From positions 248,001 to 312,000 of the IMG/VR virus record IMGVR_UViG_3300021197_001489: 64,000 nt of DNA. One strand, written 5' to 3'. Of the stretch, positions 1 to 64,000 are shown piece by piece. Under the pieces are notes generated by a model, which did no database searches, was not told where the DNA came from, and was given only the letters and a program-made list of their open reading frames with translations. A program made the translations under genes and the position numbers. How positions within the stretch are numbered: the stretch's first letter is position 1; each line of letters opens with the position of its first letter. The DNA comes from a virus.

Positions 1-744
1 CGCAACGTGTACAGCGATCCAAGCAAAATTTTTGACACCATGATGGATATCAAAGAGATCAATGAATGTGGTGACGACATTACTGCATATTACGATGATT
101 TGATTGAATATAGCTCGTGGTATAATCTGCTAGGTGAAGGCAAGCACAAAGTAAATGGCAAGACCATTGAGATTGACTTGTACGAACTTAAGAAGAAACT
201 GTGGATGTGTATTGCAAGTGTAAACGTGCTTGAAGGTATACGCTTTTATGTCAGTTTTGCTTGCAGCTGGGCGTTTGCTGAACTTAAGAAGATGGAAGGC
301 AATGCTAAAATTATCAAGTTTATTGCCCGTGACGAAAACGTACACCTAGCTAGCACACAGCAACTTATGAAACTGTTGCCAAGCGATGATCCAGATTATG
401 CAAAAATTGCAAAAGAGACTGAAGCGGAATTGATCACAATGTTTGAAGATGCTGTTGAGCAAGAAAAACAGTGGGCAAACTATCTGTTCAAGGACGGATC
501 AATGATTGGACTTAATGCACAACTGCTCAAAGAATATGTTGAGTGGATTGCACACAAGCGCATGACAGCCGTTGGATTGCCTAGCAGTTACAAAGGTGGA
601 TCAAATCCTCTTCCGTGGACACAAAAATGGATTGCAGGCGGCGATGTACAAGTTGCTCCTCAAGAAACAGAAATTTCATCATATGTTGTTGGTGGTACCA
701 AGCAAGACGTAGACAGTGAAACATTTAAAGGATTCAGCCTATGA
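1..744 (+). CDS. nrdB: Ribonucleotide reductase class Ia, beta subunit (C-terminal part)
   Basis: The reading frame is open from base 1, so the gene begins upstream of the window and only the C-terminal ~247 residues are present. NrdB carries the di-iron tyrosyl radical cofactor that drives reduction of ribonucleotides to deoxyribonucleotides by NrdA. Visible are the iron-ligand helices: Glu in VLEGIRFYVSF (near base 230) and the Glu/His pair of RDENVHL (near 331-345). The C-terminus FKGFSL is the type of flexible tail that docks on NrdA. It overlaps the glutaredoxin gene by four bases (ATGA), as expected for an nrd operon in T4-like phages. The GTG at base 7 is an internal codon, not a start. 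Confidence 0.95.
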   Translation, partial: RNVYSDPSKIFDTMMDIKEINECGDDITAYYDDLIEYSSWYNLLGEGKHKVNGKTIEIDLYELKKKLWMCIASVNVLEGIRFYVSFACSWAFAELKKMEGNAKIIKFIARDENVHLASTQQLMKLLPSDDPDYAKIAKETEAELITMFEDAVEQEKQWANYLFKDGSMIGLNAQLLKEYVEWIAHKRMTAVGLPSSYKGGSNPLPWTQKWIAGGDVQVAPQETEISSYVVGGTKQDVDSETFKGFSL

Positions 745-1007
745 TGTCAGTGACAGTATACACCAAAGACTATTGTTCTTATTGTGAGGCAGCCAAACGT
801 TTGTTAAACAAATTGAATATAGCATTTGAAACAAAAAAAGTTGGTGTAGATGTCACTCGAGAGCAACTGCTAGAGGTTGCACCTAATGCAAGAACTGTAC
901 CGCAGATTGTTATTGGTGGTAAAGTGATTGGCGGATTTGATGAACTTCAAGAGTATATTGACGAAACAAATTTTAACGGAACTGGCTACGGTAACATTTC
1001 TTTTTAA
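741..1007 (+). CDS. grx: Glutaredoxin
   Basis: An 88-residue thioredoxin-fold protein with the CSYC active site at residues 12-15, a TVP cis-proline motif near residue 54 and a GG motif (GGKVIGGFDEL) that forms the glutathione site. It reduces the disulfide left in ribonucleotide reductase after each turnover, or glutathionylated proteins. The start overlaps the nrdB stop (ATGA), so translation is coupled and the likely partner is the NrdA/NrdB complex. ATG at 741 and at 744 are both possible starts. Length is typical for phage and bacterial class I glutaredoxins. Confidence 0.95.
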   Translation: MMSVTVYTKDYCSYCEAAKRLLNKLNIAFETKKVGVDVTREQLLEVAPNARTVPQIVIGGKVIGGFDELQEYIDETNFNGTGYGNISF

Positions 1008-1035
1008 CCACAGGTTGCTGTAGGTAACTACTAGC

Positions 1036-1335
1036 ATGACTTTAGAAAAACACAAAATTTACACACTTAAACTTTCTGACAGCACAGAAGTTGTTGCCAA
1101 AATTGTGAAAGCTGATGCATTCAGCGTTGATATTATCAGTCCAATGTCACTAGTTGCAACACAGCAAGGCTTGCAGATGCTCCCAAGCCTTATGAGTGGA
1201 GATCCCGACAAAAATGTCACCATAAATACAGCTAGTATTATGATGCATGTGGAAGCACACAAAGATATTGTTGCAACCTACATCCAAGCAACCACAGGTA
1301 TTGTAACACAACCGAAAACACTACTAAAGGGTTAA
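1036..1335 (+). CDS. Conserved-looking small protein, Sm-like pattern
   Basis: A 99-residue soluble protein that I cannot name. The N-terminal half (KIYTLKLSDSTEVVAKIV) has the alternating hydrophobic pattern of a small beta barrel of the Sm-like type, followed by a predicted helical segment and a second beta-rich stretch ending with VATYIQATTGIV. It sits between glutaredoxin and the PAAR gene, three bases before the latter, so it may belong to the baseplate-side unit rather than the nrd operon. The function is unknown; the Sm-like suggestion rests only on pattern. Confidence 0.8.
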   Translation: MTLEKHKIYTLKLSDSTEVVAKIVKADAFSVDIISPMSLVATQQGLQMLPSLMSGDPDKNVTINTASIMMHVEAHKDIVATYIQATTGIVTQPKTLLKG

Positions 1336-1337
1336 CA

Positions 1338-1628
1338 ATGCCGGGAGCGGTACGAATAGGTGATACAAACAGCGCAGGTGGGGCAGCATCAGGTAAAGGT
1401 GCCGCCAGTGTATTGATCAACGGCCGCGCTGCATGCATTAAAGGCACCAGTGTTACTCCACATCCTTGCTGCGGTGCTCCTGGTTGTAGTAAACATTGCA
1501 GTGCTAAAACAGTACGCGGCGCACGAAGTGTACTAGCCGAAGGTATTGAAATCAATTTTATTGGCAGCACAGATACTTGCGGACATGCACGAGCCACTGG
1601 TAGTCGTGACGTGATCATTCCAGGATAA
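1338..1628 (+). CDS. PAAR-domain spike-tip protein
   Basis: A 96-residue protein starting MPGAVRIGDTNSAGG and containing repeated glycine/alanine-rich short beta elements typical of the PAAR fold, plus Cys/His residues (HPCCGAPGC, KHC, DTCGH) able to bind a metal at the tip. In T4-like phages such a protein (gp5.4 equivalent) caps the central spike of the baseplate and pierces the outer membrane; PAAR proteins do the same on type VI secretion spikes. It is followed three bases later by a large virion-like gene, consistent with a structural unit. The PAAR assignment is strong; its exact position in this virion is inference. Confidence 0.88.
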   Translation: MPGAVRIGDTNSAGGAASGKGAASVLINGRAACIKGTSVTPHPCCGAPGCSKHCSAKTVRGARSVLAEGIEINFIGSTDTCGHARATGSRDVIIPG

Positions 1629-1631
1629 ACT

Positions 1632-3752
1632 ATGGCAACTGGTACAATTACATCAATGATATTAACGGCTGGTGCTAGCATGATAGCCAACGGCAGTGAT
1701 GCTGATCTTGGTGGCAAACCTATTGCTTCAAACAGTGGTGCGCCATTGAGTGTAACTGACAGTGTTAACAGTGAAGTTGGAGCACCAACATTAAAAGTCA
1801 TGAATGACTCCACACTAGAGATACAAGCACTACAAAGTGTTCTGTACACAGTCACAGCCAAGATTACATCAAATCTCAGCACAGCACAAATCAATGAATT
1901 TAGCAGCATGGCAAGCGGATTAGGCGAAAATGTGTTCACTGCGCCATTTGATCTGTATTCAGGAAATGCCTATGCAATACTACACACTGCTGATACTATC
2001 GACAGTGTAATGACATTTGGTCGTACAGAAAGTGCTACTGTGTTAGGCGGTTCATCCACTGCAACAGAAATTGAAGGAGATGCCAAAAAGCTAGGCACAA
2101 TCTTTGGCAGCGCAGTGGCATTTGTTGAAACAAGCAATCAATTCATCAATGCTGCAAATAACAGCGCCAATCTATTTACGGGCGGTACGTTTCCTGGAAT
2201 GGACAGTGTTGTATCTGGATCACTCACAGGAGTTAGTTTAGCCAGCCAGCCACTGGGTGCAGATCTAACTGCACTAGGTGACATTATCAGTTGGCCAAAC
2301 ATTACCAATCTTGGATCCCCAGGGCAACTATTAAGCAACATGCTTGTCAATGGAACACTTGGGCCAATGTATGCTAAATTAAAAACACTGACAGTAAATT
2401 CTCGTATTGCTGCTGTGCTAGGTGCCGACACCAGCACTATTGCCAATTTAACCAATCCAACCCCGACACTTAACGAGCTGGGCATTGACCTAAATCGCGT
2501 AGCAGAAATTGGCGCAAACTTGCCGCGTAGTGTACAACAACAAATTTACAATCTCTTTGTCAGTCTCGATACCACTGAGCTTGCACAAGTAAAAAGCATA
2601 CTGAAATGTACACAAACATACATTGTTACTGGTGCCGACCTGTTTGATCTAACAAAACAATTTCCTACCAGTTACATGACACTTACTGCACCGTCAAGTG
2701 CAAGCGGTATTAGCAACCGTGCTATCTATATAAACACATCTGGCAGTGTAAATGGATTATTTGACAGTCTAGGTTCAAGGTTAGCAAATATACTGCCCAG
2801 TGACTTTGCTGTTGCAAATGGCGCATTGGCTAGGAGTTTTGGGCAAATCAAAAATGTTGAAAACACCAATCTTAATACTTTCTCGACTGCAACAAACGCA
2901 TCTGAAACCATGAAAGACTTGCCACTTATACAAAATTTAACAACCTACATGCCTACAGGTGTTGTAAAATATTGGACCGACTACTACGGATTAACCAGCA
3001 ACATTGACCTTGCCACAGGGCCAAAAGGCAACTTTACACTTGCTGATTGCATCGGATATGCAGCAGGATTTAACAGTGCATTACCACTGAAACAAAACGC
3101 TAGATTACTAGCACAAATGAACACTGCTGGAGAACTGGATGTATTCTACAATGATGCCGGCAGTAGCAGTGCCACCACTGGTGTATTAAAGGTAATAGAG
3201 TACTTGCTGGATGGTGCATACGATCCATCGCCACCAGCAGTGTCGCCTTATGTAATACCAGGCGGTGTATACGGGGCTGGCTCGTATGCAACATTAGCCC
3301 TTGCTTACACAGCCCTTATTACAGCAGCCAAAAATCTGATGCAAAGTCAGTGGACAGCAAACACAACCGCGCAGAGTGTGCAAGCAAACTTCCAACGTAT
3401 CCAAGATCAACAAGCACGAGAGAAATTGAATCGTGTGAAAATGGATTTAGTGCTTGCTGATGTTCAAAGCCAAGACAGCAATGCAACCAGTTTAGCTTCA
3501 AGCCTTGCCAGTTATGCTCTTGAAGCAACTGACGGCGGCCCTAGTGAGTTTCTCGAACGCATTGCAAATTTTGATACGCTTGGTGGACAAGCAATGATTG
3601 CAGCAATGCGTGAAGCTAGAAACATCAGTGTGCTCGGTGCCGCCAATATTGAACAAGATGGTATACTTGACACTGCTCCTCCTGCTAATCCAGGCAGTTT
3701 TTTAAGTTCACAGTACACAGCCGCAGGTGCAGAAGCAATTATTGTAAAGTAA
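1632..3752 (+). CDS. Large probable virion/baseplate-associated protein
   Basis: A 706-residue protein rich in Ala, Ser, Thr, Asn and Gly with no signal peptide and no enzymatic motif that I recognise. The N-terminus is a short hydrophobic Ala/Gly-rich stretch (residues 1-20), and residues ~550-640 are predicted helical (ALAYTALITAAKNLMQSQW and QARE-rich segment). Composition and its position directly behind the PAAR gene fit a structural protein of tail or baseplate. No homologous family can be named from sequence alone. An antisense ORF inside it is a codon-bias shadow. Confidence 0.8.
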   Translation: MATGTITSMILTAGASMIANGSDADLGGKPIASNSGAPLSVTDSVNSEVGAPTLKVMNDSTLEIQALQSVLYTVTAKITSNLSTAQINEFSSMASGLGENVFTAPFDLYSGNAYAILHTADTIDSVMTFGRTESATVLGGSSTATEIEGDAKKLGTIFGSAVAFVETSNQFINAANNSANLFTGGTFPGMDSVVSGSLTGVSLASQPLGADLTALGDIISWPNITNLGSPGQLLSNMLVNGTLGPMYAKLKTLTVNSRIAAVLGADTSTIANLTNPTPTLNELGIDLNRVAEIGANLPRSVQQQIYNLFVSLDTTELAQVKSILKCTQTYIVTGADLFDLTKQFPTSYMTLTAPSSASGISNRAIYINTSGSVNGLFDSLGSRLANILPSDFAVANGALARSFGQIKNVENTNLNTFSTATNASETMKDLPLIQNLTTYMPTGVVKYWTDYYGLTSNIDLATGPKGNFTLADCIGYAAGFNSALPLKQNARLLAQMNTAGELDVFYNDAGSSSATTGVLKVIEYLLDGAYDPSPPAVSPYVIPGGVYGAGSYATLALAYTALITAAKNLMQSQWTANTTAQSVQANFQRIQDQQAREKLNRVKMDLVLADVQSQDSNATSLASSLASYALEATDGGPSEFLERIANFDTLGGQAMIAAMREARNISVLGAANIEQDGILDTAPPANPGSFLSSQYTAAGAEAIIVK

Positions 3753-3753
3753 A

Positions 3754-4302
3754 ATGTTTTTCTATGACAATGGTGAAATTTGTGTAACAGCTTTTAGTAG
3801 ATGTGGCCATACCAGTATGTATGAACACTTTGGGCTTCCTGTTTATTCTATTAATGGCAAAATTTCTGACTTTGCAAATTCTAAAACCAAAAAAAAAGTT
3901 TTGGTTGTAAGAAATCCCTACGATAGATTATTGTCGGCTGTCAATAATTCTAAAACACTTAAAGAAAATAATGTGTCATCTGATGATTACACACAATGGA
4001 CTATAGATCATTCAATCCCGCTTTTACAGGATCAAAGACTGCTTAACCTAGACTTTAAAATTATTGACTTTTACAAATTAAACAAGTACATTGGCTTTTC
4101 TAAAGTAACAGTAGTTACTAACTCAGTTAAGCCAGGGGCCTGGCTATGTAGTAAATCCATCTACGACGACTACATGATGCTTTATCATAGTCAAGAAGAA
4201 ATGGAAAGAGAATATCAGGCCTATCGAAGTATCATGATATCACACGACGAGATATCAGTTCCAGAATGGAAATTAATGGTTGACTTTTTGGATAAAAAGT
4301 AG
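3754..4302 (+). CDS. Sulfotransferase-like protein
   Basis: A 182-residue protein with the two signatures of PAPS-dependent sulfotransferases: an N-terminal 5'-phosphosulfate loop-like stretch (SRCGHTSMYEHF, residues ~15-26) and a 3'-phosphate-binding motif (RNPYDRLLSAVNN, residues ~50-62). Such enzymes move sulfate from PAPS to sugars or proteins. It is small for the family, about the core fold only. It starts one base after the preceding stop. Its base composition is more AT-rich than its left neighbour, suggesting separate acquisition. Substrate unknown; related genes occur at 20488 and on the minus strand at 37972 and 42771. Confidence 0.75.
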   Translation: MFFYDNGEICVTAFSRCGHTSMYEHFGLPVYSINGKISDFANSKTKKKVLVVRNPYDRLLSAVNNSKTLKENNVSSDDYTQWTIDHSIPLLQDQRLLNLDFKIIDFYKLNKYIGFSKVTVVTNSVKPGAWLCSKSIYDDYMMLYHSQEEMEREYQAYRSIMISHDEISVPEWKLMVDFLDKK

Positions 4303-4308
4303 TATTAT
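4280..4308 (+). promoter_or_regulatory. Sigma70-like promoter for the ligase gene
   Basis: TTGACT at 4280-4285, a 17-nt spacer and TATTAT at 4303-4308, preceded by GG as in the other promoters of this window. It overlaps the 3' end of the sulfotransferase-like gene and lies 40 bases upstream of the ligase start. Confidence 0.5.
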
Positions 4309-4348
4309 AGTAGTATGATTTGTTTTTATAACAACCCTCAGGTGGACC

Positions 4349-5740
4349 ATGATCAAATTCAACAAAGATGCGTTCAAAGCCGACGGCAGCGTAGTTGCAG
4401 CAGCAAAGTACAATGGATTACAGGTGGCCAGTGATTGGATCCGCGATCTTGAAGATGACAACAGTAGATTACACAAAGAAGGTGTAATTGAAAAAGCTCT
4501 CATAGCGGCCAGACTAGGTAGTTCTAGTGCTGAATGTTTTCTCTACAATTGTTATCTTGCATACAATCCCTATTTTACCTATAATGTAAAGCAGGTTCCG
4601 GAAACGGAAGGCCTAGAGCATAGAGAAAATCCTTGGGTACAGTTTTGGGGATTGTGTGAAAGTTTGCGCACACGCACACTGACAGGACATAAAGCCCGCG
4701 ACACTATTAAAATTATCAGCGAACGCTTTGACAGTGAGCAGTGGAACATGCTGGCACGTCGTGTGCTTATTAAAGATTTACGCTGTGGCATCACTGCAAA
4801 AACACTTAACAAAATATTGGGCAACAGCGAATGGAAGATTCCTGTATTTGAAGTACAGCTAGCGACAGACAGCAAAGGTCATCCTAAGAAGATGACTGGC
4901 TTGTGCAGGCTTGAGCCCAAGTTGGATGGCGTACGAACTATTGCTGTTGGATATCGCAATGGCACTGTGATGCTGTACAGTCGCAACGGTAAAGAGTTCT
5001 CTAACTTCCCTCATATTGCGGAGCAAGTGAGAGCATTGGTGCAAAAACACAACTTACGCTATGACTTGGTGCTGGATGGCGAAATTGTTGGCGACAGTTT
5101 CCAACAGTTGATGAAACATGCACACAGAAAAGATCATGTAGAAAACACTGCGGATTATCATGTTTTTGACATTATGCGCCTTCAAGAGTTAAAAGAAGGA
5201 CATTGCAATCGCAATCAACACAATCGTTTGCAAGCACTTGAAGCACTAGTTTCAATGAGCGGCTTACCAAACATACATCTAACAGATGGCTTTACTGTTG
5301 ATCTTTCTGATGATAATGGCCATAAAACAATGACAGAGTATGCTGAAAAATGTGTCGCTGAAGGTTATGAAGGCATTATGATTAAACGCCTGGACGCTCC
5401 GTATGAATGTAAACGTAGCACATTCTGGATGAAATGGAAACCAGTTATAACAGTAGACTTGGAGGTAATAGATATTGAAGAAGGCACAGGAAGAAACGAA
5501 GGGCGTCTTGGTGCGTTGGTATGCGAAGGTATTGATGATGGTCGTACTATACGGGTTAATGTTGGAAGCGGTTTGTCTGACAGTGATCGTGATAGTTATT
5601 GGGCTCGGCGCAATGATCTAAAAGGCTACATTGTAGAAATCAAAGCAGATGCTGTTACACAAAATCAAGACGGCACATACAGTTTGCGTTTCCCACGATT
5701 TGAAAGATTCAGAGGCTTTGAACCTGGCGAGAAACTGTAA
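4349..5740 (+). CDS. ATP-dependent DNA ligase (T4 gp30 type)
   Basis: A 463-residue ligase that seals nicks with ATP in phage replication, recombination and repair. The adenylated lysine is Lys191 in EPKLDGVR (motif I). Motif III (VLDGEIVG), motif IV (EGYEGIMIKR) and motif V (FWMKWKP) follow in order, then an OB-fold C-terminal domain. An N-terminal helical region of ~180 residues corresponds to the DNA-binding domain of T4-type ligases, and length is close to T4 gp30 (487 residues). It has its own promoter at 4280 and a 40-base leader, and its stop overlaps the next start (TAATG). Confidence 0.96.
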   Translation: MIKFNKDAFKADGSVVAAAKYNGLQVASDWIRDLEDDNSRLHKEGVIEKALIAARLGSSSAECFLYNCYLAYNPYFTYNVKQVPETEGLEHRENPWVQFWGLCESLRTRTLTGHKARDTIKIISERFDSEQWNMLARRVLIKDLRCGITAKTLNKILGNSEWKIPVFEVQLATDSKGHPKKMTGLCRLEPKLDGVRTIAVGYRNGTVMLYSRNGKEFSNFPHIAEQVRALVQKHNLRYDLVLDGEIVGDSFQQLMKHAHRKDHVENTADYHVFDIMRLQELKEGHCNRNQHNRLQALEALVSMSGLPNIHLTDGFTVDLSDDNGHKTMTEYAEKCVAEGYEGIMIKRLDAPYECKRSTFWMKWKPVITVDLEVIDIEEGTGRNEGRLGALVCEGIDDGRTIRVNVGSGLSDSDRDSYWARRNDLKGYIVEIKADAVTQNQDGTYSLRFPRFERFRGFEPGEKL

Positions 5741-5973
5741 TGCATAAAATTTGGTTCGACGTATACGATCGAAATCAATGGTACAACATTATTCGTGAAT
5801 GCAAAAAATGGTTTGGCAAAGAATGGCGCGGGCAACGCGGCGTTCGGCGTAAATTGGATATGTTTCATACATTTCATCGTCCTGTTCGCATCTGGTTTTT
5901 AGTACCAGATCCGGCGTTTAAAACCTGGGTAGACTTAAAATATACGCAGTCGGACCAGAAGCAAAATAAGTAA
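5740..5973 (+). CDS. Small basic hypothetical protein
   Basis: A 77-residue protein, very rich in Trp, Arg and Lys (KKWFGKEWRGQRGVRRK), beginning at an ATG that overlaps the ligase stop. It has no signal peptide or membrane segment. The basic, aromatic composition would fit nucleic-acid contact, but that is only a guess. It is co-transcribed with ligase. Confidence 0.75.
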   Translation: MHKIWFDVYDRNQWYNIIRECKKWFGKEWRGQRGVRRKLDMFHTFHRPVRIWFLVPDPAFKTWVDLKYTQSDQKQNK

Positions 5974-5980
5974 ATACATT

Positions 5981-8227
5981 ATGTTCTTAGCTTTATTAAT
6001 ATTAATTGTAGCACTTAGCCTTTCAGGCATTGCTGCCTATTATAGTATAATTGGTTTGGCTGCAATCTTTGCGGCAGCAGTCATTCCAATTATAATTATG
6101 GGCGGCATACTGGAGATTGCTAAACTAACAGTGACAGTGTGGTTGCATCAACATTGGAACCGTGCAAAGTTTTTAATGAAAGCATACTTGGTGTCTGCTG
6201 TGGCTGTGCTGATGTTTATCACATCAATGGGAATCTTTGGGTTTCTCAGTAAAAGTCATATCGAACAAACTAGTGCAGGTACAGAACAAATTGTACAAGC
6301 AGAAGTAATTGAAAATAAGATTTTAAGAGCGCAAGCAAAGCAACAGCGTTGGACTGATGAAATCGCAAGACTGCAAGCCGGTGAGACTAGTGGCAGAGTT
6401 GATGCTTTAATTGCACGTGAGCGCGAGCGTATCAAGGATGCAAGAGCAAGTCTGGCACCGCAGATTGATGCAGAAAATGCAAAGGTTCCTGGACTTAGAA
6501 CACAAGCAGAAAAAGAAGTAGCGCAGCAGAACAAACGTTTGTCAGATGCACAGAGTCGCAGTGCTGAGGCTATAAAAGTTGCACAAGCAGAACTTGATAG
6601 ACTGGACGCAGATGTAAAAGCATACACCAGACAAGGGCAAGCAAAAACAGGCGCATTTGGCGGCACAACAGACATGGTTGCCAAAGGCAATGAATTACGC
6701 AAACAACAGCGACGCCAACGTGGTAAGCTACAAGGTGATATTGACAAAGCAAAAAGTGCAGAAGTTAGTGTTGCTAGTGCAGTACAACGTGAAATAACAA
6801 AGATTAACAATCGGCTTGCAGATCAAATAAAAGAAGTAGAAGCTCGTATTGCAGATATACGCAAAACTGTAGAGCCTACCATTGCAAGTGCAAATGAAAA
6901 TATTGCAAAGTATACTACACAAGCAGGCAGTTCAAACAAGGACATTGATGTACGCATTGATGAACTAGAGAATCAAATAGATGCATTACAGCCAACTATA
7001 GATACACTGCGTGAAGATAAGTTTGTGTATGAAAAACAATATAGACAGTTTGAAGCTGAAGTAGGACCGATTAAATACATTGCTGAACTTGTGTACGGTG
7101 CCGACCCTGATCAAAACTTGCTAGAAGAAGCAGTACGTTGGGTTATTATTTTAATTGTTGCAGTTTTTGATCCACTAGCAATCATGATGCTACTTGCTGC
7201 TACTGAAACGTTTGGCTGGCGCCGCAAAGACAAGGAGAGTATTGTTGATAACACGAAAACTGAGAGCGTATTGCCGCCTGCGCCGGTTGAGGAAGCACCG
7301 TCAGGCGACCAGCAAACAGAAGAATCACCAGATGCAGCAACTGACCAATCTGGACCAGAGATTGAAGAAACTGGAGAAGCAGATAGCGCAGATAATCAGA
7401 ACTCTGCGAGGGTAAAAGTACATGTCGAGCATATTGTATTACCTGCTGCAGAAGATACACCCTCTGAATCAATTATAAAAGTTCCAGACGAGCCACTCTT
7501 TCCAGAACACGGAACGCCTGAAGCAAAAGCCTTTAGCGATGATATTGTTGCAGCCGCAATGGCCAAACAGTTTGGTACCAAGGCTGACGAAACAAAGAAG
7601 ATTGAAGAAGAAGTTCAGGATCAAATAATCCTTGAATTTATGCAGCCAGCAGAGGAGCTAGACAATGCCAGCGCGGATTCAGAAGTCACTACAGCAGAGC
7701 AAGAAGAGATCACAGACCTGGGAGAACCCGGACAAACAGAACCCACAGTTGAGGAAGAAACAATTACAGATACTGAGCTTTTTGCTTGGAAAGACGAAGA
7801 TGAAGGCGATCCAGAAAAAAGAGCAAAGCGAATTTGGAAACGACTGAATCCTCAAAGCACACTTAAAGAAGAAGAATACAAATTTTCTCACAAAGTAATT
7901 CCTGAAGTTCCGTGGACTCAGTATATGCGAGCAGACGATTCCGACCTAGACCAGTACACCCGTGCTGACTTTGGAACAAGGTTCCCTACACGTCCGATCA
8001 AAGGTGATACGTTTGTCAGGGTTGATTTTTTGCCAAGTAAACTTTACAAATGGAACGGCAAAAAATGGATTGAAATTGACAAAGAAAACACTGATGCATT
8101 TACCTATAACGAAGAATATATAGCACACCTCATTGAGAAACTTGGTTCTGGTGAATATGACCCTGATCTTTTAAATGATGCAGAACGAGCCCAAATCGAA
8201 CAACAACTTAAAAACCAGGAGCTGTAA
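5981..8227 (+). CDS. Membrane protein with long coiled coil
   Basis: A 748-residue protein with two to three membrane segments in the first ~85 residues, a long Ala/Gln/Glu/Arg-rich coiled coil (residues ~95-345), another membrane segment near 383-405 ([19 protein letters not shown]), then an acidic Glu/Pro/Thr-rich linker (~420-620) and a compact C-terminal domain with aromatic residues ([14 protein letters not shown]). Proteins of this architecture occur in marine T4-like phages without known function; the layout suggests an inner-membrane-anchored scaffold. Its stop overlaps the clpX start (TAATG), so the two are coupled. An ATAAATA-like sequence lies just before the start but is probably too close to serve it. 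Confidence 0.85.
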
Positions 8228-9435
8228 TGAGTGATGATCTCAGCAATCAATACGAAAATTGCAATTTTTGTAATAAAAGCAAGAACGACGTCAAAAAGCT
8301 CATTGTTGGGGACAATGTAGCTATTTGTAACGAATGTGTGGATTTATGCGGAGAACTGCTTATTCAGCTAACCAACTCTACAATAAATCCTAAAGAAGAC
8401 AACGACATAAACCCTAGCGAACTCAAGGATTTTCTAGACAAATACGTGGTAGGCCAAGAAAATGCAAAAATTACACTTTCAGTGGCCGTAGCAAATCATT
8501 ACAAAAGAATCAACAACACCAATCCAGACATTGAACTTGACAAAGCTAACGTGTTATTGTTAGGACCAACTGGCTGTGGTAAAACACTGTTGGCAAAAAC
8601 TGTAGCACGTTATCTTGATGTGCCATTCACTGTTGCTGATGCGACATCAATCACGGAAGCAGGATATGTTGGTGACGATGTTGAAACATTGATTTCACGA
8701 TTGTTAGGCAGCGCCAATGGTGATGTTGAACGCTGTGAAAAAGGAATTATCTTTCTCGATGAGGTAGATAAAATTGCTCGCAAAAGTGAAAATACTTCAA
8801 TTACTCGTGATGTAAGTGGAGAAGGTGTACAACAAGCATTGCTTAAAATGGTTGAAGGTACTGTGTGTCGTGTACCGGTTGCTGGTGCAAATCGCAAGAA
8901 TCCACAATCAGAAATGATTGAAGTTGATACCAAAAATATATTGTTTATTGCAGGCGGTGCATTTGTCGGTATCAATGATGTTATCAAACGCAGAGCAGAA
9001 GGATCAGGCATTGGATTTGGTGTTGATGTAAAAACAAATAAAGCTGCTGATCTCAAAGATCTTGAACCTGATGATCTAGTCAAGTATGGCATGATTCCTG
9101 AATTTGTAGGACGCTTCCCAACATGGGTAGGCTTAACTGAATTAACAGTAGACCAGTTGATTTTTGTGTTAACTGAGATTCGCAATAGTTTAGTAGCACA
9201 GTACACCTATTTGTTTAAGACAGACGGTGTTGCACTGACGTTTAGTGATGCGGCACTGCAAGAAATTGCAAGTACTGCAAGCAAACGGAAAACTGGTGCA
9301 AGAAGTTTACAAGCAGAGCTTGAGCGTATACTGATGCCGCATATGTTTAGCCTAAAAGAATATGCAAAAAGCAAGATAACTGAAGTCAAAATCACCCCCG
9401 AACTAGTAAAAACTCCACAAAAATTAGCTGCCTAA
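8227..9435 (+). CDS. clpX: ClpX-type unfoldase, ATP-binding subunit
   Basis: A 402-residue AAA+ unfoldase. The N-terminal zinc-binding domain has Cys12, Cys15, Cys34 and Cys37. Walker A is GPTGCGKT at 113-120, Walker [10 protein letters not shown], the pore loop GYVGDD, and sensor 2 region near the C-terminus ([10 protein letters not shown]). The IGF loop ([10 protein letters not shown]), which in bacterial ClpX docks into ClpP, is retained, so the protein could still deliver substrates to host ClpP; no clpP is in this window. Slightly shorter than host ClpX (~420). The N-terminal domain normally binds adaptors and could change substrate choice. Coupled to the upstream membrane protein. Confidence 0.95.
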
Positions 9436-9448
9436 ATAAAGAAAAAGG

Positions 9449-9476
9449 TTGACCTTTCTGTTTAATCTGTTATAAT
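9449..9476 (+). promoter_or_regulatory. Early-type sigma70-like promoter
   Basis: TTGACC at 9449-9454, 16-nt spacer, extended -10 TGT-TATAAT at 9468-9476, followed by ATAACAGTTAGG, a variant of the leader seen at 32485, 44032 and 47699. Confidence 0.8.
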
Positions 9477-9502
9477 GTATATAACAGTTAGGAATGAGTC
9501 AT

Positions 9503-9706
9503 ATGATGCCAGTACATTTTATAGGTGTAGCACAAGATCAGTTTGTTAGCGCAGTTCGCGTATTTGGCGAGCCTGATTTTGTACACAAATGGCATGATTA
9601 TCGCAGTCATGGAGACATAGACTGGGACAGTGATACAGTTGTTCTAGGCGACAAAGGTCGCACAACCCCTTGCAAATGGAGCTGGCAAGATCATGAACTA
9701 TACTAA
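9503..9706 (+). CDS. Small hypothetical protein, early promoter
   Basis: A 67-residue acidic, Trp/His/Asp-rich protein (VHFIGVAQDQFVSAVRVFG; HDYRSHGDIDWDSD). ATG codons at 9494, 9503 and 9506 are in frame; the AGGA at 9490-9493 touches the first, so 9503 has the better spacing. It follows a strong early-type promoter directly, and its end overlaps the start of the lipoprotein gene by 14 bases. Function unknown. Confidence 0.7.
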   Translation: MMPVHFIGVAQDQFVSAVRVFGEPDFVHKWHDYRSHGDIDWDSDTVVLGDKGRTTPCKWSWQDHELY

Positions 9707-12020
9707 AATTACACTTGGACTAATGGCATGTACAGCACTGAGTGCTTGTGGCGGCGGCTCAGGTGGCGGTGGGCCAGTAGTTGGTGGCCCACCTAGTAGT
9801 CAATATTATACAACACCTGTAGCGCAAGGCACAGTTGATCCGTTGGCAGGTGCTGCTGAAAATGCAGCATTTGTTGGCGACACATTTATCACTGATTTAG
9901 ATGGTGATGGAGCTACTGACGACATTGTAATGGCAGGCAGACAAACACAGCCTGTATCAGCAGCAAATATTCGTGATAGCAGACTGAGCGTACACTCGTT
10001 TGAGAATGGACAATTGGTTGATAAAACTGCACAGTGGTTTTCAGGAACTGACAATGTAATAATGGGCACAGAGCCTGACGTGCAATTTAGAGATTTCTTT
10101 AAGACAGGCAAACAGGATATGTTTGTATCGCACAGCACTGATATGCAACACTACGGTCCAGCTACATTTTTCCGCAACAATGGCAGCAACTTTACAAAAG
10201 TATCAATCCCTACAGTAGGTATTTGGTCACATGGCAGTGATGTTGGCGATCTCAACAACGACAGCTATGATGACATTATCATGCTGGACTATGGACCAAA
10301 CTCAACTATTGCACTGAACAATACTGTAGATGGATTTACAACATATGTTGATCCACGTGGTCGTAACGGCCATTTTAAAAGTGGAGGATCAGGTGTTGCC
10401 ATTGGTAATTTTATGAATGATGGCGGCAACAATGAAATTATTGTAAGTGACGGTGCGTGTCCATTGCAGTATCTCAATGTTGTTGGATGCGACAATGCAA
10501 ATAGAACCAAAATGTTCAGTGTGGATTTTACTGGCGGTACGTTAACATACACATTTATTAAAGATCTACCATCAGGCGCAAATGCAGCAAACGTCGATCA
10601 CCATGTGAGAGTTGTTAATCATGATTACAACGAAGATGGCAATGCTGATGTGATTGTGTTCTCTCGGACAAGTAGCTCTTGGAGTACAGAACTTAGCGAG
10701 ATACAGTTTTTGCAAAATGACGGTAGCGGTAACTTCACTGACACTACAGCAGATACACTGATTGGATATAAAACTGATACAGCTAGTACTTACAAGCCAA
10801 AATTCTTTGATATCAATGGCGATGGAAAAACTGATATACTGGTAAGTGGTACAGAGTTCGAAGGTAATGGTGGCGGATATAACAGTCATCAGTTTTTGCT
10901 AAAAACAGCCGATAACAAATATATTGCTGCTCATCAAAATATTCTAAAAAACTTTATGAACGATGTTGAAAGCATTGCAACGGGCAACGTCAGTGGCTCA
11001 AGTGTTAACATCTTTCAAGGTGATGATGGTAACCAGTATCTTGTAACATGGGCTAGCACGTCTAGTGTGAGTAGTGACACAAAACTTACACTGTTTATGA
11101 GTCGTCTTGATGATAGTGCAACCACTATCAGTGCTGGAACTGCGGTAACTATGTTGCAAAATGCTTGGCCGTACCTAAGTGATGCACAAGCAACACAGGC
11201 ACTGCTCGATACTAGCACAAGTTTTGCTGGTGGCAATATCATTGATATGAACCGTGCGTATCAGCCAATTGGTAACTTGGCAATGGGAGGCTTGGACTTA
11301 ACTGGCTCAATCACAGGCTTTGATATTGGCAACATTACAGGAATGGCAACTGACAGCCTTGGACGCGGTTACGGTATAGATCTTGCCCAGGCAAACATTG
11401 TGAACACAGGCACTGCTATGTACAACAGTATTGACACAGTGCGCAACGCCTACACTGACGGCGAAGTACACTTTGGTGCAGACAGCGACACACAGCAATG
11501 GACAGTGGGCAACAGCTATTATAAAAATGGTAACGTAGATGTTAGCATGCACATGACACAGTTGAACAGCAACCCTTGGATTGGTTTTAGCGGTGTATGG
11601 GGCGATGTTAAAAACGCCAGCATCATTGACAATGTTGTTACCTACAAGCAGGACAATGTCACACTAAAAGGCAGTGTAATGCATGTGAGTACAAACTTTA
11701 CGCCAGGACTGATCACAGATGTATCCAAGCAAACAGGTGCATGGGCTGAAGCCAGTTACAGTGACGGCGGGTTCCGTGCAGATGTTGGTGTACATCCTGT
11801 TATGTTGTCAGGGTCGGTAACGGCAAACGTTCCAACCAGCATTGACAATACAGGGACAACACACTATACAAACTACAAGTTTGCTTTGCCTAGTAACATT
11901 AATGGTTACATTCGCAGCCAATACAGCACTCCACTTAAACTAGGCAAGTTGAATGTAGCAGCCGCAGTTAGTCAAACAGGGCAGCAAACTACTAGTGTTG
12001 AATATTTCTTTAAATGGTAA
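9693..12020 (+). CDS. Secreted lipoprotein with VCBS/FG-GAP-type repeats
   Basis: A 775-residue protein with a lipoprotein signal peptide (charged start, hydrophobic core, lipobox LSAC then GGGSGGGG), so it is probably lipid-anchored in the host envelope. It has at least four FG-GAP/VCBS-type calcium-binding repeats of the form DLDGDGATDDIV (~res 65), DLNNDSYDDII, DYNEDGNADVIV and DINGDGKTDILV. The C-terminal ~250 residues are beta-rich and end in an aromatic FFKW, as in outer-membrane barrel or autotransporter-like domains. Such a bacterial-type surface protein is unusual in a phage. It could change cell surface, block superinfection or be a moron expressed in lysogen-like states; this is inference. 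It begins inside the preceding small ORF. Confidence 0.8.
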   Translation: MNYTKITLGLMACTALSACGGGSGGGGPVVGGPPSSQYYTTPVAQGTVDPLAGAAENAAFVGDTFITDLDGDGATDDIVMAGRQTQPVSAANIRDSRLSVHSFENGQLVDKTAQWFSGTDNVIMGTEPDVQFRDFFKTGKQDMFVSHSTDMQHYGPATFFRNNGSNFTKVSIPTVGIWSHGSDVGDLNNDSYDDIIMLDYGPNSTIALNNTVDGFTTYVDPRGRNGHFKSGGSGVAIGNFMNDGGNNEIIVSDGACPLQYLNVVGCDNANRTKMFSVDFTGGTLTYTFIKDLPSGANAANVDHHVRVVNHDYNEDGNADVIVFSRTSSSWSTELSEIQFLQNDGSGNFTDTTADTLIGYKTDTASTYKPKFFDINGDGKTDILVSGTEFEGNGGGYNSHQFLLKTADNKYIAAHQNILKNFMNDVESIATGNVSGSSVNIFQGDDGNQYLVTWASTSSVSSDTKLTLFMSRLDDSATTISAGTAVTMLQNAWPYLSDAQATQALLDTSTSFAGGNIIDMNRAYQPIGNLAMGGLDLTGSITGFDIGNITGMATDSLGRGYGIDLAQANIVNTGTAMYNSIDTVRNAYTDGEVHFGADSDTQQWTVGNSYYKNGNVDVSMHMTQLNSNPWIGFSGVWGDVKNASIIDNVVTYKQDNVTLKGSVMHVSTNFTPGLITDVSKQTGAWAEASYSDGGFRADVGVHPVMLSGSVTANVPTSIDNTGTTHYTNYKFALPSNINGYIRSQYSTPLKLGKLNVAAAVSQTGQQTTSVEYFFKW

Positions 12021-12028
12021 AAAGAAAG

Positions 12029-12059
12029 TTGACAAAGGGGTAGTTTTCCTGTATAAATA
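12029..12059 (+). promoter_or_regulatory. Composite promoter of hsp20 (sigma70-like plus late box)
   Basis: TTGACA at 12029-12034, a 17-nt spacer and TATAAA at 12052-12057. The -10 region also reads TATAAATA (12052-12059), identical to the T4 late promoter box, so the gene could be served both early and late. Confidence 0.7.
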
Positions 12060-12119
12060 ATATTGTAAGTTGCTTAACAGGACTTACAATTTAAATCTTG
12101 CTTTTAAAGGAGAAACAAA

Positions 12120-12593
12120 ATGACAAGACTAACCTCACTAGACCTCACACCATTTTATCGTAACGCAGTTGGATTTGATTCACTGTTTGATCGTATGACT
12201 GCCAACATTGATATGGCTGCATCAAGTGGTGGGCAAAACTATCCACCCTATGATATCATTCGTACCGGTGACGAAACCTACAGAATTCAAATTGCTGTTG
12301 CAGGTTTCCAACTAGCTGATATCAAGATCGAACTAGAAAATGGCACATTGAATATTACAGGGCACCAATACAAGCCAGACGTTTCAAAAGAAGACGGCGG
12401 GCAGCTTGCTAACAATGAAGAGTATCTGCACAGAGGAATTTCAAACAGAAACTTCCATCGATCATTTAATTTAGCAGACTACGTCGAAGTTAAAGGTGCG
12501 ACCATTAAGGATGGGATACTCAAAATTGAACTTGAAAGAGTTATTCCTGAGGTAATGAAACCTAAAACCATTGAAATTAAGCACGAATCCTAA
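12120..12593 (+). CDS. hsp20: Small heat shock protein Hsp20/IbpA
   Basis: A 157-residue alpha-crystallin-domain chaperone. The domain runs from PYDIIRTGDETYRIQIAVAG (~res 41) through the ELENGTLNITG strand to the ILKIELERVIPEVMKPKTI end, which includes the conserved IxI-like C-terminal segment. It holds unfolding proteins in a refoldable state. Hsp20 genes are common in T4-like marine phages and are thought to help virion assembly. Start fixed by an AAAGGAG box eight bases upstream; the 60-base leader follows a composite promoter. Confidence 0.95.
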   Translation: MTRLTSLDLTPFYRNAVGFDSLFDRMTANIDMAASSGGQNYPPYDIIRTGDETYRIQIAVAGFQLADIKIELENGTLNITGHQYKPDVSKEDGGQLANNEEYLHRGISNRNFHRSFNLADYVEVKGATIKDGILKIELERVIPEVMKPKTIEIKHES

Positions 12594-12615
12594 AACTTCA
12601 GATAAGTACAAGTAT

Positions 12616-12634
12616 GCAGAGGGTAATCCTCTGC
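12616..12634 (+). other. RNA hairpin between hsp20 and clpS
   Basis: GCAGAGG, loop GTAAT, CCTCTGC: a perfect 7-bp stem in the 62-base gap between hsp20 and clpS. No T-run follows, so it is more likely an mRNA stability or processing element than a strong terminator. Confidence 0.5.
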
Positions 12635-12655
12635 GTACAGTACAGAGAGAAAACA

Positions 12656-12961
12656 ATGAGCGAAGCAGAAACAAAAACTAAAGTTAGCATCAATGAGCAA
12701 CTCAAAGAGCCTAGTTTGTTTAAACTTATCTACGTCAACGACAACGAAACTGCTATGGAGTTTGTGGTTGAATCATTGGTAGAGATATTTGATTATGCAC
12801 CTACAACCGCTGAAAATTTGACTATTCGTGTACACGAAGAAGGTTCAGCTACAGTAGCAGTGTTGCCATTTGAGATGGCCGAACAAAAAGGTATTGAAGT
12901 TACAGTAAGTGCTAGAGGCGCAGGCTACCCACTTCAGGTCAAACTAGAACCAGAAGTTTAG
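12656..12961 (+). CDS. clpS: ClpS-like N-degron adaptor
   Basis: A 101-residue protein matching ClpS: the KLIYVNDNETAMEFVVESL segment carries the Asn-Asp pair that binds the alpha-amino group of N-degrons, VHEEGSATVAVL carries the conserved His, and FEMAEQKGIEV ... GYPLQVKLE forms the C-terminal part. Host ClpS hands N-end-rule substrates to ClpA-ClpP and inhibits other ClpA substrates. Start chosen at 12656 because an in-frame upstream ATG at 12614 lies in the hairpin region and GAGAG precedes 12656. Its stop overlaps the stop of the convergent phosphoesterase gene. A ClpS next to Hsp20 and 3 kb from ClpX suggests redirection of host proteolysis. Confidence 0.85.
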   Translation: MSEAETKTKVSINEQLKEPSLFKLIYVNDNETAMEFVVESLVEIFDYAPTTAENLTIRVHEEGSATVAVLPFEMAEQKGIEVTVSARGAGYPLQVKLEPEV

Positions 12962-13746
12962 TCGATTACAATACGTTTTGGATAATAAACATGCTTGCAC
13001 CAATCGGTGCCAGCTCTTCCCCTGGCATTGTTTGTATATCGTATGCCATTTATAATTGTATCAACATCACTGTGATAATGTCCAAACACCCAAGTATGTA
13101 CTTTGTGTTCGTGATCTTCTTCTAAACACCTGGTAAGAAAACTATTACCAGTACAATTTAAACTGTGCGAACCTTCCAATGCTACATCATGTCTAACTAA
13201 ATTTACATCAGGAACAAAATGAGATACCAGAACGATATGCTTAATATCAACATGAGTCTGTAACTTTTCGACTGTTTTACACAGAAATCCAGCATCACTC
13301 ATGGCCATTGCTTCGATGTTTTGTCCAGCAAACATATCAATGCCATAGCGTTCTTCAAACCAACGTTTGCTATCAGCATAAGAAAGGTCATTATCAAAGT
13401 CGAAGTTGGTCCAACCGTTGGTACCAACAAATGCCACACCATCGATTATCAGTGTGTTATCTTGCAACCAAATAACATCCGGAATGTTTTCTATTTCTTT
13501 GTGTAGTGTTTTATAACTGTCAGCAAGGTCATGCATTGTCCAACGGTGTTCGTCATTGCCGTCAACATACATTACAACTTTGTAATGATTGGTAAGCTCT
13601 TCCAGCACTGGGCATAAGTCTGCACGTTCTCTGCTGATATCACCAGCAACAACAGCATACAAACTGGTGGCTTTGCCTTCCCAGCTAAACGGTTCATCCC
13701 ATGTATCAACATGTAGATCAGAAATTAAATCGAAGGTTATGTTCAT
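12958..13746 (-). CDS. Calcineurin-like metallophosphoesterase
   Basis: A 262-residue protein with the metal-binding signature of the family in order: DLHVD, GDI, GNDEH, SHFVPD and GHYHSD. It would hydrolyse phosphomono- or diesters with two metal ions. MNITFDLISDLHVD at 13746 is preferred to the ATG at 13773, because the latter would overlap the ribosome binding site of the divergent gene. It is a lone minus-strand gene between plus-strand neighbours, overlapping the clpS end by four bases. Substrate (nucleic acid, nucleotide or phosphoprotein) cannot be told. Confidence 0.88.
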   Translation of the reverse strand: MNITFDLISDLHVDTWDEPFSWEGKATSLYAVVAGDISRERADLCPVLEELTNHYKVVMYVDGNDEHRWTMHDLADSYKTLHKEIENIPDVIWLQDNTLIIDGVAFVGTNGWTNFDFDNDLSYADSKRWFEERYGIDMFAGQNIEAMAMSDAGFLCKTVEKLQTHVDIKHIVLVSHFVPDVNLVRHDVALEGSHSLNCTGNSFLTRCLEEDHEHKVHTWVFGHYHSDVDTIINGIRYTNNARGRAGTDWCKHVYYPKRIVID

Positions 13747-13775
13747 ATCATAACTACTTACACAAGGAGACAAGC

Positions 13776-14123
13776 ATGCATATTATTCTTGGCGAAGAAG
13801 CCGCTGCACCAATGAGAAGCAAGTATACAGTGTTACCACTTGATGATATGAAGGTGGGCGATGCACCTGTATTAACTGCTTATTGCATAGTAGAAAATCT
13901 TCCAGTAACTGAACTAGAACAACTAGAGCACACAGTAAATTTACACAACAAGTTGGTTGAAAATTACAAAAAACCAGACTTTGGTTTTTGTGAGCAAGCA
14001 CTGGATCATCTTAAAGGCAAATGGGGCAAGCAACTTGACAGTTTCTATGATGTTCTAAGCGATCGCATTGGCAAATACAAAGACACAGATTTGTCAAATT
14101 GGGATCCAGTACTTTACAAATAG
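13776..14123 (+). CDS. Conserved-type phage hypothetical protein
   Basis: A 115-residue soluble acidic protein, MHIILGEEAAAPMRSKYTVL at the start. I recognise the pattern 'EEAA..P...KYTVLPLD' from marine T4-like phages but know no function. Start fixed by AAGGAG seven bases upstream. It is divergently transcribed from the phosphoesterase (30-base gap) and followed nine bases later by a membrane protein. Confidence 0.8.
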   Translation: MHIILGEEAAAPMRSKYTVLPLDDMKVGDAPVLTAYCIVENLPVTELEQLEHTVNLHNKLVENYKKPDFGFCEQALDHLKGKWGKQLDSFYDVLSDRIGKYKDTDLSNWDPVLYK

Positions 14124-14132
14124 GAGAATAAC

Positions 14133-14408
14133 ATGTGGGAAATGATTGAACGTATGGCCAGTGATAGACTGTGGATATACACAGCATTAGCGGGCTCAGT
14201 ATTTGGTGCTGCATTTGTAGCATATCTCAGTACCACACGAGTTGGGCTTTGGGCGTATGCAAAGTTTGACCTTGTAATAGATTATCTTGTACAACGTTGG
14301 GGATGGACCTGGTTGCAACAACCAGATGATGCCTGGCGTAAGCGTTATCCTCGTATAACTGCTAAAATCGACGAACTCGAACAGCGTATCAAACAGTTAG
14401 AAAAATAA
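14133..14408 (+). CDS. Small membrane protein with coiled-coil tail
   Basis: A 91-residue protein with one membrane helix (LWIYTALAGSVFGAAFVAYL, residues ~14-33), a Trp-rich amphipathic middle (RWGWTWLQQ) and a short C-terminal coiled coil (ITAKIDELEQRIKQLEK). Preceded by AGGAG. Function unknown; possible holin-like or envelope scaffold role is speculative. Confidence 0.8.
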   Translation: MWEMIERMASDRLWIYTALAGSVFGAAFVAYLSTTRVGLWAYAKFDLVIDYLVQRWGWTWLQQPDDAWRKRYPRITAKIDELEQRIKQLEK

Positions 14409-14429
14409 TTGTTTTGGGGCTATAGAGAT

Positions 14430-14462
14430 AAGTAAAGCGAGAATAAAAACTGCTCTTTACTT
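14430..14462 (+). other. Hairpin in the porin leader
   Basis: AAGTAAAG (14430-14437) and CTTTACTT (14455-14462) form an 8-bp stem with a 17-nt loop, 30 bases ahead of the porin start. No T-run follows. It may stabilise or regulate the porin mRNA. Confidence 0.4.
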
Positions 14463-14491
14463 CTCAATTGTTAACAATAAGGAAAAAATTA

Positions 14492-15331
14492 ATGAAGAAA
14501 ATTTTAATGGCTGCCACTGTGGCGGCTCTAATGTCTACCTCTGCACTTGCAGAAATTACTATTGGGGGTGACATGGAATGGTCATTCCAAGACTCAAACG
14601 GTACATCAAGTAGTGCAGTTGATGGCGATATCAACATCAAGCCAAGTATCACTACTGAAGCAGGATTAACAATTGGTGCTGATTTCAATATCAATCAAGA
14701 CGGCAACGATGATGGAGGCAACAGCCTAACTATCTCGGGCGGCTTTGGTAAAGTTGATCTTGGTGACGTTAACTCTGCCACTGATGCAATTGACGACGTA
14801 ACAGATTGGGGCAAGGTGCTTACTAACGGTTCGCCAAGTACAGACCATGCAGCAATTCTTTCACTGTCACCATTTGCCGGTGCAAAGATCCACGTTTCGG
14901 GTGCTGCTGACAGCAACTATGGCACAACAGCAGGCGCAGGTTATGCCTATGCCGGTACATATGATATTGGTTCAATTGCAACAGTCGGTTATGGCAAGTT
15001 GGAAAACAACAACGACTCAAGTGAAACAGTCATGAACGTCAAAGGTTCAATGGGTCCAATTGGCCTTGGCTACGAGAAGCACACTGCTACAACAGCAGCT
15101 AAAGTAGACACTGATACAACATCAATGTCAGCTGCGTTCACAATGGGTGCAACAACAGTTGCACTTGAGTTGATGAATACAGAAAGTGCTGGTACAAAAT
15201 CAAGTGACGAAACTACATATGGTGTTCACCACACAGTTGCACCTGGTTTAGTTGCTTTTGCTGAGTACACTGACGATGATAAAACAGCGTCCGAAGAAAC
15301 AACAGCAATTGGTATTGCAATGACATTCTAA
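14492..15331 (+). CDS. Outer-membrane porin-like protein
   Basis: A 279-residue protein with a classical signal peptide (MKKILMAATVAALMSTSALA, cleavage before EITIGGDMEW) and alternating beta strands rich in Gly, Asp, Thr and Ser, ending in the terminal aromatic residue of outer-membrane barrels (AIGIAMTF). This matches small Gram-negative porins of alphaproteobacterial type, although its length is a little below the usual 300-400. It would form a diffusion channel or replace a host receptor. Start at 14492 follows GGAAAAAATTA and gives the signal peptide; the upstream TTG adds eight residues. It is closed by a strong terminator at 15357. A complete porin in a lytic-type phage is unusual. Confidence 0.82.
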   Translation: MKKILMAATVAALMSTSALAEITIGGDMEWSFQDSNGTSSSAVDGDINIKPSITTEAGLTIGADFNINQDGNDDGGNSLTISGGFGKVDLGDVNSATDAIDDVTDWGKVLTNGSPSTDHAAILSLSPFAGAKIHVSGAADSNYGTTAGAGYAYAGTYDIGSIATVGYGKLENNNDSSETVMNVKGSMGPIGLGYEKHTATTAAKVDTDTTSMSAAFTMGATTVALELMNTESAGTKSSDETTYGVHHTVAPGLVAFAEYTDDDKTASEETTAIGIAMTF

Positions 15332-15356
15332 TTTAGAATAAACTAAACTTTAAATG

Positions 15357-15380
15357 GGCAGTTACGACTGCCTATTTTTT
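15357..15380 (+). terminator. Rho-independent terminator after the porin
   Basis: GGCAGT, tetraloop TACG (UNCG type), ACTGCC, then TATTTTTT. It ends the porin transcript. Confidence 0.9.
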
Positions 15381-15452
15381 ATGGCCATTATATATACACA
15401 GTTATCGCAACACAGCAAGTTAAATATTTGATTGAATTAGGAGATTAAGTAT

Positions 15453-15683
15453 TTGGTATGGGTTTTAGTTGTGGTTAATTTGTTATCCACAGGTCCAAGT
15501 TGGGAGCTCAAAGGCGTTTTTGAAACCAGCGAGGCATGTCAAGTTTTGCTTGAAAAAATTAAAAAAGATAACGCAGGCGTTAATGGCGAAGACTACCACA
15601 ACGGTGAGTTTGCAGTGAACACCACTGCGTTCTGTATACAAACAGACAAAGTGGACAAGGAAGACGTTCCGGACGCAAAATAA
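15453..15683 (+). CDS. Small exported two-cysteine protein (TTG start)
   Basis: A 76-residue protein with a short hydrophobic start (VWVLVVVNLLSTG), then GVFETSEACQVLLEKI and a second Cys near the end (TTAFCIQTDK). The start is TTG at 15453, eight bases behind TAGGAG; the nearby ATG at 15458 is out of frame and gives six codons. It belongs with similar proteins at 16274, 19204, 27748 (minus) and 28587: hydrophobic N-terminus, a Cys after a Phe/Tyr-containing segment, and a Cys toward the C-terminus. Function unknown; probably periplasmic or membrane-attached with one disulfide. Confidence 0.75.
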   Translation: MVWVLVVVNLLSTGPSWELKGVFETSEACQVLLEKIKKDNAGVNGEDYHNGEFAVNTTAFCIQTDKVDKEDVPDAK

Positions 15684-15800
15684 ATTTTACAAAAAAACCA
15701 TAATACTTACACTATGCAGTTAACTTATTAAACAATACTGATTAAATAATTTTGTCCAGGAGCTAGATGATGCCTGTACCTGGCACGGGCGGAGAAAAAA

Positions 15801-16277
15801 ATGATTGCCGAAGGTTTGGCCGCTATATCACTTGTAAAAGCAAGTGTGGATTTTATCAAGAGCAACATTGATACTGCTAAGGATATCGGTGAGATTGCCG
15901 GAGCCGTTGACGGACTATTCAAGGGACGCGACGAAGTTCAACATGCCCGAAATAAAGCAGGTAAACCGGGCATTGGCGATCAATTTGGTATTAAAAGTGT
16001 TGCTCAGGAAGTCATTGATGCCAAAGTTGCTGAAGAACAACTAGCAGAAATGGCCAGGCTGATTGACATTAGATTTGGTCACGGAACATGGCATGGCATC
16101 CTTGCGGAACGTGCGAAGCGTATACAAGAAGCAAAAGAAGCACGACTTGCAGCCAGACGCAAAGCACAGCGTGAATACAAGGAAATGATGGAACTAGTAC
16201 AATCAATAATAATTTGTATTGTCATTGGTATTGCAGTAATGGCGATTGGCTATGCTGCTTGGCAAGTGTATTCATGA
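15801..16277 (+). CDS. Membrane-anchored helical phage protein
   Basis: A 158-residue protein, helical, with basic coiled-coil region (RAKRIQEAKEARLAARRKAQ, ~res 105-125) and a C-terminal membrane segment (IIICIVIGIAVMAIGYAAW). FGHGTWHGI is a distinctive internal motif. Two starts compete: ATG 15801 behind GGAG, and ATG 15767/15770 behind CCAGGAG, which reads MMPVPGTGGEK in another frame and would join this protein only by skipping one base in the A7 run at 15795-15801. Function unknown; similar proteins occur in marine T4-like phages. Confidence 0.75.
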   Translation: MIAEGLAAISLVKASVDFIKSNIDTAKDIGEIAGAVDGLFKGRDEVQHARNKAGKPGIGDQFGIKSVAQEVIDAKVAEEQLAEMARLIDIRFGHGTWHGILAERAKRIQEAKEARLAARRKAQREYKEMMELVQSIIICIVIGIAVMAIGYAAWQVYS

Positions 16278-16453
16278 TACACGCATTCATGCTGGTGGTG
16301 TTACTTAATGGTGCCCAGCTACGTTCTGAACCAATGTACTTTATAGACATCGACAGATGCTTGTACTTTGCTGAACGTCTACAAAAGCAAAAAAACTTCT
16401 CTGCATATTGCAAACCAGCTTACGTCCAGCAAGGGCCTACAGTATACCGCTAA
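16274..16453 (+). CDS. Small two-cysteine exported/membrane protein
   Basis: A 59-residue protein starting at an ATG that overlaps the preceding stop (ATGA). Hydrophobic start (MIHAFMLVVLLNGAQL), then YFIDIDRCLYFAERLQ and a second Cys (FSAYCKPAYV). Same plan as the proteins at 15453, 19204, 27748 and 28587. Function unknown. Confidence 0.7.
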   Translation: MIHAFMLVVLLNGAQLRSEPMYFIDIDRCLYFAERLQKQKNFSAYCKPAYVQQGPTVYR

Positions 16454-16460
16454 TAAATAC
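16452..16460 (+). promoter_or_regulatory. T4-type late promoter box
   Basis: AATAAATAC, 26 bases before the next start, matching the TATAAATA late consensus at all but the first base. It overlaps the stop region of the preceding gene. Confidence 0.5.
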
Positions 16461-16485
16461 AGTAGGATACTAATAGGAGTACATC

Positions 16486-16965
16486 ATGGCGGAAATAGAG
16501 TATGGCGGAATCAAAGTAGGCGGCAGTAAGCTACTACTGGTATTACCACTTATTGGCACACTTGGCGGCGGCTTGTGGGCAGGCTTTGAATTCTACAAAG
16601 ACTACACCAACATGAAAGAGATCATTGCAAACATTGACACTGATCAAATTGCTAGCCAGCAAAAACTAATTGATCAACAGCTCAGTGATGCGATAGACTA
16701 TTCACGTGATATCAAGAATGGCCTACGTGAAGACATTGTAAGACTTGAACGTATTGTTGACAAAGTAGAAGATGATATGAACAAGTTGGAAGACAAGACA
16801 CGCACCTATGTTGACGATGCCGAAAAACGCTTTGATACCAAACGTGATGCACTGTTGAATCAATATGTTGCACAAAAGGACATCTTGATTGACAAGGTCG
16901 AGCAACTTAAAAAGTACATGGATAACAAACTTCAGAGAGCTCTTGACAACCCACTTGCAAAATAA
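16486..16965 (+). CDS. Membrane-anchored coiled-coil protein
   Basis: A 159-residue protein with one membrane helix near residues 15-35 (KLLLVLPLIGTLGGGLWAGF) followed by ~115 residues of charged coiled coil (RLERIVDKVEDDMNKLEDK). Behind AATAGGAG and an ATAAATA late box. Architecture and late promoter suggest a role late in infection, for example a spanin-like or scaffold function, but there is no direct evidence. Confidence 0.8.
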   Translation: MAEIEYGGIKVGGSKLLLVLPLIGTLGGGLWAGFEFYKDYTNMKEIIANIDTDQIASQQKLIDQQLSDAIDYSRDIKNGLREDIVRLERIVDKVEDDMNKLEDKTRTYVDDAEKRFDTKRDALLNQYVAQKDILIDKVEQLKKYMDNKLQRALDNPLAK

Positions 16966-17005
16966 AAAAATGTGTAAATACAATTACAAACTGGAGAAGA
17001 ATGTT

Positions 17006-17563
17006 GTGTTAAGAATACTATTTGCACTATTATTAACGATGACTGCTGGAACTGCCGTTGCACAAACCACAAGCACGGTTAATACAGACAGTAAAAGTAA
17101 CAGCACAGTAAACACTGAGGCTGATACAAAAACTATTGTGATTTCACCTCCGGGTAGTGCTATATCGCCTAACGTGAGTGCATCAAGCAGTGACTTGTGT
17201 ACAGTAGGAGTTGCTGGTGCAGTACAAACACAGATATTGGGTATAAGTTCAGGCGAAACTGTACGAGATCCAAACTGTGAAAGATTAAAGTTATCTAAAA
17301 CACTTTATGATATGGGTATGAAAGTTGCCGCAGTGAGTGTACTTTGTCAAGATGCTAGAGTGCATGATGCTATGAAGATGGCAGGTACACCATGTCCGTA
17401 TTTAGGTGCAATTGGACAGGCCGCACAAGACGAGTGGGACGCCAATCCTCATAACATCCCAGAACCTGTAGTATTGGAGACCAAACAAGATGTTCAAAAA
17501 AGAAACGGTGCTATCGCTGCTGGCGGCATTAGTATTGGTTTGTTGCTTCTCCTCTTACTCTAA
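17006..17563 (+). CDS. Secreted protein with C-terminal hydrophobic tail
   Basis: A 185-residue protein. GTG at 17006 is chosen as start: it lies nine bases after GGAGAAG and gives a clean signal peptide (VLRILFALLLTMTAGTAVA, cut before QTTST). An ATG at 16970 in frame has no good ribosome site. A Thr/Ser-rich linker is followed by a domain with four Cys (SDLCTVGVAGAV, DPNCERLKL, VSVLCQDARVHD, GTPCPYLGAI). The end is a hydrophobic tail (AAGGISIGLLLLLLL). The last 74 bases overlap the next gene in another frame. Unknown function; periplasmic, possibly membrane-tethered. Confidence 0.75.
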   Translation: MLRILFALLLTMTAGTAVAQTTSTVNTDSKSNSTVNTEADTKTIVISPPGSAISPNVSASSSDLCTVGVAGAVQTQILGISSGETVRDPNCERLKLSKTLYDMGMKVAAVSVLCQDARVHDAMKMAGTPCPYLGAIGQAAQDEWDANPHNIPEPVVLETKQDVQKRNGAIAAGGISIGLLLLLLL

Positions 17564-19202
17564 CGCCCAGCAATATACCAGTAATAACCTATTACAAAAT
17601 AATGGCATGGGTTACAATCACAACTATTTGAGGGCCGAAAACTGGTCAGGTACTTACGGTATAGGCTATTGGGGCGGAAGCACTGCTTCAGGTGGTAACA
17701 ATCCAAGTATTCCAAACAGGATGCCAAACAATTCAGGTTTTAATTGGGGAGGTGCAGACAGTACTATTAGTGCAACCATTGCACTTAACACTGCATTACA
17801 ATTAAGTGGTATACAAGTAGAAGGATTTGAATATGAATGGCGTGTTAAAAACTATAACACAACGTCAAGAACACAAACACAAGTCGATCCCTTTGAAATA
17901 ACAGTAGATGTTAAAAAAGCAGATGGATCAATCTTTACATCCTATAATTATCAATATGGTCGAACTGGCTGGCAAGTTTTTTCTGGATCAGAATCATTTG
18001 GTGTGCCTCACTTGCCTGTGTCTTTCTTTGGCGATGTTGTAATATCAGCACAAGCCCAAGATATTGAAAACTATGCAGGACATTACGGTCCTGAATTCAA
18101 CGTTAGCGCAAGTTCATTTAAAATGACCTATAGTCTTGATCCTTGTTACAGTAATCCTCTACATTCGGCTACATGCCCTGGTTATGCAACTGCATTTTAC
18201 AATCAACAATGCACTGCTAATCCATTGTACGATTCAGGTTGTACGGGCTATGCTGCCGCTTATTTGACGCAACAATGTACCAGTAATCCGTTGTACAGCA
18301 CCAGTTGTACAGGATACACAACAGCATATTACAATCAACAGTGTGCTTTAGATGCACTCTATGATAAAGGTTGCAAAGGATATCAGGCCGCATACACAAC
18401 ACAACAATGTTCGTTAGATCCATCATACGATCCAAGCTGTACAGGATACGCAACTGCAATTGGAAATCAACAGTGTATTGCAGATCCTACATCAGATCCA
18501 AGTTGTCCGGACTACTATGTAGAAATGTGTAAAGCAGATGCACTATATGACCAAGGTTGTTCAGGATATTCTACTGCTTACTTTGATCAACAGTGCAGTT
18601 TAGATGGACAATATGATCAGAGCTGTCCAGGATATATAGATCTTTCCGGTAATGATGGCGATGTTGCAGTGCTTGATCCTGTTGTTGATGATGTAGTAAA
18701 TGTAGAAGTGCCAGTGTTTGTTGTTCCGGAACCAGTTGTTGTGGTTGAGGACACAGCGGTAGAAGAAGAAACAGTAGTAGAAGTTGAGATTGTGGAAGTT
18801 GTGATTGACGATACACCACAGGAAATAGTCAGTGACCAAGCCGACTTGATCGAAGAAGAAGTTGTAATGATTGAAAGCGTAAAGAAAATTGATAAAGTTG
18901 AAGCAAAAGCAAAAAAGATAAAAGAAATACGTCAGGAGATTATCGAATCACTTGCAGATAAGATGAGTACTGCGGCCTCGTTTGGAATACAAACTAAAAT
19001 ACAAAGTAGAATAATAAAGGTACTAAATTTTGTACAGGATTTTGATGGGTACGGAAACAATGTTATACCTGATGGTCAATTTGAAGAAGAAGTAAATCTC
19101 AAGGGCGGCAGGAATGTGGATCATCAGTTTGCAAGATGGTTTTTAAACGATCCGAACTATGAACGTTTAGAAGCAATGCAATATGAGTTAAAAGGTTACT
19201 AA
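17490..19202 (+). CDS. Secreted cysteine-repeat protein
   Basis: A 570-residue protein with a signal peptide (FKKETVLSLLAALVLVCCFSSYSNA, cut before QQ). Residues ~30-215 form a beta-rich domain with aromatic and Asn/Gly residues. Residues ~219-382 contain eight tandem ~22-residue units of the form C-x10-C-x-GY-x-x-AY-x-x-QQ, one of them shortened. Then comes an acidic Val/Glu/Pro-rich linker (~388-450), a helical charged segment (KKIDKVEAKAKKIKEIRQEI) and a C-terminal globular part. The two Cys of each unit could pair, making a rigid rod. It starts inside the previous gene (74-base overlap). Function unknown; an envelope or virion-surface rod is inference. Confidence 0.8.
   Translation: MFKKETVLSLLAALVLVCCFSSYSNAQQYTSNNLLQNNGMGYNHNYLRAENWSGTYGIGYWGGSTASGGNNPSIPNRMPNNSGFNWGGADSTISATIALNTALQLSGIQVEGFEYEWRVKNYNTTSRTQTQVDPFEITVDVKKADGSIFTSYNYQYGRTGWQVFSGSESFGVPHLPVSFFGDVVISAQAQDIENYAGHYGPEFNVSASSFKMTYSLDPCYSNPLHSATCPGYATAFYNQQCTANPLYDSGCTGYAAAYLTQQCTSNPLYSTSCTGYTTAYYNQQCALDALYDKGCKGYQAAYTTQQCSLDPSYDPSCTGYATAIGNQQCIADPTSDPSCPDYYVEMCKADALYDQGCSGYSTAYFDQQCSLDGQYDQSCPGYIDLSGNDGDVAVLDPVVDDVVNVEVPVFVVPEPVVVVEDTAVEEETVVEVEIVEVVIDDTPQEIVSDQADLIEEEVVMIESVKKIDKVEAKAKKIKEIRQEIIESLADKMSTAASFGIQTKIQSRIIKVLNFVQDFDGYGNNVIPDGQFEEEVNLKGGRNVDHQFARWFLNDPNYERLEAMQYELKGY
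18144..18635 (+). repeat. Eight tandem ~66-nt units encoding Cys repeats
   Basis: Each unit encodes about 22 residues beginning with Cys, with a second Cys at position 12 and ending in QQ. Third-codon positions have diverged, so the array is old rather than a recent duplication. One unit near 18475-18530 is four codons short. Confidence 0.85.
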
Positions 19203-19203
19203 A

Positions 19204-19362
19204 ATGTTCTATGTTATAATAATTACAGTTGGAATTCTTTCATACAACTTTGACAATCTATATTTCAAAGACATAGAAACTTGTCGTTATCATAAGGCAA
19301 AGTTGGAACAGTCATTGCTGTTTTATAAGAGAGATACCAAAGTCGAATGTAAACTCAAATGA
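19204..19362 (+). CDS. Tiny two-cysteine membrane/exported protein
   Basis: A 52-residue ORF starting at ATG one base after the preceding stop. It reads MFYVIIITVGILSYNFDNLY, then KDIETCRYHKAKLEQ and ends with VECKLK. Hydrophobic N-terminus, internal Cys and terminal Cys match the small two-Cys set in this window. Its stop overlaps the next start (ATGA), which supports it being real. Confidence 0.6.
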   Translation: MFYVIIITVGILSYNFDNLYFKDIETCRYHKAKLEQSLLFYKRDTKVECKLK

Positions 19363-19553
19363 TTGTGTTGGTGATCATATGCTTGTTGGTAGTTTTGCTT
19401 GCAACTCTGATAGGAGGTGTTTATATCTATGAGGATATAGACTGGTACACAGAACCACCGAGAACAGAGATAGAAATTAAAGCACAAGATATTAAAGCAA
19501 GAATAGCATGGATAAAATTGGATATGGCGGCATTTTTACAAAATACTAGCTAA
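19359..19553 (+). CDS. Small single-span membrane protein
   Basis: A 64-residue protein with one N-terminal membrane helix (IVLVIICLLVVLLATLIGGVY) and a charged cytoplasmic or periplasmic tail. Start overlaps the previous stop. Function unknown. Confidence 0.7.
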   Translation: MIVLVIICLLVVLLATLIGGVYIYEDIDWYTEPPRTEIEIKAQDIKARIAWIKLDMAAFLQNTS

Positions 19554-19560
19554 TAAATAG

Positions 19561-20154
19561 ATGATGGAACCATCACAAGAATACTACGACGCAGTTGCCA
19601 AAGGCACACACTTTCAAGAAACTGAAAGTGCTTGGGCAGGTGCTGACAGTAAAAACTATATTGAACAAGTTAAATGCCTTGCAAAGCATCATAAAGCAAA
19701 AACACTGCTCGACTACGGTTGCGGCAAAGGTGAACAGTACACACTTAAAGCTCCGCCTTTTGACGAGCGTACTGGTTTTAAAAGCTACTACCTATTTGAT
19801 CCATGTGTGCAACGCTACAGCAAACCGCCTCGCAGTAACAGAAAATTTGACGCAATTATCTGTTTACAAGTTATAAGACACATACCCAATAAAGATATTC
19901 AATGGCTTAAAGAGTACTTTGAACGTGCTGCCAAGAAGTTTGTGCTTATTGGCGAGTATGATCCTACCTTTAAACAAAAGCCAAAAAAAGTAACCAATGC
20001 TGATTCAGAAAGTAGAACAATTGACTTTTACCAAGAAGCGTTTGCAGACTGGAACAGTTCAGCAGAACTGTACTTTCATTGGCGAAAACACCAATGTGAA
20101 GTGACCAGAAGAGACAACAATAAGATTATAAATATCACTAACATGGAGAGCTAG
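19561..20154 (+). CDS. SAM-dependent methyltransferase-like protein
   Basis: A 197-residue protein with a Rossmann motif I (TLLDYGCGKGEQY, ~res 48-60), an acidic strand-2 end (YLFDPCV) and a motif IV-like stretch (FDAIICLQVIRHIPNKD). These bind S-adenosylmethionine; a substrate domain is not recognisable. An ATAAATA sequence directly precedes the start (19552-19559), too close to give a normal leader. Downstream gene starts two bases after its stop. It probably belongs to the glycan/small-molecule modification set. Confidence 0.8.
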   Translation: MMEPSQEYYDAVAKGTHFQETESAWAGADSKNYIEQVKCLAKHHKAKTLLDYGCGKGEQYTLKAPPFDERTGFKSYYLFDPCVQRYSKPPRSNRKFDAIICLQVIRHIPNKDIQWLKEYFERAAKKFVLIGEYDPTFKQKPKKVTNADSESRTIDFYQEAFADWNSSAELYFHWRKHQCEVTRRDNNKIINITNMES

Positions 20155-20155
20155 A

Positions 20156-20488
20156 ATGGGCGAAGAAGAAATTAAACAAGCAGGGTTTCACCCAGCAGAC
20201 ACCAACGGTGATGGAAACGTTACCAATGATGAACATGAAATGTACATGGAATTCAAACGTAAAGAACTTGAAGATCAAGATGCAATGCGCGATGCACAGC
20301 GTAAGATGGCATGGTTTAGTTTAGCAGGTATGCTCCTATATCCAGCTATTGTGCTAATTGCGGTGCTAGCCGGCATTGACCAAGCAGCAAAAATACTAGG
20401 CGATATGGCAGCCGTTTACTTTGTTTCAGTAGCAGCTATTGTTGCAGCATTCTTTGGTGCGCAAGCATATAACAAACCTAAGAAATAG
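20156..20488 (+). CDS. EF-hand membrane protein
   Basis: A 110-residue protein with a canonical EF-hand calcium loop at residues 15-26 (DTNGDGNVTNDE: Asp15, Asn17, Asp19, Gly20, Val22, Glu26), a charged helix and two membrane segments (WFSLAGMLLYPAIVLIAVLAG and VYFVSVAAIVAAFFGAQAY). Start behind GGAGAGC. Calcium-sensing or calcium-stabilised membrane proteins of this plan occur in marine phages; a holin-like role is possible but unproven. Confidence 0.8.
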   Translation: MGEEEIKQAGFHPADTNGDGNVTNDEHEMYMEFKRKELEDQDAMRDAQRKMAWFSLAGMLLYPAIVLIAVLAGIDQAAKILGDMAAVYFVSVAAIVAAFFGAQAYNKPKK

Positions 20489-21042
20489 TGTACCCCCATC
20501 CATACTACTGCTGGCCAGACTATCCTGGCGTTGAAAACTTTTACTTTGTAAACATTCCAAAAAATTGCAGTACCACAGTGCGCAACTGGGCAGCATGGAT
20601 TGGAACACGTAATGGCAAACTAACCAAGCCTTTTCGTTTTACCATTCTGCGTGATCCGTATGGTAGACTCAAGAGTACATTTGCATATGGACTGAGTCAG
20701 CGATACAGTTACTTGGAAACGGTTGAAAGCATTGGCAACAAACTGTTAGGAGCCAGCGAGCTTTCTGGAGACTTGCTGACACATTTTATACCGCAGCATG
20801 TGTTTCTTGAACATGCGCCAGTTAAACCAGAACATTATTATCACAGTGGGCAGATGCGTGAATTGCGTCAAGAACTAAGCAACCGCAGCGGAATCGATCT
20901 TATATGGATACATGAGAATCGCAGCAGGTACAGTGCTGAGTTCACTGAGCAGTACAACAACTGGTTTGTAAAAAATCAAACCTGGATCGATGATTACCTT
21001 GGCCGAGATGTCGAATTATATGCTCAACACATTGTCTCTTAG
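20488..21042 (+). CDS. Sulfotransferase-like protein (GTG start)
   Basis: A 184-residue protein with sulfotransferase signatures: 5'-PSB-like VNIPKNCSTTVRNW (~res 20-33) and 3'-PB-like LRDPYGRLKSTF (~res 54-65). GTG at 20488 overlaps the previous TAG stop and fits the coupled layout. Same family plan as the protein at 3754. It ends in a 27-base overlap with the convergent glycosyltransferase-like gene. The acceptor is unknown; a host or phage glycan is the natural guess. Confidence 0.75.
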   Translation: MYPHPYYCWPDYPGVENFYFVNIPKNCSTTVRNWAAWIGTRNGKLTKPFRFTILRDPYGRLKSTFAYGLSQRYSYLETVESIGNKLLGASELSGDLLTHFIPQHVFLEHAPVKPEHYYHSGQMRELRQELSNRSGIDLIWIHENRSRYSAEFTEQYNNWFVKNQTWIDDYLGRDVELYAQHIVS

Positions 21043-22074
21043 CTCTTGGGTTATTGAATCAAAAAATTCATCACTAAAAAACAGCGTTTTGTTTTTGCTG
21101 GCTATAGTTTTACAGCTATTCCAAATTGATTCCTGTTGATTATCAGGTAAGTTATTGATACGATCCATCTCTTTTATGACCATGAGCATGCGCTTGTCGC
21201 AGTCTGATTCTGTATCATAACTTTCGTCAATAAAGGGTGAGAATGTTTCGAATCCGTAACTGCGCAAATATTTCAGTGTTCCAGCACCATTCAGTATCAT
21301 AAAAGGATGCCCGCATGCAATTGGGCGTAGTGTTTTTTCTGTAAGGTGGATGCGACCATCGTATACAGTTTCTAACACAATGCTGCAATTTGTTTTTGCA
21401 AAGTCTTCGCAGTTATATTCAGCACTGCTATTGCTGTTAACAACGGCGTCAGGATCAATACTGCCCAGTTGCTTTCTGTCAACAAACCTAAGCAGTTTTA
21501 AAAAATGTTGTCGGTATTGTCTTGTGCCAGTTGTGCCTCTGGCATACACTAACCAATTAGCCTCTTTGTCTTCTTGCGGTAGTTCAAGACGTTGGTCATA
21601 CTGAGCATATCTATACCAGTCTCGAGCAATTGCTGCATGACTCCACCAATAAGCACATGCAAATAGTCCACTGTCTTCATAGCGTTCTACTTGAGGGCTA
21701 GCCAGTTCACTGTGTAATAATATCCATTTTTCTGTGAAGTTTTGTGGGTGCTGCCATCTTAGATTTAGGTTCTCATAGTTAGATTTTTTAATATCATCGA
21801 TTTGTGTTGGAATAAAGTTACCACTAGCTACAAGTGCGTTGAGGATCTTTTGATCATCACTGTACATGTCAAAATCCAATGGCTCTTGATCGTGACAAAT
21901 TAGCACAGGAAAAGCAGCGTATTTTTTACGATATATATCTTCGTTCATTCGATCTACATTGCTTACTAGATTGGCAATATCTTTTTGTCCCCAGGGATAG
22001 AAGTATTTGATTAAAAATTTATTTTCTACCACCTGGGCGACAAAATTGTATAAATTACTAGTAGGAACAGACAT
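21016..22074 (-). CDS. Glycosyltransferase-like protein
   Basis: A 352-residue protein. The C-terminal part has the pattern ETVYDGRIHLTEKTLRPIACGHPF, then GAGTLKYLRSYGFETF and DESYD, a block seen in GT-B-like and exostosin/fucosyltransferase-like phage proteins, where the TEK..RP...G.PF segment lines the nucleotide-sugar site. MSVPTSN at 22074 is preferred over the ATG at 22119, which would overlap the divergent dehydrogenase gene. The substrate cannot be told; linkage to UDP-glucose dehydrogenase next door suggests sugar transfer. Confidence 0.7.
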   Translation of the reverse strand: MSVPTSNLYNFVAQVVENKFLIKYFYPWGQKDIANLVSNVDRMNEDIYRKKYAAFPVLICHDQEPLDFDMYSDDQKILNALVASGNFIPTQIDDIKKSNYENLNLRWQHPQNFTEKWILLHSELASPQVERYEDSGLFACAYWWSHAAIARDWYRYAQYDQRLELPQEDKEANWLVYARGTTGTRQYRQHFLKLLRFVDRKQLGSIDPDAVVNSNSSAEYNCEDFAKTNCSIVLETVYDGRIHLTEKTLRPIACGHPFMILNGAGTLKYLRSYGFETFSPFIDESYDTESDCDKRMLMVIKEMDRINNLPDNQQESIWNSCKTIASKNKTLFFSDEFFDSITQELRDNVLSI

Positions 22075-22090
22075 CTTAGAAAGGTACCTT

Positions 22091-23326
22091 ATGAGAATTG
22101 GATTTATTGGGCTTGGCAAGCTCGGACTTGATTGCGCCGAAGTAATGGCAGAAAAGTATACAGTACATGGCTACGATATTTACCCGCGTACTTCGGACAG
22201 TGTAAAAGTTTGTAGCACTCCCAAAAAGATGATTGACAACAGTGATTGGATTTTTATTGCTGTTCAAACGCCACACACAGAAGGTTATGATGGTAGTGTT
22301 CCTAGCTCGCACATGGAACCCAAAGACTTTGGACATGATGCTGTTAAAGATGCTATTAACATGGTAAACGAACTGGCTATCGAACCAAAAAAGATTGTGC
22401 TTATTTCAACAGTGCTTCCTGGAACTACACGACGTGAGTTTTATCCCTTGCTAAACAGTGAGCATCAATTTTTATACAATCCATACTTGATTGCAATGGG
22501 CAGTGTAAAGTGGGACTTTGCTAACCCTGAAATGGTTATGATAGGTACCGAAACAGGTGATCCTACAGAGATGGAAGATCTAATCAATCTGTATCGCCCA
22601 CTGATGAAAAACAATCCACGTTATGTTACAGGTACCTGGGACGAATGCGAAAGTATAAAGATATTTTACAACACATTTATCAGTGCTAAAGTAGGGCTTG
22701 TAAACATGATACAAGACTTTGCACTAAAGATAGGCAACATAAACGTTGACGTTGTTACAGACGCTCTAGCACAGAGTACAATGCGTATTATGGGTCCGAA
22801 GTACATGACAGCAGGCATGGGAGACTCAGGCGCATGCCATCCACGAGATAACATTGCACTGCGTTGGCTTGCAAAAGAATACGATATCGGTTACGATATG
22901 TTTGATACTATTATGGGTGCTAGAGAAGTACAAGCAAAGAATCTAGCAGACTTTTTGGTAGAACACGCCGACGGCAAGCCTATTGTGATACACGGGAAAG
23001 CATACAAACCTGATGTGCCTTTTTGTATCGGAAGTTATAGCACACTGATTGGTTTCTACATTGAAGAGCAAGGATTGCCGGTAAAGTATGTAGATCCAAT
23101 TGCAGACAATCCAAAAGACGTAGTTGATAGCATTGACGAAGCATCAATGATATTGTATGCACACAATAGATATATCACATACGGTTATACTGGACAGTAT
23201 ACCAAGGATGATACTTTCTACTGTGACATTCCACCAGGTTCTGTTGTTGTTGATCCATGGAGAAACCTGCCTAAACACAGTAACAGTTACGAAGTAATAC
23301 ATTATGGCAACACCAGACCACAATAA
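22091..23326 (+). CDS. UDP-glucose/GDP-mannose dehydrogenase-like protein
   Basis: A 411-residue NAD-dependent nucleotide-sugar dehydrogenase-like protein. N-terminal Rossmann motif GFIGLGKLGLDCAEVMA, a STVLPGTTR segment, the central substrate domain, and GDSGACHPRDN, which corresponds to the active-site Cys motif (usually GGxCxPKD). It would oxidise UDP-glucose or a relative to the uronic acid. The start 22091 follows AAGGTACC. The motif is degenerate compared with host enzymes, so activity is not certain. Divergent from the glycosyltransferase-like gene (16-base gap), and overlaps the next gene by 23 bases. Confidence 0.85.
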   Translation: MRIGFIGLGKLGLDCAEVMAEKYTVHGYDIYPRTSDSVKVCSTPKKMIDNSDWIFIAVQTPHTEGYDGSVPSSHMEPKDFGHDAVKDAINMVNELAIEPKKIVLISTVLPGTTRREFYPLLNSEHQFLYNPYLIAMGSVKWDFANPEMVMIGTETGDPTEMEDLINLYRPLMKNNPRYVTGTWDECESIKIFYNTFISAKVGLVNMIQDFALKIGNINVDVVTDALAQSTMRIMGPKYMTAGMGDSGACHPRDNIALRWLAKEYDIGYDMFDTIMGAREVQAKNLADFLVEHADGKPIVIHGKAYKPDVPFCIGSYSTLIGFYIEEQGLPVKYVDPIADNPKDVVDSIDEASMILYAHNRYITYGYTGQYTKDDTFYCDIPPGSVVVDPWRNLPKHSNSYEVIHYGNTRPQ

Positions 23327-23828
23327 AACATGGTGGCAAGGACACAGTGCTCCAGTATGGCAAGGAGCATTTGAAGACCTGCCATACAAAAACGAACCGT
23401 TCAATGATCCTGTAAGTTTAGCAGAATGGCGCAAGCTAGGGTACACACAAACAAAGTTCACCGGCGATATGTATGACATGCGCAATTCTGCACCCGGATG
23501 GATGAATGCAATTCGCAAAGTATTGCCTTGGAAACATTTTTCATGGAGTGTTTACAGAATGGATCCAGGGTGTTGCTTGCCAACACACGGCGATACATAT
23601 GCACGTTTCTGTAAGTTATACAACATCACAGACATGTACACAGTTCACAGAGCAATATTTTTTATGAAAGATTGGGAAAGCGGACACGTCTTTGAAATAG
23701 ATGGTGTACCGCAAACACAATGGCGTGCCGGAGACTACTATGTGTGGCGAAATGATACTGAGCATCTAGCAGCCAACGTTGGCAAAACACCTAGATACAG
23801 TCTACAGATTACTGGAGTTATCGAGTGA
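23304..23828 (+). CDS. 2-oxoglutarate/Fe(II) oxygenase-like (AspH-type) protein
   Basis: A 174-residue double-stranded beta-helix protein. The iron facial triad appears as HGD in CLPTHGDTYARF (~res 94) and a distal His in WRNDTEHLAAN, followed by the 2-oxoglutarate-binding Arg in TPRYSLQITG. This pattern fits the aspartyl/asparaginyl hydroxylase-like branch. Substrate unknown. It shares the C-terminal block (RAGDYYVW, H, PR..LQ.TG) with the minus-strand protein at 36208, so the two are paralogues or distant relatives. Overlaps both neighbours (23 bases upstream, GTGA downstream). Confidence 0.75.
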   Translation: MATPDHNKTWWQGHSAPVWQGAFEDLPYKNEPFNDPVSLAEWRKLGYTQTKFTGDMYDMRNSAPGWMNAIRKVLPWKHFSWSVYRMDPGCCLPTHGDTYARFCKLYNITDMYTVHRAIFFMKDWESGHVFEIDGVPQTQWRAGDYYVWRNDTEHLAANVGKTPRYSLQITGVIE

Positions 23829-24745
23829 AAATCCACAGTTACAATGAATGGGATCAACTTAGGGAAACCTATGTTGGCATAGCCAACCATGCCAATTGGC
23901 CAAGTGATGATCCAGTGTTCGCCAACGAAAGTGAAAAAACACTGTGGAAAGAAACGCCAGTACCAAGTGGTGCTGTGCCGCAGTGGATCATTGACGAAGC
24001 CAATGAAGACCTAGACAGTTTAGCAGCAATATTAGTTAAGCAAGGTGTTAAAGTCAATCGCCCAACTGATATAAACTTCCAAATGATGGGCGGCATGTAC
24101 AACTACTGCCCACGTGATAGACTATTAATTGCCGGTGACAGAATACTTGATCCGCCAATGATGTATCCGTGTAGAAACATGGAAGTGCTTTGTTACAAAG
24201 AAATGACTGAAGGCAATACAGTTATTGAAATGCCGCGTGATCAAGGCTTAACGCTGGATGCAGCAAACATCTGCAGACTTGGAGATACTTGGTTATATCT
24301 TGAAAGCGAAAGTGGCAATAGAGCAGCATACGAATGGCTGTGCGAAAAGTTTCCAAGTATTAACATCGAACTGGTAAACTTTTATGCAGGAGTACACATT
24401 GACAGTACCATTGTGCCACTGCGTGAAGGATTGCTGCTTGCAAACAGGCCTCGTGTAAAATCAAAACGTTACTTGCCAAAAGTTCTCAAAGATTGGAAAA
24501 TCATCTATGTTGATGACATGGTGCCGCAAAGTTTTCATGAATATCCATATGCCAGTAAATGGATTGGATTGAACATGTTGGCTGTGAATAGCAACACCGT
24601 AATAATGGACCCGGCCCAGACTGACCTTATAAATACTCTGGAGAAGCATAAGTTTAACATTATAACGCACACACTGCGACACAGCAGAACACTGGGCGGC
24701 GGACATCACTGTGTAACACTAGATACCTGGAGAGAAAATGCTTGA
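23825..24745 (+). CDS. Glycine amidinotransferase-like protein
   Basis: A 306-residue protein with the catalytic layout of the GATM/inosamine amidinotransferase family: LTLDAANICRLGDT (~res 142), the catalytic His in HIDSTIVPL (~res 188) and the catalytic Cys in TLGGGHHCVTLDT at the C-terminus. It would transfer an amidino group from arginine to an amine (glycine, or an amino sugar). Start is GTG, overlapping the previous stop (GTGA). Shorter than the animal enzyme (~420). The neighbourhood of sugar enzymes fits amidination of a surface sugar or polyamine-like compound; this is inference. Confidence 0.85.
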   Translation: MKIHSYNEWDQLRETYVGIANHANWPSDDPVFANESEKTLWKETPVPSGAVPQWIIDEANEDLDSLAAILVKQGVKVNRPTDINFQMMGGMYNYCPRDRLLIAGDRILDPPMMYPCRNMEVLCYKEMTEGNTVIEMPRDQGLTLDAANICRLGDTWLYLESESGNRAAYEWLCEKFPSINIELVNFYAGVHIDSTIVPLREGLLLANRPRVKSKRYLPKVLKDWKIIYVDDMVPQSFHEYPYASKWIGLNMLAVNSNTVIMDPAQTDLINTLEKHKFNIITHTLRHSRTLGGGHHCVTLDTWRENA

Positions 24746-25988
24746 CGCTAATATATTAAATCAACTTGTCCAAGATGAAATTAAGAAAAATGTCAATGAA
24801 CAAATAAACACTGCACTTAGCTCTTCAGAATGGTTACAAGATCTTGAGTCACGAATCGTTGCGCATGTACAGGATCGAATCACTGCTCGTTTTGCCAACA
24901 TCAGTACTATTCCAGACCTTGTAAGCACAGTAAGTTCAAGTGTTGAAAAAATGTTCAAAGATGGGCTTGTGCCTAGCCTTGATAACTTGGTGGATAACAC
25001 ACTGCTTGAACAGGCAGTTGATCAAGCAGTTGAAAATCTAGTAAGAGACACTGTTGAAAATTTAATGTTCAATGAATCATGGATGGTAAAGATTCAAACG
25101 CAAATCTCTCGCGAAATGAGTGATCGTATTTCAAAGACACTCAAACAAGTGAATATCAAAGATGTACTACGTGAAGTAGTAATTGAAAATGCAGGAACAC
25201 TCACAGCAGATCTCAACAGAGAACTCACTGTTGAAGATGGATTAGTTATTGTCAAGCGTCATCTTAATGCTGAAAGTGCTAGCTTTGAAGAAGGTATTGT
25301 GGTTAAAGGTCCTGCAAGTTTTACAAAAAGTGTAACAGTAGATGGTGATCTTGCTATCAAAGGACGTATCAATACCAACAACAGAAGTTTTATCGAACTT
25401 GCTGAAGTTATTGAAACAAATGCTTACAACAAACTCAAAGAAGAGTTTCTTGAACTTGCAAGCGATTCAATTATTGATCGAGTTCAAAAAGGTATCGATG
25501 TCAAGGCAATAAACATTCTTGGTAAACCATTGGTTGACGATGGAGAACTTAGCAGTGGTATTGTTAACAGTAATCTTACCACTGTTGGTACATTAAGTAG
25601 TTTACAGGTTGGTACTTATTTAAGTGCTAATAATCATAGAGTAGGTATCAATACCACCACACCAACCAGTGCGCTAAGTGTTTGGGACAACGAAGTCAGC
25701 ATTGAAATAGGCAAACACAGTCAAAATTCAGCACAAATTGGCACAGCAAAAGCACACAGTCTTAGTTTACTAACTAATAATCAACAACAATTAACCATTA
25801 ACGCAGATGGGCTAACTTGGGTAAAAGAACTACAGGTTGGGCGTAACAAGATTGCAACAGCTGGTTTAACCCCAGGGCATTCTGGAGCAAAAGGTGATAT
25901 TGTATTCAATAGCAACTACAAACAAGGCGAGCCATTTGCCTGGGCATGCTTGGGTGCATATCGCTGGGCGGAGCTAAAGTCAGCCTAA
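24738..25988 (+). CDS. Fibre-like virion protein
   Basis: A 416-residue protein. The first ~180 residues are coiled-coil helical (repeated I/L/V heptads), residues ~180-240 form a beta-helix-like transition (GLVIVKRHLNAESASFEEGI, VKGPASFTKSVTVDGDLAIKG), and residues ~290-416 carry phage fibre head repeats (HRVGINTTTPTSALSV, GDIVFNSNY). Such long fibres attach phages to cells. It lies in the middle of the envelope-modification genes and overlaps the amidinotransferase end by eight bases. Confidence 0.75.
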   Translation: MLDANILNQLVQDEIKKNVNEQINTALSSSEWLQDLESRIVAHVQDRITARFANISTIPDLVSTVSSSVEKMFKDGLVPSLDNLVDNTLLEQAVDQAVENLVRDTVENLMFNESWMVKIQTQISREMSDRISKTLKQVNIKDVLREVVIENAGTLTADLNRELTVEDGLVIVKRHLNAESASFEEGIVVKGPASFTKSVTVDGDLAIKGRINTNNRSFIELAEVIETNAYNKLKEEFLELASDSIIDRVQKGIDVKAINILGKPLVDDGELSSGIVNSNLTTVGTLSSLQVGTYLSANNHRVGINTTTPTSALSVWDNEVSIEIGKHSQNSAQIGTAKAHSLSLLTNNQQQLTINADGLTWVKELQVGRNKIATAGLTPGHSGAKGDIVFNSNYKQGEPFAWACLGAYRWAELKSA

Positions 25989-26536
25989 TGGAAGTTTCTT
26001 GGGTACTAAGTGCTGATTACAGTGATCCAATTGTAAAGCCAGAAACACTCAAAGAGATTGGGTCAACTTGGGGTAGCTGGAAAACCTGGCGCGGGTACAG
26101 CACCGACAATGTGTTGTGTTTCGATGACACAAAGGCACAGGATCTAATTAAACGTGCGTTTCACAGTGTGTGTAACTTTTACATTCCTGAAAAAAGCTAC
26201 ATAACACTTAACCGTCCAAGTGGTGTCAAAGTGTTTGATGGTGATTTTCCGGCTGAATTTGAAAATCAAGAAGACGTTATTGCTATGCATCTAGTAAGCC
26301 AAAGCGAGTTGGTACTGCTGTTGGGCTTTGATCTACAAGAAATCACCGATACCGATACTGTTTCAAAACATCTAAAGAAAAACTACGAAGCCGCAGTTCG
26401 TGCTGTGATCAAAAACCACCCTAATACACAGTGGGTATTTGTTGATCATCCTGGCGAAATGGATAAAAGTTTTGAAGAAATAGAAAATATCACTTGCGAT
26501 ACCTATGAAAATGTGTTACAATTACTAGGTAACTAA
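25988..26536 (+). CDS. Hypothetical protein
   Basis: A 182-residue acidic soluble protein, starting at an ATG that overlaps the stop of the fibre gene (TAATG). No domain I recognise. Segment VIAMHLVSQSELVLLLGFDLQ followed by a helix and NTQWVFVDHPG looks like an alternating beta/alpha fold. Possibly a partner or chaperone of the preceding fibre, by position only. Confidence 0.7.
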   Translation: MEVSWVLSADYSDPIVKPETLKEIGSTWGSWKTWRGYSTDNVLCFDDTKAQDLIKRAFHSVCNFYIPEKSYITLNRPSGVKVFDGDFPAEFENQEDVIAMHLVSQSELVLLLGFDLQEITDTDTVSKHLKKNYEAAVRAVIKNHPNTQWVFVDHPGEMDKSFEEIENITCDTYENVLQLLGN

Positions 26537-26554
26537 GACACCTAGGAGAATTAC

Positions 26555-27577
26555 ATGGCTGCTCGCGTAGGCTTTTGCTGCAAGTATCTGCATCCAGATC
26601 AGACACAAAAGAAAAAAGTCCTAATGGAGATCCAGCAACAGCGTACAGAAAAATGTACCACTGTTGCGTGGCTTAAACGGCAGACTCGTGAAGTTGCTGA
26701 ACAGCGTTTGTATGACATCATGCAACACAACATGCAAAGCGCGGCCAACTTGGTTGAGTATGTAGGACGCCTTGAGCCAGGATTGCGAATGGTGCGACTG
26801 GGCAGCAATCAATTGCCCATGTACACACAGCCAGACTTCAGTTACTTTTGGCAACAACCTGATATCAAAGTTGAATTGGCAAAAGGTTACGCACAAGTAG
26901 GCAAACTTGCACGACAGTGGGATGTGCGCCTAAGTTTTCACCCTGGACAGTTTTGCGTATTAGCCAGTGACAGTGAAGATATCGTAAATAGAAGCATAGA
27001 GGAGTTTGAATATCATGTTGACATGGTCAGATGGATGGGCTTCGGCCGTAAATTCCAAGACTTCAAGTGTAATGTCCACATCAGCGGTCGCCAGGGTCCA
27101 GCCGGTATCCAACGAGTCCTCCCAAGACTATCTCCAGAAGCGCGAAACTGCATTACTATTGAGAATGACGAGATGTCGCACGGTCTCGACGCATCGCTTG
27201 AGCTCAGCAAAGACGTCGCCCTCGTTCTTGATATACACCACCACTGGGTCCGTACCGGTGAATACATCGAGGCCACCGACGATAGAGTTCTTCGCGTAAT
27301 TGATAGCTGGCGCGGTATACGCCCAGCATTGCATTACTCAGTATCACGTGAAGACATACTGGTTGATCACGATCCTAATGTGCGTCCAGATATGGAAAGT
27401 TTACTCGCAGCAGGCTTCAAGAAACAAAAACTTAGAGCGCACAGTGACTTCTACTGGAATCATGCAGTCAACGAATGGGCTGCAACATTTGCCAAAGATT
27501 TTGACATACAATGTGAGAGCAAGTGCAAGAATCTTGCCAGTCATGCATTCCACAATAACTATATTAAAGGAGACTAA
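26555..27577 (+). CDS. uvsE: UV damage endonuclease (UVDE)
   Basis: A 340-residue TIM-barrel repair nuclease that nicks 5' of UV photoproducts. Metal and catalytic residues of the family are visible: SFHPGQFCVL (~res 129), CNVHISG (~res 172), TIENDE (~res 203), DIHHHW (~res 229), LHYS (~res 259) and RAHSDFYW (~res 288). Marine surface phages often carry such repair enzymes. Codon use changes abruptly inside the gene: bases ~27040-27310 are rich in C-ending codons (CTC, GTC, GCC, ATC), unlike the flanking AT-rich parts, which points to a recombined segment. Confidence 0.93.
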   Translation: MAARVGFCCKYLHPDQTQKKKVLMEIQQQRTEKCTTVAWLKRQTREVAEQRLYDIMQHNMQSAANLVEYVGRLEPGLRMVRLGSNQLPMYTQPDFSYFWQQPDIKVELAKGYAQVGKLARQWDVRLSFHPGQFCVLASDSEDIVNRSIEEFEYHVDMVRWMGFGRKFQDFKCNVHISGRQGPAGIQRVLPRLSPEARNCITIENDEMSHGLDASLELSKDVALVLDIHHHWVRTGEYIEATDDRVLRVIDSWRGIRPALHYSVSREDILVDHDPNVRPDMESLLAAGFKKQKLRAHSDFYWNHAVNEWAATFAKDFDIQCESKCKNLASHAFHNNYIKGD

Positions 27578-27578
27578 A

Positions 27579-27770
27579 ATGCGTCAATCAACTGAACATG
27601 TGTTTCACAACAAGTTTACCAGAATTTCAGACCTCATGCATCGCTATCGTGCAGAAGGTGTAAAAGACGGAGGCAGACCAGCAGCAGAGTACCGTGGTGC
27701 TCGCAGGAATACAGCACGGTTAAGTTATAGAATTGCCAAAAAAGCTGTTAAAGCTGAATATCAAGAATAA
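27579..27770 (+). CDS. Small basic hypothetical protein
   Basis: A 63-residue basic protein (KFTRISDLMHRYRAEGVKDG, RGARRNTARLSYRIAKKAVK). Start behind AAAGGAG, one base after the uvsE stop. Its C-terminal end overlaps the convergent gene at 27748. The charge suggests nucleic-acid binding, unproven. Confidence 0.72.
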   Translation: MRQSTEHVFHNKFTRISDLMHRYRAEGVKDGGRPAAEYRGARRNTARLSYRIAKKAVKAEYQE

Positions 27771-27972
27771 ACTGATCACTGGGTTTTGTGTTATCATATT
27801 CGATGCACTTCACCCGCATTAGGCCGTTGCTTAAACCTTTCCACGAACCATCTGTGGTTAGATTAGCGGCGGCTTTTTCACATTTTTGCAACGTATTAAA
27901 TGTCAAAAACTCTGGATGCGGTATCCAAACTCCTGGTGCTGCCAATACAAACACCACTAGTGCGTACATCAC
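27748..27972 (-). CDS. Small exported two-cysteine protein
   Basis: A 74-residue protein with a signal-like start (MMYALVVFVLAAPGVW), then FLTFNTLQKCEKAAANL and LMRVKCIEYDN. Same design as the proteins at 15453, 16274, 19204 and 28587, but on the minus strand. It lies three bases downstream of the DUF1353 gene and likely shares its late promoter. Confidence 0.75.
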   Translation of the reverse strand: MMYALVVFVLAAPGVWIPHPEFLTFNTLQKCEKAAANLTTDGSWKGLSNGLMRVKCIEYDNTKPSDQFILDIQL

Positions 27973-27975
27973 GTG

Positions 27976-28461
27976 TTAGATATTATCTTTGTTTGCAACA
28001 ATACTTCCGTTGCCAAACAAATCAACTGCTTTCCAGCTTAGATAAATCTTGTATCCAGGAACCTTTGGATCAGCATCTCGCATTCCTTCTAAGAAAACTT
28101 TGTCTGACGCAACTTTTGCAGTCTTTACTAGATCGCTATCTTGGGCATCGCCTTTATTCCAACGGTACTGCCTTATAGTTTTGTATAGTAGGTCGTGTAT
28201 TATAGCTGCTCTAGCAACGTCAAATGGTGCAATTAACCACCACATCATCCTTGGCACACTTGCTAAGTCAGTAACGAATCCTGATGGCACTGTAATAGTT
28301 TCAGTTTTGTTGTTTTCTCTTTTAACTTTGACACCTACACCCTTGAGTGCATCAATTTCATCTACTGTAAGTGCAGATGTTGTATAAGATAGATCTCTGC
28401 CAAGTGTCCACTTTCTAGGTGGATTAAACTCAGCCATAATTTTATTATTAAATTGTCCCAT
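27976..28461 (-). CDS. DUF1353 family protein
   Basis: A 161-residue protein with the family core VPSGFVTDLASVPRMMWWLI and ARAAIIHDLLYKT (conserved Asp, His, Asp). DUF1353 occurs in phages and prophages; its function is not established, but the conserved D/H residues suggest a metal enzyme. Start at 28461 or at the second Met (residue 9). A perfect TATAAATA late box lies 19 bases upstream on the minus strand. Confidence 0.85.
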   Translation of the reverse strand: MGQFNNKIMAEFNPPRKWTLGRDLSYTTSALTVDEIDALKGVGVKVKRENNKTETITVPSGFVTDLASVPRMMWWLIAPFDVARAAIIHDLLYKTIRQYRWNKGDAQDSDLVKTAKVASDKVFLEGMRDADPKVPGYKIYLSWKAVDLFGNGSIVANKDNI

Positions 28462-28479
28462 GTATAGCTCCTTGTGGTG

Positions 28480-28487
28480 TATTTATA
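28480..28487 (-). promoter_or_regulatory. T4-type late promoter box (minus strand)
   Basis: Reads TATAAATA on the minus strand, followed by CACCACAAGGAGC and the DUF1353 start. Identical to the T4 late consensus. Confidence 0.7.
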
Positions 28488-28519
28488 AACCAAAATAGCT
28501 ATTTCGGTAAAGCCATTTA

Positions 28520-28547
28520 TAGACTTTTGGTAAAACGATGCTATACT
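28520..28547 (+). promoter_or_regulatory. Sigma70-like promoter with extended -10
   Basis: TAGACT at 28520-28525, 16-nt spacer, TGC-TATACT ending at 28547. An ACCAAAA/TTTTGGT inverted repeat (28489-28495 and 28525-28531) overlaps the -35 region and lies between it and the divergent late box. Confidence 0.55.
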
Positions 28548-28586
28548 TAAATAGTAAGTAAAACACTTTACCAATTGGAGGCAAAT

Positions 28587-28871
28587 ATGGTAGGGACTTT
28601 TATGTTGCTGTTTAATCTAACAGTAAGCGGACCAAGCGGTGCCGCAGGCGATGAGATCATAAATGTGTACAGCAAAAGATTTGATACACAGATCAAATGC
28701 GAACAGTTTTTAGATGATTATGAATGGCTGATTCGCAGCAAAGGCGTTAGTGCATTTCAAGACATGCTGAAAAAAGGTTACAGTGTAAAACTAAACAGTG
28801 TAACCTGTGATACACCAGCGGAAGCAGCAAGTGTGTCTAAAGCAATTACTCAAAACATGGGTCGTGGATAA
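28587..28871 (+). CDS. Small exported two-cysteine protein
   Basis: A 94-residue protein. ATG 28587 is chosen because TTGGAGG precedes it by six bases; the TTG at 28575 is part of that ribosome site. Hydrophobic start (MVGTFMLLFNLTVSG), then RFDTQIKCEQFLDDYEW and NSVTCDTPAEAAS. Largest member of the two-Cys set. Its stop overlaps the next start (ATAATG). Function unknown. Confidence 0.78.
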   Translation: MVGTFMLLFNLTVSGPSGAAGDEIINVYSKRFDTQIKCEQFLDDYEWLIRSKGVSAFQDMLKKGYSVKLNSVTCDTPAEAASVSKAITQNMGRG

Positions 28872-29671
28872 TGAAACGTTTACTACAAACTGTTGCAATG
28901 ATGTCTTGTTTAAGCTCGCCAGTTGCAGCTGAGCAGTGGGACGGAACTTGGCCGCCCCCAGAAGTGATTCGCACTGAAGATCTGATTCTTGGCGGACTGC
29001 TTATGAACTTTCTTGATCAGTTCAACGAAGAGAAAAAGTTTGAAAAACAGCGCAGGCAACCAATATACACTGCACCTGATGCAAACAATCTCAATACCAG
29101 TGGTATGAACACAGCATACAACAGCTACAAACAGCAAGCAAATGCTGGCGATGAACAGATAAAAGGATTGCTTTCTGGTTATCCGCACCGTGCATACAGA
29201 GTAAGCATGCGAAATGCTACCTACAACATGCAGAACCGTGACATGATTGTGAATGTAAACTTTGTTGTAAGTTGGAACCCTAGCTTTTTAGCCGAACTAA
29301 ACCACACACTGTTGCAAACTGGCACCAATACTGCTAGTCCAACACACTGGGCATTTGTTAACACTTCGCACAGTCAAGACAGAACGGGCAAGAAATATCG
29401 GTTCGATCAAACACGCGGTGACTTGTTGATTAATACACTGTATCGGGCAGGCCCTCAAATACAGGTGCTAGCAGGCGGAAGAAGTCTGGGTTGCTGGGAT
29501 ATTCCTGAGCTTAGTGGACGTTCAAACAGTGCCACAGGTATGGTACAAACGACCCGTAACGGAGTAACATTTAAGACTTGGATGGAGTTACAGAGCAGTA
29601 TCAGTTTTGCAGTGCAAACGCCACCTGATAATGTTCAATTGAGAGTTGTGAACCAGAACTTATGCCTCTAG
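28871..29671 (+). CDS. Secreted hypothetical protein
   Basis: A 266-residue protein with a signal peptide (MKRLLQTVAMMSCLSSPVAA, cut before EQWDGTW). The mature part has a helical N-terminal region and a beta-rich C-terminal domain with two Cys (SLGCWDIPEL and NQNLCL). Coupled to the two-Cys gene upstream. No family recognised. Its end overlaps the convergent gene by four bases. Confidence 0.78.
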   Translation: MKRLLQTVAMMSCLSSPVAAEQWDGTWPPPEVIRTEDLILGGLLMNFLDQFNEEKKFEKQRRQPIYTAPDANNLNTSGMNTAYNSYKQQANAGDEQIKGLLSGYPHRAYRVSMRNATYNMQNRDMIVNVNFVVSWNPSFLAELNHTLLQTGTNTASPTHWAFVNTSHSQDRTGKKYRFDQTRGDLLINTLYRAGPQIQVLAGGRSLGCWDIPELSGRSNSATGMVQTTRNGVTFKTWMELQSSISFAVQTPPDNVQLRVVNQNLCL

Positions 29672-31203
29672 GTTCTGCGTTCACGGCCTAAGGCCTTGCT
29701 ATCAAGGTCTCCACCACGAGGCTGAGCTTTGACATCACTTGTTTGTGTGCCGGGCTCAGCCTTTTTCACTGGCTGATTATCAGGAATGTCTGTACTAATA
29801 TCGGCAATCTCTGTTTCTTCATCAGTTGCGCCATTTTTAAGAACTTTGAATACCAAGTTGCCTTTGCCTTGCGTACTCATATAACTCTTAGCAGCACTCA
29901 TTAACACACCACTGACAGTTTTGCTTGGATACACACACTGGAATGGTTTTACATTAATAGTATCTTCGGTGTTTGTGCTAAGTGTGTACATCTGTACCAA
30001 TGCACTGTGATTCAGTATATCACTGGCTGCTTCACTGAAGTTGGTATCGTCATTTACTATATCGCATATAGGATATGCAATTGCACTTAGCATATGTTCA
30101 ATTGGAATAATTCTAGTCATGTCACGTGCTTTGCGTCCATTGTATAGTTCTTGAAGTTTGTCACTTTTAAGCACACTCATTACGTCATCATCTGGACCTA
30201 GGCCTTTTAGTTCTTTGACTTGCGTTTTTTCATCAGGGGTAATAAATCCAAATGCAATACCAAGATTCAATGGTCCATCAGTGTGACCACCATTTTTGAT
30301 TATTTCCATTATGCTAATCGCTTCTTGATATTTTTCTACTAGACGTTTGCCTTCTGGAGCCTCGCGTAAATCTTGCACACTTTTAAGCAAGTTGATAACA
30401 CTGGCCATTGCTCCTGCTTGAGCTTTTGAAGATATTTTTATTTGCTTCCCATCTGGATTGATTAGCAAACTGTCAAACAATCCATCTGTGGTACCGGCAT
30501 TGAAACTGATAACACAACTACTATAGCCTGATCCACTGAAGAAAATATCTTCAGCTTCAGCAGCATTGCCGTCTGTGTTCTTGCCCAGGATCAATGCCAT
30601 TGGCTGAAGCATTTCACAAAAGTAATTTGAAAATGCTTCTGGATTCATATTGCCTCTTGGGATCTCCATTGGAAAGTCATTGGCCATAAAGTAATCTGTA
30701 GCAGCAACTTCGTCTGAATCTTCGCCAAACTTGGCAACAATCTGTTTGCGTATACTGTCTGGTGTTTGACTTTGTAAATCTGTGAGTATTTCAGTTGGCT
30801 TGTAACCCGAGTTTTCTTTGACAGCAGCTTTGCTTTGGTACTTGAAGCCACCAGGTAAATCGTTAGGGAATCTGTTTAGTGATCTGTTTGGATTAATCTT
30901 TTGAAACCATCTACCAACTACAAAGTCCTTGCCTGCTGCGTCTACAAAACGTGCCAGTCCAAATGCTTTGTTTGAACCTTGACTGTTTGCCCATTGTATC
31001 TCTGTGTCAGAAATCCCCAACTGTGCAGTCAAATCCAGCAGTGCAGCGTTCATTGCGTCTGCGTCCTCATAACCGTCTTTTTCTGGAAAAAAGTCTAAAC
31101 TTTGAAAGGTTAATACGTCACCTTCAGGATTAGCAAATTTTTCGCCCGGTTTACGGTTCGCTAGACCCACTCCTTCAGCAATGATTTCTACATATTCTCT
31201 CAT
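29668..31203 (-). CDS. Large hypothetical phage protein, possible nuclease-like core
   Basis: A 511-residue soluble protein. The central segment GTTDGLFDSLLINPDG, then KQIKISSKAQAGAM has the spacing of a PD-(D/E)xK-type core (acidic residue, then ...-ISSK), and the flanks are helical; this is a weak pattern call. The C-terminal ~50 residues are Pro/Asp/Lys-rich and disordered. I associate this type with marine T4-like phages but know no function. It has a 126-base upstream gap, shared with the divergent small membrane gene. Confidence 0.75.
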   Translation of the reverse strand: MREYVEIIAEGVGLANRKPGEKFANPEGDVLTFQSLDFFPEKDGYEDADAMNAALLDLTAQLGISDTEIQWANSQGSNKAFGLARFVDAAGKDFVVGRWFQKINPNRSLNRFPNDLPGGFKYQSKAAVKENSGYKPTEILTDLQSQTPDSIRKQIVAKFGEDSDEVAATDYFMANDFPMEIPRGNMNPEAFSNYFCEMLQPMALILGKNTDGNAAEAEDIFFSGSGYSSCVISFNAGTTDGLFDSLLINPDGKQIKISSKAQAGAMASVINLLKSVQDLREAPEGKRLVEKYQEAISIMEIIKNGGHTDGPLNLGIAFGFITPDEKTQVKELKGLGPDDDVMSVLKSDKLQELYNGRKARDMTRIIPIEHMLSAIAYPICDIVNDDTNFSEAASDILNHSALVQMYTLSTNTEDTINVKPFQCVYPSKTVSGVLMSAAKSYMSTQGKGNLVFKVLKNGATDEETEIADISTDIPDNQPVKKAEPGTQTSDVKAQPRGGDLDSKALGRERRT

Positions 31204-31270
31204 GGATACCTCAATTTTCTTAGTGTCGTATTACTTATCAAAAAACTCGTTATAATGCATAGATCTCCGA

Positions 31271-31279
31271 CTCTAAATA
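31271..31279 (+). promoter_or_regulatory. Possible late promoter box
   Basis: CTCTAAATA, a weaker match to TATAAATA, 50 bases upstream of the small membrane protein gene at 31330. Confidence 0.35.
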
Positions 31280-31329
31280 ATATACTGGCCGAGCAGTTAT
31301 AGGTCAGTTTAACAAAAGGAGGTTTCCAA

Positions 31330-31563
31330 ATGGATATCTTAAAATCAATCCAAGGATGGGCAAGTGCTCTAACAGAAGTGGCAGTATCGTTACTTGCTTT
31401 AGGCATTACACTTGAAGTCTTAGTAGGCGGAAAGAATGTACCATTCTGGCCAGACATTACAATTATAGGTAATGTAACTGACATCATCACAGCATTGTCA
31501 GCCCAGGGACTAGTAGGTCTAGTTGCTGTTTGGGTACTATATTCAATTTACAACAAAAAGTAA
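31330..31563 (+). CDS. Small two-span membrane protein
   Basis: A 77-residue protein with two membrane helices (LTEVAVSLLALGITLEVLVG and GLVGLVAVWVLYSIYN) separated by a short loop with NVPFWPDITIIGNV. Behind an excellent AAAGGAGG site and closed by a strong terminator, it is a monocistronic, probably strongly expressed gene. Size and topology would fit a holin, but nothing confirms this. Confidence 0.8.
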   Translation: MDILKSIQGWASALTEVAVSLLALGITLEVLVGGKNVPFWPDITIIGNVTDIITALSAQGLVGLVAVWVLYSIYNKK

Positions 31564-31586
31564 TCTATTATAGCTACTCTCTTAAG

Positions 31587-31636
31587 GAGTAGTGAGACCT
31601 ATTCTTGCGGATCCGGTTTCACTACTCTTTTTTTTA
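31587..31636 (+). terminator. Strong rho-independent terminator
   Basis: GAGTAGTGAGACC (31587-31599) pairs with GGTTTCACTACTC (31615-31627) in a 13-bp stem with one G-U pair, followed by an eight-T run. It ends the small membrane gene and separates it from convergent minus-strand ORFs. Confidence 0.92.
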
Positions 31637-31807
31637 TTAACGGCAACTGAATCCGTTTACTTCTGCAGTTAAACGCTTCTCAAGTTCTGCTACTGTGTAA
31701 CTTGCTTCACGGTACTTTAGTGGCTGTCCCATCGGGACGCCGGCCCACGAGCCAGTTTTTGCATTTGTAAAGTTCATTTTAAAAATATTCTTAAGCAGTT
31801 TAGTCAT
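31637..31807 (-). CDS. Small hypothetical protein
   Basis: A 56-residue ORF (MTKLLKNIFKMNFTNAKTGS start; EVNGFSCR end) behind TGGAGAAA. Its start overlaps the stop of the tiny upstream ORF (ATGACTAA). Last of five overlapping minus-strand small ORFs in 31637-32285. Function unknown. Confidence 0.65.
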   Translation of the reverse strand: MTKLLKNIFKMNFTNAKTGSWAGVPMGQPLKYREASYTVAELEKRLTAEVNGFSCR

Positions 31808-31859
31808 TGTTTTTCTCCATGATAATTTTTTGCAATCTGCTGATTGTTTTCGGATTCAT
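31800..31859 (-). CDS. 19-residue peptide ORF
   Basis: MNPKTISRLQKIIMEKNND. It starts at an ATG overlapping the stop of the upstream ORF (ATGA), has GGGAGA as ribosome site, and its stop overlaps the downstream start. Very short, but the coupled layout argues that it is translated, at least to couple its neighbours. Confidence 0.45.
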   Translation of the reverse strand: MNPKTISRLQKIIMEKNND

Positions 31860-32029
31860 TTTGTATCTCCCATCATTAAATTTCTTGCTTCTTGGTAATA
31901 ACCCATTTGTGCTAGTGCGCTTGCAGCTCTTGCTCTGCCTATACTTTCAGTTATTTCCATACATTTTTCCAGTGTGTTTTCTACTGCATCACAAAATGTG
32001 CAGTATGTTTGTGTTAATACATGTGCCAT
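31856..32029 (-). CDS. Small hypothetical protein with CxxC
   Basis: A 57-residue ORF reading MAHVLTQTYCTFCDAVENTL, then EKCMEITES. The CTFC pair plus a third Cys could bind metal or iron-sulfur. It overlaps the upstream ORF stop (one base) and the downstream start (ATGA). Function unknown. Confidence 0.65.
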   Translation of the reverse strand: MAHVLTQTYCTFCDAVENTLEKCMEITESIGRARAASALAQMGYYQEARNLMMGDTK

Positions 32030-32205
32030 TAATAATTAATTCCTTTAATTGGTGTTTTGCCTGTTGACATTAGGTGTTGGTATGCCCATTCCCAGTCAGC
32101 GCCATATTCTGTTTTTGCCCAGCATAACATTTGCTGGTCATATTGTTGTCTATTGCGTGATCCAAAAACCACACGTAGACTTGCAAATAACTTTTCAGTC
32201 ATCAT
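32029..32205 (-). CDS. Small hypothetical protein
   Basis: A 58-residue ORF (MMTEKLFASLRVVFGSRNRQ; then MLCWAKTEYGADWEWAYQHL). AAGGAG precedes the ATG pair. The Trp-rich middle suggests a compact helical fold. Function unknown. Confidence 0.68.
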   Translation of the reverse strand: MMTEKLFASLRVVFGSRNRQQYDQQMLCWAKTEYGADWEWAYQHLMSTGKTPIKGINY

Positions 32206-32285
32206 CTTTCTCCTTGATGTAATTTTTGCTTGAGGAAAGCAATACCGCGGTCTTTTCCGCCGTCAGTAGTCTTTGCTACCGTCAT
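32202..32285 (-). CDS. 27-residue peptide ORF
   Basis: MTVAKTTDGGKDRGIAFLKQ followed by seven residues; its stop overlaps the next start (ATGATG). The ribosome site is weak and the coding region is more GC-rich than its surroundings, so this is the least certain of the set. Confidence 0.35.
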   Translation of the reverse strand: MTVAKTTDGGKDRGIAFLKQKLHQGER

Positions 32286-32456
32286 CTGCTTTTAAGGCGC
32301 GAGCCGCCCTAGTCTTTCCCAGTGCCACTCATTTTTTCGGAGCTGAGGTCGCTCTTTTAATAAACTTATTTATCGAATAGTACAGCGATGCTTACGTTTT
32401 TTCGCGGTTCTGCGTTAAAATAACGCAGGTTTTTGCAACCAAAAGGCATTTTCTGG
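32286..32456. other. Non-coding gap between divergent gene clusters
   Basis: About 170 bases without a supported gene. It holds a GC-rich stretch (GGCGCGAGCCGCCC near 32296), an A/T-rich part with TTATTTAT (32367-32374, ATAAATAA on the minus strand) and the CTGCGTTA/TAACGCAG hairpin at 32410. It probably contains the regulatory region for the minus-strand small ORFs. Confidence 0.5.
32410..32434 (+). terminator. Hairpin with T-run upstream of an early promoter
   Basis: CTGCGTTA, loop AAA, TAACGCAG, then GTTTTT. A plus-strand terminator placed 23 bases ahead of the early promoter at 32457, so it would insulate that promoter from read-through. Confidence 0.7.
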
Positions 32457-32484
32457 TTGACCTTTGATCTATATGTGTTATACT
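32457..32484 (+). promoter_or_regulatory. Early-type promoter with conserved leader
   Basis: TTGACC (32457-32462), 16-nt spacer, extended -10 TGT-TATACT ending at 32484, then GTATGTACAGTTAG and AAACAAGGAG. ACTGTA-TG-TACAGT forms a palindrome across the start point. Confidence 0.88.
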
Positions 32485-32514
32485 GTATGTACAGTTAGAA
32501 ACAAGGAGAAGCAA

Positions 32515-32763
32515 ATGATTAATTATATTGGTGCAAAAAACGGCGGTATTGAAATGTCAGACAGCAACAGTGTTGTTGGATTTTCTGATACTGCACAAGG
32601 CATTGCAAATATCATTTGCAAATACGGCTTGGATCGCAATGTGTATGGTAGTTCAACCATGGACTTTGCTGACGAAGAAGGCTTTGATCACTATGATGGC
32701 GCAAAGAATCTATGGGATCAAGCAGTTGATATCTATAACTGGAACGTAAACAAAGTAGCATAA
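32515..32763 (+). CDS. Early small hypothetical protein
   Basis: An 82-residue acidic protein starting MINYIGAKNGGIEMSDSNSV behind AAGGAG, directly after an early promoter. No motif recognised. First gene of an early-type cluster of five small ORFs running to 33463; such genes in phages often target host functions. Confidence 0.78.
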   Translation: MINYIGAKNGGIEMSDSNSVVGFSDTAQGIANIICKYGLDRNVYGSSTMDFADEEGFDHYDGAKNLWDQAVDIYNWNVNKVA

Positions 32764-32772
32764 GGAGTCGAT

Positions 32773-32865
32773 ATGTTTGTTGAATATATGGTTACCATGA
32801 TTGGCGGTTCAGCATTGATTTGTTCGCTTGATTATTTCACCGGAGCATTTGGAGTGATAGTATGA
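32773..32865 (+). CDS. 30-residue membrane peptide
   Basis: MFVEYMVTMIGGSALICSLD then YFTGAFGVIV. Behind TAAGGAG; its stop overlaps the next start (ATGA). One hydrophobic helix. Function unknown. Confidence 0.5.
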   Translation: MFVEYMVTMIGGSALICSLDYFTGAFGVIV

Positions 32866-33038
32866 ATGAAATTCTAAAAGATATCGAAACACTTTCTGTA
32901 ATCAAAGAAGCAGTCCAACTAGGTGCTGACAAGGAACAGATTATCAAAGTGTTGGAAAGCAGTATCCGCTGTAAAGAATTTGAAATTGCAAATTTTGAAC
33001 ATCAGCTAGAGATGGAGTTTGAAAATGGGTCGCACTAG
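32862..33038 (+). CDS. Small helical hypothetical protein
   Basis: A 58-residue helical protein (MNEILKDIETLSVIKEAVQL start) with a charged coil. Start overlaps the previous stop, and its 3' end overlaps the next gene by 14 bases. Function unknown. Confidence 0.65.
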   Translation: MNEILKDIETLSVIKEAVQLGADKEQIIKVLESSIRCKEFEIANFEHQLEMEFENGSH

Positions 33039-33243
33039 ACAGGAATGCATTGAGCAGTTGGAAGAACTGGAAACCTGGATGGATGAAATGTTTTCGCAGG
33101 TTGAGCGCAAAGTTGAATGGTCAATGAGTGACTACATGAACAGTGAAGATGCAAAGTCACTGTGTTCTCCGTTTTACTCAGGATTGAATCACTTGGGCAT
33201 GAAGATTACTGAACTACGCCAGCAAGTGCAAGTAAATGGATAG
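33025..33243 (+). CDS. Small helical hypothetical protein
   Basis: A 72-residue protein, MGRTRQECIEQLEELETWMD at the start. ATG 33025 has GGAG eight bases upstream and is preferred to the TTG at 33019. Mostly helical, acidic. Overlaps the next gene by eight bases. Confidence 0.68.
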   Translation: MGRTRQECIEQLEELETWMDEMFSQVERKVEWSMSDYMNSEDAKSLCSPFYSGLNHLGMKITELRQQVQVNG

Positions 33244-33463
33244 TGTGCTAAAATGGGTTGCCACTAGTATACTGTGTGTAGGCAGTTACATTGTGAGTGC
33301 GCATCCCGAAGCATACCCACTGGGTCCACTTGTGTTGTTCACTGGTGGACTTGTGTGGCTTGTGGTTAGTGTAATGTGGCGTGAACGTGCGCTTATTATC
33401 ACCAATGGTGTTATGTGCAGCATTACTGTATTTGGATTGGCCAAATACTACGGTTACATTTAA
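33236..33463 (+). CDS. Small membrane protein
   Basis: A 75-residue protein with two to three membrane segments (VATSILCVGSYIVSA; GPLVLFTGGLVWLVVSVMW; ALIITNGVMCSITVFGLA). It ends the early small-gene cluster. Function unknown. Confidence 0.7.
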   Translation: MDSVLKWVATSILCVGSYIVSAHPEAYPLGPLVLFTGGLVWLVVSVMWRERALIITNGVMCSITVFGLAKYYGYI

Positions 33464-33473
33464 CCAAAAACAA

Positions 33474-33502
33474 TTGACGAGCTCTTCGATGTACTGTAAA
33501 CT
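33474..33502 (+). promoter_or_regulatory. Sigma70-like promoter ahead of a structured RNA
   Basis: TTGACG (33474-33479), 17-nt spacer, TAAACT (33497-33502). Followed by a palindromic AACTGTATACATTG stretch like the early-promoter operators, then the hairpin element at 33557. Confidence 0.5.
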
Positions 33503-33556
33503 GTATACATTGTTCGAAATAGGCTTTCTAGTAGATCGGACATTGAGTCGCTGTCA

Positions 33557-33616
33557 ATTCCCAAAGACACCTCAAGGAGGGCATGCTGCGGGAGTGTGCC
33601 TTCCTTCTTTGGGAAT
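33557..33616 (+). ncRNA. Structured RNA element (leader or small RNA candidate)
   Basis: Outer helix ATTCCCAAAG/CTTTGGGAAT (33557-33566 with 33607-33616, 10 bp) stacked on inner helix AAGGAGGGCA/TGCCTTCCTT (33574-33583 with 33597-33606, one G-U), with a 7-nt bulge on the 5' side and a 13-nt G-rich loop. It lies in a 179-base gap, behind its own promoter and 26 bases before the next gene. There is no T-run, so it is not a simple terminator. It contains an anti-SD-like/SD-like AAGGAGG buried in the stem. Confidence 0.55.
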
Positions 33617-33642
33617 AAGTATTTAAAATAAAGGAATAGTAA

Positions 33643-33981
33643 ATGGAATATACATTGTTTGAAACCATAGCAATCACTGGATTGGTGTTTACTTTGTACC
33701 TTCTGTACAAATGGTATCGCCATGCAGTACAACGTAACAAACATGCCGAAGCAGCCTTCAAAGAATTTGTTGAGCGCATTGTGCTTTGTAAAGTTGAGCA
33801 TGAAGACGGTGTATTTTATCTTTACAATGGCTTGAACAACGAATTTGTTACACAAGGTAAAACCAGTGCAGAAATTGAAAAGTTTATTAACAGCCACGAC
33901 AACAAGTTTTTTATGAACTGGGGTTTTGATGAAGAAATTGTTGAACAAGTTAAACGCATGGAAGCAGAATTTATTAAATGA
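33643..33981 (+). CDS. Single-span membrane protein
   Basis: A 112-residue protein with one N-terminal membrane helix (IAITGLVFTLYLLYKWYRH) and a cytoplasmic-type domain of ~80 residues (FVERIVLCKVEHEDGVFYLY; VTQGKTSAEIEKFINSH). ATAAAGGA precedes the start. The fold of the soluble part is alternating beta and helix; no family recognised. Overlaps the next start by four bases. Confidence 0.75.
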   Translation: MEYTLFETIAITGLVFTLYLLYKWYRHAVQRNKHAEAAFKEFVERIVLCKVEHEDGVFYLYNGLNNEFVTQGKTSAEIEKFINSHDNKFFMNWGFDEEIVEQVKRMEAEFIK

Positions 33982-34661
33982 TATTGTGTGTTGGTGATAG
34001 TTTTACCTATGGAAATGAGCTAGACGATCGCAATGACGCTTGGCCAAGTGTGCTTGATTCTATAACAGATTGTGCAGTTGTTCGTGTTGCCCGTCCAGGT
34101 GCAACCAATAGCTGGATTGCCAATAAAGTTGTGCAAAAAAGCATAGCATTAAAACCAGAAACAGTTATTGTTGCCTGGTCTAGCTCTGACCGATACGAGT
34201 TTTTTCTCAAAGAAGGTCATGAAAGTGAATGCTTCAACATAAATGACGGTAACAATATACCTTTTATTAAACAGTTATACTCAGAATATCACAATAGGAC
34301 TGGCAAGTTTATTGAATGGATTTTCCAAGCAATACTTGTACAAAACTTTTTAGAAAATTGTGGGATAAAATACCTGTTTGTAAATGCATTTGCAATTGAT
34401 GATATAATCGAGCAGAACAAAGGTAATCCTTATTTCAAAGAAATATTTTCCTATTTAAACACAGAACATTTTGTTGGCTGGCCCAATGAAAATTTTATCA
34501 CCTGGACCGCTGGTTTGCCATTGGGTCCAAAAGGTCATTTTCTAGAACAAGGACACCGAGTGGTTGCAGAAAAACTGCATTACCATCTTGGAGATATGCT
34601 AAAAGGAGAACAATATGCAAAGAGAAAGTCACTGGCAATACATGAAGCGTCGGATGCGTGA
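33978..34661 (+). CDS. SGNH/GDSL-type hydrolase-like protein
   Basis: A 227-residue protein beginning MILCVGDSFTYGNEL, with the block I nucleophile motif GDSFTYG, a block II Gly (RPGATNSW), and a C-terminal GHFLEQGHRVVAEKL that corresponds to the block V His. SGNH enzymes deacylate lipids or sugars. The catalytic acid two residues before the His is replaced in spacing (EQGH), so activity is uncertain. Overlaps both neighbours. Another SGNH-like protein lies at 41894 on the minus strand. Confidence 0.78.
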   Translation: MILCVGDSFTYGNELDDRNDAWPSVLDSITDCAVVRVARPGATNSWIANKVVQKSIALKPETVIVAWSSSDRYEFFLKEGHESECFNINDGNNIPFIKQLYSEYHNRTGKFIEWIFQAILVQNFLENCGIKYLFVNAFAIDDIIEQNKGNPYFKEIFSYLNTEHFVGWPNENFITWTAGLPLGPKGHFLEQGHRVVAEKLHYHLGDMLKGEQYAKRKSLAIHEASDA

Positions 34662-34809
34662 AGACACTGATAAACAGGGAATCTGTCCTGTAATGTCTCC
34701 GTGGGAAGCAGCAAGACGTATTCGCGCAATGGACCAACGTATTATAGAATTGGAGAATGCAGTTGCAGAGCTATGCGGAAGACAGCCTGAAAACAACAAT
34801 AAAGACTGA
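34615..34809 (+). CDS. Small charged hypothetical protein
   Basis: A 64-residue protein (MQRESHWQYMKRRMREDTDK start) with a C-terminal coiled coil (IRAMDQRIIELENAVAEL). Behind AAAAGGAG inside the preceding gene; overlap 47 bases. Function unknown. Confidence 0.65.
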   Translation: MQRESHWQYMKRRMREDTDKQGICPVMSPWEAARRIRAMDQRIIELENAVAELCGRQPENNNKD

Positions 34810-34828
34810 TTTAGCATTTCAGTTAACT

Positions 34829-34939
34829 ATGATATTGGCAAGTTGTATGATTGTGTTTACAACCACTAGTCTGGGTATGATTATTGGCGGCGGCAGCTGT
34901 CTTTATGCATTCCTTGCTTTTATTTTTGCGCCAAGATGA
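34829..34939 (+). CDS. 36-residue membrane peptide
   Basis: Starts MILASCMIVFTTTSLGMIIG and continues GGSCLYAFLAFIFAPR: almost entirely hydrophobic. No clear ribosome site, but its stop overlaps the next start (ATGATG), consistent with coupling. Confidence 0.4.
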   Translation: MILASCMIVFTTTSLGMIIGGGSCLYAFLAFIFAPR

Positions 34940-35112
34940 TGAACGATTTAAAACCCTATGATTATGTAGTTGTTTCAGTGACTGCGTGGATGATAATGAA
35001 CCATGTAAAAGTCATACTGATGTACGGACAAAATGGCTTGTTGACTGGCGCAGTAGGTATTTGGTTGTTTTGGACTATATTTAATTTGTATTCTAATTGG
35101 AGGGCGCGATAG
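34936..35112 (+). CDS. Small membrane protein
   Basis: A 58-residue protein with two hydrophobic stretches (VVVSVTAWMIMNHVKVIL; LLTGAVGIWLFWTIFNLY). Start overlaps the preceding stop, and its stop overlaps the next GTG start. Function unknown. Confidence 0.6.
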   Translation: MMNDLKPYDYVVVSVTAWMIMNHVKVILMYGQNGLLTGAVGIWLFWTIFNLYSNWRAR

Positions 35113-35549
35113 TGTTTGATTTATTTAAAAAAAGCAAACCAGCAGGCTTGTACTTTGCCTACGGTGCTAACATGTGCAAACGCAGTATGAGGCACCGTTG
35201 CCCAAATGCTAAACCAGTAAAAGCATTTTATTTGATTGGTTGGCGCTTGATGTTTAGCAACCATGCTACCATTGTTCCTGCAGCTCATAGCGCAGTGCCT
35301 GGATGTTTGTGGAGCATTACAGAAGACTGTGAAAAATCACTGGATGGTTTTGAGGGCTTTCCAGGGTATTATAGCAAAATTTGGTTGACACAACACGGTG
35401 AATCATTTATGGTATATGAAATGAACCCGCCACTGAATCCCAAGTATACACCAGATAACAGTTATGTTAATCTATTACAAGAAGGCTACAACGACTGGGA
35501 TCTTGATCCACAGTACCTGGATGACGCATTATACTATGAGCTCGGATAA
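35112..35549 (+). CDS. Gamma-glutamylcyclotransferase/AIG2-like protein
   Basis: A 145-residue protein with the family's N-terminal YFAYGANMCKRSM loop and the catalytic acid region LDGFEGFPGYY. GGCT-like enzymes cleave gamma-glutamyl amines or peptides to 5-oxoproline. GTG at 35112 is chosen as start because TTGGAGG lies seven bases upstream and the codon overlaps the preceding TAG stop. Phage relatives are known; role in infection unknown, possibly glutathione or gamma-glutamyl metabolism. Confidence 0.82.
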   Translation: MFDLFKKSKPAGLYFAYGANMCKRSMRHRCPNAKPVKAFYLIGWRLMFSNHATIVPAAHSAVPGCLWSITEDCEKSLDGFEGFPGYYSKIWLTQHGESFMVYEMNPPLNPKYTPDNSYVNLLQEGYNDWDLDPQYLDDALYYELG

Positions 35550-35787
35550 CACACTGTACAGTGAGTACATGAATCTTATTAAAACTGGAGAAGGTTTTTC
35601 GCATGCTATTGCCATTGAACGCAACAGCGGCGAAGTTGATTCGGTGATTTTGTGGTGCAAAACAAACTTTGAAGACACTTGGCGTTGGCAAATTTGTCGC
35701 AGTAGTTCGCCAAGGCAACCTGGGCACTACACATTTTTCTTTAATAATAATTCAGATTACATGGCTTTTGTGTTAAAATATGGTTGA
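35536..35787 (+). CDS. Small hypothetical protein
   Basis: An 83-residue protein (MSSDNTLYSEYMNLIKTGEG start) with a Trp/Arg-rich middle (FEDTWRWQICRSSSPRQPG). No good ribosome site at 35536; an in-frame ATG at 35569 is possible. It overlaps the preceding gene by 14 bases. Function unknown. Confidence 0.6.
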   Translation: MSSDNTLYSEYMNLIKTGEGFSHAIAIERNSGEVDSVILWCKTNFEDTWRWQICRSSSPRQPGHYTFFFNNNSDYMAFVLKYG

Positions 35788-35812
35788 CCTTTTTGTAAAT
35801 ATCGGTTATACT
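35784..35812 (+). promoter_or_regulatory. Early-type promoter
   Basis: TTGACC (35784-35789), 17-nt spacer, TATACT (35807-35812), followed by ATATATAACAGTTAG and AAAAAAGGAG. Overlaps the end of the preceding ORF. Confidence 0.82.
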
Positions 35813-35843
35813 ATATATAACAGTTAGAAAAAAGGAGAATGAT

Positions 35844-36050
35844 ATGGGAATGAGCTCATATGTTATGGATTGCGAAGAACAATTTATTGAAGCAGTAAGT
35901 GTTCGAATTGGGGACTGCGAACAGATTGAAGAACTTTATGAAGCACTAGTTAAAGATCGCTGCTTTCTTTATCTTAAGCATATGTGCGGTGCCGAACGCC
36001 AAGAATTAATTAGTGAACTTTGGGAAGAGTTTTGGTCTCGCTATGTCTAA
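35844..36050 (+). CDS. Early small acidic protein
   Basis: A 68-residue acidic helical protein with three Cys (DCEEQF, GDCEQIEEL, HMCGAERQEL). Directly behind an early promoter and AAAGGAG. Function unknown. Confidence 0.72.
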   Translation: MGMSSYVMDCEEQFIEAVSVRIGDCEQIEELYEALVKDRCFLYLKHMCGAERQELISELWEEFWSRYV

Positions 36051-36216
36051 GCACACCAAATATAAACATCCAGGAGGAGATAGTCCAGTGCAGTATGAAG
36101 CAAATTCACCATTGATGCAGGAAATGAAAAAACCGCCATTAAAATTTGTCAAAAATCAAAGTTATGGACTGAAAGCAATTAAGCGTAACACGCAGATTAG
36201 AAATCAATCACGCTAA
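36043..36216 (+). CDS. Small basic protein
   Basis: A 57-residue basic protein (MSKHTKYKHPGGDSPVQYEA start; KAIKRNTQIRNQSR end). It starts within the preceding gene (eight-base overlap) and ends in an overlap with the convergent oxygenase gene. Function unknown. Confidence 0.6.
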   Translation: MSKHTKYKHPGGDSPVQYEANSPLMQEMKKPPLKFVKNQSYGLKAIKRNTQIRNQSR

Positions 36217-36951
36217 GTTAAACACTGTGTCTGGGTTGCTGTTTGCTAGTATTTCTCTAGTACGTTCTGTTTTAAGTCCAGTCATCTGTAGCACTGCTCT
36301 TGGATGACTGCTTGCATTTGCTGTACAGTGTGGCACATTACTCCAATCAAACACATGCACTTCGCCCGCACGCCATTTATCATATATGCAATTGCCATAC
36401 ATATAAAAATGTCCTGGCTTCCAATCATCTAGCATAATAGTGATACGCACTATACGCTCTGGGTCTTCTGGACAACGATCCCACAGTTTGTCAATGTGCA
36501 TGTTAAACATCTGACCAGTCATCTGTATGTGTGCTTGCCACTTGACTAAACTAACACCATCACTGGTTAGCTGAAAGTAGTCCATCATTTTGTAAAGAGT
36601 TGGATAGTCTGACCAGTCTGCAAAACTATTTTTATTGGTAAGCATTATGCCTTTTGGATCACCGCCTGCTTGTGCAATGTCGTACTCTTCTTGGGACAGC
36701 ATGTCAGGATCTTTTTGCTTTTGAGCAAAATGTTTGCGAGTTGCCCAGTTTACAGGATGTGTTGCTTGTACAAGTCTATCACGTTCCTCACGCCAGTCTC
36801 CTTCAAATCTGCCAATTACGTTAAACCAATCGCCTGGACGATCCTCTACAGTGTCATCAAAATGATATTCACTGTGCCTAACAGTCCAATCCCAGCTGCT
36901 AGGATATAAATCTGGATTGTCTAGTTTTGTATTTTTATTCCAGTCTCTCAT
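36208..36951 (-). CDS. 2-oxoglutarate/Fe(II) oxygenase-like protein
   Basis: A 247-residue protein. The C-terminal half has the iron-binding HxD in FNMHIDKLWDR (~res 172), a cupin-type strand block (WKPGHFYMYGN, WRAGEVHVFDW), the distal His in NVPHCTANAS and the Arg in HPRAVLQMTG. This is the same block as in the protein at 23304. Such oxygenases hydroxylate amino acids, sugars or bases. It is the last gene of the minus-strand operon 36208-43942, sharing one base with the gene before it. Confidence 0.75.
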   Translation of the reverse strand: MRDWNKNTKLDNPDLYPSSWDWTVRHSEYHFDDTVEDRPGDWFNVIGRFEGDWREERDRLVQATHPVNWATRKHFAQKQKDPDMLSQEEYDIAQAGGDPKGIMLTNKNSFADWSDYPTLYKMMDYFQLTSDGVSLVKWQAHIQMTGQMFNMHIDKLWDRCPEDPERIVRITIMLDDWKPGHFYMYGNCIYDKWRAGEVHVFDWSNVPHCTANASSHPRAVLQMTGLKTERTREILANSNPDTVFNLA

Positions 36952-37325
36952 TATATGTCTCCTGCTGCTCGCAATACGTCTCGCATGTCTGTTGCACTGA
37001 TATTGTGTACTGTTTCTCCTAAGTTGTGTTTGGTAAAACTATAGCCAACATCACGTCCGTAACTGATATCAACGATGTTAGGTGCTTTCCATACAATATA
37101 ATGTTCAGTGTAATTGTATCCTGCTGCTTGCAAACCGTCTCTTATGCCGTGCCATACCTGCTCGTAATCAAATGGATTATCATTATCAATAGGCATTTCT
37201 CGGACCATTATTAGTACCTGTCCAGTTTTTTCTAATGCCTTAGCAAACAGTGCGGTGTGTCCATCATGCCATGGTTGAAACCTGCCAAGCATCTGTGTTG
37301 TGGGTTTGTTCCAATCAAACATCAC
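36951..37325 (-). CDS. Cytidylyltransferase-like nucleotidyltransferase
   Basis: A 124-residue protein with LGRFQPWHDGHTAL, the HxGH nucleotide-binding motif of the nucleotidyltransferase alpha/beta phosphodiesterase superfamily, and a C-terminal ISATDMRDVL corresponding to ISxTxxR. It would activate a small phosphorylated substrate (for example glycerol-, choline- or sugar-phosphate) with a nucleotide. Starts at 37325 or 37322. Neighbour of an APS-kinase-like gene in the operon. Confidence 0.82.
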   Translation of the reverse strand: MMFDWNKPTTQMLGRFQPWHDGHTALFAKALEKTGQVLIMVREMPIDNDNPFDYEQVWHGIRDGLQAAGYNYTEHYIVWKAPNIVDISYGRDVGYSFTKHNLGETVHNISATDMRDVLRAAGDI

Positions 37326-37510
37326 ATTGACTCAATGTGCTTGATTGTATCGATGCGTATAGTAACTTGCCTGTGCAAATCATCTACAATTGCGTGAACG
37401 TCTTTATCTTTACCGGGGCCTGCTTTAATTAATGCAGACTTTTGCTCAGTAATAAGTGCTAGTATTTCTTTTCTAAGTGCTTCAATTGCAACCTCTTGCC
37501 ACATTTCCAT
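37322..37510 (-). CDS. Small helical hypothetical protein
   Basis: A 62-residue helical protein (MEMWQEVAIEALRKEILALI start). Overlaps both neighbours by one to four bases. Possibly a subunit or adaptor of the adjacent enzymes, by position only. Confidence 0.7.
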   Translation of the reverse strand: MEMWQEVAIEALRKEILALITEQKSALIKAGPGKDKDVHAIVDDLHRQVTIRIDTIKHIESM

Positions 37511-37953
37511 TATAGTCTCTCCGTAGGTTTGTTTTGTTGTTTAAGCATGTAATTGGTGACAACCTTTGAAAGTTCTGTGTGCGTATCTTTAAACCAGGAT
37601 GATACGTGATAGTCGTAATAGTCTGGTTTTACAAATATGACATTTGTATCTTCGTATTGACTTTTTTTGATAGTATCCATCCACACTGTATAGTCAGCGT
37701 TAAACCAATCCCTAGCGAGCTGTGTGGGACAAACAAAATCTGCAACTGCAATTTTTCCTGCCATTACTACGCCATCTGCTAGATGACACATTCGCAAAGT
37801 TTGACGTAATCTTCCTTTTATACTGAAGTCCCAGTCATCGTATTGTGTTCGAACAGTATCTGCATTAAGCCATACGCCGCCTATCAGCTCGGCAAAAGGC
37901 TTAGCCAGTGTGCTTTTGCCGCTGCCCGGTAATCCACATATCAATATTTTCAT
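37510..37953 (-). CDS. APS-kinase-like P-loop kinase
   Basis: A 147-residue P-loop protein: Walker A GLPGSGKSTLA (res ~7-17), LNADTVR, then DFVCPTQLARDWF and VWMDTIKKSQYEDTNVIF. The order resembles adenylylsulfate kinase, which makes PAPS, the donor of sulfotransferases. Key Arg and CE.RD motifs of authentic CysC are altered, so a different small-molecule kinase is possible. Four sulfotransferase-like genes in the window make PAPS supply an attractive role. Confidence 0.72.
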   Translation of the reverse strand: MKILICGLPGSGKSTLAKPFAELIGGVWLNADTVRTQYDDWDFSIKGRLRQTLRMCHLADGVVMAGKIAVADFVCPTQLARDWFNADYTVWMDTIKKSQYEDTNVIFVKPDYYDYHVSSWFKDTHTELSKVVTNYMLKQQNKPTERL

Positions 37954-37971
37954 ATTCAGGCATATCCTTTG

Positions 37972-38649
37972 TTAGAATTTAGTATCTTTTTCAACATGCG
38001 GCTTACTTCCATCAATCATTGTACCTATGTCGTTTCTACGTCTGTCAAGCCAACTGTTTTCTACATAGTGTACATACTTTGCATTTGGATCTTTGTTTAG
38101 TATGTAATGCAGTTTTTCATTGCTGTAGTCAACTGGAATATCAAGTACACTATCTAAACTTTTTACATATTGATGTCTAAACATGTAAAGCAATTCAACA
38201 CTTAGAAAAGTGTGCTTGTATTCCATTAAGTCATCAATCTTATTTAAGTAGTTGTGTAAACTTTCTACACCTCTTTTACGCAGTTGATTTTGTGCAGTAA
38301 TGTTTTGGTCTCTGCCAATAATACCAACTTGTAAGTTGCCTTTTTCATTTAACCTGCGCAATACTTCTGCATAGTCAGGATACTTTGTTTGCCTTACGCC
38401 ATTACTATGATCTTTATCAACATAAGGACCACTAACACTTAGCACATAGTTTTCATGCTCTGTCCAGTCATAGGCGTCAATGTGTTCAGGCGTGTTCCAA
38501 ATATCTTTGTATGGAGCATTATCATGGTTTACCCAGTACTCACGCAACAGTTGATCCCAGCCATGCACATTGCTGTGCATGGATAAGACTTTGCTGAACA
38601 CATGGTTACCAGTGCCTTGTGGGCCACTTATAACTAGTATGTTTGCCAT
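37972..38649 (-). CDS. P-loop sulfotransferase-like protein
   Basis: A 225-residue protein with an N-terminal glycine-rich loop (LVISGPQGTGNHVFSKVLSM) and a later basic segment (IIGRDQNITAQNQL) that could bind the 3'-phosphate of PAPS. Fold resembles phage sulfotransferase-like proteins rather than kinases. Starts in overlap with the tctC stop (TAATG). Substrate unknown. Confidence 0.65.
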   Translation of the reverse strand: MANILVISGPQGTGNHVFSKVLSMHSNVHGWDQLLREYWVNHDNAPYKDIWNTPEHIDAYDWTEHENYVLSVSGPYVDKDHSNGVRQTKYPDYAEVLRRLNEKGNLQVGIIGRDQNITAQNQLRKRGVESLHNYLNKIDDLMEYKHTFLSVELLYMFRHQYVKSLDSVLDIPVDYSNEKLHYILNKDPNAKYVHYVENSWLDRRRNDIGTMIDGSKPHVEKDTKF

Positions 38650-39707
38650 TATTTTACCAACTCTGGCTTGAAGATTGATTTAAGACCAAATGCTTCTGTG
38701 TTGAACTTTACCAGTGTTTGCAGTGCATCAGCAGTTACAAACTTCATCAGTGTGTTTACTTGTGCATTGCCTGCATCACCTAGCATCCACTCATAGTTGC
38801 CAACTTTCTTTTGAATCTTCTTGATTGACTCAGGATTGGTTGACACCTTTTCAAGTGCTGCCACAAGTTTTGCTCTATTAGGATTGCCTTTGTTTACCCA
38901 CAATGCTTTTTGTAATCCATCTCGGAAACTTTTTACCAGCTTGTATGCATCTGCTAGATCGCCTTTTGGGTCTGCTTTGTACAGGGCAGAAAATTGTGTT
39001 TCCATTTGAATGCCTGGATAGTTTGGATCATCTGCGTGGGTACCGTCTGGCTGTAGAATGCCATGATGGAACCATAAACGTGCTTCACCTTTGTCAATTA
39101 CTGGCTGTACATGCTTTTTGAATGAAGCAGGATTTTCACGAGTGCCATTGAGTTCGCCACGCTTGAATGCAAGACGTCTTTCGTTGCCCTTCATTCCTTT
39201 AATCCAGTTTACCTTTTCGTTGAAGCAACCAACGTATGCTTCTGTGCTAGGTAAATTACCACACTTTAGCAGTGTCATTGCGATACCTTCAGGAACTTTA
39301 CCGCCGCCTCCTGAGAAACTTGTTCTGTCAGCATTGGGATTATGATCGCCATGTACTGCTGTAATAATGTTAAGGTTCATTAGTCCAACTGAATCATAGT
39401 CAGCATAGTTGTAATCCACTGCTTCTTGTAAGAAACTTACACCGTTGCCGCCGTTGGATACCATAATAGTTTTGTCATCAAAACGCAGTTCATTGTGGAA
39501 CTTGTTAAAGCCTGGAATATCCCTTGCACCACGGATGTGCTTGAGAATAATTTTTTCATCCAAGTATTTTTCCATCTCAGTGGCCACAATCTGTGCCCAC
39601 TGACTTGTACCGCCGCCTGGCTTCTGTGGTACAATCATTGTGTAATCAGCAACTGCTGATGTTGTAAAACCTAGCATCAGTGCTAGTGATAATAAAAGTT
39701 TACGCAT
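38649..39707 (-). CDS. tctC: Tripartite tricarboxylate transporter, periplasmic binding protein
   Basis: A 352-residue TctC/BugT-type solute-binding protein. Signal peptide MRKLLLSLALMLGFTTSAVA precedes DYTMIVPQKPGGGTSQWAQI, the conserved 'P..PGGG.D' ligand loop, and the C-terminal ~60 residues have the family's helical repeats (FRDGLQKALWVNKGNPNRAK). In bacteria TctC binds citrate or other carboxylates in the periplasm and hands them to TctA/TctB. Start overlaps the tctA 3' end by eight bases with GGAAG upstream. An organic-acid binding protein is unusual for a phage. Confidence 0.85.
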   Translation of the reverse strand: MRKLLLSLALMLGFTTSAVADYTMIVPQKPGGGTSQWAQIVATEMEKYLDEKIILKHIRGARDIPGFNKFHNELRFDDKTIMVSNGGNGVSFLQEAVDYNYADYDSVGLMNLNIITAVHGDHNPNADRTSFSGGGGKVPEGIAMTLLKCGNLPSTEAYVGCFNEKVNWIKGMKGNERRLAFKRGELNGTRENPASFKKHVQPVIDKGEARLWFHHGILQPDGTHADDPNYPGIQMETQFSALYKADPKGDLADAYKLVKSFRDGLQKALWVNKGNPNRAKLVAALEKVSTNPESIKKIQKKVGNYEWMLGDAGNAQVNTLMKFVTADALQTLVKFNTEAFGLKSIFKPELVK

Positions 39708-41139
39708 AATCTATTCTTCCTTTTCTCATAATGCTGTATACAAATATTCCAATAATACACACAATTAGTGACATGAATATTGGACGTGTGATTAATGTTT
39801 CCACAGTGTAAAGTCCTGTGATCTGAAATGTTAATCCTTCAACTTTTTCTGCCAGTATGTAACCGATTAACATAGCAGGTCTGCTAAACTTGTAGTGTCG
39901 CATTGTAAATCCTATTACAGAAAATACTGCTAACATTGCAAGGTCTTCCCAACCGCCTGTGTACTGCATTGAAGTAAAAATAATCAATCCTAGTAGCACA
40001 GGAAAATAATATTTGTATGGAACTGCGGCCAGTTTACTAATTGGCTTGATTAAAACCATACAAATCAGTGCAACTACAACTGTGGCACCTAAAAAGCCAA
40101 ATGTCATACTTGCAAATAATTCTGTGTCTTCTGCAATATCTGGCGTGCCCAGTTCGATGCCCAAGTACATAAACAGGCTCATCAATATAGCTGCAAACTT
40201 TGCACCTGGTATGCCAAATATAACTGTGGTAATCATTGATGTTGCCTTTTGTGCATTGTTAGCACCCTCAGGTCCTATCACACCCTTGATGTTGCCATTG
40301 CCAAACTTTTCTTTGGGATTACTGGCAACTGCTTGTCCATACGCCATCCAGTCTGCCATTTGCCCACCTAGTCCAGGCAACAAGCCAATGAACGCACCTA
40401 TAAAGCCACCGCGCAAAGCAAGCCATCTGTTCTCCCAACTTGCTTTCATGCCTGCCCATAGCTCACCATCGCGTATTTCACTGTCAGCAGTGCTGTGCTT
40501 TAAAAACAGCCCTCGTGTTAGTTCAGGAACAGCAAACAGTCCTGCGGCAACTGCCATTATCTGTATACCATCTTCTAAGTAGAACCAATATTGTGCGCCG
40601 AATCTGGCTGCATTATTATCTGGGTTGACACCTACCATGCCTACAAAGATTCCAAAAGCAATAGCAAGGATGGTGCGGAACCAAAACTGGTTGGTTAAAA
40701 ATCCCACAGTGACAAATGCCATTAAAACAAAAGCCCACAGTTCAGGCACACCCAGTATATAGATTAAATTGGTATACCATGGCAACAATAAAAATACCAA
40801 ACACCCCCAAAGCAAACCGTTTACAGTTGATGTTGTTACTGCGGCACTGATAGCATAGCCTGCTCTGCCACGTTGGGCTAGTGGAAAGCCATCAACCATG
40901 GTAGCGGCTGCACTGTTAGCACCGGGTATGCCTAGCAGTATTGCAGTGAAACTGTCACCTGTTGTGCTTGCAGCAACTACTGCCATAAGGAATATTACTC
41001 CCATATATGGCTCGTGTGCAAAGTAGCTAATAAATCCAAACAGTGCAACCAAACCTGTTGTTGCCCCTGCACTGGGAATAATGCCTATAATTAGGCCATA
41101 AAATACTCCGCCGAGCAGATATGTAATCATCTCGATCAT
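39700..41139 (-). CDS. tctA: Tripartite tricarboxylate transporter, large membrane subunit
   Basis: A 479-residue TctA-type permease with about ten to twelve membrane helices. Two repeated Gly/Pro signatures typical of TctA are present: LLGIPGANSAAATMVDGFPL with GRAGYAI (~res 67-95) and VIGPEGANNAQKATSMITTV with FGIPGAKFAA (~res 288-320), plus GLLPGLGGQMADWMAYG. It would carry the carboxylate across the inner membrane. The small subunit TctB is not encoded nearby, so the host TctB, or none, must serve. Slightly shorter than bacterial TctA (~500). Confidence 0.9.
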   Translation of the reverse strand: MIEMITYLLGGVFYGLIIGIIPSAGATTGLVALFGFISYFAHEPYMGVIFLMAVVAASTTGDSFTAILLGIPGANSAAATMVDGFPLAQRGRAGYAISAAVTTSTVNGLLWGCLVFLLLPWYTNLIYILGVPELWAFVLMAFVTVGFLTNQFWFRTILAIAFGIFVGMVGVNPDNNAARFGAQYWFYLEDGIQIMAVAAGLFAVPELTRGLFLKHSTADSEIRDGELWAGMKASWENRWLALRGGFIGAFIGLLPGLGGQMADWMAYGQAVASNPKEKFGNGNIKGVIGPEGANNAQKATSMITTVIFGIPGAKFAAILMSLFMYLGIELGTPDIAEDTELFASMTFGFLGATVVVALICMVLIKPISKLAAVPYKYYFPVLLGLIIFTSMQYTGGWEDLAMLAVFSVIGFTMRHYKFSRPAMLIGYILAEKVEGLTFQITGLYTVETLITRPIFMSLIVCIIGIFVYSIMRKGRIDYA

Positions 41140-41186
41140 ACCGAATCCACCGCCAAAAAGCAGTGCCTTTAAAAAGTTAGGGGGTA

Positions 41187-41225
41187 TTACAAGCGAACTC
41201 TTTTACATTCAGGCGTTGCTTGTAA
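41187..41225. other. Inverted repeat upstream of tctA
   Basis: TTACAAGC (41187-41194) and GCTTGTAA (41218-41225), an 8-bp perfect inverted repeat with a 23-base spacer, in the only sizeable gap (97 bases) of the minus-strand operon. It could be an mRNA hairpin that sets tctA expression or an operator; no T-run follows on the minus strand. Confidence 0.5.
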
Positions 41226-41235
41226 GTGTATGCTT

Positions 41236-41916
41236 TTACTTAGTACGCCAAACAAAGTACAGTCGATTTTTATGACTGTCAGTTCTAATATCCAGTATGT
41301 CGACGCCAAGTTGATCGGCACAGTTTACAATAAAGTTAGCGTCCCAAGGATAAAAACTAATCCATGTTGACTCATCTCTATCATGTGGCAAACCTGGATT
41401 AGCACGGAAAAATATTACTGCGCCTGGATTGCATAAACTTACTGCATGTTCAAGTTCAGCAAATATTTTTGAAGTTGATCCAAAGTTGATTGAACCCAAT
41501 GCCATCATTGCGTCATACTTTTCACCTGGATGGTAGTCTAACAACTTAACACAAATATCAGCTGAATCGTTATATGGATCAATGCCAATGAGATTGTGTA
41601 TTTTTCCTTTAAACTCGTGATATCCGCAACCAATGTCTAGCACCTTACGTGGCCTTAGTTGGTTTACTTCGTCAATCAATGCAGGTCCTGAATATTTAAA
41701 TCTTTTAATATGTCCTTGCCATACATTGCGAAAGTAATTGTCCAAGACTAGATCATCAATCTTGTCTACTAATTCACCAATGTTGGTATAACTTACGTCT
41801 TCAACGTCTACATTGAATGTACCACGAATTGCTTGCCGTAGCGTTTCTGGCTTGCGCAGTAGCTTGGGTGAAACATGTATCATGTTTTCCAGTTTATTGA
41901 GTATTTTGTGATTCAT
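41236..41916 (-). CDS. SAM-dependent methyltransferase-like protein
   Basis: A 226-residue protein with motif I RKVLDIGCGYHEF (~res 88-100), acidic strand end LIGIDPYND and motif IV-like YDAMMALGSINFG. N-terminal ~80 residues are helical. Methylates an unknown, probably sugar or lipid, substrate. It overlaps the SGNH gene upstream by 23 bases. Confidence 0.82.
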   Translation of the reverse strand: MNHKILNKLENMIHVSPKLLRKPETLRQAIRGTFNVDVEDVSYTNIGELVDKIDDLVLDNYFRNVWQGHIKRFKYSGPALIDEVNQLRPRKVLDIGCGYHEFKGKIHNLIGIDPYNDSADICVKLLDYHPGEKYDAMMALGSINFGSTSKIFAELEHAVSLCNPGAVIFFRANPGLPHDRDESTWISFYPWDANFIVNCADQLGVDILDIRTDSHKNRLYFVWRTK

Positions 41917-42781
41917 TTTTTAGTTTCCATTGTTTGTAAAAATAGTCTGCATATATTTTGTTTGCTGCTTGGTTATGATGATAACCGTCACGATTGCAGT
42001 AGAGATCTTTGTAAAGCTCGTATTCGTGTAAAAAATTACCTGGCATATCTGGATGAGGCTCCACGCCTTTGATAAATTCTGCATATGTTGGACAACCTTC
42101 GAATCGCAGATTATTGTAAGAACTTTCTACGGTGTACTTCAATCTATTCTGATCAACAACGGCTACGTGGTCTGCATAATACTGTGGAGGATATGGCAGT
42201 TTATATATTCCCAATTTATTCAAGTCTTTTCTCCAGTTTGTCAACGCTTCGCCTGATTGTGCTTCATATGCATCTGTTAAACGGTGTGTTGCAAAATATA
42301 GAATCTTTTGATTATCTTCTACAGGGTATTGAATAAAATCTTCGCCGTGCAATTTACGATGAAGAAAAACTGACATACGTTCTGCGGTAAACACAGTATA
42401 CATAACAAAAGTATTTTTTACATCAAATAAAGTACAAGCTCTTTCTGCTACCAGCTTTATGGTATCATTGGCGGCGCTATTCATACCCAGATTAATTGTG
42501 GGAATATCAAAATGTTCTGCCAATTGGCTACACCAACTGTGTTCTATCGGCCCGCCAACGTTGACAACAACACTATCTCCTATGCAGATGTTTACAGGCT
42601 TGCCAAGAAATTGTGTATATTCTGGTCCTCTAAAACCCCAACTGTTAAACTGATATTCAAAGTCAGGATACGCATGCCACTCTTCTCTTGTGCGGTTGCA
42701 CCCATCTGGGTTATCCATACTAAATGTTTTAGCTGTAAGGTTGGCCTTACCAACAAAATATTGAAAATCATCAATCAACAT
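41894..42781 (-). CDS. SGNH-hydrolase-like protein
   Basis: A 295-residue protein with CIGDSVVVNVGG (block I Ser), LGMNSAANDT (block II/III-like Gly and Asn) and a C-terminal RDGYHHNQAANKI (block V Asp-x-x-His pattern). Suggests an acyl- or acetyl-hydrolase acting on glycans. Part of the minus-strand operon; overlaps both neighbours by 11-23 bases. Confidence 0.72.
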   Translation of the reverse strand: MLIDDFQYFVGKANLTAKTFSMDNPDGCNRTREEWHAYPDFEYQFNSWGFRGPEYTQFLGKPVNICIGDSVVVNVGGPIEHSWCSQLAEHFDIPTINLGMNSAANDTIKLVAERACTLFDVKNTFVMYTVFTAERMSVFLHRKLHGEDFIQYPVEDNQKILYFATHRLTDAYEAQSGEALTNWRKDLNKLGIYKLPYPPQYYADHVAVVDQNRLKYTVESSYNNLRFEGCPTYAEFIKGVEPHPDMPGNFLHEYELYKDLYCNRDGYHHNQAANKIYADYFYKQWKLKNESQNTQ

Positions 42782-43313
42782 CAGGTCTGTGTGTTCCTAC
42801 AAAAATATCATTATGCTTGTGATGTTGTTTCCATTGTACACTATTCTTCTGTGCAAAGTCAAGTATCAATTTGTTCTGTTCTTGAATACGGTAAGACATT
42901 AAATAATCACTTTCGTACCAGTCATAGTTTGGATATGTAATATCAAAACCGCCTGCTTGCTTCCACCAAAGGAAACTTGGCCAGTCTGGTCTGTAAATCA
43001 ATTGTATCCAAGCAAGTGGATAGGCATCTTGTATTTGTTCAAAGTAGTAGGGCCACTCATGACTCATTAACAGTTTGCATCCACTATTTTCAGTGTAGGG
43101 AGCATCTAAGTTGCTGCGATTTAGACTGCAATCAAACTCCATGCCGGTGCCATAATATGCTTCAGTGTGTCCTATTTTGGAATGGTGTTGGTATGCGCGA
43201 TGTGCTGCACGGTCAGTGCAGTTGTAGTTGTTAGAGCTTTTGATTTCTTTAGCAATACCACTCCAGCGACTGCCCGGCACGCCTGTAAAAAAGATGTACT
43301 CCGGTAATGTCAT
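42771..43313 (-). CDS. P-loop sulfotransferase-like protein
   Basis: A 180-residue protein starting MTLPEYIFFTGVPGSRWSGI, where TGVPGSRWSG is the 5'-phosphosulfate-binding loop type seen in phage sulfotransferase-like proteins. Start 43313 is fixed by the ATGA overlap with the upstream gene; an earlier ATG at 43349 would overlap it by 40 bases. Trp/Tyr-rich C-terminal half. Substrate unknown. Confidence 0.7.
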   Translation of the reverse strand: MTLPEYIFFTGVPGSRWSGIAKEIKSSNNYNCTDRAAHRAYQHHSKIGHTEAYYGTGMEFDCSLNRSNLDAPYTENSGCKLLMSHEWPYYFEQIQDAYPLAWIQLIYRPDWPSFLWWKQAGGFDITYPNYDWYESDYLMSYRIQEQNKLILDFAQKNSVQWKQHHKHNDIFVGTHRPDVD

Positions 43314-43942
43314 TTTGGTATAAGTATCCTGTCTATATTTCGAGGACAAACTGCAACCACTTTGTAATTGTATTCAGTTTCTAATAGTGTAATCGCAATG
43401 TCTTGATTGCGAAAACCAGGTTGTGCTTCGCATACTATTAATGGTTTATACGTTCGAATAGTTTTATCTGCACCTTTGATTATGTCGTATTCGAATCCAT
43501 CAGTATCTATTTTAATATAATCTACATCATTGATATTAAAATCATCCAATGGGTATGTTTTTTCATTATAATCTGGATTACCGAAGAAGCTGTCGGTTCG
43601 TGGGTATTCACATATGGTATTGCCCACACAACATCTAAAGTAAGTTACCTTGTCTTTTCTGATATTACGTGGAAATAGTTTACGAACCCTAGGATCAAAT
43701 CCATACACATGCCCAAAGTGTTCTTGCAAATACCGTGTGTATTCTCCGTCTCTACAACCAATATCTACTGCATTTCTAAAATGTTTTATATAAGGTTGAC
43801 TCAATAACCATGTTAGTTTGCAGTGGTGATTGGGAAACTCCTGTATACCATCTGGGCTATGAAAGAAGTCTCTTGCATACCATTCGCTTTCAAAAATGTA
43901 AGACTCTGGCATAAATGTAGTAGGCTCAATTGGATAGTGCAT
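43310..43942 (-). CDS. FkbM-family methyltransferase
   Basis: A 210-residue protein with motif I AVDIGCRDGEYTRYL, VYGFDPRVRKL and the FkbM signature YIKIDTDGFEYDIIKGA. FkbM enzymes O-methylate sugars. It is the first gene of the minus-strand operon ending at 36208, divergent from an early-promoter cluster. Confidence 0.86.
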   Translation of the reverse strand: MHYPIEPTTFMPESYIFESEWYARDFFHSPDGIQEFPNHHCKLTWLLSQPYIKHFRNAVDIGCRDGEYTRYLQEHFGHVYGFDPRVRKLFPRNIRKDKVTYFRCCVGNTICEYPRTDSFFGNPDYNEKTYPLDDFNINDVDYIKIDTDGFEYDIIKGADKTIRTYKPLIVCEAQPGFRNQDIAITLLETEYNYKVVAVCPRNIDRILIPK

Positions 43943-44003
43943 GATATTATTAATTATCTATGCATTTTTCAGCGGAAAAATAAAGCCAAATGGCATTATT
44001 CGG

Positions 44004-44031
44004 TTGACCATTAGGATATATGTGTTATACT
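44004..44031 (+). promoter_or_regulatory. Early-type promoter with conserved leader
   Basis: TTGACC (44004-44009), 16-nt spacer, extended -10 TGT-TATACT ending at 44031, followed by GTATGTACAGTTAG and AAACAAGGAG, identical to the 32457 element for more than 25 bases. Confidence 0.88.
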
Positions 44032-44061
44032 GTATGTACAGTTAGAAACAAGGAGTAGAAC

Positions 44062-44286
44062 ATGTCAAAGATGGCTTCAAATGCAAAGTTCAAGCAGTTT
44101 GTTACAAACCTTAGTGTTGAAGATCAGCACACTGTGATCGAGCGTCAGAGTCGTTTGCTTCCTGCATTTATCATGCAAGAAGTTGCCAGTACTAACAATC
44201 CAAAAGTTATTCGCAAGTTGGAGAGCCGCCTGAAGCAGGTTCGCTTGATGATGAGTTCATTGATTGCAAATGGGAGTGTAGTATAA
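44062..44286 (+). CDS. Early small basic protein
   Basis: A 74-residue helical basic protein (MSKMASNAKFKQFVTNLSVE start). First gene of an early cluster; its stop overlaps the next start (TAATG). Function unknown. Confidence 0.75.
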   Translation: MSKMASNAKFKQFVTNLSVEDQHTVIERQSRLLPAFIMQEVASTNNPKVIRKLESRLKQVRLMMSSLIANGSVV

Positions 44287-44453
44287 TGGTTAAGTTTAGA
44301 ATCGTTACTAAGTTTAAAAATGGTCAGTTGGCTGAAACTGTTCGCGGCACTGAAGAGGGCATGCAAAACGCAGTTGAGGCAATTAGAGCAGACGATCAAG
44401 TTGAGGGCGTTAATGTGTTTGAAGAAGTTTGTATTATACGAGATTTTGTATAA
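44286..44453 (+). CDS. Small hypothetical protein
   Basis: A 55-residue protein (MVKFRIVTKFKNGQLAETVR start) with a ferredoxin-like alternation of beta and helix. Overlaps both neighbours by one base. Function unknown. Confidence 0.68.
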   Translation: MVKFRIVTKFKNGQLAETVRGTEEGMQNAVEAIRADDQVEGVNVFEEVCIIRDFV

Positions 44454-44749
44454 TGGAAAAAGGCAACATAGTTTGGCTTGAAGGCAAAAGCCGCCACGGC
44501 AAGAACCGTATTGACCAGCATGGCAATCCTTGGACTGTTAATGCAAAAGGCAAGTTTAGTGGCAATGACGCAGTGCGTATGCGCAGTGAACGTGAAACAT
44601 TCAACATCGGGCAAGGTCGTAAAATACACGACGAACGCTGGGTGTTCTTGAAAGACGATCCTAACTTTTGGGTCAAATGTGATGCAGACGCCATGGAGCG
44701 TTTGTGCGATGCTAACATTCCTACAGATTGGTTGACAAAAGATGTTTAG
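44453..44749 (+). CDS. Hypothetical protein
   Basis: A 98-residue basic protein (MEKGNIVWLEGKSRHGKNRI start; Trp-rich middle WTVNAKGKF, RWVFLKDDPNFWVKCD). Likely a small beta domain that binds nucleic acid or carbohydrate; not recognised. Start overlaps the previous stop. Confidence 0.72.
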   Translation: MEKGNIVWLEGKSRHGKNRIDQHGNPWTVNAKGKFSGNDAVRMRSERETFNIGQGRKIHDERWVFLKDDPNFWVKCDADAMERLCDANIPTDWLTKDV

Positions 44750-44876
44750 AAAAATATTGGATTGGTATGAAAGACACGATGGTTTGGAAATACTGGTAAT
44801 GGCATTTTGTATGAGTGTATTTGCATTGGTTATATATACATTCCTTGCAGAAGTAGTTTCGAGGATAGTAGGATGA
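44742..44876 (+). CDS. 44-residue membrane protein
   Basis: MFRKILDWYERHDGLEILVM then a hydrophobic helix (AFCMSVFALVIYTFLAEVV). It overlaps the gene before by eight bases and the lysin start by four (ATGA). Small membrane protein directly before a lysin, so a holin or pinholin candidate by position. Confidence 0.6.
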   Translation: MFRKILDWYERHDGLEILVMAFCMSVFALVIYTFLAEVVSRIVG

Positions 44877-45361
44877 TAAAAGAAGCGTTATTGGGAATCA
44901 CTGTTGCGTTTACTTCACCAGCAGAACATACCTGCCTTGCTAAAAATATCTATTTTGAAGCTCGCAATCAAAGTATTTCTGGCATGATTGCTGTTAGCCA
45001 TGTTGTGCTCAACAGGGTAAAGCATGAGCGTTTTCCTAACACAATCTGCGAAGTTGTAAAGCAAGGTGTTATGAGTCGTTGGTGGAAGAAAACAATGAAT
45101 CGAGATGTGCCTGTGAAAAACATGTGCCAGTTTAGTTGGTTCTGCGATGGACTCAGTGATGCACCAAAAGAACGTGCTGCATGGGAACGTGCGTGGGAAG
45201 TTGCACAAGATGCACATAGTTTGCACTTTATGGATGTTGACCTCAGTGACAACAGCATGTGGTATCATGCTAAAAGTGTTAAGCCACAATGGCGCAGTGA
45301 TTTTGATTATGTGGGGCAAATCGACGACCACTTGTTCTATCGGCAGAAAACGGTCAAATAA
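44873..45361 (+). CDS. Cell wall hydrolase of the SleB/CwlJ family
   Basis: A 162-residue protein with the SleB core: LAKNIYFEARNQSISGMIAV (the Glu of YFEAR is the catalytic acid) followed by SHVVLNRVKHERFPNTICEV and CQFSWFCDG. It cleaves peptidoglycan as a lytic transglycosylase or amidase-type lysin and probably acts as the phage endolysin. N-terminal ~20 residues are hydrophobic (IKEALLGITVAFTSPA), possibly a signal-anchor. Coupled to the small membrane protein upstream. Confidence 0.9.
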   Translation: MIKEALLGITVAFTSPAEHTCLAKNIYFEARNQSISGMIAVSHVVLNRVKHERFPNTICEVVKQGVMSRWWKKTMNRDVPVKNMCQFSWFCDGLSDAPKERAAWERAWEVAQDAHSLHFMDVDLSDNSMWYHAKSVKPQWRSDFDYVGQIDDHLFYRQKTVK

Positions 45362-45364
45362 AGG

Positions 45365-45392
45365 TTGACATTGTGTGCGCTTCTGCTACAAT
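45365..45392 (+). promoter_or_regulatory. Early-type promoter
   Basis: TTGACA (45365-45370), 16-nt spacer, TACAAT (45387-45392). It lacks the AGTTAG leader. It serves only the gene at 45450, which ends in a terminator. Confidence 0.78.
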
Positions 45393-45449
45393 GTGTGCAT
45401 GTTGTTGGAAAGAGTTCAGCAACAAAACAAAAAACGGAGAATGTTTAAT

Positions 45450-45725
45450 ATGACTACAAGTAACGTAACTACCAAGCAGGACAAGGTCCTCACTGCACTT
45501 ATGGCTGGCGAGCAGCTTACTGGCAAGCAAATTTCAGCACGTTTTGGTGTTGGCAATGCCCGTGCAACTGTATCAGCTCTACGCATGAAAGGCTTTGCCA
45601 TTTATGCTAACGAGTCAACAGATACAAAAGGTCGCGTAAAGATCAAGTATCGTATTGGTCGCCCAAGCCGCGCTGTTGTTGCTGCTGGTTATAAGGCACT
45701 TGCTGCTGCTTCACGTGCAGCCTAA
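45450..45725 (+). CDS. Small winged-helix/HTH-type DNA-binding protein
   Basis: A 91-residue basic protein with a helix-turn-helix-like core (LTALMAGEQLTGKQISARFG then GNARATVSALRMKGFAIYAN), a wing-like KGRVKIKYRIG and an Ala-rich tail. The start is ATG 45450 (MTTSNVTT), ten bases after CGGAG; ATG 45441 is too close to it. A monocistronic unit with its own strong promoter and terminator, typical for a regulator. Confidence 0.8.
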   Translation: MTTSNVTTKQDKVLTALMAGEQLTGKQISARFGVGNARATVSALRMKGFAIYANESTDTKGRVKIKYRIGRPSRAVVAAGYKALAAASRAA

Positions 45726-45746
45726 TCTACTTTAGACTGCATTTGG

Positions 45747-45775
45747 GAAAGCCACCTTCGGGTGGCTTTCTTTTT
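45747..45775 (+). terminator. Strong rho-independent terminator
   Basis: GAAAGCCACC, UUCG tetraloop, GGTGGCTTTC, then TTTTT. It ends the regulator transcript, 13 bases before the radical SAM start. Confidence 0.95.
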
Positions 45776-45787
45776 ATAAGTAGTAGT

Positions 45788-47674
45788 ATGAAGAACGTAT
45801 ATCTGGCACAAATGAGCTTGGAATTGCCAGGATCGAACTATTATTATTTTCCATACAGTATTGGAGTGGTTTGGGCATACGCAACTACACAACCTGATAT
45901 AAATGAAAACTATCAATTGTGTAATATTTTTAGCGTAAAAGAGCCAATCGACCGTTTAATGGAAAAAATTGTTGATCCAGGAATACTTGGACTTTCAAGT
46001 TATACATGGAACACCATGTACAACGAGGAACTTGCACGACGTGTCAAAGAAAAGTATCCTGAATGCACAGTGATAATTGGTGGGCCAAATACGCCTAACA
46101 ACAGCGAAGGGTATTTTGAAACCCGCCCTTATGTAGATTTTATAACACATCAAGAAGGCGAGGGGTCATTTACTGGATTACTTCGGCATCTTGTGGGCAA
46201 GCAGGAACTGATGGAAATTGCTGGGATCAGCATCAATAACAACGGCAAAACTGTAATGACCGGGCCAAGTCAACGTGTGGCTCTCGACGATGTACCATCC
46301 CCATATCTCATGGGCCTGTTTGACAACATCAAAACTGAACACCCGAACTTGATATTTAATGGTGTGCTCGAGACCAATAGAGGATGTCCGTTTATGTGTA
46401 CATTCTGTGACTGGGGCGGCACAACATTTTCAAAACTAAAACGTTTTGGCATGCAACGCATAGCTGACGAAATTGACTGGATGGGTCGCAACAAGATTGA
46501 AATGGTTGTAAACAGTGATGCCAACTTTGGTATACTCAAAGAACGCGATGTACTCATTGCAGATATGTTGATTGAGACCAAACAAAAGTACGGCTTTCCT
46601 GTACTGTTTGATACAAACTGGAGCAAGAACGCAACAACACAACTAGTCGACATTGCTGTCAAACTTATGGAAGCGCAGATGATGAGACGCTTTACCATGG
46701 CATTGCAAAGCACTAACCAAGACGTCTTAAAGAATATTAAACGTGTAAATCTCAAAGAAGAAGCAATGACTCGTGTTGCAGAAACTGCCTTTAGCAATGG
46801 CATGAGCGTTAACACCGAATTAATTATTGGCCTGCCTGGTGAAACATGGGAGTCATGGACTTCTGGTTTGTGTCATCTATTAAGTAGGGATATTATTGTT
46901 GAAGCGTATCCTGTGACTATATTGATGAACAGTGAAATGGGCCAGGATGACTATATTGACAAACATGGTATCACATCAACAACACTAAAAAGTTTTTTCT
47001 CTAAGTATGTTGATGAATGGCAAATCATGCTTACTGGAACAAACACATTGCCCGAAGCACAGATGAAAAAATTATGGTTATGGACTTGGCTTACATCAAT
47101 GATGGATGCAAATGGATATACACAGGTTGTATCGCGCTATCTCAACAAACGTCACGGCGTGCCATTTGAAAAGTTCTACGAGCGGCTGCTGGACTATGGA
47201 CTTGAAACACCCGATAGTGCGTTTCATCCTTGGTTGCACAAGTGGCAAGACTATGCTGAACAACTGGAGTTCAACATGTTTCTAGCCGGACTAACTTATT
47301 CACCTGTGATGCAAGACCTTGGACTGCACAAACGACAGCAAACCTATCAGGACATTTACGCTGTAGCACAGGAATTTGCTCCGCAAGATACACTGTTGCA
47401 GGATGTTATGATAGCGCAAGAGAGGCAACAAACCATATTCAATCACGAAGAAACAACCAAAATTACACTGAACGCCAATGTGTTTGAATACTCGTTGGGC
47501 AAAGAAGAATTAGATATTGCGCCAACAAGCTATGTATTCCACAGGGCATATCCGCCAAAAGGCACAAATCCTAGCTGGGTTGAGTGGTATAACAGTACTA
47601 GAAAAAACAAAAAGTGGCAGGCTAGGGTAGAAAAAATCACAAAAAAAGCAACTCTTTTTCACGAAAACGGTTGA
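45788..47674 (+). CDS. B12-binding-domain radical SAM enzyme
   Basis: A 628-residue protein. Residues ~1-170 form a cobalamin-binding-like Rossmann domain (LGLSSYTW, VIIGGPNTPNN, VDFITHQEGEG), followed by the radical SAM core with the cluster motif CPFMCTFCDWGG (~res 201). The rest (~450-628) is helical. Such enzymes methylate or rearrange unactivated carbons using SAM and, usually, B12. No ribosome site is visible; the terminator T-run ends 12 bases upstream and TATAAGTA, close to the late box, lies at 45775-45782, so a leaderless late transcript is possible. Needs a reducing partner; the phage ferredoxin at 50712 could supply it. Confidence 0.88.
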   Translation: MKNVYLAQMSLELPGSNYYYFPYSIGVVWAYATTQPDINENYQLCNIFSVKEPIDRLMEKIVDPGILGLSSYTWNTMYNEELARRVKEKYPECTVIIGGPNTPNNSEGYFETRPYVDFITHQEGEGSFTGLLRHLVGKQELMEIAGISINNNGKTVMTGPSQRVALDDVPSPYLMGLFDNIKTEHPNLIFNGVLETNRGCPFMCTFCDWGGTTFSKLKRFGMQRIADEIDWMGRNKIEMVVNSDANFGILKERDVLIADMLIETKQKYGFPVLFDTNWSKNATTQLVDIAVKLMEAQMMRRFTMALQSTNQDVLKNIKRVNLKEEAMTRVAETAFSNGMSVNTELIIGLPGETWESWTSGLCHLLSRDIIVEAYPVTILMNSEMGQDDYIDKHGITSTTLKSFFSKYVDEWQIMLTGTNTLPEAQMKKLWLWTWLTSMMDANGYTQVVSRYLNKRHGVPFEKFYERLLDYGLETPDSAFHPWLHKWQDYAEQLEFNMFLAGLTYSPVMQDLGLHKRQQTYQDIYAVAQEFAPQDTLLQDVMIAQERQQTIFNHEETTKITLNANVFEYSLGKEELDIAPTSYVFHRAYPPKGTNPSWVEWYNSTRKNKKWQARVEKITKKATLFHENG

Positions 47675-47698
47675 CATAAGCTATAAACCTGTTATACT
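47671..47698 (+). promoter_or_regulatory. Early-type promoter with conserved leader
   Basis: TTGACA (47671-47676), 16-nt spacer, TATACT (47693-47698), followed by GTATGTACAGTTAG and AAACAAGGAG. It overlaps the last codons of the radical SAM gene. Confidence 0.88.
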
Positions 47699-47728
47699 GT
47701 ATGTACAGTTAGAAACAAGGAGATGCTT

Positions 47729-48103
47729 ATGCCACAGATTTTTACAGTTTATCAGATCGTTATTGACAAAGACCTTAGTGATCTTATCAACAAAGAAGGT
47801 CACGGTTGTCATGTAAAGAGCCTGGCTCGCATGCAAGCAATGCTGGAAGGCGATGTGCGTCTTGGTGTAATGCATGATTGTTACACAAAGGTAGCAGAAG
47901 TTGTTGCTGATGATTTGGAGCATGTGTTTGAAGTTGGTAACATTGGTCCTGAGGACCGTATTACACGCCTTGAAAAGATGACCAGCATCAGCGTTGGAGA
48001 CATTATTGCAGATGCAGATGGCGTCTGTAGTGTAGTTAACAATGTTGGATTTACTCCACTTGCACCGTCATTCCACAAAATGGTATTGAAGGAGGCAGCA
48101 TAA
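47729..48103 (+). CDS. Early hypothetical protein
   Basis: A 124-residue protein (MPQIFTVYQIVIDKDLSDLI start). ATG 47729 is six bases after AAGGAG; the ATG at 47723 touches it. The C-terminal segment RLEKMTSISVGDIIADADG and VVNNVGFTPL matches the 'SVGD..I..G....GF' pattern of small phage proteins of the YodL-like type; this is a pattern call only. Function unknown. Confidence 0.75.
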   Translation: MPQIFTVYQIVIDKDLSDLINKEGHGCHVKSLARMQAMLEGDVRLGVMHDCYTKVAEVVADDLEHVFEVGNIGPEDRITRLEKMTSISVGDIIADADGVCSVVNNVGFTPLAPSFHKMVLKEAA

Positions 48104-48264
48104 TGTATGAAGTATTTCTATGTGGAGTAGGCACTATTCCTAATCGCAAGTTTCGCACTGTAGAAGATGCAGTTAAGCATGCGAAAAAACTTAACAGAGA
48201 CGCGCAAATCTTTAAAGTGCGCGAGGCTTTTACTCCTGTCAAATGGGTTTTCGCGAGGCGCTAA
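48103..48264 (+). CDS. Small hypothetical protein
   Basis: A 53-residue protein (MYEVFLCGVGTIPNRKFRTV start), basic C-terminus. Its start and stop both overlap neighbours (TAATG). Function unknown. Confidence 0.65.
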   Translation: MYEVFLCGVGTIPNRKFRTVEDAVKHAKKLNRDAQIFKVREAFTPVKWVFARR

Positions 48265-48455
48265 TGGGACATCCAGCAGAAAGCATCAACACCAAGGACC
48301 ACTGGGCAGTTGGCTTTGAGTGGCCAGTTGTTGGGAGCAAGGGCGATTTATACACAGTTGAAATGACACATTATGGTTTTGAGTGTGATTGTCCTGCATA
48401 CAGAAAGTGCAAGCATATCAAAAGCATTGAGGAGAGGTTTAATGACCAAGACTGA
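48264..48455 (+). CDS. Small SWIM-type zinc-binding protein
   Basis: A 63-residue protein with YTVEMTHYGFECDCPAYRKC then KHIKSIEERF: CxC-x5-CxH, the SWIM zinc-finger pattern, which binds DNA or protein. ATG 48264 is preferred over 48243 because it overlaps the previous stop and has GAGG five bases upstream. A stand-alone SWIM domain is rare outside phages and helicase complexes. Confidence 0.75.
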   Translation: MGHPAESINTKDHWAVGFEWPVVGSKGDLYTVEMTHYGFECDCPAYRKCKHIKSIEERFNDQD

Positions 48456-49086
48456 TCCGGTGGCGTTTAGCGCAGAAGATATTTGGGGTGCGGCTGCACA
48501 TGCAACTCGCGTCAACGAGGGCTATTTGAAAGAAGATGAATACAACTGGAACACTGCTCGGTTAACCAAACATGCAAACAGAGATGTTGCCAAGAAAGCA
48601 CTGGCTGAAAGCACTATCACAGAGGCTGATCGCAAGGAGGGCATGGAGGCACGGCACTTCTTGCACAGCCGACTAACAATGAAGGCGCTGTCCAAGCGAC
48701 TCACAGATTTTGAAGCAGGACTTGCCAAAGCAGTGGCATTAGACGAGTTTATTGTGCCGCAAGACAGAATGATGATTGGCATTGTTAACAGTCAAATAGT
48801 CAGCTATCATCGCCAGCTTCAAGAAGAATCAATGACCAAGGATGCAGTGTGGGGATATGTAGCAGAAGTTGGCCTGCGTGTTGACTTAAAAGTGACACCG
48901 ACTGCACGTTTTTGGATTGACAGATACGACACTTTCCGTTATAATAGTATTACAAAAGACGGATATAAAGCCAGCTTCTACTACAGAGAAAGACTTGAAG
49001 TAGGCAATACAGTGGAAGTTCGCGGCACTGTTAAGAAACATGCGGACAATACAACATATCTTAATCGCGTAAAGATTGAAGGGTAG
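48442..49086 (+). CDS. Hypothetical protein with OB-like C-terminal domain
   Basis: A 214-residue protein behind GAGGAGAG. The first ~125 residues are helical and charged. The C-terminal ~75 residues (WGYVAEVGLRVDLKVTPTAR; RLEVGNTVEVRGTVKKHADN; NRVKIEG) look like an OB-fold barrel, so single-strand DNA or RNA binding is plausible. Function unproven. Overlaps the SWIM gene by 14 bases. Confidence 0.75.
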   Translation: MTKTDPVAFSAEDIWGAAAHATRVNEGYLKEDEYNWNTARLTKHANRDVAKKALAESTITEADRKEGMEARHFLHSRLTMKALSKRLTDFEAGLAKAVALDEFIVPQDRMMIGIVNSQIVSYHRQLQEESMTKDAVWGYVAEVGLRVDLKVTPTARFWIDRYDTFRYNSITKDGYKASFYYRERLEVGNTVEVRGTVKKHADNTTYLNRVKIEG

Positions 49087-49092
49087 AATAAA

Positions 49093-49473
49093 ATGGAAAA
49101 GAAGTTTACAGTTGCAGGTACTGCTACACAGCATGGTATTACCAAAGTGCGTTTTGCAAACGACTATGTAAGTCGTTACAAGATCCTAATCAAGAATGGC
49201 TGTGACCCAATTAACCTTGTTGAGTTGCCGGAGCCAATGACCAAAATGGAGGCTCTCAAGTATATGGACAGCCTCAAGTGGGACGGTGACGATGGCTATG
49301 CAGTTAGTGCAAAGCTCTATGAGAAGATGAAGGAAATCAAAAAAGGCGAGTACAAGAAAGAAATTTCTATTGCTGAGATCCGTTCACGCAAGGTGGATGT
49401 GACTCCTGCGGATATTCTTGAGCAGACTGGCTTTGTTGATGTTGATTGCAGTGAGCTTGAGTTAGAGGACTAA
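49093..49473 (+). CDS. Hypothetical protein
   Basis: A 126-residue soluble charged protein (MEKKFTVAGTATQHGITKVR start). The ribosome site is weak; it starts seven bases after the previous stop. No domain recognised. Possibly a partner of the OB-like protein by position. Confidence 0.75.
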   Translation: MEKKFTVAGTATQHGITKVRFANDYVSRYKILIKNGCDPINLVELPEPMTKMEALKYMDSLKWDGDDGYAVSAKLYEKMKEIKKGEYKKEISIAEIRSRKVDVTPADILEQTGFVDVDCSELELED

Positions 49474-49475
49474 GC

Positions 49476-49805
49476 ATGGCACAGGCACTGAGTTTTTGTA
49501 AAGGTTGCATGACTGATGCTGCGTGGGCACCAGGCGGACTTTGTCCAACCTGTATGTTGCGCGAGCAAATAGAAAAAAGTCAGCAGCCGCAAACTGCAGG
49601 ATACACTTATAACCCAGACGTTGAACCTCCAATGAATTTACTTGGGCAGTTTCTTGGTATGATTGCTGGTTGGGGACTAACAGTTGGGTTATTTATATGG
49701 GTATTTAAAGATGACACATACTGGAACTGTGTACTGGACGCTTTGATGCTGCCATTTTGGGCTCTGTTCTATTTGGCTTCTTTTATACTTCATATATTCA
49801 CGTAA
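49476..49805 (+). CDS. Zinc-ribbon membrane protein
   Basis: A 109-residue protein with an N-terminal CKGC-x11-CPTC zinc ribbon (residues 8-27) and two membrane segments (GQFLGMIAGWGLTVGLFIW; ALMLPFWALFYLASFILHIF). Function unknown; phage zinc-ribbon membrane proteins of this kind are poorly studied. Confidence 0.75.
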   Translation: MAQALSFCKGCMTDAAWAPGGLCPTCMLREQIEKSQQPQTAGYTYNPDVEPPMNLLGQFLGMIAGWGLTVGLFIWVFKDDTYWNCVLDALMLPFWALFYLASFILHIFT

Positions 49806-49811
49806 ACTACA

Positions 49812-50126
49812 GTGTCATATGACGTGCAACTAAATATTCTTGATATGTTCAATAGCAAAGAAGAACTTGACGATCTCTTTGGAAATGACGAAGGCGTAGC
49901 GGCAATGGTAATTGCCCTGTGTGCTACAATGTATGACAATGGGATTAGAGTAATACACATTGGAGGACTCATGCGTATGCTGGGTGTGCCCAATAAGGAT
50001 GCTCAAAAACATGATCACGAATGTTTTGAGTTAGGTGATAACTTCTATGAACAAATTGAAGAAATGGGCTTTGAACGAATCGATGAACATGCACTGCATC
50101 TCAATGTCAATCAAACTGTGCATTAA
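49812..50126 (+). CDS. Hypothetical protein (GTG start uncertain)
   Basis: A 104-residue acidic protein. GTG 49812 has no clear ribosome site; ATG 49845 (MFNSKEELDDLFG) is an alternative. Contains GIRVIHIGGLMRMLGVPN and a His/Glu-rich stretch (KHDHECFELGDNFYEQIEEM). Function unknown. Confidence 0.65.
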   Translation: MSYDVQLNILDMFNSKEELDDLFGNDEGVAAMVIALCATMYDNGIRVIHIGGLMRMLGVPNKDAQKHDHECFELGDNFYEQIEEMGFERIDEHALHLNVNQTVH

Positions 50127-50148
50127 TTTTAAAACTTAGGAGAATACA

Positions 50149-50325
50149 ATGTCATCTCATGATACACTCGTAGAACAAATGGAAGCATACTTGGCTGAAA
50201 ATGCCAAGTTCACTGATAAAAAAGTTAAAGCAGCGGCTACTCGTGCCAGAGGTGCTTTGCAGGCAATTGGCAAAGCTGTCAAAGAGCGCCGCAAAGAAAT
50301 TATCGAAGAGAAGAATGCTCTCTAA
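50149..50325 (+). CDS. Small histone H1-like (Hc1-like) protein
   Basis: A 58-residue helical protein behind TAGGAG. The segment LVEQMEAYLAENAKFTDKKV then KAAATRARGALQAIGKAVKE and RRKEIIEEKNAL follows the Hc1/cyanophage histone-like pattern ('E.....KF...K..AA.TRAR..L..I...AKE.RKEI.E.KN'). Would bind DNA or compact it. Assignment by pattern; short length and lack of a basic tail leave some doubt. Confidence 0.65.
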   Translation: MSSHDTLVEQMEAYLAENAKFTDKKVKAAATRARGALQAIGKAVKERRKEIIEEKNAL

Positions 50326-50355
50326 AACCTAACTATCAATTTACAAGGAACAGTC

Positions 50356-50712
50356 ATGGATAACGATTATATTACGTTAATTGATCATACTGCGTTAGGT
50401 GAGGACGATTTAACACCCTATAGTATAAATGTTCCTTGTAACTTGATCGATGAGGACAATATTTTTTCAATGAATCACGAAGTAAGTGGAAAAATGGTCA
50501 TAAATGGCAAAGATGCCGACATTGAAATTAATGGTGTTAGCATCACTGAAACACTGAGTGGTATCCAAGAAAGACTGGCTATCCTGCAACCCAACCCAGA
50601 ACTAGAAAAAGAATTTTTAGAGCTGGCCAAAATTAGAAAACAATATACCAAACTTGAAAAAACATTGCTTGAAAAGAAAGCAGTGTGGGACGCTCTCGGA
50701 AGGGATGATTAA
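50356..50712 (+). CDS. Hypothetical protein with C-terminal coiled coil
   Basis: A 118-residue acidic protein behind CAAGGA. The N-terminal half is beta-rich ([20 protein letters not shown]) and the C-terminal third is a coiled coil ([20 protein letters not shown]). I associate this form with T4-like marine phages (function unknown). Its stop overlaps the ferredoxin start. Confidence 0.75.
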
Positions 50713-51032
50713 TGACATATGTAGTCACTGAGGCCTGCATTAAGTGCAAGCATCAAGACTGTGTCGAAGTATGCCCTGTAGATTGTTTCTATGAAGGCCC
50801 AAACTTTCTCACAATTGACCCTGATGAGTGTATTGACTGTGCAGTTTGTGTGCCAGAATGTCCTGTTGATGCAATTGTACCTGATTCAGAATCTGACCAA
50901 TTTTGGCTTGATCTTAATGCTGAACTGGCTATACTGTGGAAAGACAACAACATCACTGAAGTTGGCGAAGTTCCTGCAGATGCAGCCGAATGGAAAGACG
51001 TCAAGCTAAAATTGCACCTGCTAGAACGATAA
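50712..51032 (+). CDS. fdxA: Seven-iron ferredoxin, FdxA type
   Basis: A 106-residue ferredoxin with nine Cys: C9, C12, C17, C21, C25 and C40, C43, C46, C50, in the arrangement of Azotobacter-type [3Fe-4S][4Fe-4S] ferredoxins, and the C-terminal ~45-residue extension of that family. It shuttles electrons, possibly for the radical SAM enzyme at 45788 and via the FNR at 53087. Stop and start are coupled with the gene before. A bacterial-type 7Fe ferredoxin in a phage is unusual; most cyanophage ferredoxins are of the 2Fe plant type. Confidence 0.93.
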
Positions 51033-51037
51033 TTTGG

Positions 51038-51065
51038 TTGACTTTGTCGCACACTATGTTATACT
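51038..51065 (+). promoter_or_regulatory. Early-type promoter with perfect palindrome
   Basis: TTGACT (51038-51043), 16-nt spacer, TATACT (51060-51065). ACTGTATACAGT (51063-51074), a perfect 12-base palindrome, covers the start region; leader then AAATTAGACGGAG. Confidence 0.85.
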
Positions 51066-51098
51066 GTATACAGTGAAATTAGACGGAGCAGCTATCAA

Positions 51099-51482
51099 AT
51101 GACTATGCATTTAGTGAGAGGCATGTCCAGCCTCAAAACACAAGGTCATAAACACACAGGTTTGACACAGCGAGACAGAGACGCCAAAGTCGCACATGAT
51201 AAATGGTTGCGCGAGCGTGGATTGCATCCTACACAACTCAAAGCAAAACTTCCGCATAATGCAAAAGGCAAACGCTTAGGTGTAGGTACGATGCCTGACT
51301 ATAGCTCAAGGCAAGAAACTGTGCCCACTAGTGATCGTATTATGGCTACTGCAACCAAGAAGCATGAGAATACATATACAGGTAACGAGATTGCAGGCAT
51401 TGGATTGTTACACAAAAGTAATCTTGTTCCTGTGCGCAAGGACAGTAACGACGCAAAAGAAATTGCTAGAATGAGGAGATAA
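51099..51482 (+). CDS. Early basic hypothetical protein
   Basis: A 127-residue basic protein, Lys/His/Arg-rich and low in hydrophobics (MTMHLVRGMSSLKTQGHKHT start; LKAKLPHNAKGKRLG). Mostly disordered-looking. Directly behind an early promoter and ACGGAG. Function unknown. Confidence 0.72.
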   Translation: MTMHLVRGMSSLKTQGHKHTGLTQRDRDAKVAHDKWLRERGLHPTQLKAKLPHNAKGKRLGVGTMPDYSSRQETVPTSDRIMATATKKHENTYTGNEIAGIGLLHKSNLVPVRKDSNDAKEIARMRR

Positions 51483-51484
51483 CA

Positions 51485-51658
51485 GTGGCACTTGGCAGCG
51501 TTGGACAGAATCTATTACACGCTCTGCAATGGGAAATATATGACTTTAGGGTAGCAGACGCTAAGGAGCAATGGGATCTAGACCAAGATGAAGCAGCGGC
51601 TGTTGAAAAGTGGATGGTTAATCGTATCGAACAACTTAGGAAACAGAGGGACGAATGA
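51485..51658 (+). CDS. Small acidic protein (GTG start)
   Basis: A 57-residue acidic helical protein (GTG start eight bases after GAGGAG; reads ALGSVGQNLLHALQWEIYDF). Its stop overlaps the next start (ATGA). Function unknown. Confidence 0.6.
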   Translation: MALGSVGQNLLHALQWEIYDFRVADAKEQWDLDQDEAAAVEKWMVNRIEQLRKQRDE

Positions 51659-51822
51659 AACATTTGGTGGTTGATACTGTAAACAAAGTAACACAAACAA
51701 CTCGTTTATATACCTATGACATTGACGAGCCGCAACAGGTCACACAGTTGCTGGAAAAACACAACAACAATAATGAATTTGTTGCTGCTTACAAGGTGAT
51801 TGAGCATGAAGCGAGTGTATAG
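51655..51822 (+). CDS. Small hypothetical protein
   Basis: A 55-residue protein (MKHLVVDTVNKVTQTTRLYT start), with a small beta-alpha-beta pattern. Start overlaps the previous stop; 17-base overlap with the next gene. Function unknown. Confidence 0.6.
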   Translation: MKHLVVDTVNKVTQTTRLYTYDIDEPQQVTQLLEKHNNNNEFVAAYKVIEHEASV

Positions 51823-52111
51823 TGTAACCATTAATGGTGCTAACGATTGTGTGTGTATGACTGAGTCAGAAGCATCATTTGTTACTTTGAAGTTTGCTGA
51901 AAAATTAAAAATGTATGACATGACTGCACGTCACGGAATGAAGCCTGAACACTTGCACAAATTACAACGCTATGAAGATGCATTGTTGCCTCATAACTGT
52001 GTGCGAGTTGGCGCAAAGCCTATCTACACCAAGGGCATTGGTCCAGGACAATTTGGCGGCTCTGCACAAGTGATGTGGGAATTTCAAGACCTAATGGAGA
52101 TGAAAATATGA
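51806..52111 (+). CDS. Hypothetical protein
   Basis: A 101-residue protein (MKRVYSVTINGANDCVCMTE start; GPGQFGGSAQVMWEFQDLME near the end). ATG 51806 preferred to TTG 51800. Overlaps the next start (ATGA). Function unknown. Confidence 0.7.
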   Translation: MKRVYSVTINGANDCVCMTESEASFVTLKFAEKLKMYDMTARHGMKPEHLHKLQRYEDALLPHNCVRVGAKPIYTKGIGPGQFGGSAQVMWEFQDLMEMKI

Positions 52112-52386
52112 CTAAGTATACACAACAAATTGAGCAAGACGGCGTAAAGGCTGCATTGATCAATGGAATTATTGAAGTTGCATTTACCAAAGCAGATGGT
52201 AGTTTGCGCAAAATGAATGCTACACTGTTAGAAAGTGTAGTTCCTAAAGCAAACAAGGAGGACCCTCTAAGCACCAAAGCAGTGCGCAAAGTCTCACCAG
52301 AAGTTTGCGTAATTTGGGATGTTGATGCCAACTGTTGGAAAAGTTTCCGCTGGGATCGACTGAAAACTGTAGAGGAGAAAACTTGA
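52108..52386 (+). CDS. SH3-like phage protein (DUF2693-like)
   Basis: A 92-residue protein with IEVAFTKADGSLRKMNATLL, then VCVIWDVDANCWKSFRWDRL. The pattern F.K.DG..R.M.ATL ... V.D.....W.SFR.D matches the small beta-barrel family seen in many phages (DUF2693-like). Function unknown. Overlaps the infA-like gene by four bases. Confidence 0.7.
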   Translation: MTKYTQQIEQDGVKAALINGIIEVAFTKADGSLRKMNATLLESVVPKANKEDPLSTKAVRKVSPEVCVIWDVDANCWKSFRWDRLKTVEEKT

Positions 52387-52601
52387 GTAAAGAAGGACTT
52401 GTTACTTTTGAAGGTAAGGTAACTGAATTGCTACGTGGTGGTATGTTTCGCGTAATTATCGAAGGTAATGGCCACGAACTTATAGCACAATTAAACGGTC
52501 GAATGCGCATGCACAAAATCAAAGTGCTGTCTGGCGATACTGTGGAATTAGAAGTATCGCCATATGATCTTTCTAAAGGCCGTATTACCCGGCGTCGGTA
52601 A
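52383..52601 (+). CDS. infA: Translation initiation factor IF-1
   Basis: A 72-residue protein, exactly the length of bacterial IF-1, with the OB-fold pattern: GLVTFEGKVTELLRGGMFRV, GHELIAQLNGRMRMHKIKVL and GDTVELEVSPYDLSKGRITR. IF-1 sits in the ribosomal A site during initiation and helps IF-2/IF-3 choose the start codon. The start is TTG at 52383, eight bases after GAGGAG and overlapping the previous stop (TTGA). Placement in an early-type cluster suggests the phage tunes host translation; this window itself uses several GTG and TTG starts. Confidence 0.92.
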   Translation: MSKEGLVTFEGKVTELLRGGMFRVIIEGNGHELIAQLNGRMRMHKIKVLSGDTVELEVSPYDLSKGRITRRR

Positions 52602-52605
52602 ATAT
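52598..52605 (+). promoter_or_regulatory. Possible late promoter box
   Basis: GTAAATAT overlapping the infA-like stop, 27 bases upstream of the next GTG start. Weak match to TATAAATA. Confidence 0.35.
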
Positions 52606-52631
52606 TCCTGTAACAACAACAAGGAACTCCT

Positions 52632-53090
52632 GTGCTATCAAAATTAGATTTCAAACAAATAGTAAACATTCTTGGCGACGATCCAGTTCGACCACACCTC
52701 AATGGCAAATTTCGCTGCACCAAGGGTCGCGAAGTGTACGCACTCTATGAAGATCAATTTGCTGAACAAGCACCAGTTCTTCACAAAGGGCCACTGGCAG
52801 TAATTTGTGTAGCCTACACCAACGAAGTTCCAATCACTGAACAGGAACTTGAACAGTACAGTGATCCTAACGGAAACATTGCAGTGTTTTACACAGTGTG
52901 GAGTTACAACCGCGGCGCAGGACGACAGATTGTTCTGGATGTTGCAAGTTATTTGAAACGTGAGCGCAGCGTAACACGCTGGGTGACTCTTAGCCCACTT
53001 ACAGAAATGGCAGAACGTTTCCATTTACGCAACGGCGCCACACTGCTCGCACGTGGAGCGGAGTGCCAAAACTTTGAATACATGGTATGA
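52632..53090 (+). CDS. GNAT-acetyltransferase-like protein
   Basis: A 152-residue protein with a GTG start eight bases after AAGGA. The C-terminal part (IAVFYTVWSYNRGAGRQIVL, then LSPLTEMAERFHLRNGATLL) follows the N-acetyltransferase fold (beta 4 with V/I, glycine-rich acetyl-CoA loop, then helix and the C-terminal NGA). Similar proteins occur in marine T4-like phages. Substrate unknown. Overlaps the FNR gene by four bases. Confidence 0.7.
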   Translation: MLSKLDFKQIVNILGDDPVRPHLNGKFRCTKGREVYALYEDQFAEQAPVLHKGPLAVICVAYTNEVPITEQELEQYSDPNGNIAVFYTVWSYNRGAGRQIVLDVASYLKRERSVTRWVTLSPLTEMAERFHLRNGATLLARGAECQNFEYMV

Positions 53091-53797
53091 TTCTTCCAAT
53101 TACAGAAGTTGAACACTACACTGATCAACTGTTTCGTATCAAGCTAGAAAGACCGCAATCGTATAGATTTAATGCAGGTGAGTTTACCATGATTGGGCTG
53201 TCTAAAGGCGATATTAGTCGCGCATACAGCTTCACTAGCGGCCCTGGCGATGATTACCTAGAGTTTTACAGCATCAAAGTACTTAATGGCCCGCTTACAG
53301 GACGTTTACAGCATGTGAAACCTGGCGATACGTTAGAAGTTGGAGACAAACCCACAGGAAGTCTTACACTTGCAAATATTGAACTTGGCGGCAATTTATG
53401 GTTGTTAGCAACAGGCACAGGCATTGCGCCTTTTATCAGCATCCTGCGTGACCCTGCAACATATGATTGTTTTGACAGCGTAACAGTAGTTTGGAGTGTG
53501 CGCACAGAACCAGAGCTGGATGCGTATCAAGACTTTATTAACGAAATGCCTGTGCGTTTTATACCTGTGATTACACAGGCAGGCAATACGTGGAGAGGTC
53601 TAGACACCCGCATAACAAACTTGCTAGATTGGAAATGCATATTAGTAGACCGTGATCCTGCTCTAAACAAAGTGATGATTTGTGGCAGTCTTGACTTCAA
53701 CAATGATGTAAAAACACGTCTGACTGATTGGGGTTGGAGCGAAGGGAATCGCAAAAGTGCAGGCACATTTGTGGTTGAACGTGCATTTGTTGGATAA
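53087..53797 (+). CDS. fpr: Ferredoxin-NADP reductase
   Basis: A 236-residue bacterial-type FNR. FAD-binding motif RAYSFTS (~res 45), NADP-binding LLATGTGIAPFISIL (~res 106-120), MICGS (~res 201), and a terminal GTFVVERAFVG, as in the proteobacterial Fpr family. It moves electrons between NADPH and ferredoxin; the FdxA gene is 2 kb upstream, so the phage carries both partners. Coupled to the GNAT-like gene by overlap. Strong call. Confidence 0.95.
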   Translation: MILPITEVEHYTDQLFRIKLERPQSYRFNAGEFTMIGLSKGDISRAYSFTSGPGDDYLEFYSIKVLNGPLTGRLQHVKPGDTLEVGDKPTGSLTLANIELGGNLWLLATGTGIAPFISILRDPATYDCFDSVTVVWSVRTEPELDAYQDFINEMPVRFIPVITQAGNTWRGLDTRITNLLDWKCILVDRDPALNKVMICGSLDFNNDVKTRLTDWGWSEGNRKSAGTFVVERAFVG

Positions 53798-53804
53798 GTA
53801 CAAT

Positions 53805-54359
53805 ATGCAAGAAGATATCAGAAACCTTATACAATTAACCGAAGCCAAAGAAGAAAAACTTGCGGCTGATCCGTTACCATATAGCAGTGGTGATCTAGAA
53901 CCTGTACTGTCAAAAGACAACGTCGATTATCACTACAATGTGCTAACCAAAGGCTATGTAAATCGCTACAACAAAGGCGAAGGTGATCCGAAGTTTAATT
54001 ATGGTGGAGCAAAACTGCACAATCTTTTCTGGACACAACTACAACCACCTAAAGGATCAAACCGTCCTAAAGGGACGATTAAAGAGTTCATCGACAAGCA
54101 TCATGAAGACTATGACAATTTCAAAAAAGAAATGCTTGCTGCGGCTATGAGCATACAAGGTTCGGGTTGGGTATATCTTGCCAAAAACGGCAGTATAAAA
54201 ACTACACCCAATCAGTCATACAAAACTGATATACTGTTGCCAATTGATATGTGGGAACACAGTTTTATGGATTATATTCCAGCAAAAGATGCTAAGAAAA
54301 AATACATTGAAAACATGATGAAGATTGTTAACTGGGATGTTATTAACGGGAGACTATGA
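53805..54359 (+). CDS. sod: Fe/Mn superoxide dismutase-like protein
   Basis: A 184-residue protein with the SOD fold. Metal ligands align as His43 (DYHYNVLTKGYVNRYN), His72 (GAKLHNLFWTQL), Asp148 and His152 (LLPIDMWEHSFMDY). GSGWVYLAKNG and IVNWDVINGR, near-invariant in the family, are also present. It would dismute superoxide. Some second-shell positions differ from the bacterial consensus, so metal preference is not clear. Start ATG 53805 (MQEDIRN) is seven bases after the FNR stop, with AAG-type site. With FNR, FdxA and IscA-like genes around it, protection of Fe-S chemistry is a sensible role. Confidence 0.9.
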   Translation: MQEDIRNLIQLTEAKEEKLAADPLPYSSGDLEPVLSKDNVDYHYNVLTKGYVNRYNKGEGDPKFNYGGAKLHNLFWTQLQPPKGSNRPKGTIKEFIDKHHEDYDNFKKEMLAAAMSIQGSGWVYLAKNGSIKTTPNQSYKTDILLPIDMWEHSFMDYIPAKDAKKKYIENMMKIVNWDVINGRL

Positions 54360-54526
54360 TGATTAAAAAATTTATTACAAGCAGACTTGACGAGCGCACT
54401 AGTTGGGACGGCGCGGCACTTATTGCAATTGGTGTAATTATACTGATTGCAGGACCGTTTGCCAAACTTGCAGCTTATGCAGCTATAGCTTATGGAGCAT
54501 GGACAATATGGAAAAAAGAACAGTAA
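54356..54526 (+). CDS. Small membrane protein
   Basis: A 56-residue protein (MMIKKFITSRLDERTSWDGA start) with one hydrophobic region (ALIAIGVIILIAGPFAKLAAYAAIA, in two parts) and charged ends. Behind GGGAG; start overlaps the SOD stop. Conserved-looking in marine phages; function unknown. Confidence 0.65.
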   Translation: MMIKKFITSRLDERTSWDGAALIAIGVIILIAGPFAKLAAYAAIAYGAWTIWKKEQ

Positions 54527-55011
54527 AACTTGCACTGGTTGCAATCTTATGTTTTGGTCTTGGAATACTGGCAACCTGGATTGGTTGCTCAATTTGGGAC
54601 AAACACAGCCACAGGATAACTTGGGAGTACCCAATTACCAAAATTAATGGAGAAACTCCTCCGGGCAAAATGCAGCCATTGGTAAACACTGAAACCATGC
54701 TTGATACAACACAAAGCGACGGTATGCGTTTGGTAGTGATGAAAGGCACACGACTTGCAGGAACTAGAGTTGCAATACATGTGCATCAATACGGTGGTCA
54801 CACCTGTGTACTCGAAGGAACCATAACTGATTTTGTTGAAGGTAAACCAAACGGCGTTTATCCAGCAGGCACCTGTTATTATATGCCAGCAAATACTCCA
54901 ATGAGTGCTGCCAATCTTGGAACAGAAGATGCATTATTAATTGATACATTTGTTCTTCCGTTTGATGTTCCAACGATTACAATAATGGAGCCAGGGTATG
55001 ACACAGAATAA
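54508..55011 (+). CDS. Membrane-anchored cupin-domain protein
   Basis: A 167-residue protein: N-terminal membrane helix (ALVAILCFGLGILATWIG), then a cupin with HVHQYGGHTCVLEGTITDFV (His, His, Glu ligand pattern) and a second cupin motif region YPAGTCYYMPANTPMSA. Start 54508 is ten bases after GGAG; ATG 54499 is too close. Function unknown; single-domain cupins of this form often bind small molecules or metals. Between SOD and the Fe-S carrier. Confidence 0.78.
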   Translation: MEKRTVKLALVAILCFGLGILATWIGCSIWDKHSHRITWEYPITKINGETPPGKMQPLVNTETMLDTTQSDGMRLVVMKGTRLAGTRVAIHVHQYGGHTCVLEGTITDFVEGKPNGVYPAGTCYYMPANTPMSAANLGTEDALLIDTFVLPFDVPTITIMEPGYDTE

Positions 55012-55156
55012 ACCGGCAATGGCTCCTAAAGAGCCAGGGCAAAAACCCAAGAATAAATGGGACTACAGTAAAGAATACAGCGAGCGTGACTGGATGCGAA
55101 CTGTAGGCTACGGAACGCCAGATGGAAAGTATTTCAAAGATGATAACGATCACTGA
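54998..55156 (+). CDS. Small hypothetical protein
   Basis: A 52-residue basic/charged protein (MTQNKPAMAPKEPGQKPKNK start; WDYSKEYSERDWMRTVGYGT). It overlaps the cupin gene by 14 bases and the Fe-S carrier by 17. Function unknown. Confidence 0.6.
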   Translation: MTQNKPAMAPKEPGQKPKNKWDYSKEYSERDWMRTVGYGTPDGKYFKDDNDH

Positions 55157-55445
55157 AGAAGCAAAACAGTATTTGGATAAAGTACGCAACGACGACTACG
55201 TTACACTTGGTGTAAAGGGTGGTGGCTGTTCAGGCTTTACCTATGTGTGGGACTTTAAAAACAACTGGCCAGATGTAAACTGGAGTGAGCCATACGCAGA
55301 TGCACTGGTGTTAGACCCAATGGCAGAAATGTTTGTAGCAGGTTGTACCATAGACTACAAAAATGAACTAGGTGGTAGTTATCTTACAGTAATCAACCCA
55401 AATGCAACTGCAACCTGTGGCTGCGGGGAGAGCTTTGCTGCTTAA
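55140..55445 (+). CDS. A-type Fe-S cluster carrier (IscA/ErpA-like)
   Basis: A 101-residue protein with the three cluster-binding Cys of A-type carriers: LGVKGGGCSGFTYVW (Cys30) and TATCGCGESF near the C-terminus, plus CTIDYKNELGGSYLTV. IscA-like proteins receive and deliver [2Fe-2S]/[4Fe-4S] clusters to apo-enzymes. Start ATG 55140 preferred to a longer frame at 55122. It could mature the phage ferredoxin and radical SAM enzyme. Length is typical. Confidence 0.93.
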   Translation: MITITEEAKQYLDKVRNDDYVTLGVKGGGCSGFTYVWDFKNNWPDVNWSEPYADALVLDPMAEMFVAGCTIDYKNELGGSYLTVINPNATATCGCGESFAA

Positions 55446-55447
55446 TC

Positions 55448-55456
55448 CATAAATAC
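55448..55456 (+). promoter_or_regulatory. T4-type late promoter box
   Basis: CATAAATAC, 22 bases before the fibre-like gene at 55479. Repeated identically at 56401. Confidence 0.65.
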
Positions 55457-55478
55457 ACAAGTATTAAAGGATTGATAG

Positions 55479-55940
55479 ATGGCACAACAAATAATCGACT
55501 TAGGAACTTCGGCAAACGCAGGCGACGGTGATAATCTTCGCAGTGCAATGGATAAAACCAACGATAACTTCACTGAAGTTTACACTGCTGGTCCAGTTGG
55601 TTCAAACATTTCAATCACAAACAACTCAATTTCAAGCACCAACACAAATGGCAACATTACACTAGCCACAGATGGCACTGGTGTTATTCAAGTTGCTAAC
55701 GATATTGTACCTGATGTTAACAACACACGCTGGATTGGTAGTGCTAATGTACGTCCATTAGGAGCATACATCGGAACTGCTGGAGTAATAAGTTCAGGAC
55801 CATTGACTCTTCCTACATTTGCAGACAATACCGCAAGAGATGCTGCAATTACGCAACCAGCCGCGGGTATGATAATCTTTAATACAACAGGCACAAAGTT
55901 CCAAGGATACACAGGCAGTGCTTGGGTTGACTTAAACTAG
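55479..55940 (+). CDS. Fibre-like virion protein
   Basis: A 153-residue protein. The first ~40 residues (QQIIDLGTSANAGDGDNLRS then AMDKTNDNFTEVY) are a shared attachment module, also present at the start of the proteins at 56436 and, more weakly, 62466. The rest is beta-rich with fibre repeats and a C-terminal end (FNTTGTKFQGYTGSAWVDLN) typical of tail-fibre tips. Behind a late box. Confidence 0.8.
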   Translation: MAQQIIDLGTSANAGDGDNLRSAMDKTNDNFTEVYTAGPVGSNISITNNSISSTNTNGNITLATDGTGVIQVANDIVPDVNNTRWIGSANVRPLGAYIGTAGVISSGPLTLPTFADNTARDAAITQPAAGMIIFNTTGTKFQGYTGSAWVDLN

Positions 55941-55953
55941 TAAAGGATAAGCA

Positions 55954-56382
55954 ATGGGATTCATAAAAGATACAGACGGTATTGCCAGATCACGTAAAGC
56001 AGATAAAGACATTACCTATAGATATGCCGATGCAGATGTAAACACATTTTTAGGTGGCGGTACTGCAGGTAGTATTGTTACAGCTGGAGGAATCACTGGT
56101 GGCATACAAACCATAAGTGGTCCAGGTGCAATCAACCTCACAACATTATACACTGAACTTACAACAACTGGTGCAGATGCATTCTCACTTGCAAATGGTG
56201 CCGCAGGGCAGATTAAAATAATCACCTTGCTTGTAGACGGCGGTAACGCAACAATCACTCCAACTACATTTTCAAACGGCACATCAATCACAATGGACGC
56301 CGCAAATGATTCAGTTACAATGATCTATGGTACCAACGGTTGGCAGATAATTGCCGCACAAGCAATAACTGTTAATGCATAA
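55954..56382 (+). CDS. Small virion protein
   Basis: A 142-residue protein (MGFIKDTDGIARSRKADKDI start). The C-terminal ~60 residues (GQIKIITLLVDGGNATITPT; MIYGTNGWQIIA) match the end of the protein at 62466 (GQVKVLAMLGDGG; MYINSKWFCIG), so the two share a structural domain. Probably part of a fibre or its tip. Confidence 0.75.
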   Translation: MGFIKDTDGIARSRKADKDITYRYADADVNTFLGGGTAGSIVTAGGITGGIQTISGPGAINLTTLYTELTTTGADAFSLANGAAGQIKIITLLVDGGNATITPTTFSNGTSITMDAANDSVTMIYGTNGWQIIAAQAITVNA

Positions 56383-56400
56383 ACTTTAGTTTACAATTGC

Positions 56401-56409
56401 CATAAATAC
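56401..56409 (+). promoter_or_regulatory. T4-type late promoter box
   Basis: CATAAATAC, 27 bases before the long fibre gene at 56436; identical to the box at 55448. Confidence 0.65.
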
Positions 56410-56435
56410 TCATAACAGCAAGTTAGAGGTTCAGT

Positions 56436-58586
56436 ATGGCAAGACAAGTAATTAATGTAGGCGCAACCGCAAATGACGGCACCGGAGACGGTCTCCGTAC
56501 TGCCTATATCAAGTGTAACGATAACTTTCAAGAACTGTATCAAACCTCAACAACTCCTATACAGATTGTCAACGGCACTTCAAACGTAGCAGTTACTGAA
56601 AATGCCAATGTCACGGTATCAATTGCTGGCAGTGCCAATGTTGTAAACTTTGCTGGCAGCATAACAGAATTTACCGGTAATGCTTCTATCAGTGGCGACC
56701 TGTCTATTGGTAACAGTGTAACTGTTACACAGGACGTTACAATAAGTGATCAACTTATTATTGTAGGCACCCTGGGCAGCAATATGATTCCTGACGGTAA
56801 CGGCACTAGAGACTTAGGGTCAAATGCAGCAAAATGGAAGGACCTATATCTAAGCGGTACCAGTACCGTCCTTGGAAATATAACGTCATCAGCAAACATA
56901 GCTGGTGCTAATATTATTGCATCACAAGATGTTATAATTGCCGGGCAACATGTCACAACTGGAAATGTAACAGCTGGGAACATAATCACTGCTGGTGTTG
57001 TCACTGCAACAGGTAATGTCACCGGTGGAAACTTGGTTACAGGCGGTTCTGTAGCAGCAACTGGAGATATTAGCGGCGCAGCTATTACAGCAACAGGCAA
57101 CTTTAGTGCATTAAATATTACTGCAACAGGCAGTGCAAACATAACTGCTGGCGGCTTTTTTGTAGGTGATGGTGGATTTTTATCCAACGTCACTGCCGCG
57201 TCAAACGTTGCAGTAACTCAAATTGCCAACGGAACATCAGTTGTAGGCATAAGTTCATCAGGTGGTAACGTTGAACTTACATCAGGTGGTGTATTAACAT
57301 TCCAATCAAACGGCACAAACTTAGACGTACTTCGACCACTCACAGTAACTGGTAACGTAACTGCTACTGGAAACACAAGCGGCGGTAACTTAATTACAGC
57401 TGGTAGAGTTGTTAGTACAGGAAACATAGTATCAAGTGGTAATATCAGTGCTGTAAACTTCTTAGGTAACGGTAGTTTCTTAACGGGCGTTGCATCAACT
57501 GCTATAACAAACGGCACATCAAATGTCACAGTTGCAAGTGGCGCTGCTACAACAGTTGGAGTTGCTGGCACTACTAGGCTTACTGTAAGTGCAACTGGCG
57601 CCGCTGTAGCAGGACTAATAACTGCAACTGGCAATATTACTGCTACAGGTAATGTAGCAGGCGGAAACGTAGTAACTGGTGGTTTAATAACTGCAACAGG
57701 CAATATCACTGCTACAGGTAATGTAGCAGGTGGAAACCTAGTAACTGGTGGTGCAGTAATTGCTACCGGGGCAGTAACTGGTGCAACACTTGCCGGTGAC
57801 GGATCAGCATTAACTGCACTAAATGGAACCAATATAGCAAGTGGTACAGTTGCAGCCGCTAGAGTGGCAACACTCAACCAAAATACAACTGGTAGTGCAG
57901 CCACACTCACAACCGCAAGAGCAATTGCACTAACAGGTGACGTAACTGGTACTGCCGACTTTGATGGTAGTGCAGGCATTAGTATTGCGGCTACTATTGC
58001 AGCTAACTCAGTTGCACTTGGCACAGACACAACAGGTAATTATGTTGCTACAGGTGCAGTTAGCGGTGTTGGTCTTAGTGGTAGTTCAAGTAGTGAAGGT
58101 GGTACATTTACTGTAACATCAAATGCTACAAATCTTAACACAGCCTCAACTATTGTTGCAAGAGATGCCTCAGGTAACTTTGTTGCTGGCACAATAACTG
58201 CACTTGCAACTTCAGCACAATATGCTGACATTGCAGAGATGTATAGCAGTGATCACCCACACGAACCCGGCACAGTGCTAGAGTTTGGCGGTGCAGCAGA
58301 AGTAACCCGTAGCAGTCAAGACGCTTCGCCAAGAGTAGCAGGAGTAGTGAGTACCAAGCCAGCACACTTGATGAACAACGAACAAGATGGTGTTGCAGTT
58401 GCATTGGTAGGGCGCGTACCAACACATGTTGTTGGTCCTGTGCGCAAAGGTGACATGATGGTTGCCACAGCAAATGGCAGAGCAAGAGCCGAGGCTAATC
58501 CAGCAATGGGAACTGTGATTGGCAAAGCACTGGAAAATTTTGATGATGCTCAAGGGACAATTGAAGTAGTAGTAGGAAGGTTCTAA
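56436..58586 (+). CDS. Long tail-fibre-like protein with repeats
   Basis: A 716-residue protein. N-terminal attachment module (RQVINVGATANDGTGDGLRT then AYIKCNDNFQELYQ) shared with the protein at 55479. A long shaft (~res 90-520) of beta repeats of the form TGN-x-TATGN-x-GGN-LVTGG. The C-terminal ~130 residues (YADIAEMYSSDHPHEPGTVL; VAGVVSTKPAHLMN; GRVPTHVVGPVRKGDMMVA; IGKALENFDDAQG) match the conserved C-terminal head of marine myovirus fibres, of the Peptidase G2 self-cleaving chaperone type. Probably the receptor-contact fibre. Confidence 0.82.
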   Translation: MARQVINVGATANDGTGDGLRTAYIKCNDNFQELYQTSTTPIQIVNGTSNVAVTENANVTVSIAGSANVVNFAGSITEFTGNASISGDLSIGNSVTVTQDVTISDQLIIVGTLGSNMIPDGNGTRDLGSNAAKWKDLYLSGTSTVLGNITSSANIAGANIIASQDVIIAGQHVTTGNVTAGNIITAGVVTATGNVTGGNLVTGGSVAATGDISGAAITATGNFSALNITATGSANITAGGFFVGDGGFLSNVTAASNVAVTQIANGTSVVGISSSGGNVELTSGGVLTFQSNGTNLDVLRPLTVTGNVTATGNTSGGNLITAGRVVSTGNIVSSGNISAVNFLGNGSFLTGVASTAITNGTSNVTVASGAATTVGVAGTTRLTVSATGAAVAGLITATGNITATGNVAGGNVVTGGLITATGNITATGNVAGGNLVTGGAVIATGAVTGATLAGDGSALTALNGTNIASGTVAAARVATLNQNTTGSAATLTTARAIALTGDVTGTADFDGSAGISIAATIAANSVALGTDTTGNYVATGAVSGVGLSGSSSSEGGTFTVTSNATNLNTASTIVARDASGNFVAGTITALATSAQYADIAEMYSSDHPHEPGTVLEFGGAAEVTRSSQDASPRVAGVVSTKPAHLMNNEQDGVAVALVGRVPTHVVGPVRKGDMMVATANGRARAEANPAMGTVIGKALENFDDAQGTIEVVVGRF
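57615..57752 (+). repeat. Two 69-nt tandem repeats in the fibre shaft
   Basis: 57615-57683 and 57684-57752 encode 23 residues each (ITATGNITATGN-VAGG-N(V/L)VTGG). They are nearly identical at the DNA level, a recent duplication; fibre length may vary by slippage here. Confidence 0.85.
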
Positions 58587-61500
58587 ATGGCACAACCAGT
58601 TTGGGTAACACCTGCAGGAGACCTCGGAACTATTGCCGAAAGTTTGTTCTTCCAAGTACCAATTGAAGCAACTGACTCAGATGGCTCAACAGTAAAGTAC
58701 AGTTTGATAGCTGGCAAACTTCCTGAAGGTATTCAAGTAACAGAAAACGGTAGCATTGAAGGTGTACCGCTGGCATATGCTAGAGTCAAGGGTGTACCAA
58801 CTGAAGTTTCTGAAAACGTAACATCAACATTTGCAGTCCGAGCTACTAGTACAGTTGATAGTCAAATTAACGACAGAACATTTGAGTTAACTGTTACTGG
58901 TCAAGATATTCCAACATTTACTACACCAGCTGGGTCGCTAGGCACATTTTTTGACAGTGATATAATTAATATTACAATTGGGTTTACTGATCAAGATCCT
59001 AACGATACTGTGGTAATCACAGTTGACAACGGAGAATTACCACCCGGATTAACTATCAATCCTACAACTGGTGTGATATCAGGATATATAGTGCCAGTAA
59101 GCAATTTGCCTGATGATGCTACTTCAGGATTTGATGCTAGTGAATGGGATTTGTATCCGTTTGATTTTTCTACTCGCAGTATAAACAAAACCTATGAATT
59201 TACACTGAGCATTACAGATGGTAAAGATCAAAATTTAAGAACGTTTTCAATGTATGTGGGCAGTCGCGACAGTTTAACCGCAGACACCACAGACTTTACA
59301 GCAGACAGTGAAGTGTTGACAGCAGATCTGTCGCCACAGCGTACTCCACTTATTACAAATTTCCCAGCAGCGGATCCACCATATGCAGCAGGATTTATTG
59401 GCCTGTTTAGACATGACAATTTCTTTGCATACCAAATTCTAGGATTGGATCTTGATGGAGACGCATTTGAATTTGAAATTGCATTAGGAGATTCAAGTGA
59501 CATTCCCCCTGGATTGGTATTTGATAGATTCACAGGTTGGCTAACTGGCTTCTTCCCAGATCAAGGTGCAACAGAAAAAGACTACAGTTTTGCTATCACC
59601 ATTTACAAAAAAGACAACAACGCAGTTGTAAGCGAACCTTATAACTATACGATGTCGGTTATAGGCAGTATTGAAAGTTCAGTTACTTGGCTGACCGGCA
59701 CATTGATTCCAGACAGAGATGTGAATGATCCAATATACAGTCTTGGCACAATAGACAACGGCGAAACCAGCATGCTGGCTGTTAAAGCAACCAATCCAAG
59801 TGGGCGTTTTTTACAATTTAAACTAAAAGCTGGCAGCTATCCAAGCACACCAGGGCAGTACAACTTGCTACCACAAGGGTTGCAACTTTTGGCTAGCGGT
59901 GAAATTGCCGGACGTGTAAGTTTTAATACCTTTGCAATTGATGGAGGAACAACCACATTTGACAAAAATACCACAACAAGGCTTGAGAACGCTGAAACCA
60001 CATTTGATAAAGCCTTTGACTTCACTGTGGTTGCATATAGCAGTGATGGCCTGGTCAGTGTAAGCAGAAAGTTCCGTATCACAGTTGACAGAGCATACAA
60101 CTCACCATATAATGGATTATATATCAAAGCCATGCCGGATCAAGCAGATAGAAATTTTGTAAACAGCCTTTTACAAGACACAGATATCATTCCTCCTAGT
60201 CGTGTATATCGTCCTGATGATCCCTATTTTGGTGTGGCTAAAGATGTGGTATACAATCATGCATACAGTTTAGACACTGCTACACTTGACGAATACTTAC
60301 TTGCATTAAGCAAAAACCATTTTCGCAAAAAGATTATTCTTGGACCTATTAAAACAGCACAAGCACTCAATCCCGACGGGTCTGTTGAATACGAAGTTGT
60401 TTACAGCGACATTGTTGACACAGGAGTGAATAGTTTAGGACAAAGTCCAGCACAAAGTATCACACTTCCTTATCCTGCAACAGTGTACAGCGAAACAGCC
60501 ACTGAAGCACGACAATTGTTTGAAGACAACTTCACCAACGGCAACGTTGCAGATGCAAATGTAACTGCACTGGATCAAATGAGTGTTGCTTACTTGGAAG
60601 AGTCAAGAGACCTAAACATGTTGGCAAACATTGCAAGTCAGATGGCAAAAGATTGGATAGCTGATGGACAACCTGGAGACCCTGCTCCAATATGGACTGG
60701 CGATAAGTATATTCCAAATCCCAAAGTAAACGATGTGTTCAACTGGACTCCCAGTAACCAATGTCCTGTAAACATGGAAGAGCCGCTTAGATATGACAAA
60801 TTTAAAACACAGTTAGCAGCTCTAACAGCCAATGACATAATATGGTGTGATTACACAGTTGAAGTGGATGATAAAGCTGATCCTGAAGGTAAGAAGAAGA
60901 AAACTGTTCGCAGTATTGCTCCTTTTGGATGGCTAATCGAATACGGTGATACTGCGTACATTGTGATGCGTGGTACACAAAATGAATATGATGGCAAGAT
61001 CGACACCATGGCAGCCAAAGTTATCAATCCAATTGCTGGATTTGGCAAAGGCAAAACACACAACGGATTTACTATTGCTTACAAAGGGCTTGGTCCAAAA
61101 GGCGAAGAGCGTCCTGCAGATGTCCCAGGTATCAGTTTGTTTGATGCACTAAACAACACCACTAAAACAAAAATCAAAATTGGCGGACACAGCCTTGGCA
61201 GTGCAATCAGCACACTTATAACCAATTATGCACAAACTTTTAACAAGTTTGACCGCATTGAAGGATATGTAAGCGCATCACCAACAGTGGGCAATCAAAA
61301 ATACGCCGACTATTTCAATGCTCTTCAAGACAAAGACGGCAACATGCTGGGCAACACTTTCTACAGACTCACAAACAAAAATGATATTGTGCCAATGATA
61401 CCTGGATCATGGTTACAATATATAGCAGTAGCACAAGAAGTGTTATTTGATGCTCCTTACACTGATCCTGATAACCTTGTAAAAACTGCAAAAAATCATC

Positions 61501-62453
61501 AGATTTGTTGTTGCTATGCGTATGCACTTAAACATCCACTGGATGTATTCAATCCTAGCAATGAAGATTCATCATGCAAGTTCCCTGTTGGACCGGCAAG
61601 TCCGGATTATTTCTCACTGGAACAACATCTTGACAGTTTGATATTGTATTACGGTTCGTGGGTAGATAACCCTGATGGCACAGTTTCCACCACTTTCACT
61701 ACTGTATACCCAAACAGTTTGATCAATATGAGAGATCAAGTGATTGATGTAGTAGGACAACAAAGTACAGTACTTCCGCTGTGGATGACCACAAAGCAAA
61801 CAGACGGCAGAGTGTTAGGATTTACCAAGGCATGGGTAATTTGCTATGCACAACCTGGTGAAAGTGACCGAATCAGTTACAACATACGCACACAGTTTGG
61901 CGAAATATTAAACAGAGTAGACTTCATCAGTGATAGATATATCCTGGACAATCAACTAACTGCCGCTTGGGTACCAAACGAAGACTCAACAGACGGCGGC
62001 AACTGGAATCCAAGTCCACCACTTAGCACAACGTTTGATGTCGACTTTTACGTTGACTGGACTGCAATATCAACTGCTATACTTGGAATTGCTGTTGGCC
62101 TCACCAATAATTTAAGTCCAGTTGCAAATGCTGTTACGAGTGGATTTGCCAACGGCGACTTCAACGAAAGTGGTGTTATTACTGCCGCAGATGCACTTGA
62201 TGCGGCCAAATTCGGAGCTGATACGTTAGAAGATGGTACTGCAAAAACACGCATCCAAACTATTTTTGAGCCAGCACTAAGACTTGCACGGACTAACGAC
62301 CCAACAACGTATAATGAATATTTTGTTGGTGCAGGAAACACAACCACATTTGATGGCAACAGTTTGAGGTTTACTAGCCCTGTGGATGTTTACGGCAAGA
62401 CGGACAAGTATGATAAATACCTCGTATTCCCCAAGACGAATATTTTAGGATAA
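58587..62453 (+). CDS. Large virion protein with Ig-like domains and a class 3 lipase domain
   Basis: A 1288-residue protein. The first ~450 residues contain repeated Ig-like (He_PIG-type) units, recognisable by LPEGIQVTENGSIEGVP, LPPGLTINPTTGVISGY and IPPGLVFDRFTGWLTGF. Residues ~770-1030 look like a class 3 lipase: YIVMRGTQNEYDGKID (~res 791), the nucleophile elbow GGHSLGSAI (Ser869), YRLTNKNDIVPMIPG (Asp933) and a possible His near 1014 (EQHLDSL). Near residue 1200 a calcium-loop-like GDFNESGVITAADALD is dockerin-like. Late box upstream via the fibre gene. It could help breach lipid or lipopolysaccharide during entry; catalysis is unproven. Confidence 0.8.
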   Translation: MAQPVWVTPAGDLGTIAESLFFQVPIEATDSDGSTVKYSLIAGKLPEGIQVTENGSIEGVPLAYARVKGVPTEVSENVTSTFAVRATSTVDSQINDRTFELTVTGQDIPTFTTPAGSLGTFFDSDIINITIGFTDQDPNDTVVITVDNGELPPGLTINPTTGVISGYIVPVSNLPDDATSGFDASEWDLYPFDFSTRSINKTYEFTLSITDGKDQNLRTFSMYVGSRDSLTADTTDFTADSEVLTADLSPQRTPLITNFPAADPPYAAGFIGLFRHDNFFAYQILGLDLDGDAFEFEIALGDSSDIPPGLVFDRFTGWLTGFFPDQGATEKDYSFAITIYKKDNNAVVSEPYNYTMSVIGSIESSVTWLTGTLIPDRDVNDPIYSLGTIDNGETSMLAVKATNPSGRFLQFKLKAGSYPSTPGQYNLLPQGLQLLASGEIAGRVSFNTFAIDGGTTTFDKNTTTRLENAETTFDKAFDFTVVAYSSDGLVSVSRKFRITVDRAYNSPYNGLYIKAMPDQADRNFVNSLLQDTDIIPPSRVYRPDDPYFGVAKDVVYNHAYSLDTATLDEYLLALSKNHFRKKIILGPIKTAQALNPDGSVEYEVVYSDIVDTGVNSLGQSPAQSITLPYPATVYSETATEARQLFEDNFTNGNVADANVTALDQMSVAYLEESRDLNMLANIASQMAKDWIADGQPGDPAPIWTGDKYIPNPKVNDVFNWTPSNQCPVNMEEPLRYDKFKTQLAALTANDIIWCDYTVEVDDKADPEGKKKKTVRSIAPFGWLIEYGDTAYIVMRGTQNEYDGKIDTMAAKVINPIAGFGKGKTHNGFTIAYKGLGPKGEERPADVPGISLFDALNNTTKTKIKIGGHSLGSAISTLITNYAQTFNKFDRIEGYVSASPTVGNQKYADYFNALQDKDGNMLGNTFYRLTNKNDIVPMIPGSWLQYIAVAQEVLFDAPYTDPDNLVKTAKNHQICCCYAYALKHPLDVFNPSNEDSSCKFPVGPASPDYFSLEQHLDSLILYYGSWVDNPDGTVSTTFTTVYPNSLINMRDQVIDVVGQQSTVLPLWMTTKQTDGRVLGFTKAWVICYAQPGESDRISYNIRTQFGEILNRVDFISDRYILDNQLTAAWVPNEDSTDGGNWNPSPPLSTTFDVDFYVDWTAISTAILGIAVGLTNNLSPVANAVTSGFANGDFNESGVITAADALDAAKFGADTLEDGTAKTRIQTIFEPALRLARTNDPTTYNEYFVGAGNTTTFDGNSLRFTSPVDVYGKTDKYDKYLVFPKTNILG

Positions 62454-62465
62454 AAAGAGAGAAAC

Positions 62466-63374
62466 ATGGCAAGCAACATCAACCCCAACAATATCGATAC
62501 CACCTACCCTATTGCTGGGCAGGATAACGACAGCCAGGGCTTTCGTGATAACTTTACAAACGTCAAAACAAACTTTGAATATGCAGAGACTGAAATTGAT
62601 GATTTGCAAGCAAAAGGTATCTTCAAAAGTGCGCTGACCGGCACAACATTAGACAACGACATGGCAGGCGGACTAATCAAAAACGCAAAAACACAAGGTT
62701 TTCGCGGGACACGCATTGCACTTGGTGCAGTAACTGGTTCAACAGCAATTGATTATAGTGCAGGACAGTGGTATACTGTTACTACATCTGGATCAATTAC
62801 ACTGGCATTTAGTAATATTCCAGCAAGCGGCAACGCAAGTTGGTTTAATGTTCGAATCAATGTTGCCAACATTGCACACACTGTTACACTTCCAGCCACA
62901 GTTGGAGCAAGTGGTTCTGCACAGAGTGTAGCCGGCATCCAAGGCATCAGTTCAAATGTAATTACATTTAACGAAACTGGCACCTATGAGTTTGAATTCC
63001 ACACAGATGACGGTGGAACAACAATTTACCTAAGTGAACTAACACGCCCACGCAACAGACTGATGAATCCAATACAGCTTGCAGGCAGTGAAGATTTAGC
63101 CGCATCTGGTGCAGCCAGTTTAGCAAAGACTACCAGTTACTTTACAACAGGCGGTGCAGAAACAAGCACACTAGCCGCAGGTGTTGAAGGACAAGTTAAA
63201 GTCCTTGCTATGCTAGGCGATGGCGGTGATATGGTAACCACAGTGACTAATGCAGGATGGAAAGCATCAGGCACAGGTATTATTACATTCAGCGACATTG
63301 GCGAAGCAGTAACACTTATGTATATCAATAGCAAATGGTTTTGCATTGGTAACAACGGCGCTGCGTTTGGATAA
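62466..63374 (+). CDS. Virion/fibre-like protein
   Basis: A 302-residue protein (MASNINPNNIDTTYPIAGQD start). N-terminal module (DSQGFRDNFTNVKTNFEYAE) resembles the attachment module of the genes at 55479 and 56436. Middle is a beta sandwich (GQWYTVTTSGSITLAFSNI), and the end (GQVKVLAMLGDGGDMVTTVT; MYINSKWFCIGNNGA) is shared with the protein at 55954. Structural by composition and context. Confidence 0.78.
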   Translation: MASNINPNNIDTTYPIAGQDNDSQGFRDNFTNVKTNFEYAETEIDDLQAKGIFKSALTGTTLDNDMAGGLIKNAKTQGFRGTRIALGAVTGSTAIDYSAGQWYTVTTSGSITLAFSNIPASGNASWFNVRINVANIAHTVTLPATVGASGSAQSVAGIQGISSNVITFNETGTYEFEFHTDDGGTTIYLSELTRPRNRLMNPIQLAGSEDLAASGAASLAKTTSYFTTGGAETSTLAAGVEGQVKVLAMLGDGGDMVTTVTNAGWKASGTGIITFSDIGEAVTLMYINSKWFCIGNNGAAFG

Positions 63375-63389
63375 CGGTAAATTAAATTA

Positions 63390-63418
63390 TTGACATACTG
63401 ACTCCTCTACGCTATAAT
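63390..63418 (+). promoter_or_regulatory. Consensus sigma70-like promoter of mazG
   Basis: TTGACA (63390-63395), 17-nt spacer, TATAAT (63413-63418): both hexamers match the consensus. The -10 box lies in the loop of the hairpin at 63401-63437. Confidence 0.93.
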
Positions 63419-63441
63419 TAGTAAAGTGTAGAGGAGTTTTT
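63401..63441 (+). terminator. Terminator hairpin enclosing the mazG promoter and RBS
   Basis: ACTCCTCTAC (63401-63410) pairs with GTAGAGGAGT (63428-63437), 10 bp, followed by TTTTT to 63441, a rho-independent terminator for the virion-gene transcript. The 3' arm contains the GAGGAG ribosome site (63431-63436) of mazG. Confidence 0.85.
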
Positions 63442-63852
63442 ATGACACAAGTAGATTTAAATCGTTACAAAGAATTTGTTCAAACAGTAACAAGCGAACA
63501 AAGCAATGATACAATAGCAATGCATCTGGCAATGACTGAACTAGAAGCAGTTAGTGGTGTTAACATGGCACTGTTGTTGACTGGTGCAGTTGGACTTAGT
63601 GCTGAAGGTGGCGAGTTTATGGAAATTGTAAAGAAGTGCATCTTTCAAGGCAAACCCATGGATGAAGATACGCAGTTCCATGCAAAACGTGAATTGGGAG
63701 ACATCATGTGGTACTGGATTAACAGTTGCCGCGCACTCAACATTGATCCCAATGATGTTATTGAAGAAAATGTACGCAAATTAGAAAAACGCTATCCCGG
63801 CGGAAGTTTTGATGTGCATTACTCAGAGAACAGACAAGCAGGCGATCTCTAG
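63442..63852 (+). CDS. mazG: MazG-type nucleotide pyrophosphohydrolase
   Basis: A 136-residue protein with the MazG metal-binding pattern: SAEGGEFMEIVKK (Glu-x-x-x-x-Glu) and KRELGDIMWYWINSC (Glu, Asp), then IDPNDVIEENVRKLEKRYPG. It hydrolyses nucleoside triphosphates, including (p)ppGpp-related or damaged nucleotides, and is common in marine phages, where it is thought to keep host metabolism active. Start fixed by GAGGAG and by the tight 5' leader from its own consensus promoter. It overlaps the next gene (TAGTG). Confidence 0.92.
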   Translation: MTQVDLNRYKEFVQTVTSEQSNDTIAMHLAMTELEAVSGVNMALLLTGAVGLSAEGGEFMEIVKKCIFQGKPMDEDTQFHAKRELGDIMWYWINSCRALNIDPNDVIEENVRKLEKRYPGGSFDVHYSENRQAGDL

Positions 63853-64000
63853 TGGAACATCCGTTAATTGGTAACATTGACGAGCTGTCCGAAAGTGACA
63901 TCATTGACAAAATTACTGAACTTAACAAAAAGTATTACGCAAGTATGAGACTGGGCAACTCCCACTTAACCAATCAAGTAGGAATGGCACTTGAAACATA
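63852..64000 (+). CDS. Hypothetical phage protein, partial (GTG start)
   Basis: Open to the end of the window (at least 49 residues; EHPLIGNIDELSESDIIDKI after the start, then TELNKKYYASMRLGNS). GTG 63852 overlaps the mazG stop. The pattern 'HPLIG....L...EL..KI.ELN.KY' is familiar from T4-like marine phages; function unknown. Continues beyond the window. Confidence 0.72.
   Translation, partial: MEHPLIGNIDELSESDIIDKITELNKKYYASMRLGNSHLTNQVGMALET

Follow-up and report, generated by a model that had tools for sequence, protein, structure and literature searches.

The window, a 64,000-nt stretch of DNA corresponding to positions 248001-312000 of a 316,012-bp IMG/VR record (contig G000), encodes a TctA permease (tctA1) and a periplasmic solute-binding protein (tctC1) that probably form a virus-encoded two-protein importer of the TTT class, secondary and binding-protein-dependent. 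What is new is a second, divergent TctA with its own binding protein and without TctB in the same virus, together with a covarying leader RNA. A broader reading is tentative, at a little under an even chance: large environmental phages would hold a two-component, TctB-independent TTT class, put together on two or more occasions (TctA1 and TctA2) with strongly differing binding proteins; some genomes would carry both types, and one lineage would have the system under a previously undescribed cis-acting leader RNA.

In the proposed mechanism, the infected cell would produce TctA and TctC from a single message with coupled translation. TctC would be secreted into the periplasm of a Gram-negative host, capture a small carboxylate there and hand it over to TctA, which would import it with ions and without a virus-encoded TctB. 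The benefit might be the feeding of replication, or a precursor for the phage's own small-molecule or glycan-type gene cluster. We infer that the pair works without TctB, in which direction it transports, that its substrate is a carboxylate, and how the phage benefits.

Table 1. Positions of the transporter genes, the leader and adjoining features (window coordinates, except where contig G000 is named)
Feature	Position	Strand	Length	Basis and remarks
Downstream gene	37972..38649	(-)	225 aa	P-loop/sulfotransferase-like by eye; no Pfam match; context only
tctC1, periplasmic solute-binding protein	38649..39707	(-)	352 aa	Profile comparison and predicted fold
Overlap ATGCGTAA, tctA stop/tctC start	39700..39707	(-)	8 nt	Sequence
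tctA1, TctA permease	39700..41139	(-)	479 aa	Pfam PF01970, E=2.7e-91
Structured 5' leader of tctA1	41137..41236	(-)		11-bp helix 1 and second hairpin
Upstream methyltransferase-like gene	41236..41916	(-)	226 aa	Weak Methyltransf_23, E=6e-4; context only
tctA2	G000 55496-56830 (outside window)		444 aa	TctA, E=1.7e-70
TctA2-linked signal-peptide protein	G000 56913-57812		299 aa	Right after tctA2
PP-loop SGGxDS protein	G000 57843-59021			Motif by eye; after the 299-aa protein

Permease and binding protein

The PF01970 match of tctA1 scores 306.8 bits (cut-off 28.9) and spans profile positions 2-422 of 423. The mark of the TTT family is a glycine motif duplicated in TM1 and TM7 (PMC5812351). By sequence and alignment, tctA1 carries G11-x3-G15-x3-G19-x2-P22-S-A-G25 in TM1 and G244-x3-G248-x3-G252-x2-P255-G-x-G258 in TM7; the TM7 copy is an exact G-x3-G-x3-G-x2-P-G-x-G, while in the TM1 copy P-S-A-G replaces P-G-x-G. 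The protein further contains GIPGANSAAAT and GIPGAKFAAIL. A complete-looking TctA with both signature repeats, as the preliminary description had it, is thus what the window encodes. It is not a TctA-TctB fusion: in the alignment its C-terminus falls where the TctB domain begins in fused relatives.

Pfam is silent on tctC1, so the name TctC needed proof from profiles and structure: relaxing the threshold to E<=1 still brings up no Pfam family, TctC itself included, and NCBIfam, PHROGs and a single-sequence search give no useful assignment. Aligned by hhalign with 11 bacterial TctC proteins, tctC1 reaches 99.7% probability (E=1e-25), and a profile search of the PDB places BugD on top (E=0.0026). 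Its AlphaFold (AF2) model has a pLDDT of 88, reached once 60%-identical relatives were added to the close homologues, which alone gave 59.5. The 16 best PDB matches of the model are all TctC/Bug proteins, and the best fold matches are MatC, Bpro_3516 TctC, BugD, terephthalate-binding proteins (TphC) and Bug27. Of the earlier claim of a signal-peptide-bearing TctC, the TctC identity is borne out by profile and fold; the N-terminus (MRKLLLSLALMLGFTTSAVADY) is signal-peptide-like as judged by eye. A TRAP transporter (DctP/DctQM), which pairs a DctP (PF03480) or TAXI binding protein with a DctM permease, was rejected: the permease belongs to PF01970, and tctC1 has no family match, PF03480 included.

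Viral origin and gene neighbourhood

The 316-kb contig encodes a T4-type large terminase, whose best named relatives are those of jumbo myophages (Pseudomonas phage PA5oct, Sinorhizobium phage Phosso and Agrobacterium phage Atu_ph07), as well as tail and endonuclease genes. The source is a very large environmental virus of bacteria, probably marine. TTT genes are common in bacteria, which might point to mis-binned host DNA or a chimeric contig, but the phage genes on the same contig speak against this, and the presence of TctA1 on hundreds of independent viral contigs leads to its rejection; its probability is negligible. A scan with the TctA alignment finds at least 434 viral contigs matching TctA1, and one with TctC finds 176. 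The phage marker genes and this recurrence together uphold the original view that the pair is phage-encoded. In the INPHARED phages TctC has no match, and for TctA they give just 23-28% identity, to cellular-type TTT genes.

Across relatives, the methyltransferase-like gene is a common upstream neighbour of tctA1, and the 225-aa gene comes after tctC in most close relatives. The "glycan operon" first assigned to this region holds only in part: the genes form an operon-like block in which the neighbours are FkbM and other methyltransferases and SGNH-like, kinase-like and nucleotidyltransferase-like proteins. Such a block is consistent with a transporter that supplies a carboxylate building block to the surrounding biosynthetic or modification cluster of the phage rather than serving general nutrition, as are the PP-loop SGGxDS and sometimes asparagine-synthase-like proteins beside TctA2 modules. 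This supply role is possible yet doubtful, because the exact neighbours vary by contig and no complete pathway is recognisable.

Several other genes of the contig may be recorded here. Window 45743-47674 (+) encodes a B12-binding radical SAM protein whose match to the KedN5-like methyltransferase group stays under the NCBIfam cut-off; the bacterial contig with a TctA-TctC pair described below likewise has a B12-radical SAM gene. A gamma-glutamyl cyclotransferase-like (GGACT) gene lies at window 35097-35549 (+); this product class releases 5-oxoproline. Positions 29-985 of contig G000 encode a 318-aa membrane protein that by eye resembles PiT phosphate transporters and has no Pfam match.

Pairing and selection

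The overlap of tctA and tctC is exactly 8 nt, as first reported, and probably reflects translational coupling. The identical overlap occurs in 50 of 63 non-identical viral loci with both genes; the remaining 13 have a 4-nt overlap (4 loci), a gap of 12-57 nt (6) or a gap of 717-1582 nt (3). The two genes stay adjacent while flanking genes shuffle between contigs. For the pairs that allowed a dN/dS estimate, values lie at 0.034-0.113 in TctA and at 0.069-0.111 in TctC, and both genes are under strong purifying selection. The kept overlap, the constant adjacency and the low dN/dS mark a selected two-gene module. As metabolic genes on a genuine phage genome under purifying selection, tctA and tctC are candidate auxiliary metabolic genes.

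A phage-made secreted protein might also act in the envelope without any transport, for example by masking a receptor against superinfection. For that purpose a linked 479-aa permease would be superfluous; here conservation of the permease equals or exceeds that of the binding protein, and the duplicated TTT motifs are still present, which makes an envelope role highly improbable.

Absence of TctB

Searches with PF07331 (TctB) gave no match in the 316,012-bp contig; 22 viral records of relatives (E<=1) and 19 further ones, among them contigs of 328 kb and 317 kb, were likewise negative. In E. coli, Corynebacterium glutamicum and Haloferax volcanii the same profile picks up TctB above its cut-off. 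When the entire contig was scanned by hydropathy, no 4-TM gene of TctB size emerged; six annotated TctB proteins, scored as a control with the threshold relaxed a little, gave 3-5 TM segments. The missing TctB of the preliminary description is therefore confirmed, and extended beyond the window, by profile and TM searches for the whole contig, a linear record that may be less than the complete genome. Most viral records are fragments, so each lone absence is weak; the recurrence of the absence is strong.

The phage might instead replace TctB with an unrelated small membrane protein. Among 213 viral loci just one such neighbour recurs, a 117-aa protein with 3-4 predicted TM segments, apparently two similar halves, and no Pfam or PHROG assignment. 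It directly follows tctC in L085 (7046-7399) and L086, lies nearby in L101 (7779-8132), L253 (4698-5051), L270 (5756-6109) and L271, and could possibly stand in for TctB in those relatives. Replacement as a general explanation is nevertheless improbable, since the protein has no homologue on the window's contig or at nearly all other loci, and since the one multi-TM protein of 149 aa that this genome encodes near TctA2 (G000 60273-60722), by size the best TctB candidate, was rejected as MotA/TolQ/ExbB-like.

Cellular relatives

The canonical TTT systems TctCBA of Salmonella and BctCBA of Bordetella share with the phage pair a TctA with duplicated glycine motifs and an adjoining Venus-flytrap TctC. 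The phage pair differs in having no TctB, in the gene order A-C instead of C-B-A, in its phage encoding, in the 8-nt overlap and in a TctC that Pfam does not see. Archaeal stand-alone TctA (arCOG04469) is, like that of the phage, apparently without TctB; the archaeal proteins mostly lack TctC, whereas the phage keeps its binding protein.

Among named bacteria, both phage proteins have their nearest relatives on alphaproteobacterial and Paraburkholderia plasmids, as fused TctAB with TctC (Rhodobacterales, Thalassospira and Paraburkholderia plasmids; Sagittula WP_040604922/WP_005861842 and relatives). Compared with these fused systems, identity is 33-36% for TctA and ~27% for TctC (over 90% of its length, E=2e-15). 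TctA and TctB form one polypeptide of 647-691 aa in these bacteria, with the TctB domain at the C-terminus of the permease; the phage TctA is 473-482 aa long and finishes immediately ahead of the TctB position.

A much closer pair occurs in a metagenome-assembled genome (MAG) of Candidatus Omnitrophota (WJMG01000074.1), where TctA is 57% and TctC 48% identical to the phage proteins and the A-C order is the same. This cellular contig has methyltransferase genes and a B12-radical SAM gene flanking the pair, the latter adjoining it, and the MAG contains no TctB match. The contig also encodes NifU, HD-domain, Na/Ca-exchanger and methyltransferase genes; given these ordinary bacterial genes, a TctB-less TctA-TctC pair exists in a cell too. 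In the GTDB scan this one MAG is the only candidate for a close bacterial donor, and the pair was not found in 383 other searched genomes of the phylum.

In a tree of TctA1, the phage proteins and the one MAG protein form a clade (98/98), and canonical free-TctB systems form another (96/100). The phylogeny, which had been proposed for TctA and TctC as a check on host contamination, thus places TctA1 in a viral clade with a single bacterial MAG and not among host genes. The tree gives fused TctAB no resolved place relative to the two clades, and it does not separate loss of TctB from a fusion from later gain of the fusion.

These relatives bear on whether a TctB made by the host is recruited, forming a hybrid three-subunit transporter that would redirect host uptake. 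TctB is a normal partner of TctA in bacteria, and marine alphaproteobacterial plasmids are rich in TTT systems. TctA1, however, is only about 33-36% identical to the nearest bacterial TctA proteins; these carry TctB fused, which leaves no free TctB to borrow; and the cellular pair in the MAG has no TctB match of any kind. Recruitment is accordingly regarded as unlikely. Against TctB-free function, in turn, stands the essential role of the analogous small subunit in TRAP transporters (PMC5812351). As the nearest named bacterial relatives keep TctB fused, its loss in the phage could also mean reliance on something else.

The second system: TctA2

The contig carries a second permease, TctA2, only 24% identical to TctA1. 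The tctA2 pair (G000 55496-57812, equivalent to L038 15496-17812) has no TctB. The TctA2 type comprises 31 viral loci on about 30 contigs, with diverse binding proteins; the loci were recovered with a three-sequence alignment, single-sequence scans having retrieved only themselves. In nearly all of 25 inspected loci a 260-330-aa signal-peptide protein adjoins or nearly adjoins TctA2 (L189 is without one), and none of the 25 has a TctB-like gene beside TctA2. A profile of 16 TctA2-linked proteins matches TTT binding proteins in the PDB (25hk, E=5e-7; TphC, E=8e-7), and the comparison with bacterial TctC gives 97% and E=4e-11. A divergent TctA2 with its own binding protein and without TctB is an independent second case in support of a two-protein importer.

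One TctA of each type is present in G000, G005, G012, G407 and G409, and two TctA2 genes occur in G422. Two TctA2 genes in tandem (2020-3351 and 6051-7460) are seen on one viral contig, L190. The PP-loop SGGxDS protein, recognised by eye, is usually beside TctA2 modules, and an asparagine-synthase-like protein sometimes is. Homologues of the 5-oxoprolinase subunits PxpB and PxpC follow the TctA2 pair at one locus, in contig G005 (L147 3591-7358, IMGVR_UViG_3300021962_006679), which fits the expectation for organic-acid uptake and use. Judged from its genes, the G005 locus, and that case only, might serve viral uptake and use of pyroglutamate.

Other transporter-related genes lie near TctA2 in two further loci. 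L198 7142-8083 encodes a DctP (TRAP) binding-protein domain (E=5e-52) with a start that shows no obvious signal peptide, and L199 8515-9798 an MFS/Sugar_tr transporter.

Prior knowledge and significance

An earlier sighting of tctA on a viral contig dates from 2014 (eLife, PMC4164917), as a domain hit, and is repeated in PMC6359870. In the PMC4164917 passage, this marine viral TctA domain on a SUP05 viral contig is listed as an auxiliary metabolic gene with no role assigned; it is a single hit, and the passage mentions no TctC partner, conservation or absence of TctB. Archaea are known to have TctB-less TctA as well (PMC5812351, PMC5898192). These earlier sightings limit the novelty first claimed for the system. 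No description of a viral TctA-TctC pair was found in the open-access literature, a body that omits most subscription papers.

What TctB does is an old point of dispute: reviews are split on whether it is accessory or essential, and the protein has resisted purification (PMC5812351, PMC13390454). A natural family with permease and binding protein but no TctB offers a direct test. Its recurrence across hundreds of viral fragments points to a genuine uptake system that viruses have kept for a long time. Such a family suggests that large environmental viruses may reprogramme the uptake of infected cells via diverse binding proteins, a theme not mentioned in the jumbo-phage literature searched.

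Leader RNA of tctA1

A T4-type late promoter (TATAAATA) does not occur near tctA above chance. Upstream of tctA1 lies a candidate cis-regulatory RNA with no Rfam family. In helix 1 of this leader, 94% of cells are paired over 14 sequences, and 7 of the 11 pairs show changes in both partners; its covariation score is 0.41, against at most 0.11 when the partner is shifted by 1-3 columns. In the 56 sources searched with covariance model R1, strong matches lie exclusively directly upstream of tctA1 (two weak matches, E 0.3 and 0.9, were left out of the count). The leader is confined to one sub-lineage, that of the window, and is missing where tctA comes after other genes. The 3' strand of the second hairpin extends to a Shine-Dalgarno-like GGUGG, an arrangement that suggests translational control of tctA1.

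Follow-up and report, generated by a model that had tools for sequence, protein, structure and literature searches.

Four genes in one region of a 316-kb giant phage encode a predicted 7Fe ferredoxin (FdxA), a ferredoxin-NADP(H) reductase (FNR), a superoxide dismutase (SOD) and an A-type iron-sulfur cluster carrier (ATC), and among the four only SOD and ATC form a robust pair across phages. Our reading, to which we give about an even chance, is that this phage-borne set makes and keeps Fe-S clusters during infection and is centred on the A-type carrier. The window analysed is a 64,000-nucleotide stretch of the phage record (IMGVR_UViG_3300021197_001489, positions 248,001 to 312,000), and the features on which the argument draws are the following:

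45788..47674, + strand: B12-binding radical-SAM protein, a possible client (Radical_SAM and B12-binding domains, Pfam)
50712..51032, + strand: FdxA, 7Fe (3Fe-4S + 4Fe-4S) ferredoxin with C-terminal DUF3470 extension (NF045490, PDB, phrog_8732)
51038..51065, + strand: promoter-like TTGACT-16-TATACT, its second hexamer preceded by TG; the site occupies the sole gap that separates FdxA from the array further downstream; suggestive only
52383..52601, + strand: homologue of translation initiation factor IF-1, lying as a cassette inside the array (TIGR00008, 86.5 bits, cut-off 61; phrog_30201)
52632..53090, + strand: GNAT-like protein opening the tightly packed array; its stop overlaps the FNR start
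53087..53797, + strand: FNR, bacterial-type ferredoxin-NADP(H) reductase, 236 aa, C-terminus VERAFVG (PDB matches and motifs)
53805..54359, + strand: Fe/Mn superoxide dismutase, 184 aa (Pfam, alignment of 35 phage SODs, AlphaFold2)
54359..54526, + strand: orf54a, 55-aa putative membrane protein, a recurrent neighbour of SOD-ATC and FNR in other phages
54508..55011, + strand: cupin with a hydrophobic segment at its N-terminus (match to Cupin_2 at E 7e-5, short of the Pfam cut-off)
54998..55156, + strand: orf55, 52 aa, a reading frame overlapping the cupin and carrier genes
55140..55445, + strand: ATC, ErpA-like A-type Fe-S cluster carrier, 101 aa, C30-x62-C93-G-C95 (TIGR00049; likely start 55140)

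All four genes are open and intact with family matches far above chance, and the sequences support the names that the initial annotation gave to each product. That annotation also placed the four within 5 kb of one another, but the spacing is unequal: FNR, SOD and ATC, together with the 55-aa membrane protein and the cupin, form a single overlapping gene array, and FdxA lies apart, about 2 kb upstream. Between 52632 and 55445 the genes run from the GNAT-like protein through FNR, SOD, orf54a, the cupin and orf55 to ATC, each abutting or overlapping its neighbour; FdxA is the last gene of an upstream run, overlaps orf50b, and is followed by several genes and a 66-base gap before the array begins. 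The product of the first gene of the array is probably GNAT-like; its similarity to the C-terminal domain of malonyl-CoA decarboxylase is weak and sub-threshold. The cupin occurs at the same place in relatives G005 and G014, and orf54a, which matched no Pfam and no PHROG family, lies within 2 kb of SOD in 38 of 60 SOD loci and within 2 kb of FNR in 32 of 80 FNR loci. Promoter-like sites in the region are as numerous as expected from shuffled sequence, and we therefore rejected the site at 51038..51065 as evidence of a promoter. No DNA-level relatives were found among GenBank phages, and GenBank "phage" matches to FNR, SOD and ATC were left out where bacterial contamination is likely (Acinetobacter, Salmonella and Staphylococcus records).

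FdxA scores 146 bits against the FdxA equivalog NF045490 (cut-off 135) and matches DUF3470 at E 1.5e-12. In the PDB it comes closest to ferredoxin I of A. vinelandii and to mutants of that protein (E 9e-36), and the cysteine pattern, with all nine cluster cysteines aligned, and the DUF3470 extension place it in the 7Fe ferredoxin class. The best PDB matches of FNR are the bacterial ferredoxin-NADP reductases 4f7d, 2bgi and 1a8p (E 7e-49 to 1e-40). Bacterial FPR proteins carry the FAD motif RxYS and the NADPH motif GTGxxP, and arginines bind the 2'-phosphate; the phage protein has both motifs and the arginines. Ten phage FNRs share RAYS, GTGxAP and Arg175 without exception, as they do the AF at the C-terminus, and R139 is present in at least 90% of them. 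Against NF008178, the NCBI equivalog for E. coli Fpr, it scores 103 bits (cut-off 390), and it is nearer to the Azotobacter/Rhodobacter subclass than to E. coli Fpr. A recent host origin of FNR was rejected, since its nearest cellular relatives, from alpha- and betaproteobacteria, are only 40-45% identical and therefore none is recent. ATC exceeds the TIGR00049 cut-off (74 bits against 58.8), and the score and the C-x(about 63)-C-x-C pattern place it in the A-type carrier family. Its best PDB match is HI1723 (2apn, E 1.5e-18). Like ErpA, IscA and SufA it has the family fold and three conserved cysteines (Cys30, Cys93 and Cys95), and it comes closest to the ErpA protein HI1723, but it scores under every specific ErpA, IscA and SufA cut-off, including that of the ErpA equivalog model, its best specific match (77.6 bits against 117). 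The spacing between the first and second conserved cysteines is presumably one residue shorter than in the E. coli members. For these three proteins the key residues that had been claimed are all present.

For SOD the same claim stood in part: the four metal ligands are there, but the second-sphere residues His30 and Tyr166 are replaced. The protein matches Sod_Fe_C at E 2e-20 and likely starts at ATG 53805, because a longer reading frame from 53757 overlaps FNR. Its ligands H43, H72, D148 and H152, which agree with the Fe/Mn family, are invariant among 35 phage sequences, and Tyr51 is the equivalent of Tyr34. The gateway His30 of that family is replaced by Leu47 (Leu in 35/35 of the phage clade) and the interface Tyr166 is gone (Tyr in 0/35). 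Because the clade has lost these two conserved residues, SOD activity needs proof. Human MnSOD is slower when His30 and Tyr166 are replaced, with k1 of about 0.005 for H30V and about 0.1 for H30N/Y166F compared with 1.5 for the wild type (PMC9208312). Those mutants (H30V, H30N and H30N/Y166F) alter the same two second-sphere positions but are engineered, whereas the phage clade carries its replacements naturally and in every member. The clade offers a natural test of the roles of His30 and Tyr166 in SOD catalysis. The replacements and such rates, together with the strict coupling of the SOD gene to the ATC gene, would favor a protein that binds metal or turns over slowly as a partner of the carrier and is no fast dismutase. 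We consider this unlikely, since the invariance of the ligands and surrounding residues (Tyr34, the 69-equivalent Gly, Trp and the interface Glu, with Gln or His at the 143-equivalent) implies metal-dependent catalysis, and since the AlphaFold2 model (pLDDT 92; query-normalised TM about 0.75-0.81 to many SODs) predicts an ordinary SOD monomer. Two further SODs of the same phage type (36-38% identical) are gp223 from the Pseudomonas jumbo phage PA5oct and the SOD of Vibrio phage 2.275.O. On inspection the Leu and Met replacements recur in gp223, whose record notes detection by ESI-MS/MS. Unlike here, no A-type carrier was recognised beside the SOD gene in either phage, and an ATC adjoining SOD in PA5oct was rejected after inspection of the two small genes following gp223, neither recognisable as a carrier.

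Across phages, 12 of 16 lineages carry SOD and ATC on one strand no more than 1.5 kb apart, where random placement would give 0.25, and 46 of 60 SOD loci have the two within 2 kb of each other. For FdxA and ATC, 6 of 15 lineages place the genes no more than 5 kb apart (0.7 expected, P 3e-5). Both persist in all close relatives examined, while FNR, SOD and the B12 radical-SAM gene are present in some and missing from others: FdxA and ATC occur without FNR in G005/G006, G014 and G038, and without SOD in the latter two. FdxA and FNR are rarely near each other (2 of 80 FdxA loci; 0 of the 80 nearest FNR loci). The initial annotation had proposed that the four genes and the radical-SAM gene form a set, and had named independent occurrence in relatives as the finding that would speak against it. 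Independent presence and absence is what we found in G005/G006, G014 and G038, and also over 57 records, so that the whole set does not stand as a block of joint inheritance; within it, SOD-ATC is the one robust pair.

Gain and loss on the conserved backbone of these relatives could also mean that the genes are separate host-derived cassettes gathered in one tolerant region, each for its own purpose and with no joint pathway beyond SOD-ATC. That the unrelated IF-1 and GNAT-like genes share the array, and that FNR and FdxA are mostly sited elsewhere in other phages, fits such an origin. We nevertheless think it somewhat unlikely, because the SOD-ATC linkage is far above chance across divergent phages, the proximity of FdxA to ATC also exceeds chance, and all of the proteins act in the same biochemistry.

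In the Fe-S supply pathway that we prefer, the carrier would receive clusters from the host ISC/SUF machinery and pass them to phage-encoded Fe-S enzymes. FNR would transfer electrons from NADPH to FdxA; in Azotobacter, among other bacteria, proteins of these two types work as a pair (FdI and FPR). The phage proteins belong to the same families, down to a reductase ending in AFV, and have their best PDB matches there, but their genes are usually not neighbours in phages and their interaction would be an extrapolation from Azotobacter. FdxA could then deliver low-potential electrons for [4Fe-4S] assembly, in analogy to mitochondrial FDXR/FDX2 acting for ISCA proteins, and may also start radical-SAM catalysis, while SOD might clear superoxide before it can remove iron from exposed [4Fe-4S] clusters. 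Formation of [4Fe-4S] clusters on ISCA proteins requires ferredoxin electrons (PMC9313013). The SOD-ATC linkage, the FdxA-ATC proximity, the overlapping array, an FdxA and an FNR of the right families, the many Fe-S proteins of the record and published precedents speak for such a pathway; the lack of block inheritance, the usual siting of FNR at DNA polymerase with no FdxA near, the about equal frequency of FdxA with and without N-twitch proteins and the loss of His30 and Tyr166 from SOD speak against it.

That T4-like marine phages can combine ATC with numerous radical-SAM genes is already published. The parts of Nishimura et al. (2017) on marine T4-like viral genomes that bear on it describe an A-type carrier, glutaredoxin and up to 12 radical-SAM genes, one genome having ATC with 12 of them, and make the same proposal of a carrier serving viral Fe-S proteins (PMC5332604). 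Its main text yielded no ferredoxin and no superoxide dismutase, and its section on ATC and radical SAM no FNR; relative to those portions, the phage described here adds electron supply and SOD, and the SOD-ATC gene pair is documented here. The pair across very different phages, the altered SOD and the added electron supply appear to be new details. We would assign a low probability to the more specific idea that large phages use SOD-ATC as a dedicated unit of two proteins, often accompanied by orf54a, in which a SOD with a rebuilt proton relay (no His30, no Tyr166) works specifically with the carrier, for example in guarding clusters in transit or loading iron; if true, the SOD fold would here have a use undescribed in cells. 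The pair in any case offers a link from superoxide defence to cluster delivery that can be tested directly. The radical-SAM enzymes that giant phages encode in large numbers depend for their chemistry on oxygen-sensitive clusters and low-potential electrons, and if the phage itself supplies both, cluster supply would limit infection and the gene set would be open to testing.

The probable clients are the eight N-twitch radical-SAM proteins of the record that exceed the NF033640 cut-off (170 bits), its further radical-SAM proteins and an AprB-type ferredoxin over its own cut-off; a Dps-like ferritin is also encoded. Given this number, the likely clients are many and not the B12 enzyme alone, and at least eight other radical-SAM proteins could serve equally well. 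The initial annotation had instead singled out the B12-binding protein at 45788 as the likely client, and we consider it very improbable that the set mainly feeds this enzyme, which scores 258 bits against its nearest family, the KedN5 methyltransferases (NF033712, cut-off 700). Its gene does lie about 3 kb from FdxA in G000, G014 and G038, and it accompanies FdxA and ATC in the latter two, but relatives of roughly 50% identity occur without FdxA in G039 and G041, and the G005/G006 backbone keeps FdxA, SOD and ATC without the B12 gene. FdxA as a dedicated N-twitch partner was rejected as well: N-twitch proteins exceed the cut-off in 20 of 27 FdxA-positive and 21 of 29 FdxA-negative records. 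Among terminase-selected records, 12/12 have N-twitch matches and 0/12 have FdxA.

The neighbours of FNR and FdxA suggest a further reading, in which the two feed electrons to class I ribonucleotide reductase (RNR), and possibly to ThyX, with ATC-SOD separate. In the 80 nearest FNR loci the usual neighbour of FNR is the phage DNA polymerase gene, directly abutting in about 52, and FdxA stands in many phages beside genes for a clamp loader, a GroES-like protein, a PhoH-like protein and dCMP deaminase. The record encodes NrdA, NrdB, glutaredoxin and ThyX; the glutaredoxin lies in the window as claimed (about 741-1004), whereas of the RNR also placed there only the small subunit is inside (7-744), the large subunit lying just outside (record 245309-247609). 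In E. coli, maintenance of the NrdB cofactor draws on the ferredoxin YfaE, but YfaE is a 2Fe-2S protein and not an FdxA, FdxA and FNR occupy separate neighbourhoods in most phages, and adjacency to replication genes may only mirror expression timing. We regard this reading as distinctly unlikely. In the first record set FNR was within 4 kb of N-twitch radical-SAM genes in 5 of 8 lineages (1.3 expected, P 0.003), but a partnership of the two was rejected because only 6 of the 80 nearest FNR loci show it, against about 52 at DNA polymerase, and we keep this arrangement only as a minority context. In the mutually related G026 and G045, N-twitch radical-SAM genes, FNR and FdxA form one co-directional stretch, in line with Fe-S supply, and FNR and FdxA are 13 bases apart.

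The window covers positions 248001-312000 of the source virus record. This record, of 316,012 bases, carries what look like T4-like structural genes and DNA polymerase. The four genes that the initial annotation grouped as an Fe-S and redox set are all open and intact within it, and they lie in the window with their neighbors as follows:

50712-51032: FdxA, 7Fe ferredoxin (146 bits against the NCBI FdxA equivalog cut-off of 135; DUF3470 tail)
51038-51065: one promoter-like site
53087-53797: FNR, ferredoxin-NADP(H) reductase (full-length match to bacterial ferredoxin-NADP reductase structures 4f7d, 2bgi and 1a8p)
53805 (preferred ATG start): SOD, Fe/Mn superoxide dismutase, 184 aa
54359-54526: orf54a, putative membrane protein of 55 aa (no Pfam or PHROG family matched)
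55140 (preferred start): A-type Fe-S cluster carrier, 101 aa

FdxA has its top PDB matches in Azotobacter vinelandii ferredoxin I and mutant forms of that protein, to which each of the nine cluster cysteines aligns, and FNR retains the RAYS and GTGxAP motifs, the RIT arginine and the C-terminal AFV. The carrier scores 74 bits against a cut-off of 58.8 for the general carrier model, with ErpA its nearest type. Between 52632 and 55445 lie, in this order, a GNAT-like gene, FNR, SOD, orf54a, a cupin gene, a 52-residue ORF and the carrier, each overlapping or abutting its neighbors, an arrangement that points to a single transcript. FdxA overlaps its upstream gene, and a gap of 66 bases lies between it and the genes that follow; the promoter-like site falls inside this gap, and across the region sites of that kind occur no more often than shuffled sequence would give. 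A gene for translation initiation factor IF-1 (52383-52601) scores above its equivalog cut-off and occupies the same place in two related records, G014 and G038.

The claim that all key residues are present held for the metal ligands of SOD but not for two second-sphere positions. Across 35 phage SODs there is no variation at the four metal ligands, the Tyr34 equivalent, Trp161 or the interface residue Glu162, position 69 is Gly and position 143 is Gln (26) or His (9), but His30 is Leu in every sequence and position 166 is Tyr in none. In human MnSOD a low-barrier hydrogen bond joins His30 and Tyr166 across the dimer interface (PMC8024262), and substitution there brings k1, which is 1.5 in the unaltered enzyme, down to about 0.005 (H30V) or about 0.1 (H30N/Y166F) (PMC9208312). 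Loss of both residues together suggests a coordinated change rather than decay. AlphaFold2 returned a confident SOD monomer (pLDDT 92) that matches solved SODs. Dismutase activity in this clade is putative and cannot be assumed. The record for a related SOD, PA5oct gp223, bears an ESI-MS/MS note, which indicates that at least one phage expresses an SOD of this type. PA5oct also has ClpX, HSP20 and ClpS near its SOD gene, and ClpX-like, HSP20 and ClpS genes occur in our window at 8227-12961.

Linkage is closest between SOD and the carrier. Among 57 virus records the carrier was found in 38, SOD in 20 and both in 19. After near-identical records were merged into lineages, SOD and carrier shared a strand and lay no more than 1.5 kb apart in 12 of 16 lineages versus 0.25 expected by random placement (P about 1e-19), and FdxA and carrier lay within 5 kb in 6 of 15 versus 0.7 expected (P 3e-5); these P values are indicative, as the distance limits were set post hoc, the records are fragments and common ancestry is only partly removed. 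The SOD-carrier linkage is strong enough to withstand all three limits. At 60 SOD loci, the carrier lay within 2 kb in 46 and orf54a in 38.

FNR keeps other company. A phage DNA polymerase gene directly adjoins it in about 52 of 80 FNR loci, orf54a lies within 2 kb in 32, and the carrier within 5.5 kb in 12. N-twitch radical-SAM genes come within 4 kb of FNR at 6 of these loci, and FdxA is close in none of the 80. The FNR family is widespread (388 viral loci matched), its commonest context being an abutting B-family DNA polymerase gene (e.g., L462, L441 and L475). At 80 FdxA loci, neighbors in many phages were, by inspection, clamp loader, GroES-like, PhoH-like and deaminase genes.

The expectation that all four genes would co-occur in relatives with the B12-binding radical-SAM gene was not borne out. 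The related records closest in synteny, G005/G006, G014 and G038, share a backbone of orf45, orf48, orf49a, orf49c, orf50b, FdxA, orf51, orf52a, orf54a and the carrier. G005/G006 add SOD and cupin and lack FNR, IF-1 and the B12 gene; G014 (B12 gene, IF-1, cupin) and G038 (B12 gene, IF-1, GNAT-like gene) lack both SOD and FNR. From this pattern FdxA and the carrier are constant within the set and its remaining genes are cassettes.

Candidate Fe-S clients and related genes elsewhere in the source record (record coordinates) are:

87951-97179: five clustered N-twitch radical-SAM genes
51569, 198189 and 214253: three further N-twitch radical-SAM genes
61922-62410: AprB-type ferredoxin (TIGR02060, 176 bits, cut-off 136)
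62367-63500: ring-hydroxylating-oxygenase alpha-like protein (Rieske-oxygenase-like; catalytic-domain match only, no Rieske domain recognized)
18077-18517: Dps/ferritin-like protein (Pfam Ferritin, E 7e-23; phrog_3636), possibly an iron store or DNA protector

All eight N-twitch proteins score over the cut-off for their family. The record also encodes a further radical-SAM protein at 132196 and, at window position 45788, the B12-binding protein; a QueE-like protein was recognized by eye, lacking a Pfam hit. This large set explains cluster supply better than does the B12 enzyme alone, the client originally proposed. Of 56 large phage records, 41 contain N-twitch matches over cut-off, and some records have about 20 matches. 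The AprB ferredoxin and oxygenase-like genes, which overlap here and are neighbors at almost every one of 20 viral loci, may form a split electron-supply/oxygenase unit; at loci L149 and L150 an A-type carrier directly precedes the pair.

The analysis establishes the gene identities, the conserved residues, the tight gene packing and the SOD-carrier linkage; we infer the electron path, clients and activities, most probably as follows. Clusters would be built by host machinery and delivered by the ErpA-like carrier, electrons would pass from NADPH through FNR to FdxA for [4Fe-4S] formation and radical-SAM start-up, and SOD would protect the clusters. FDXR/FDX2 offers a precedent for electron supply to [4Fe-4S] formation (PMC9313013). 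In 2017 a T4-like marine genome encoding an A-type carrier along with 12 radical-SAM genes was reported, with this role already proposed for its carrier (PMC5332604), and GenBank already annotates phage SODs. The literature searched, with most subscription journals outside its coverage, yielded no report of the SOD-carrier pair, the His30/Tyr166 replacement in phage SOD or phage FNR-FdxA supply.

Elsewhere, two TctA-family tricarboxylate transporter genes (window 39700-41139; record 55496-56830) each adjoin a possible TctC-like binding protein gene without a Pfam hit. Adenylation-domain-like and AcpS-like genes, recognized by eye, lie near each other (record 67365-68780 and 69357-69758), which suggests a carrier-protein-based pathway. 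A glutaredoxin gene (CSYC; window 741-1004) comes after the gene for the small subunit of ribonucleotide reductase.
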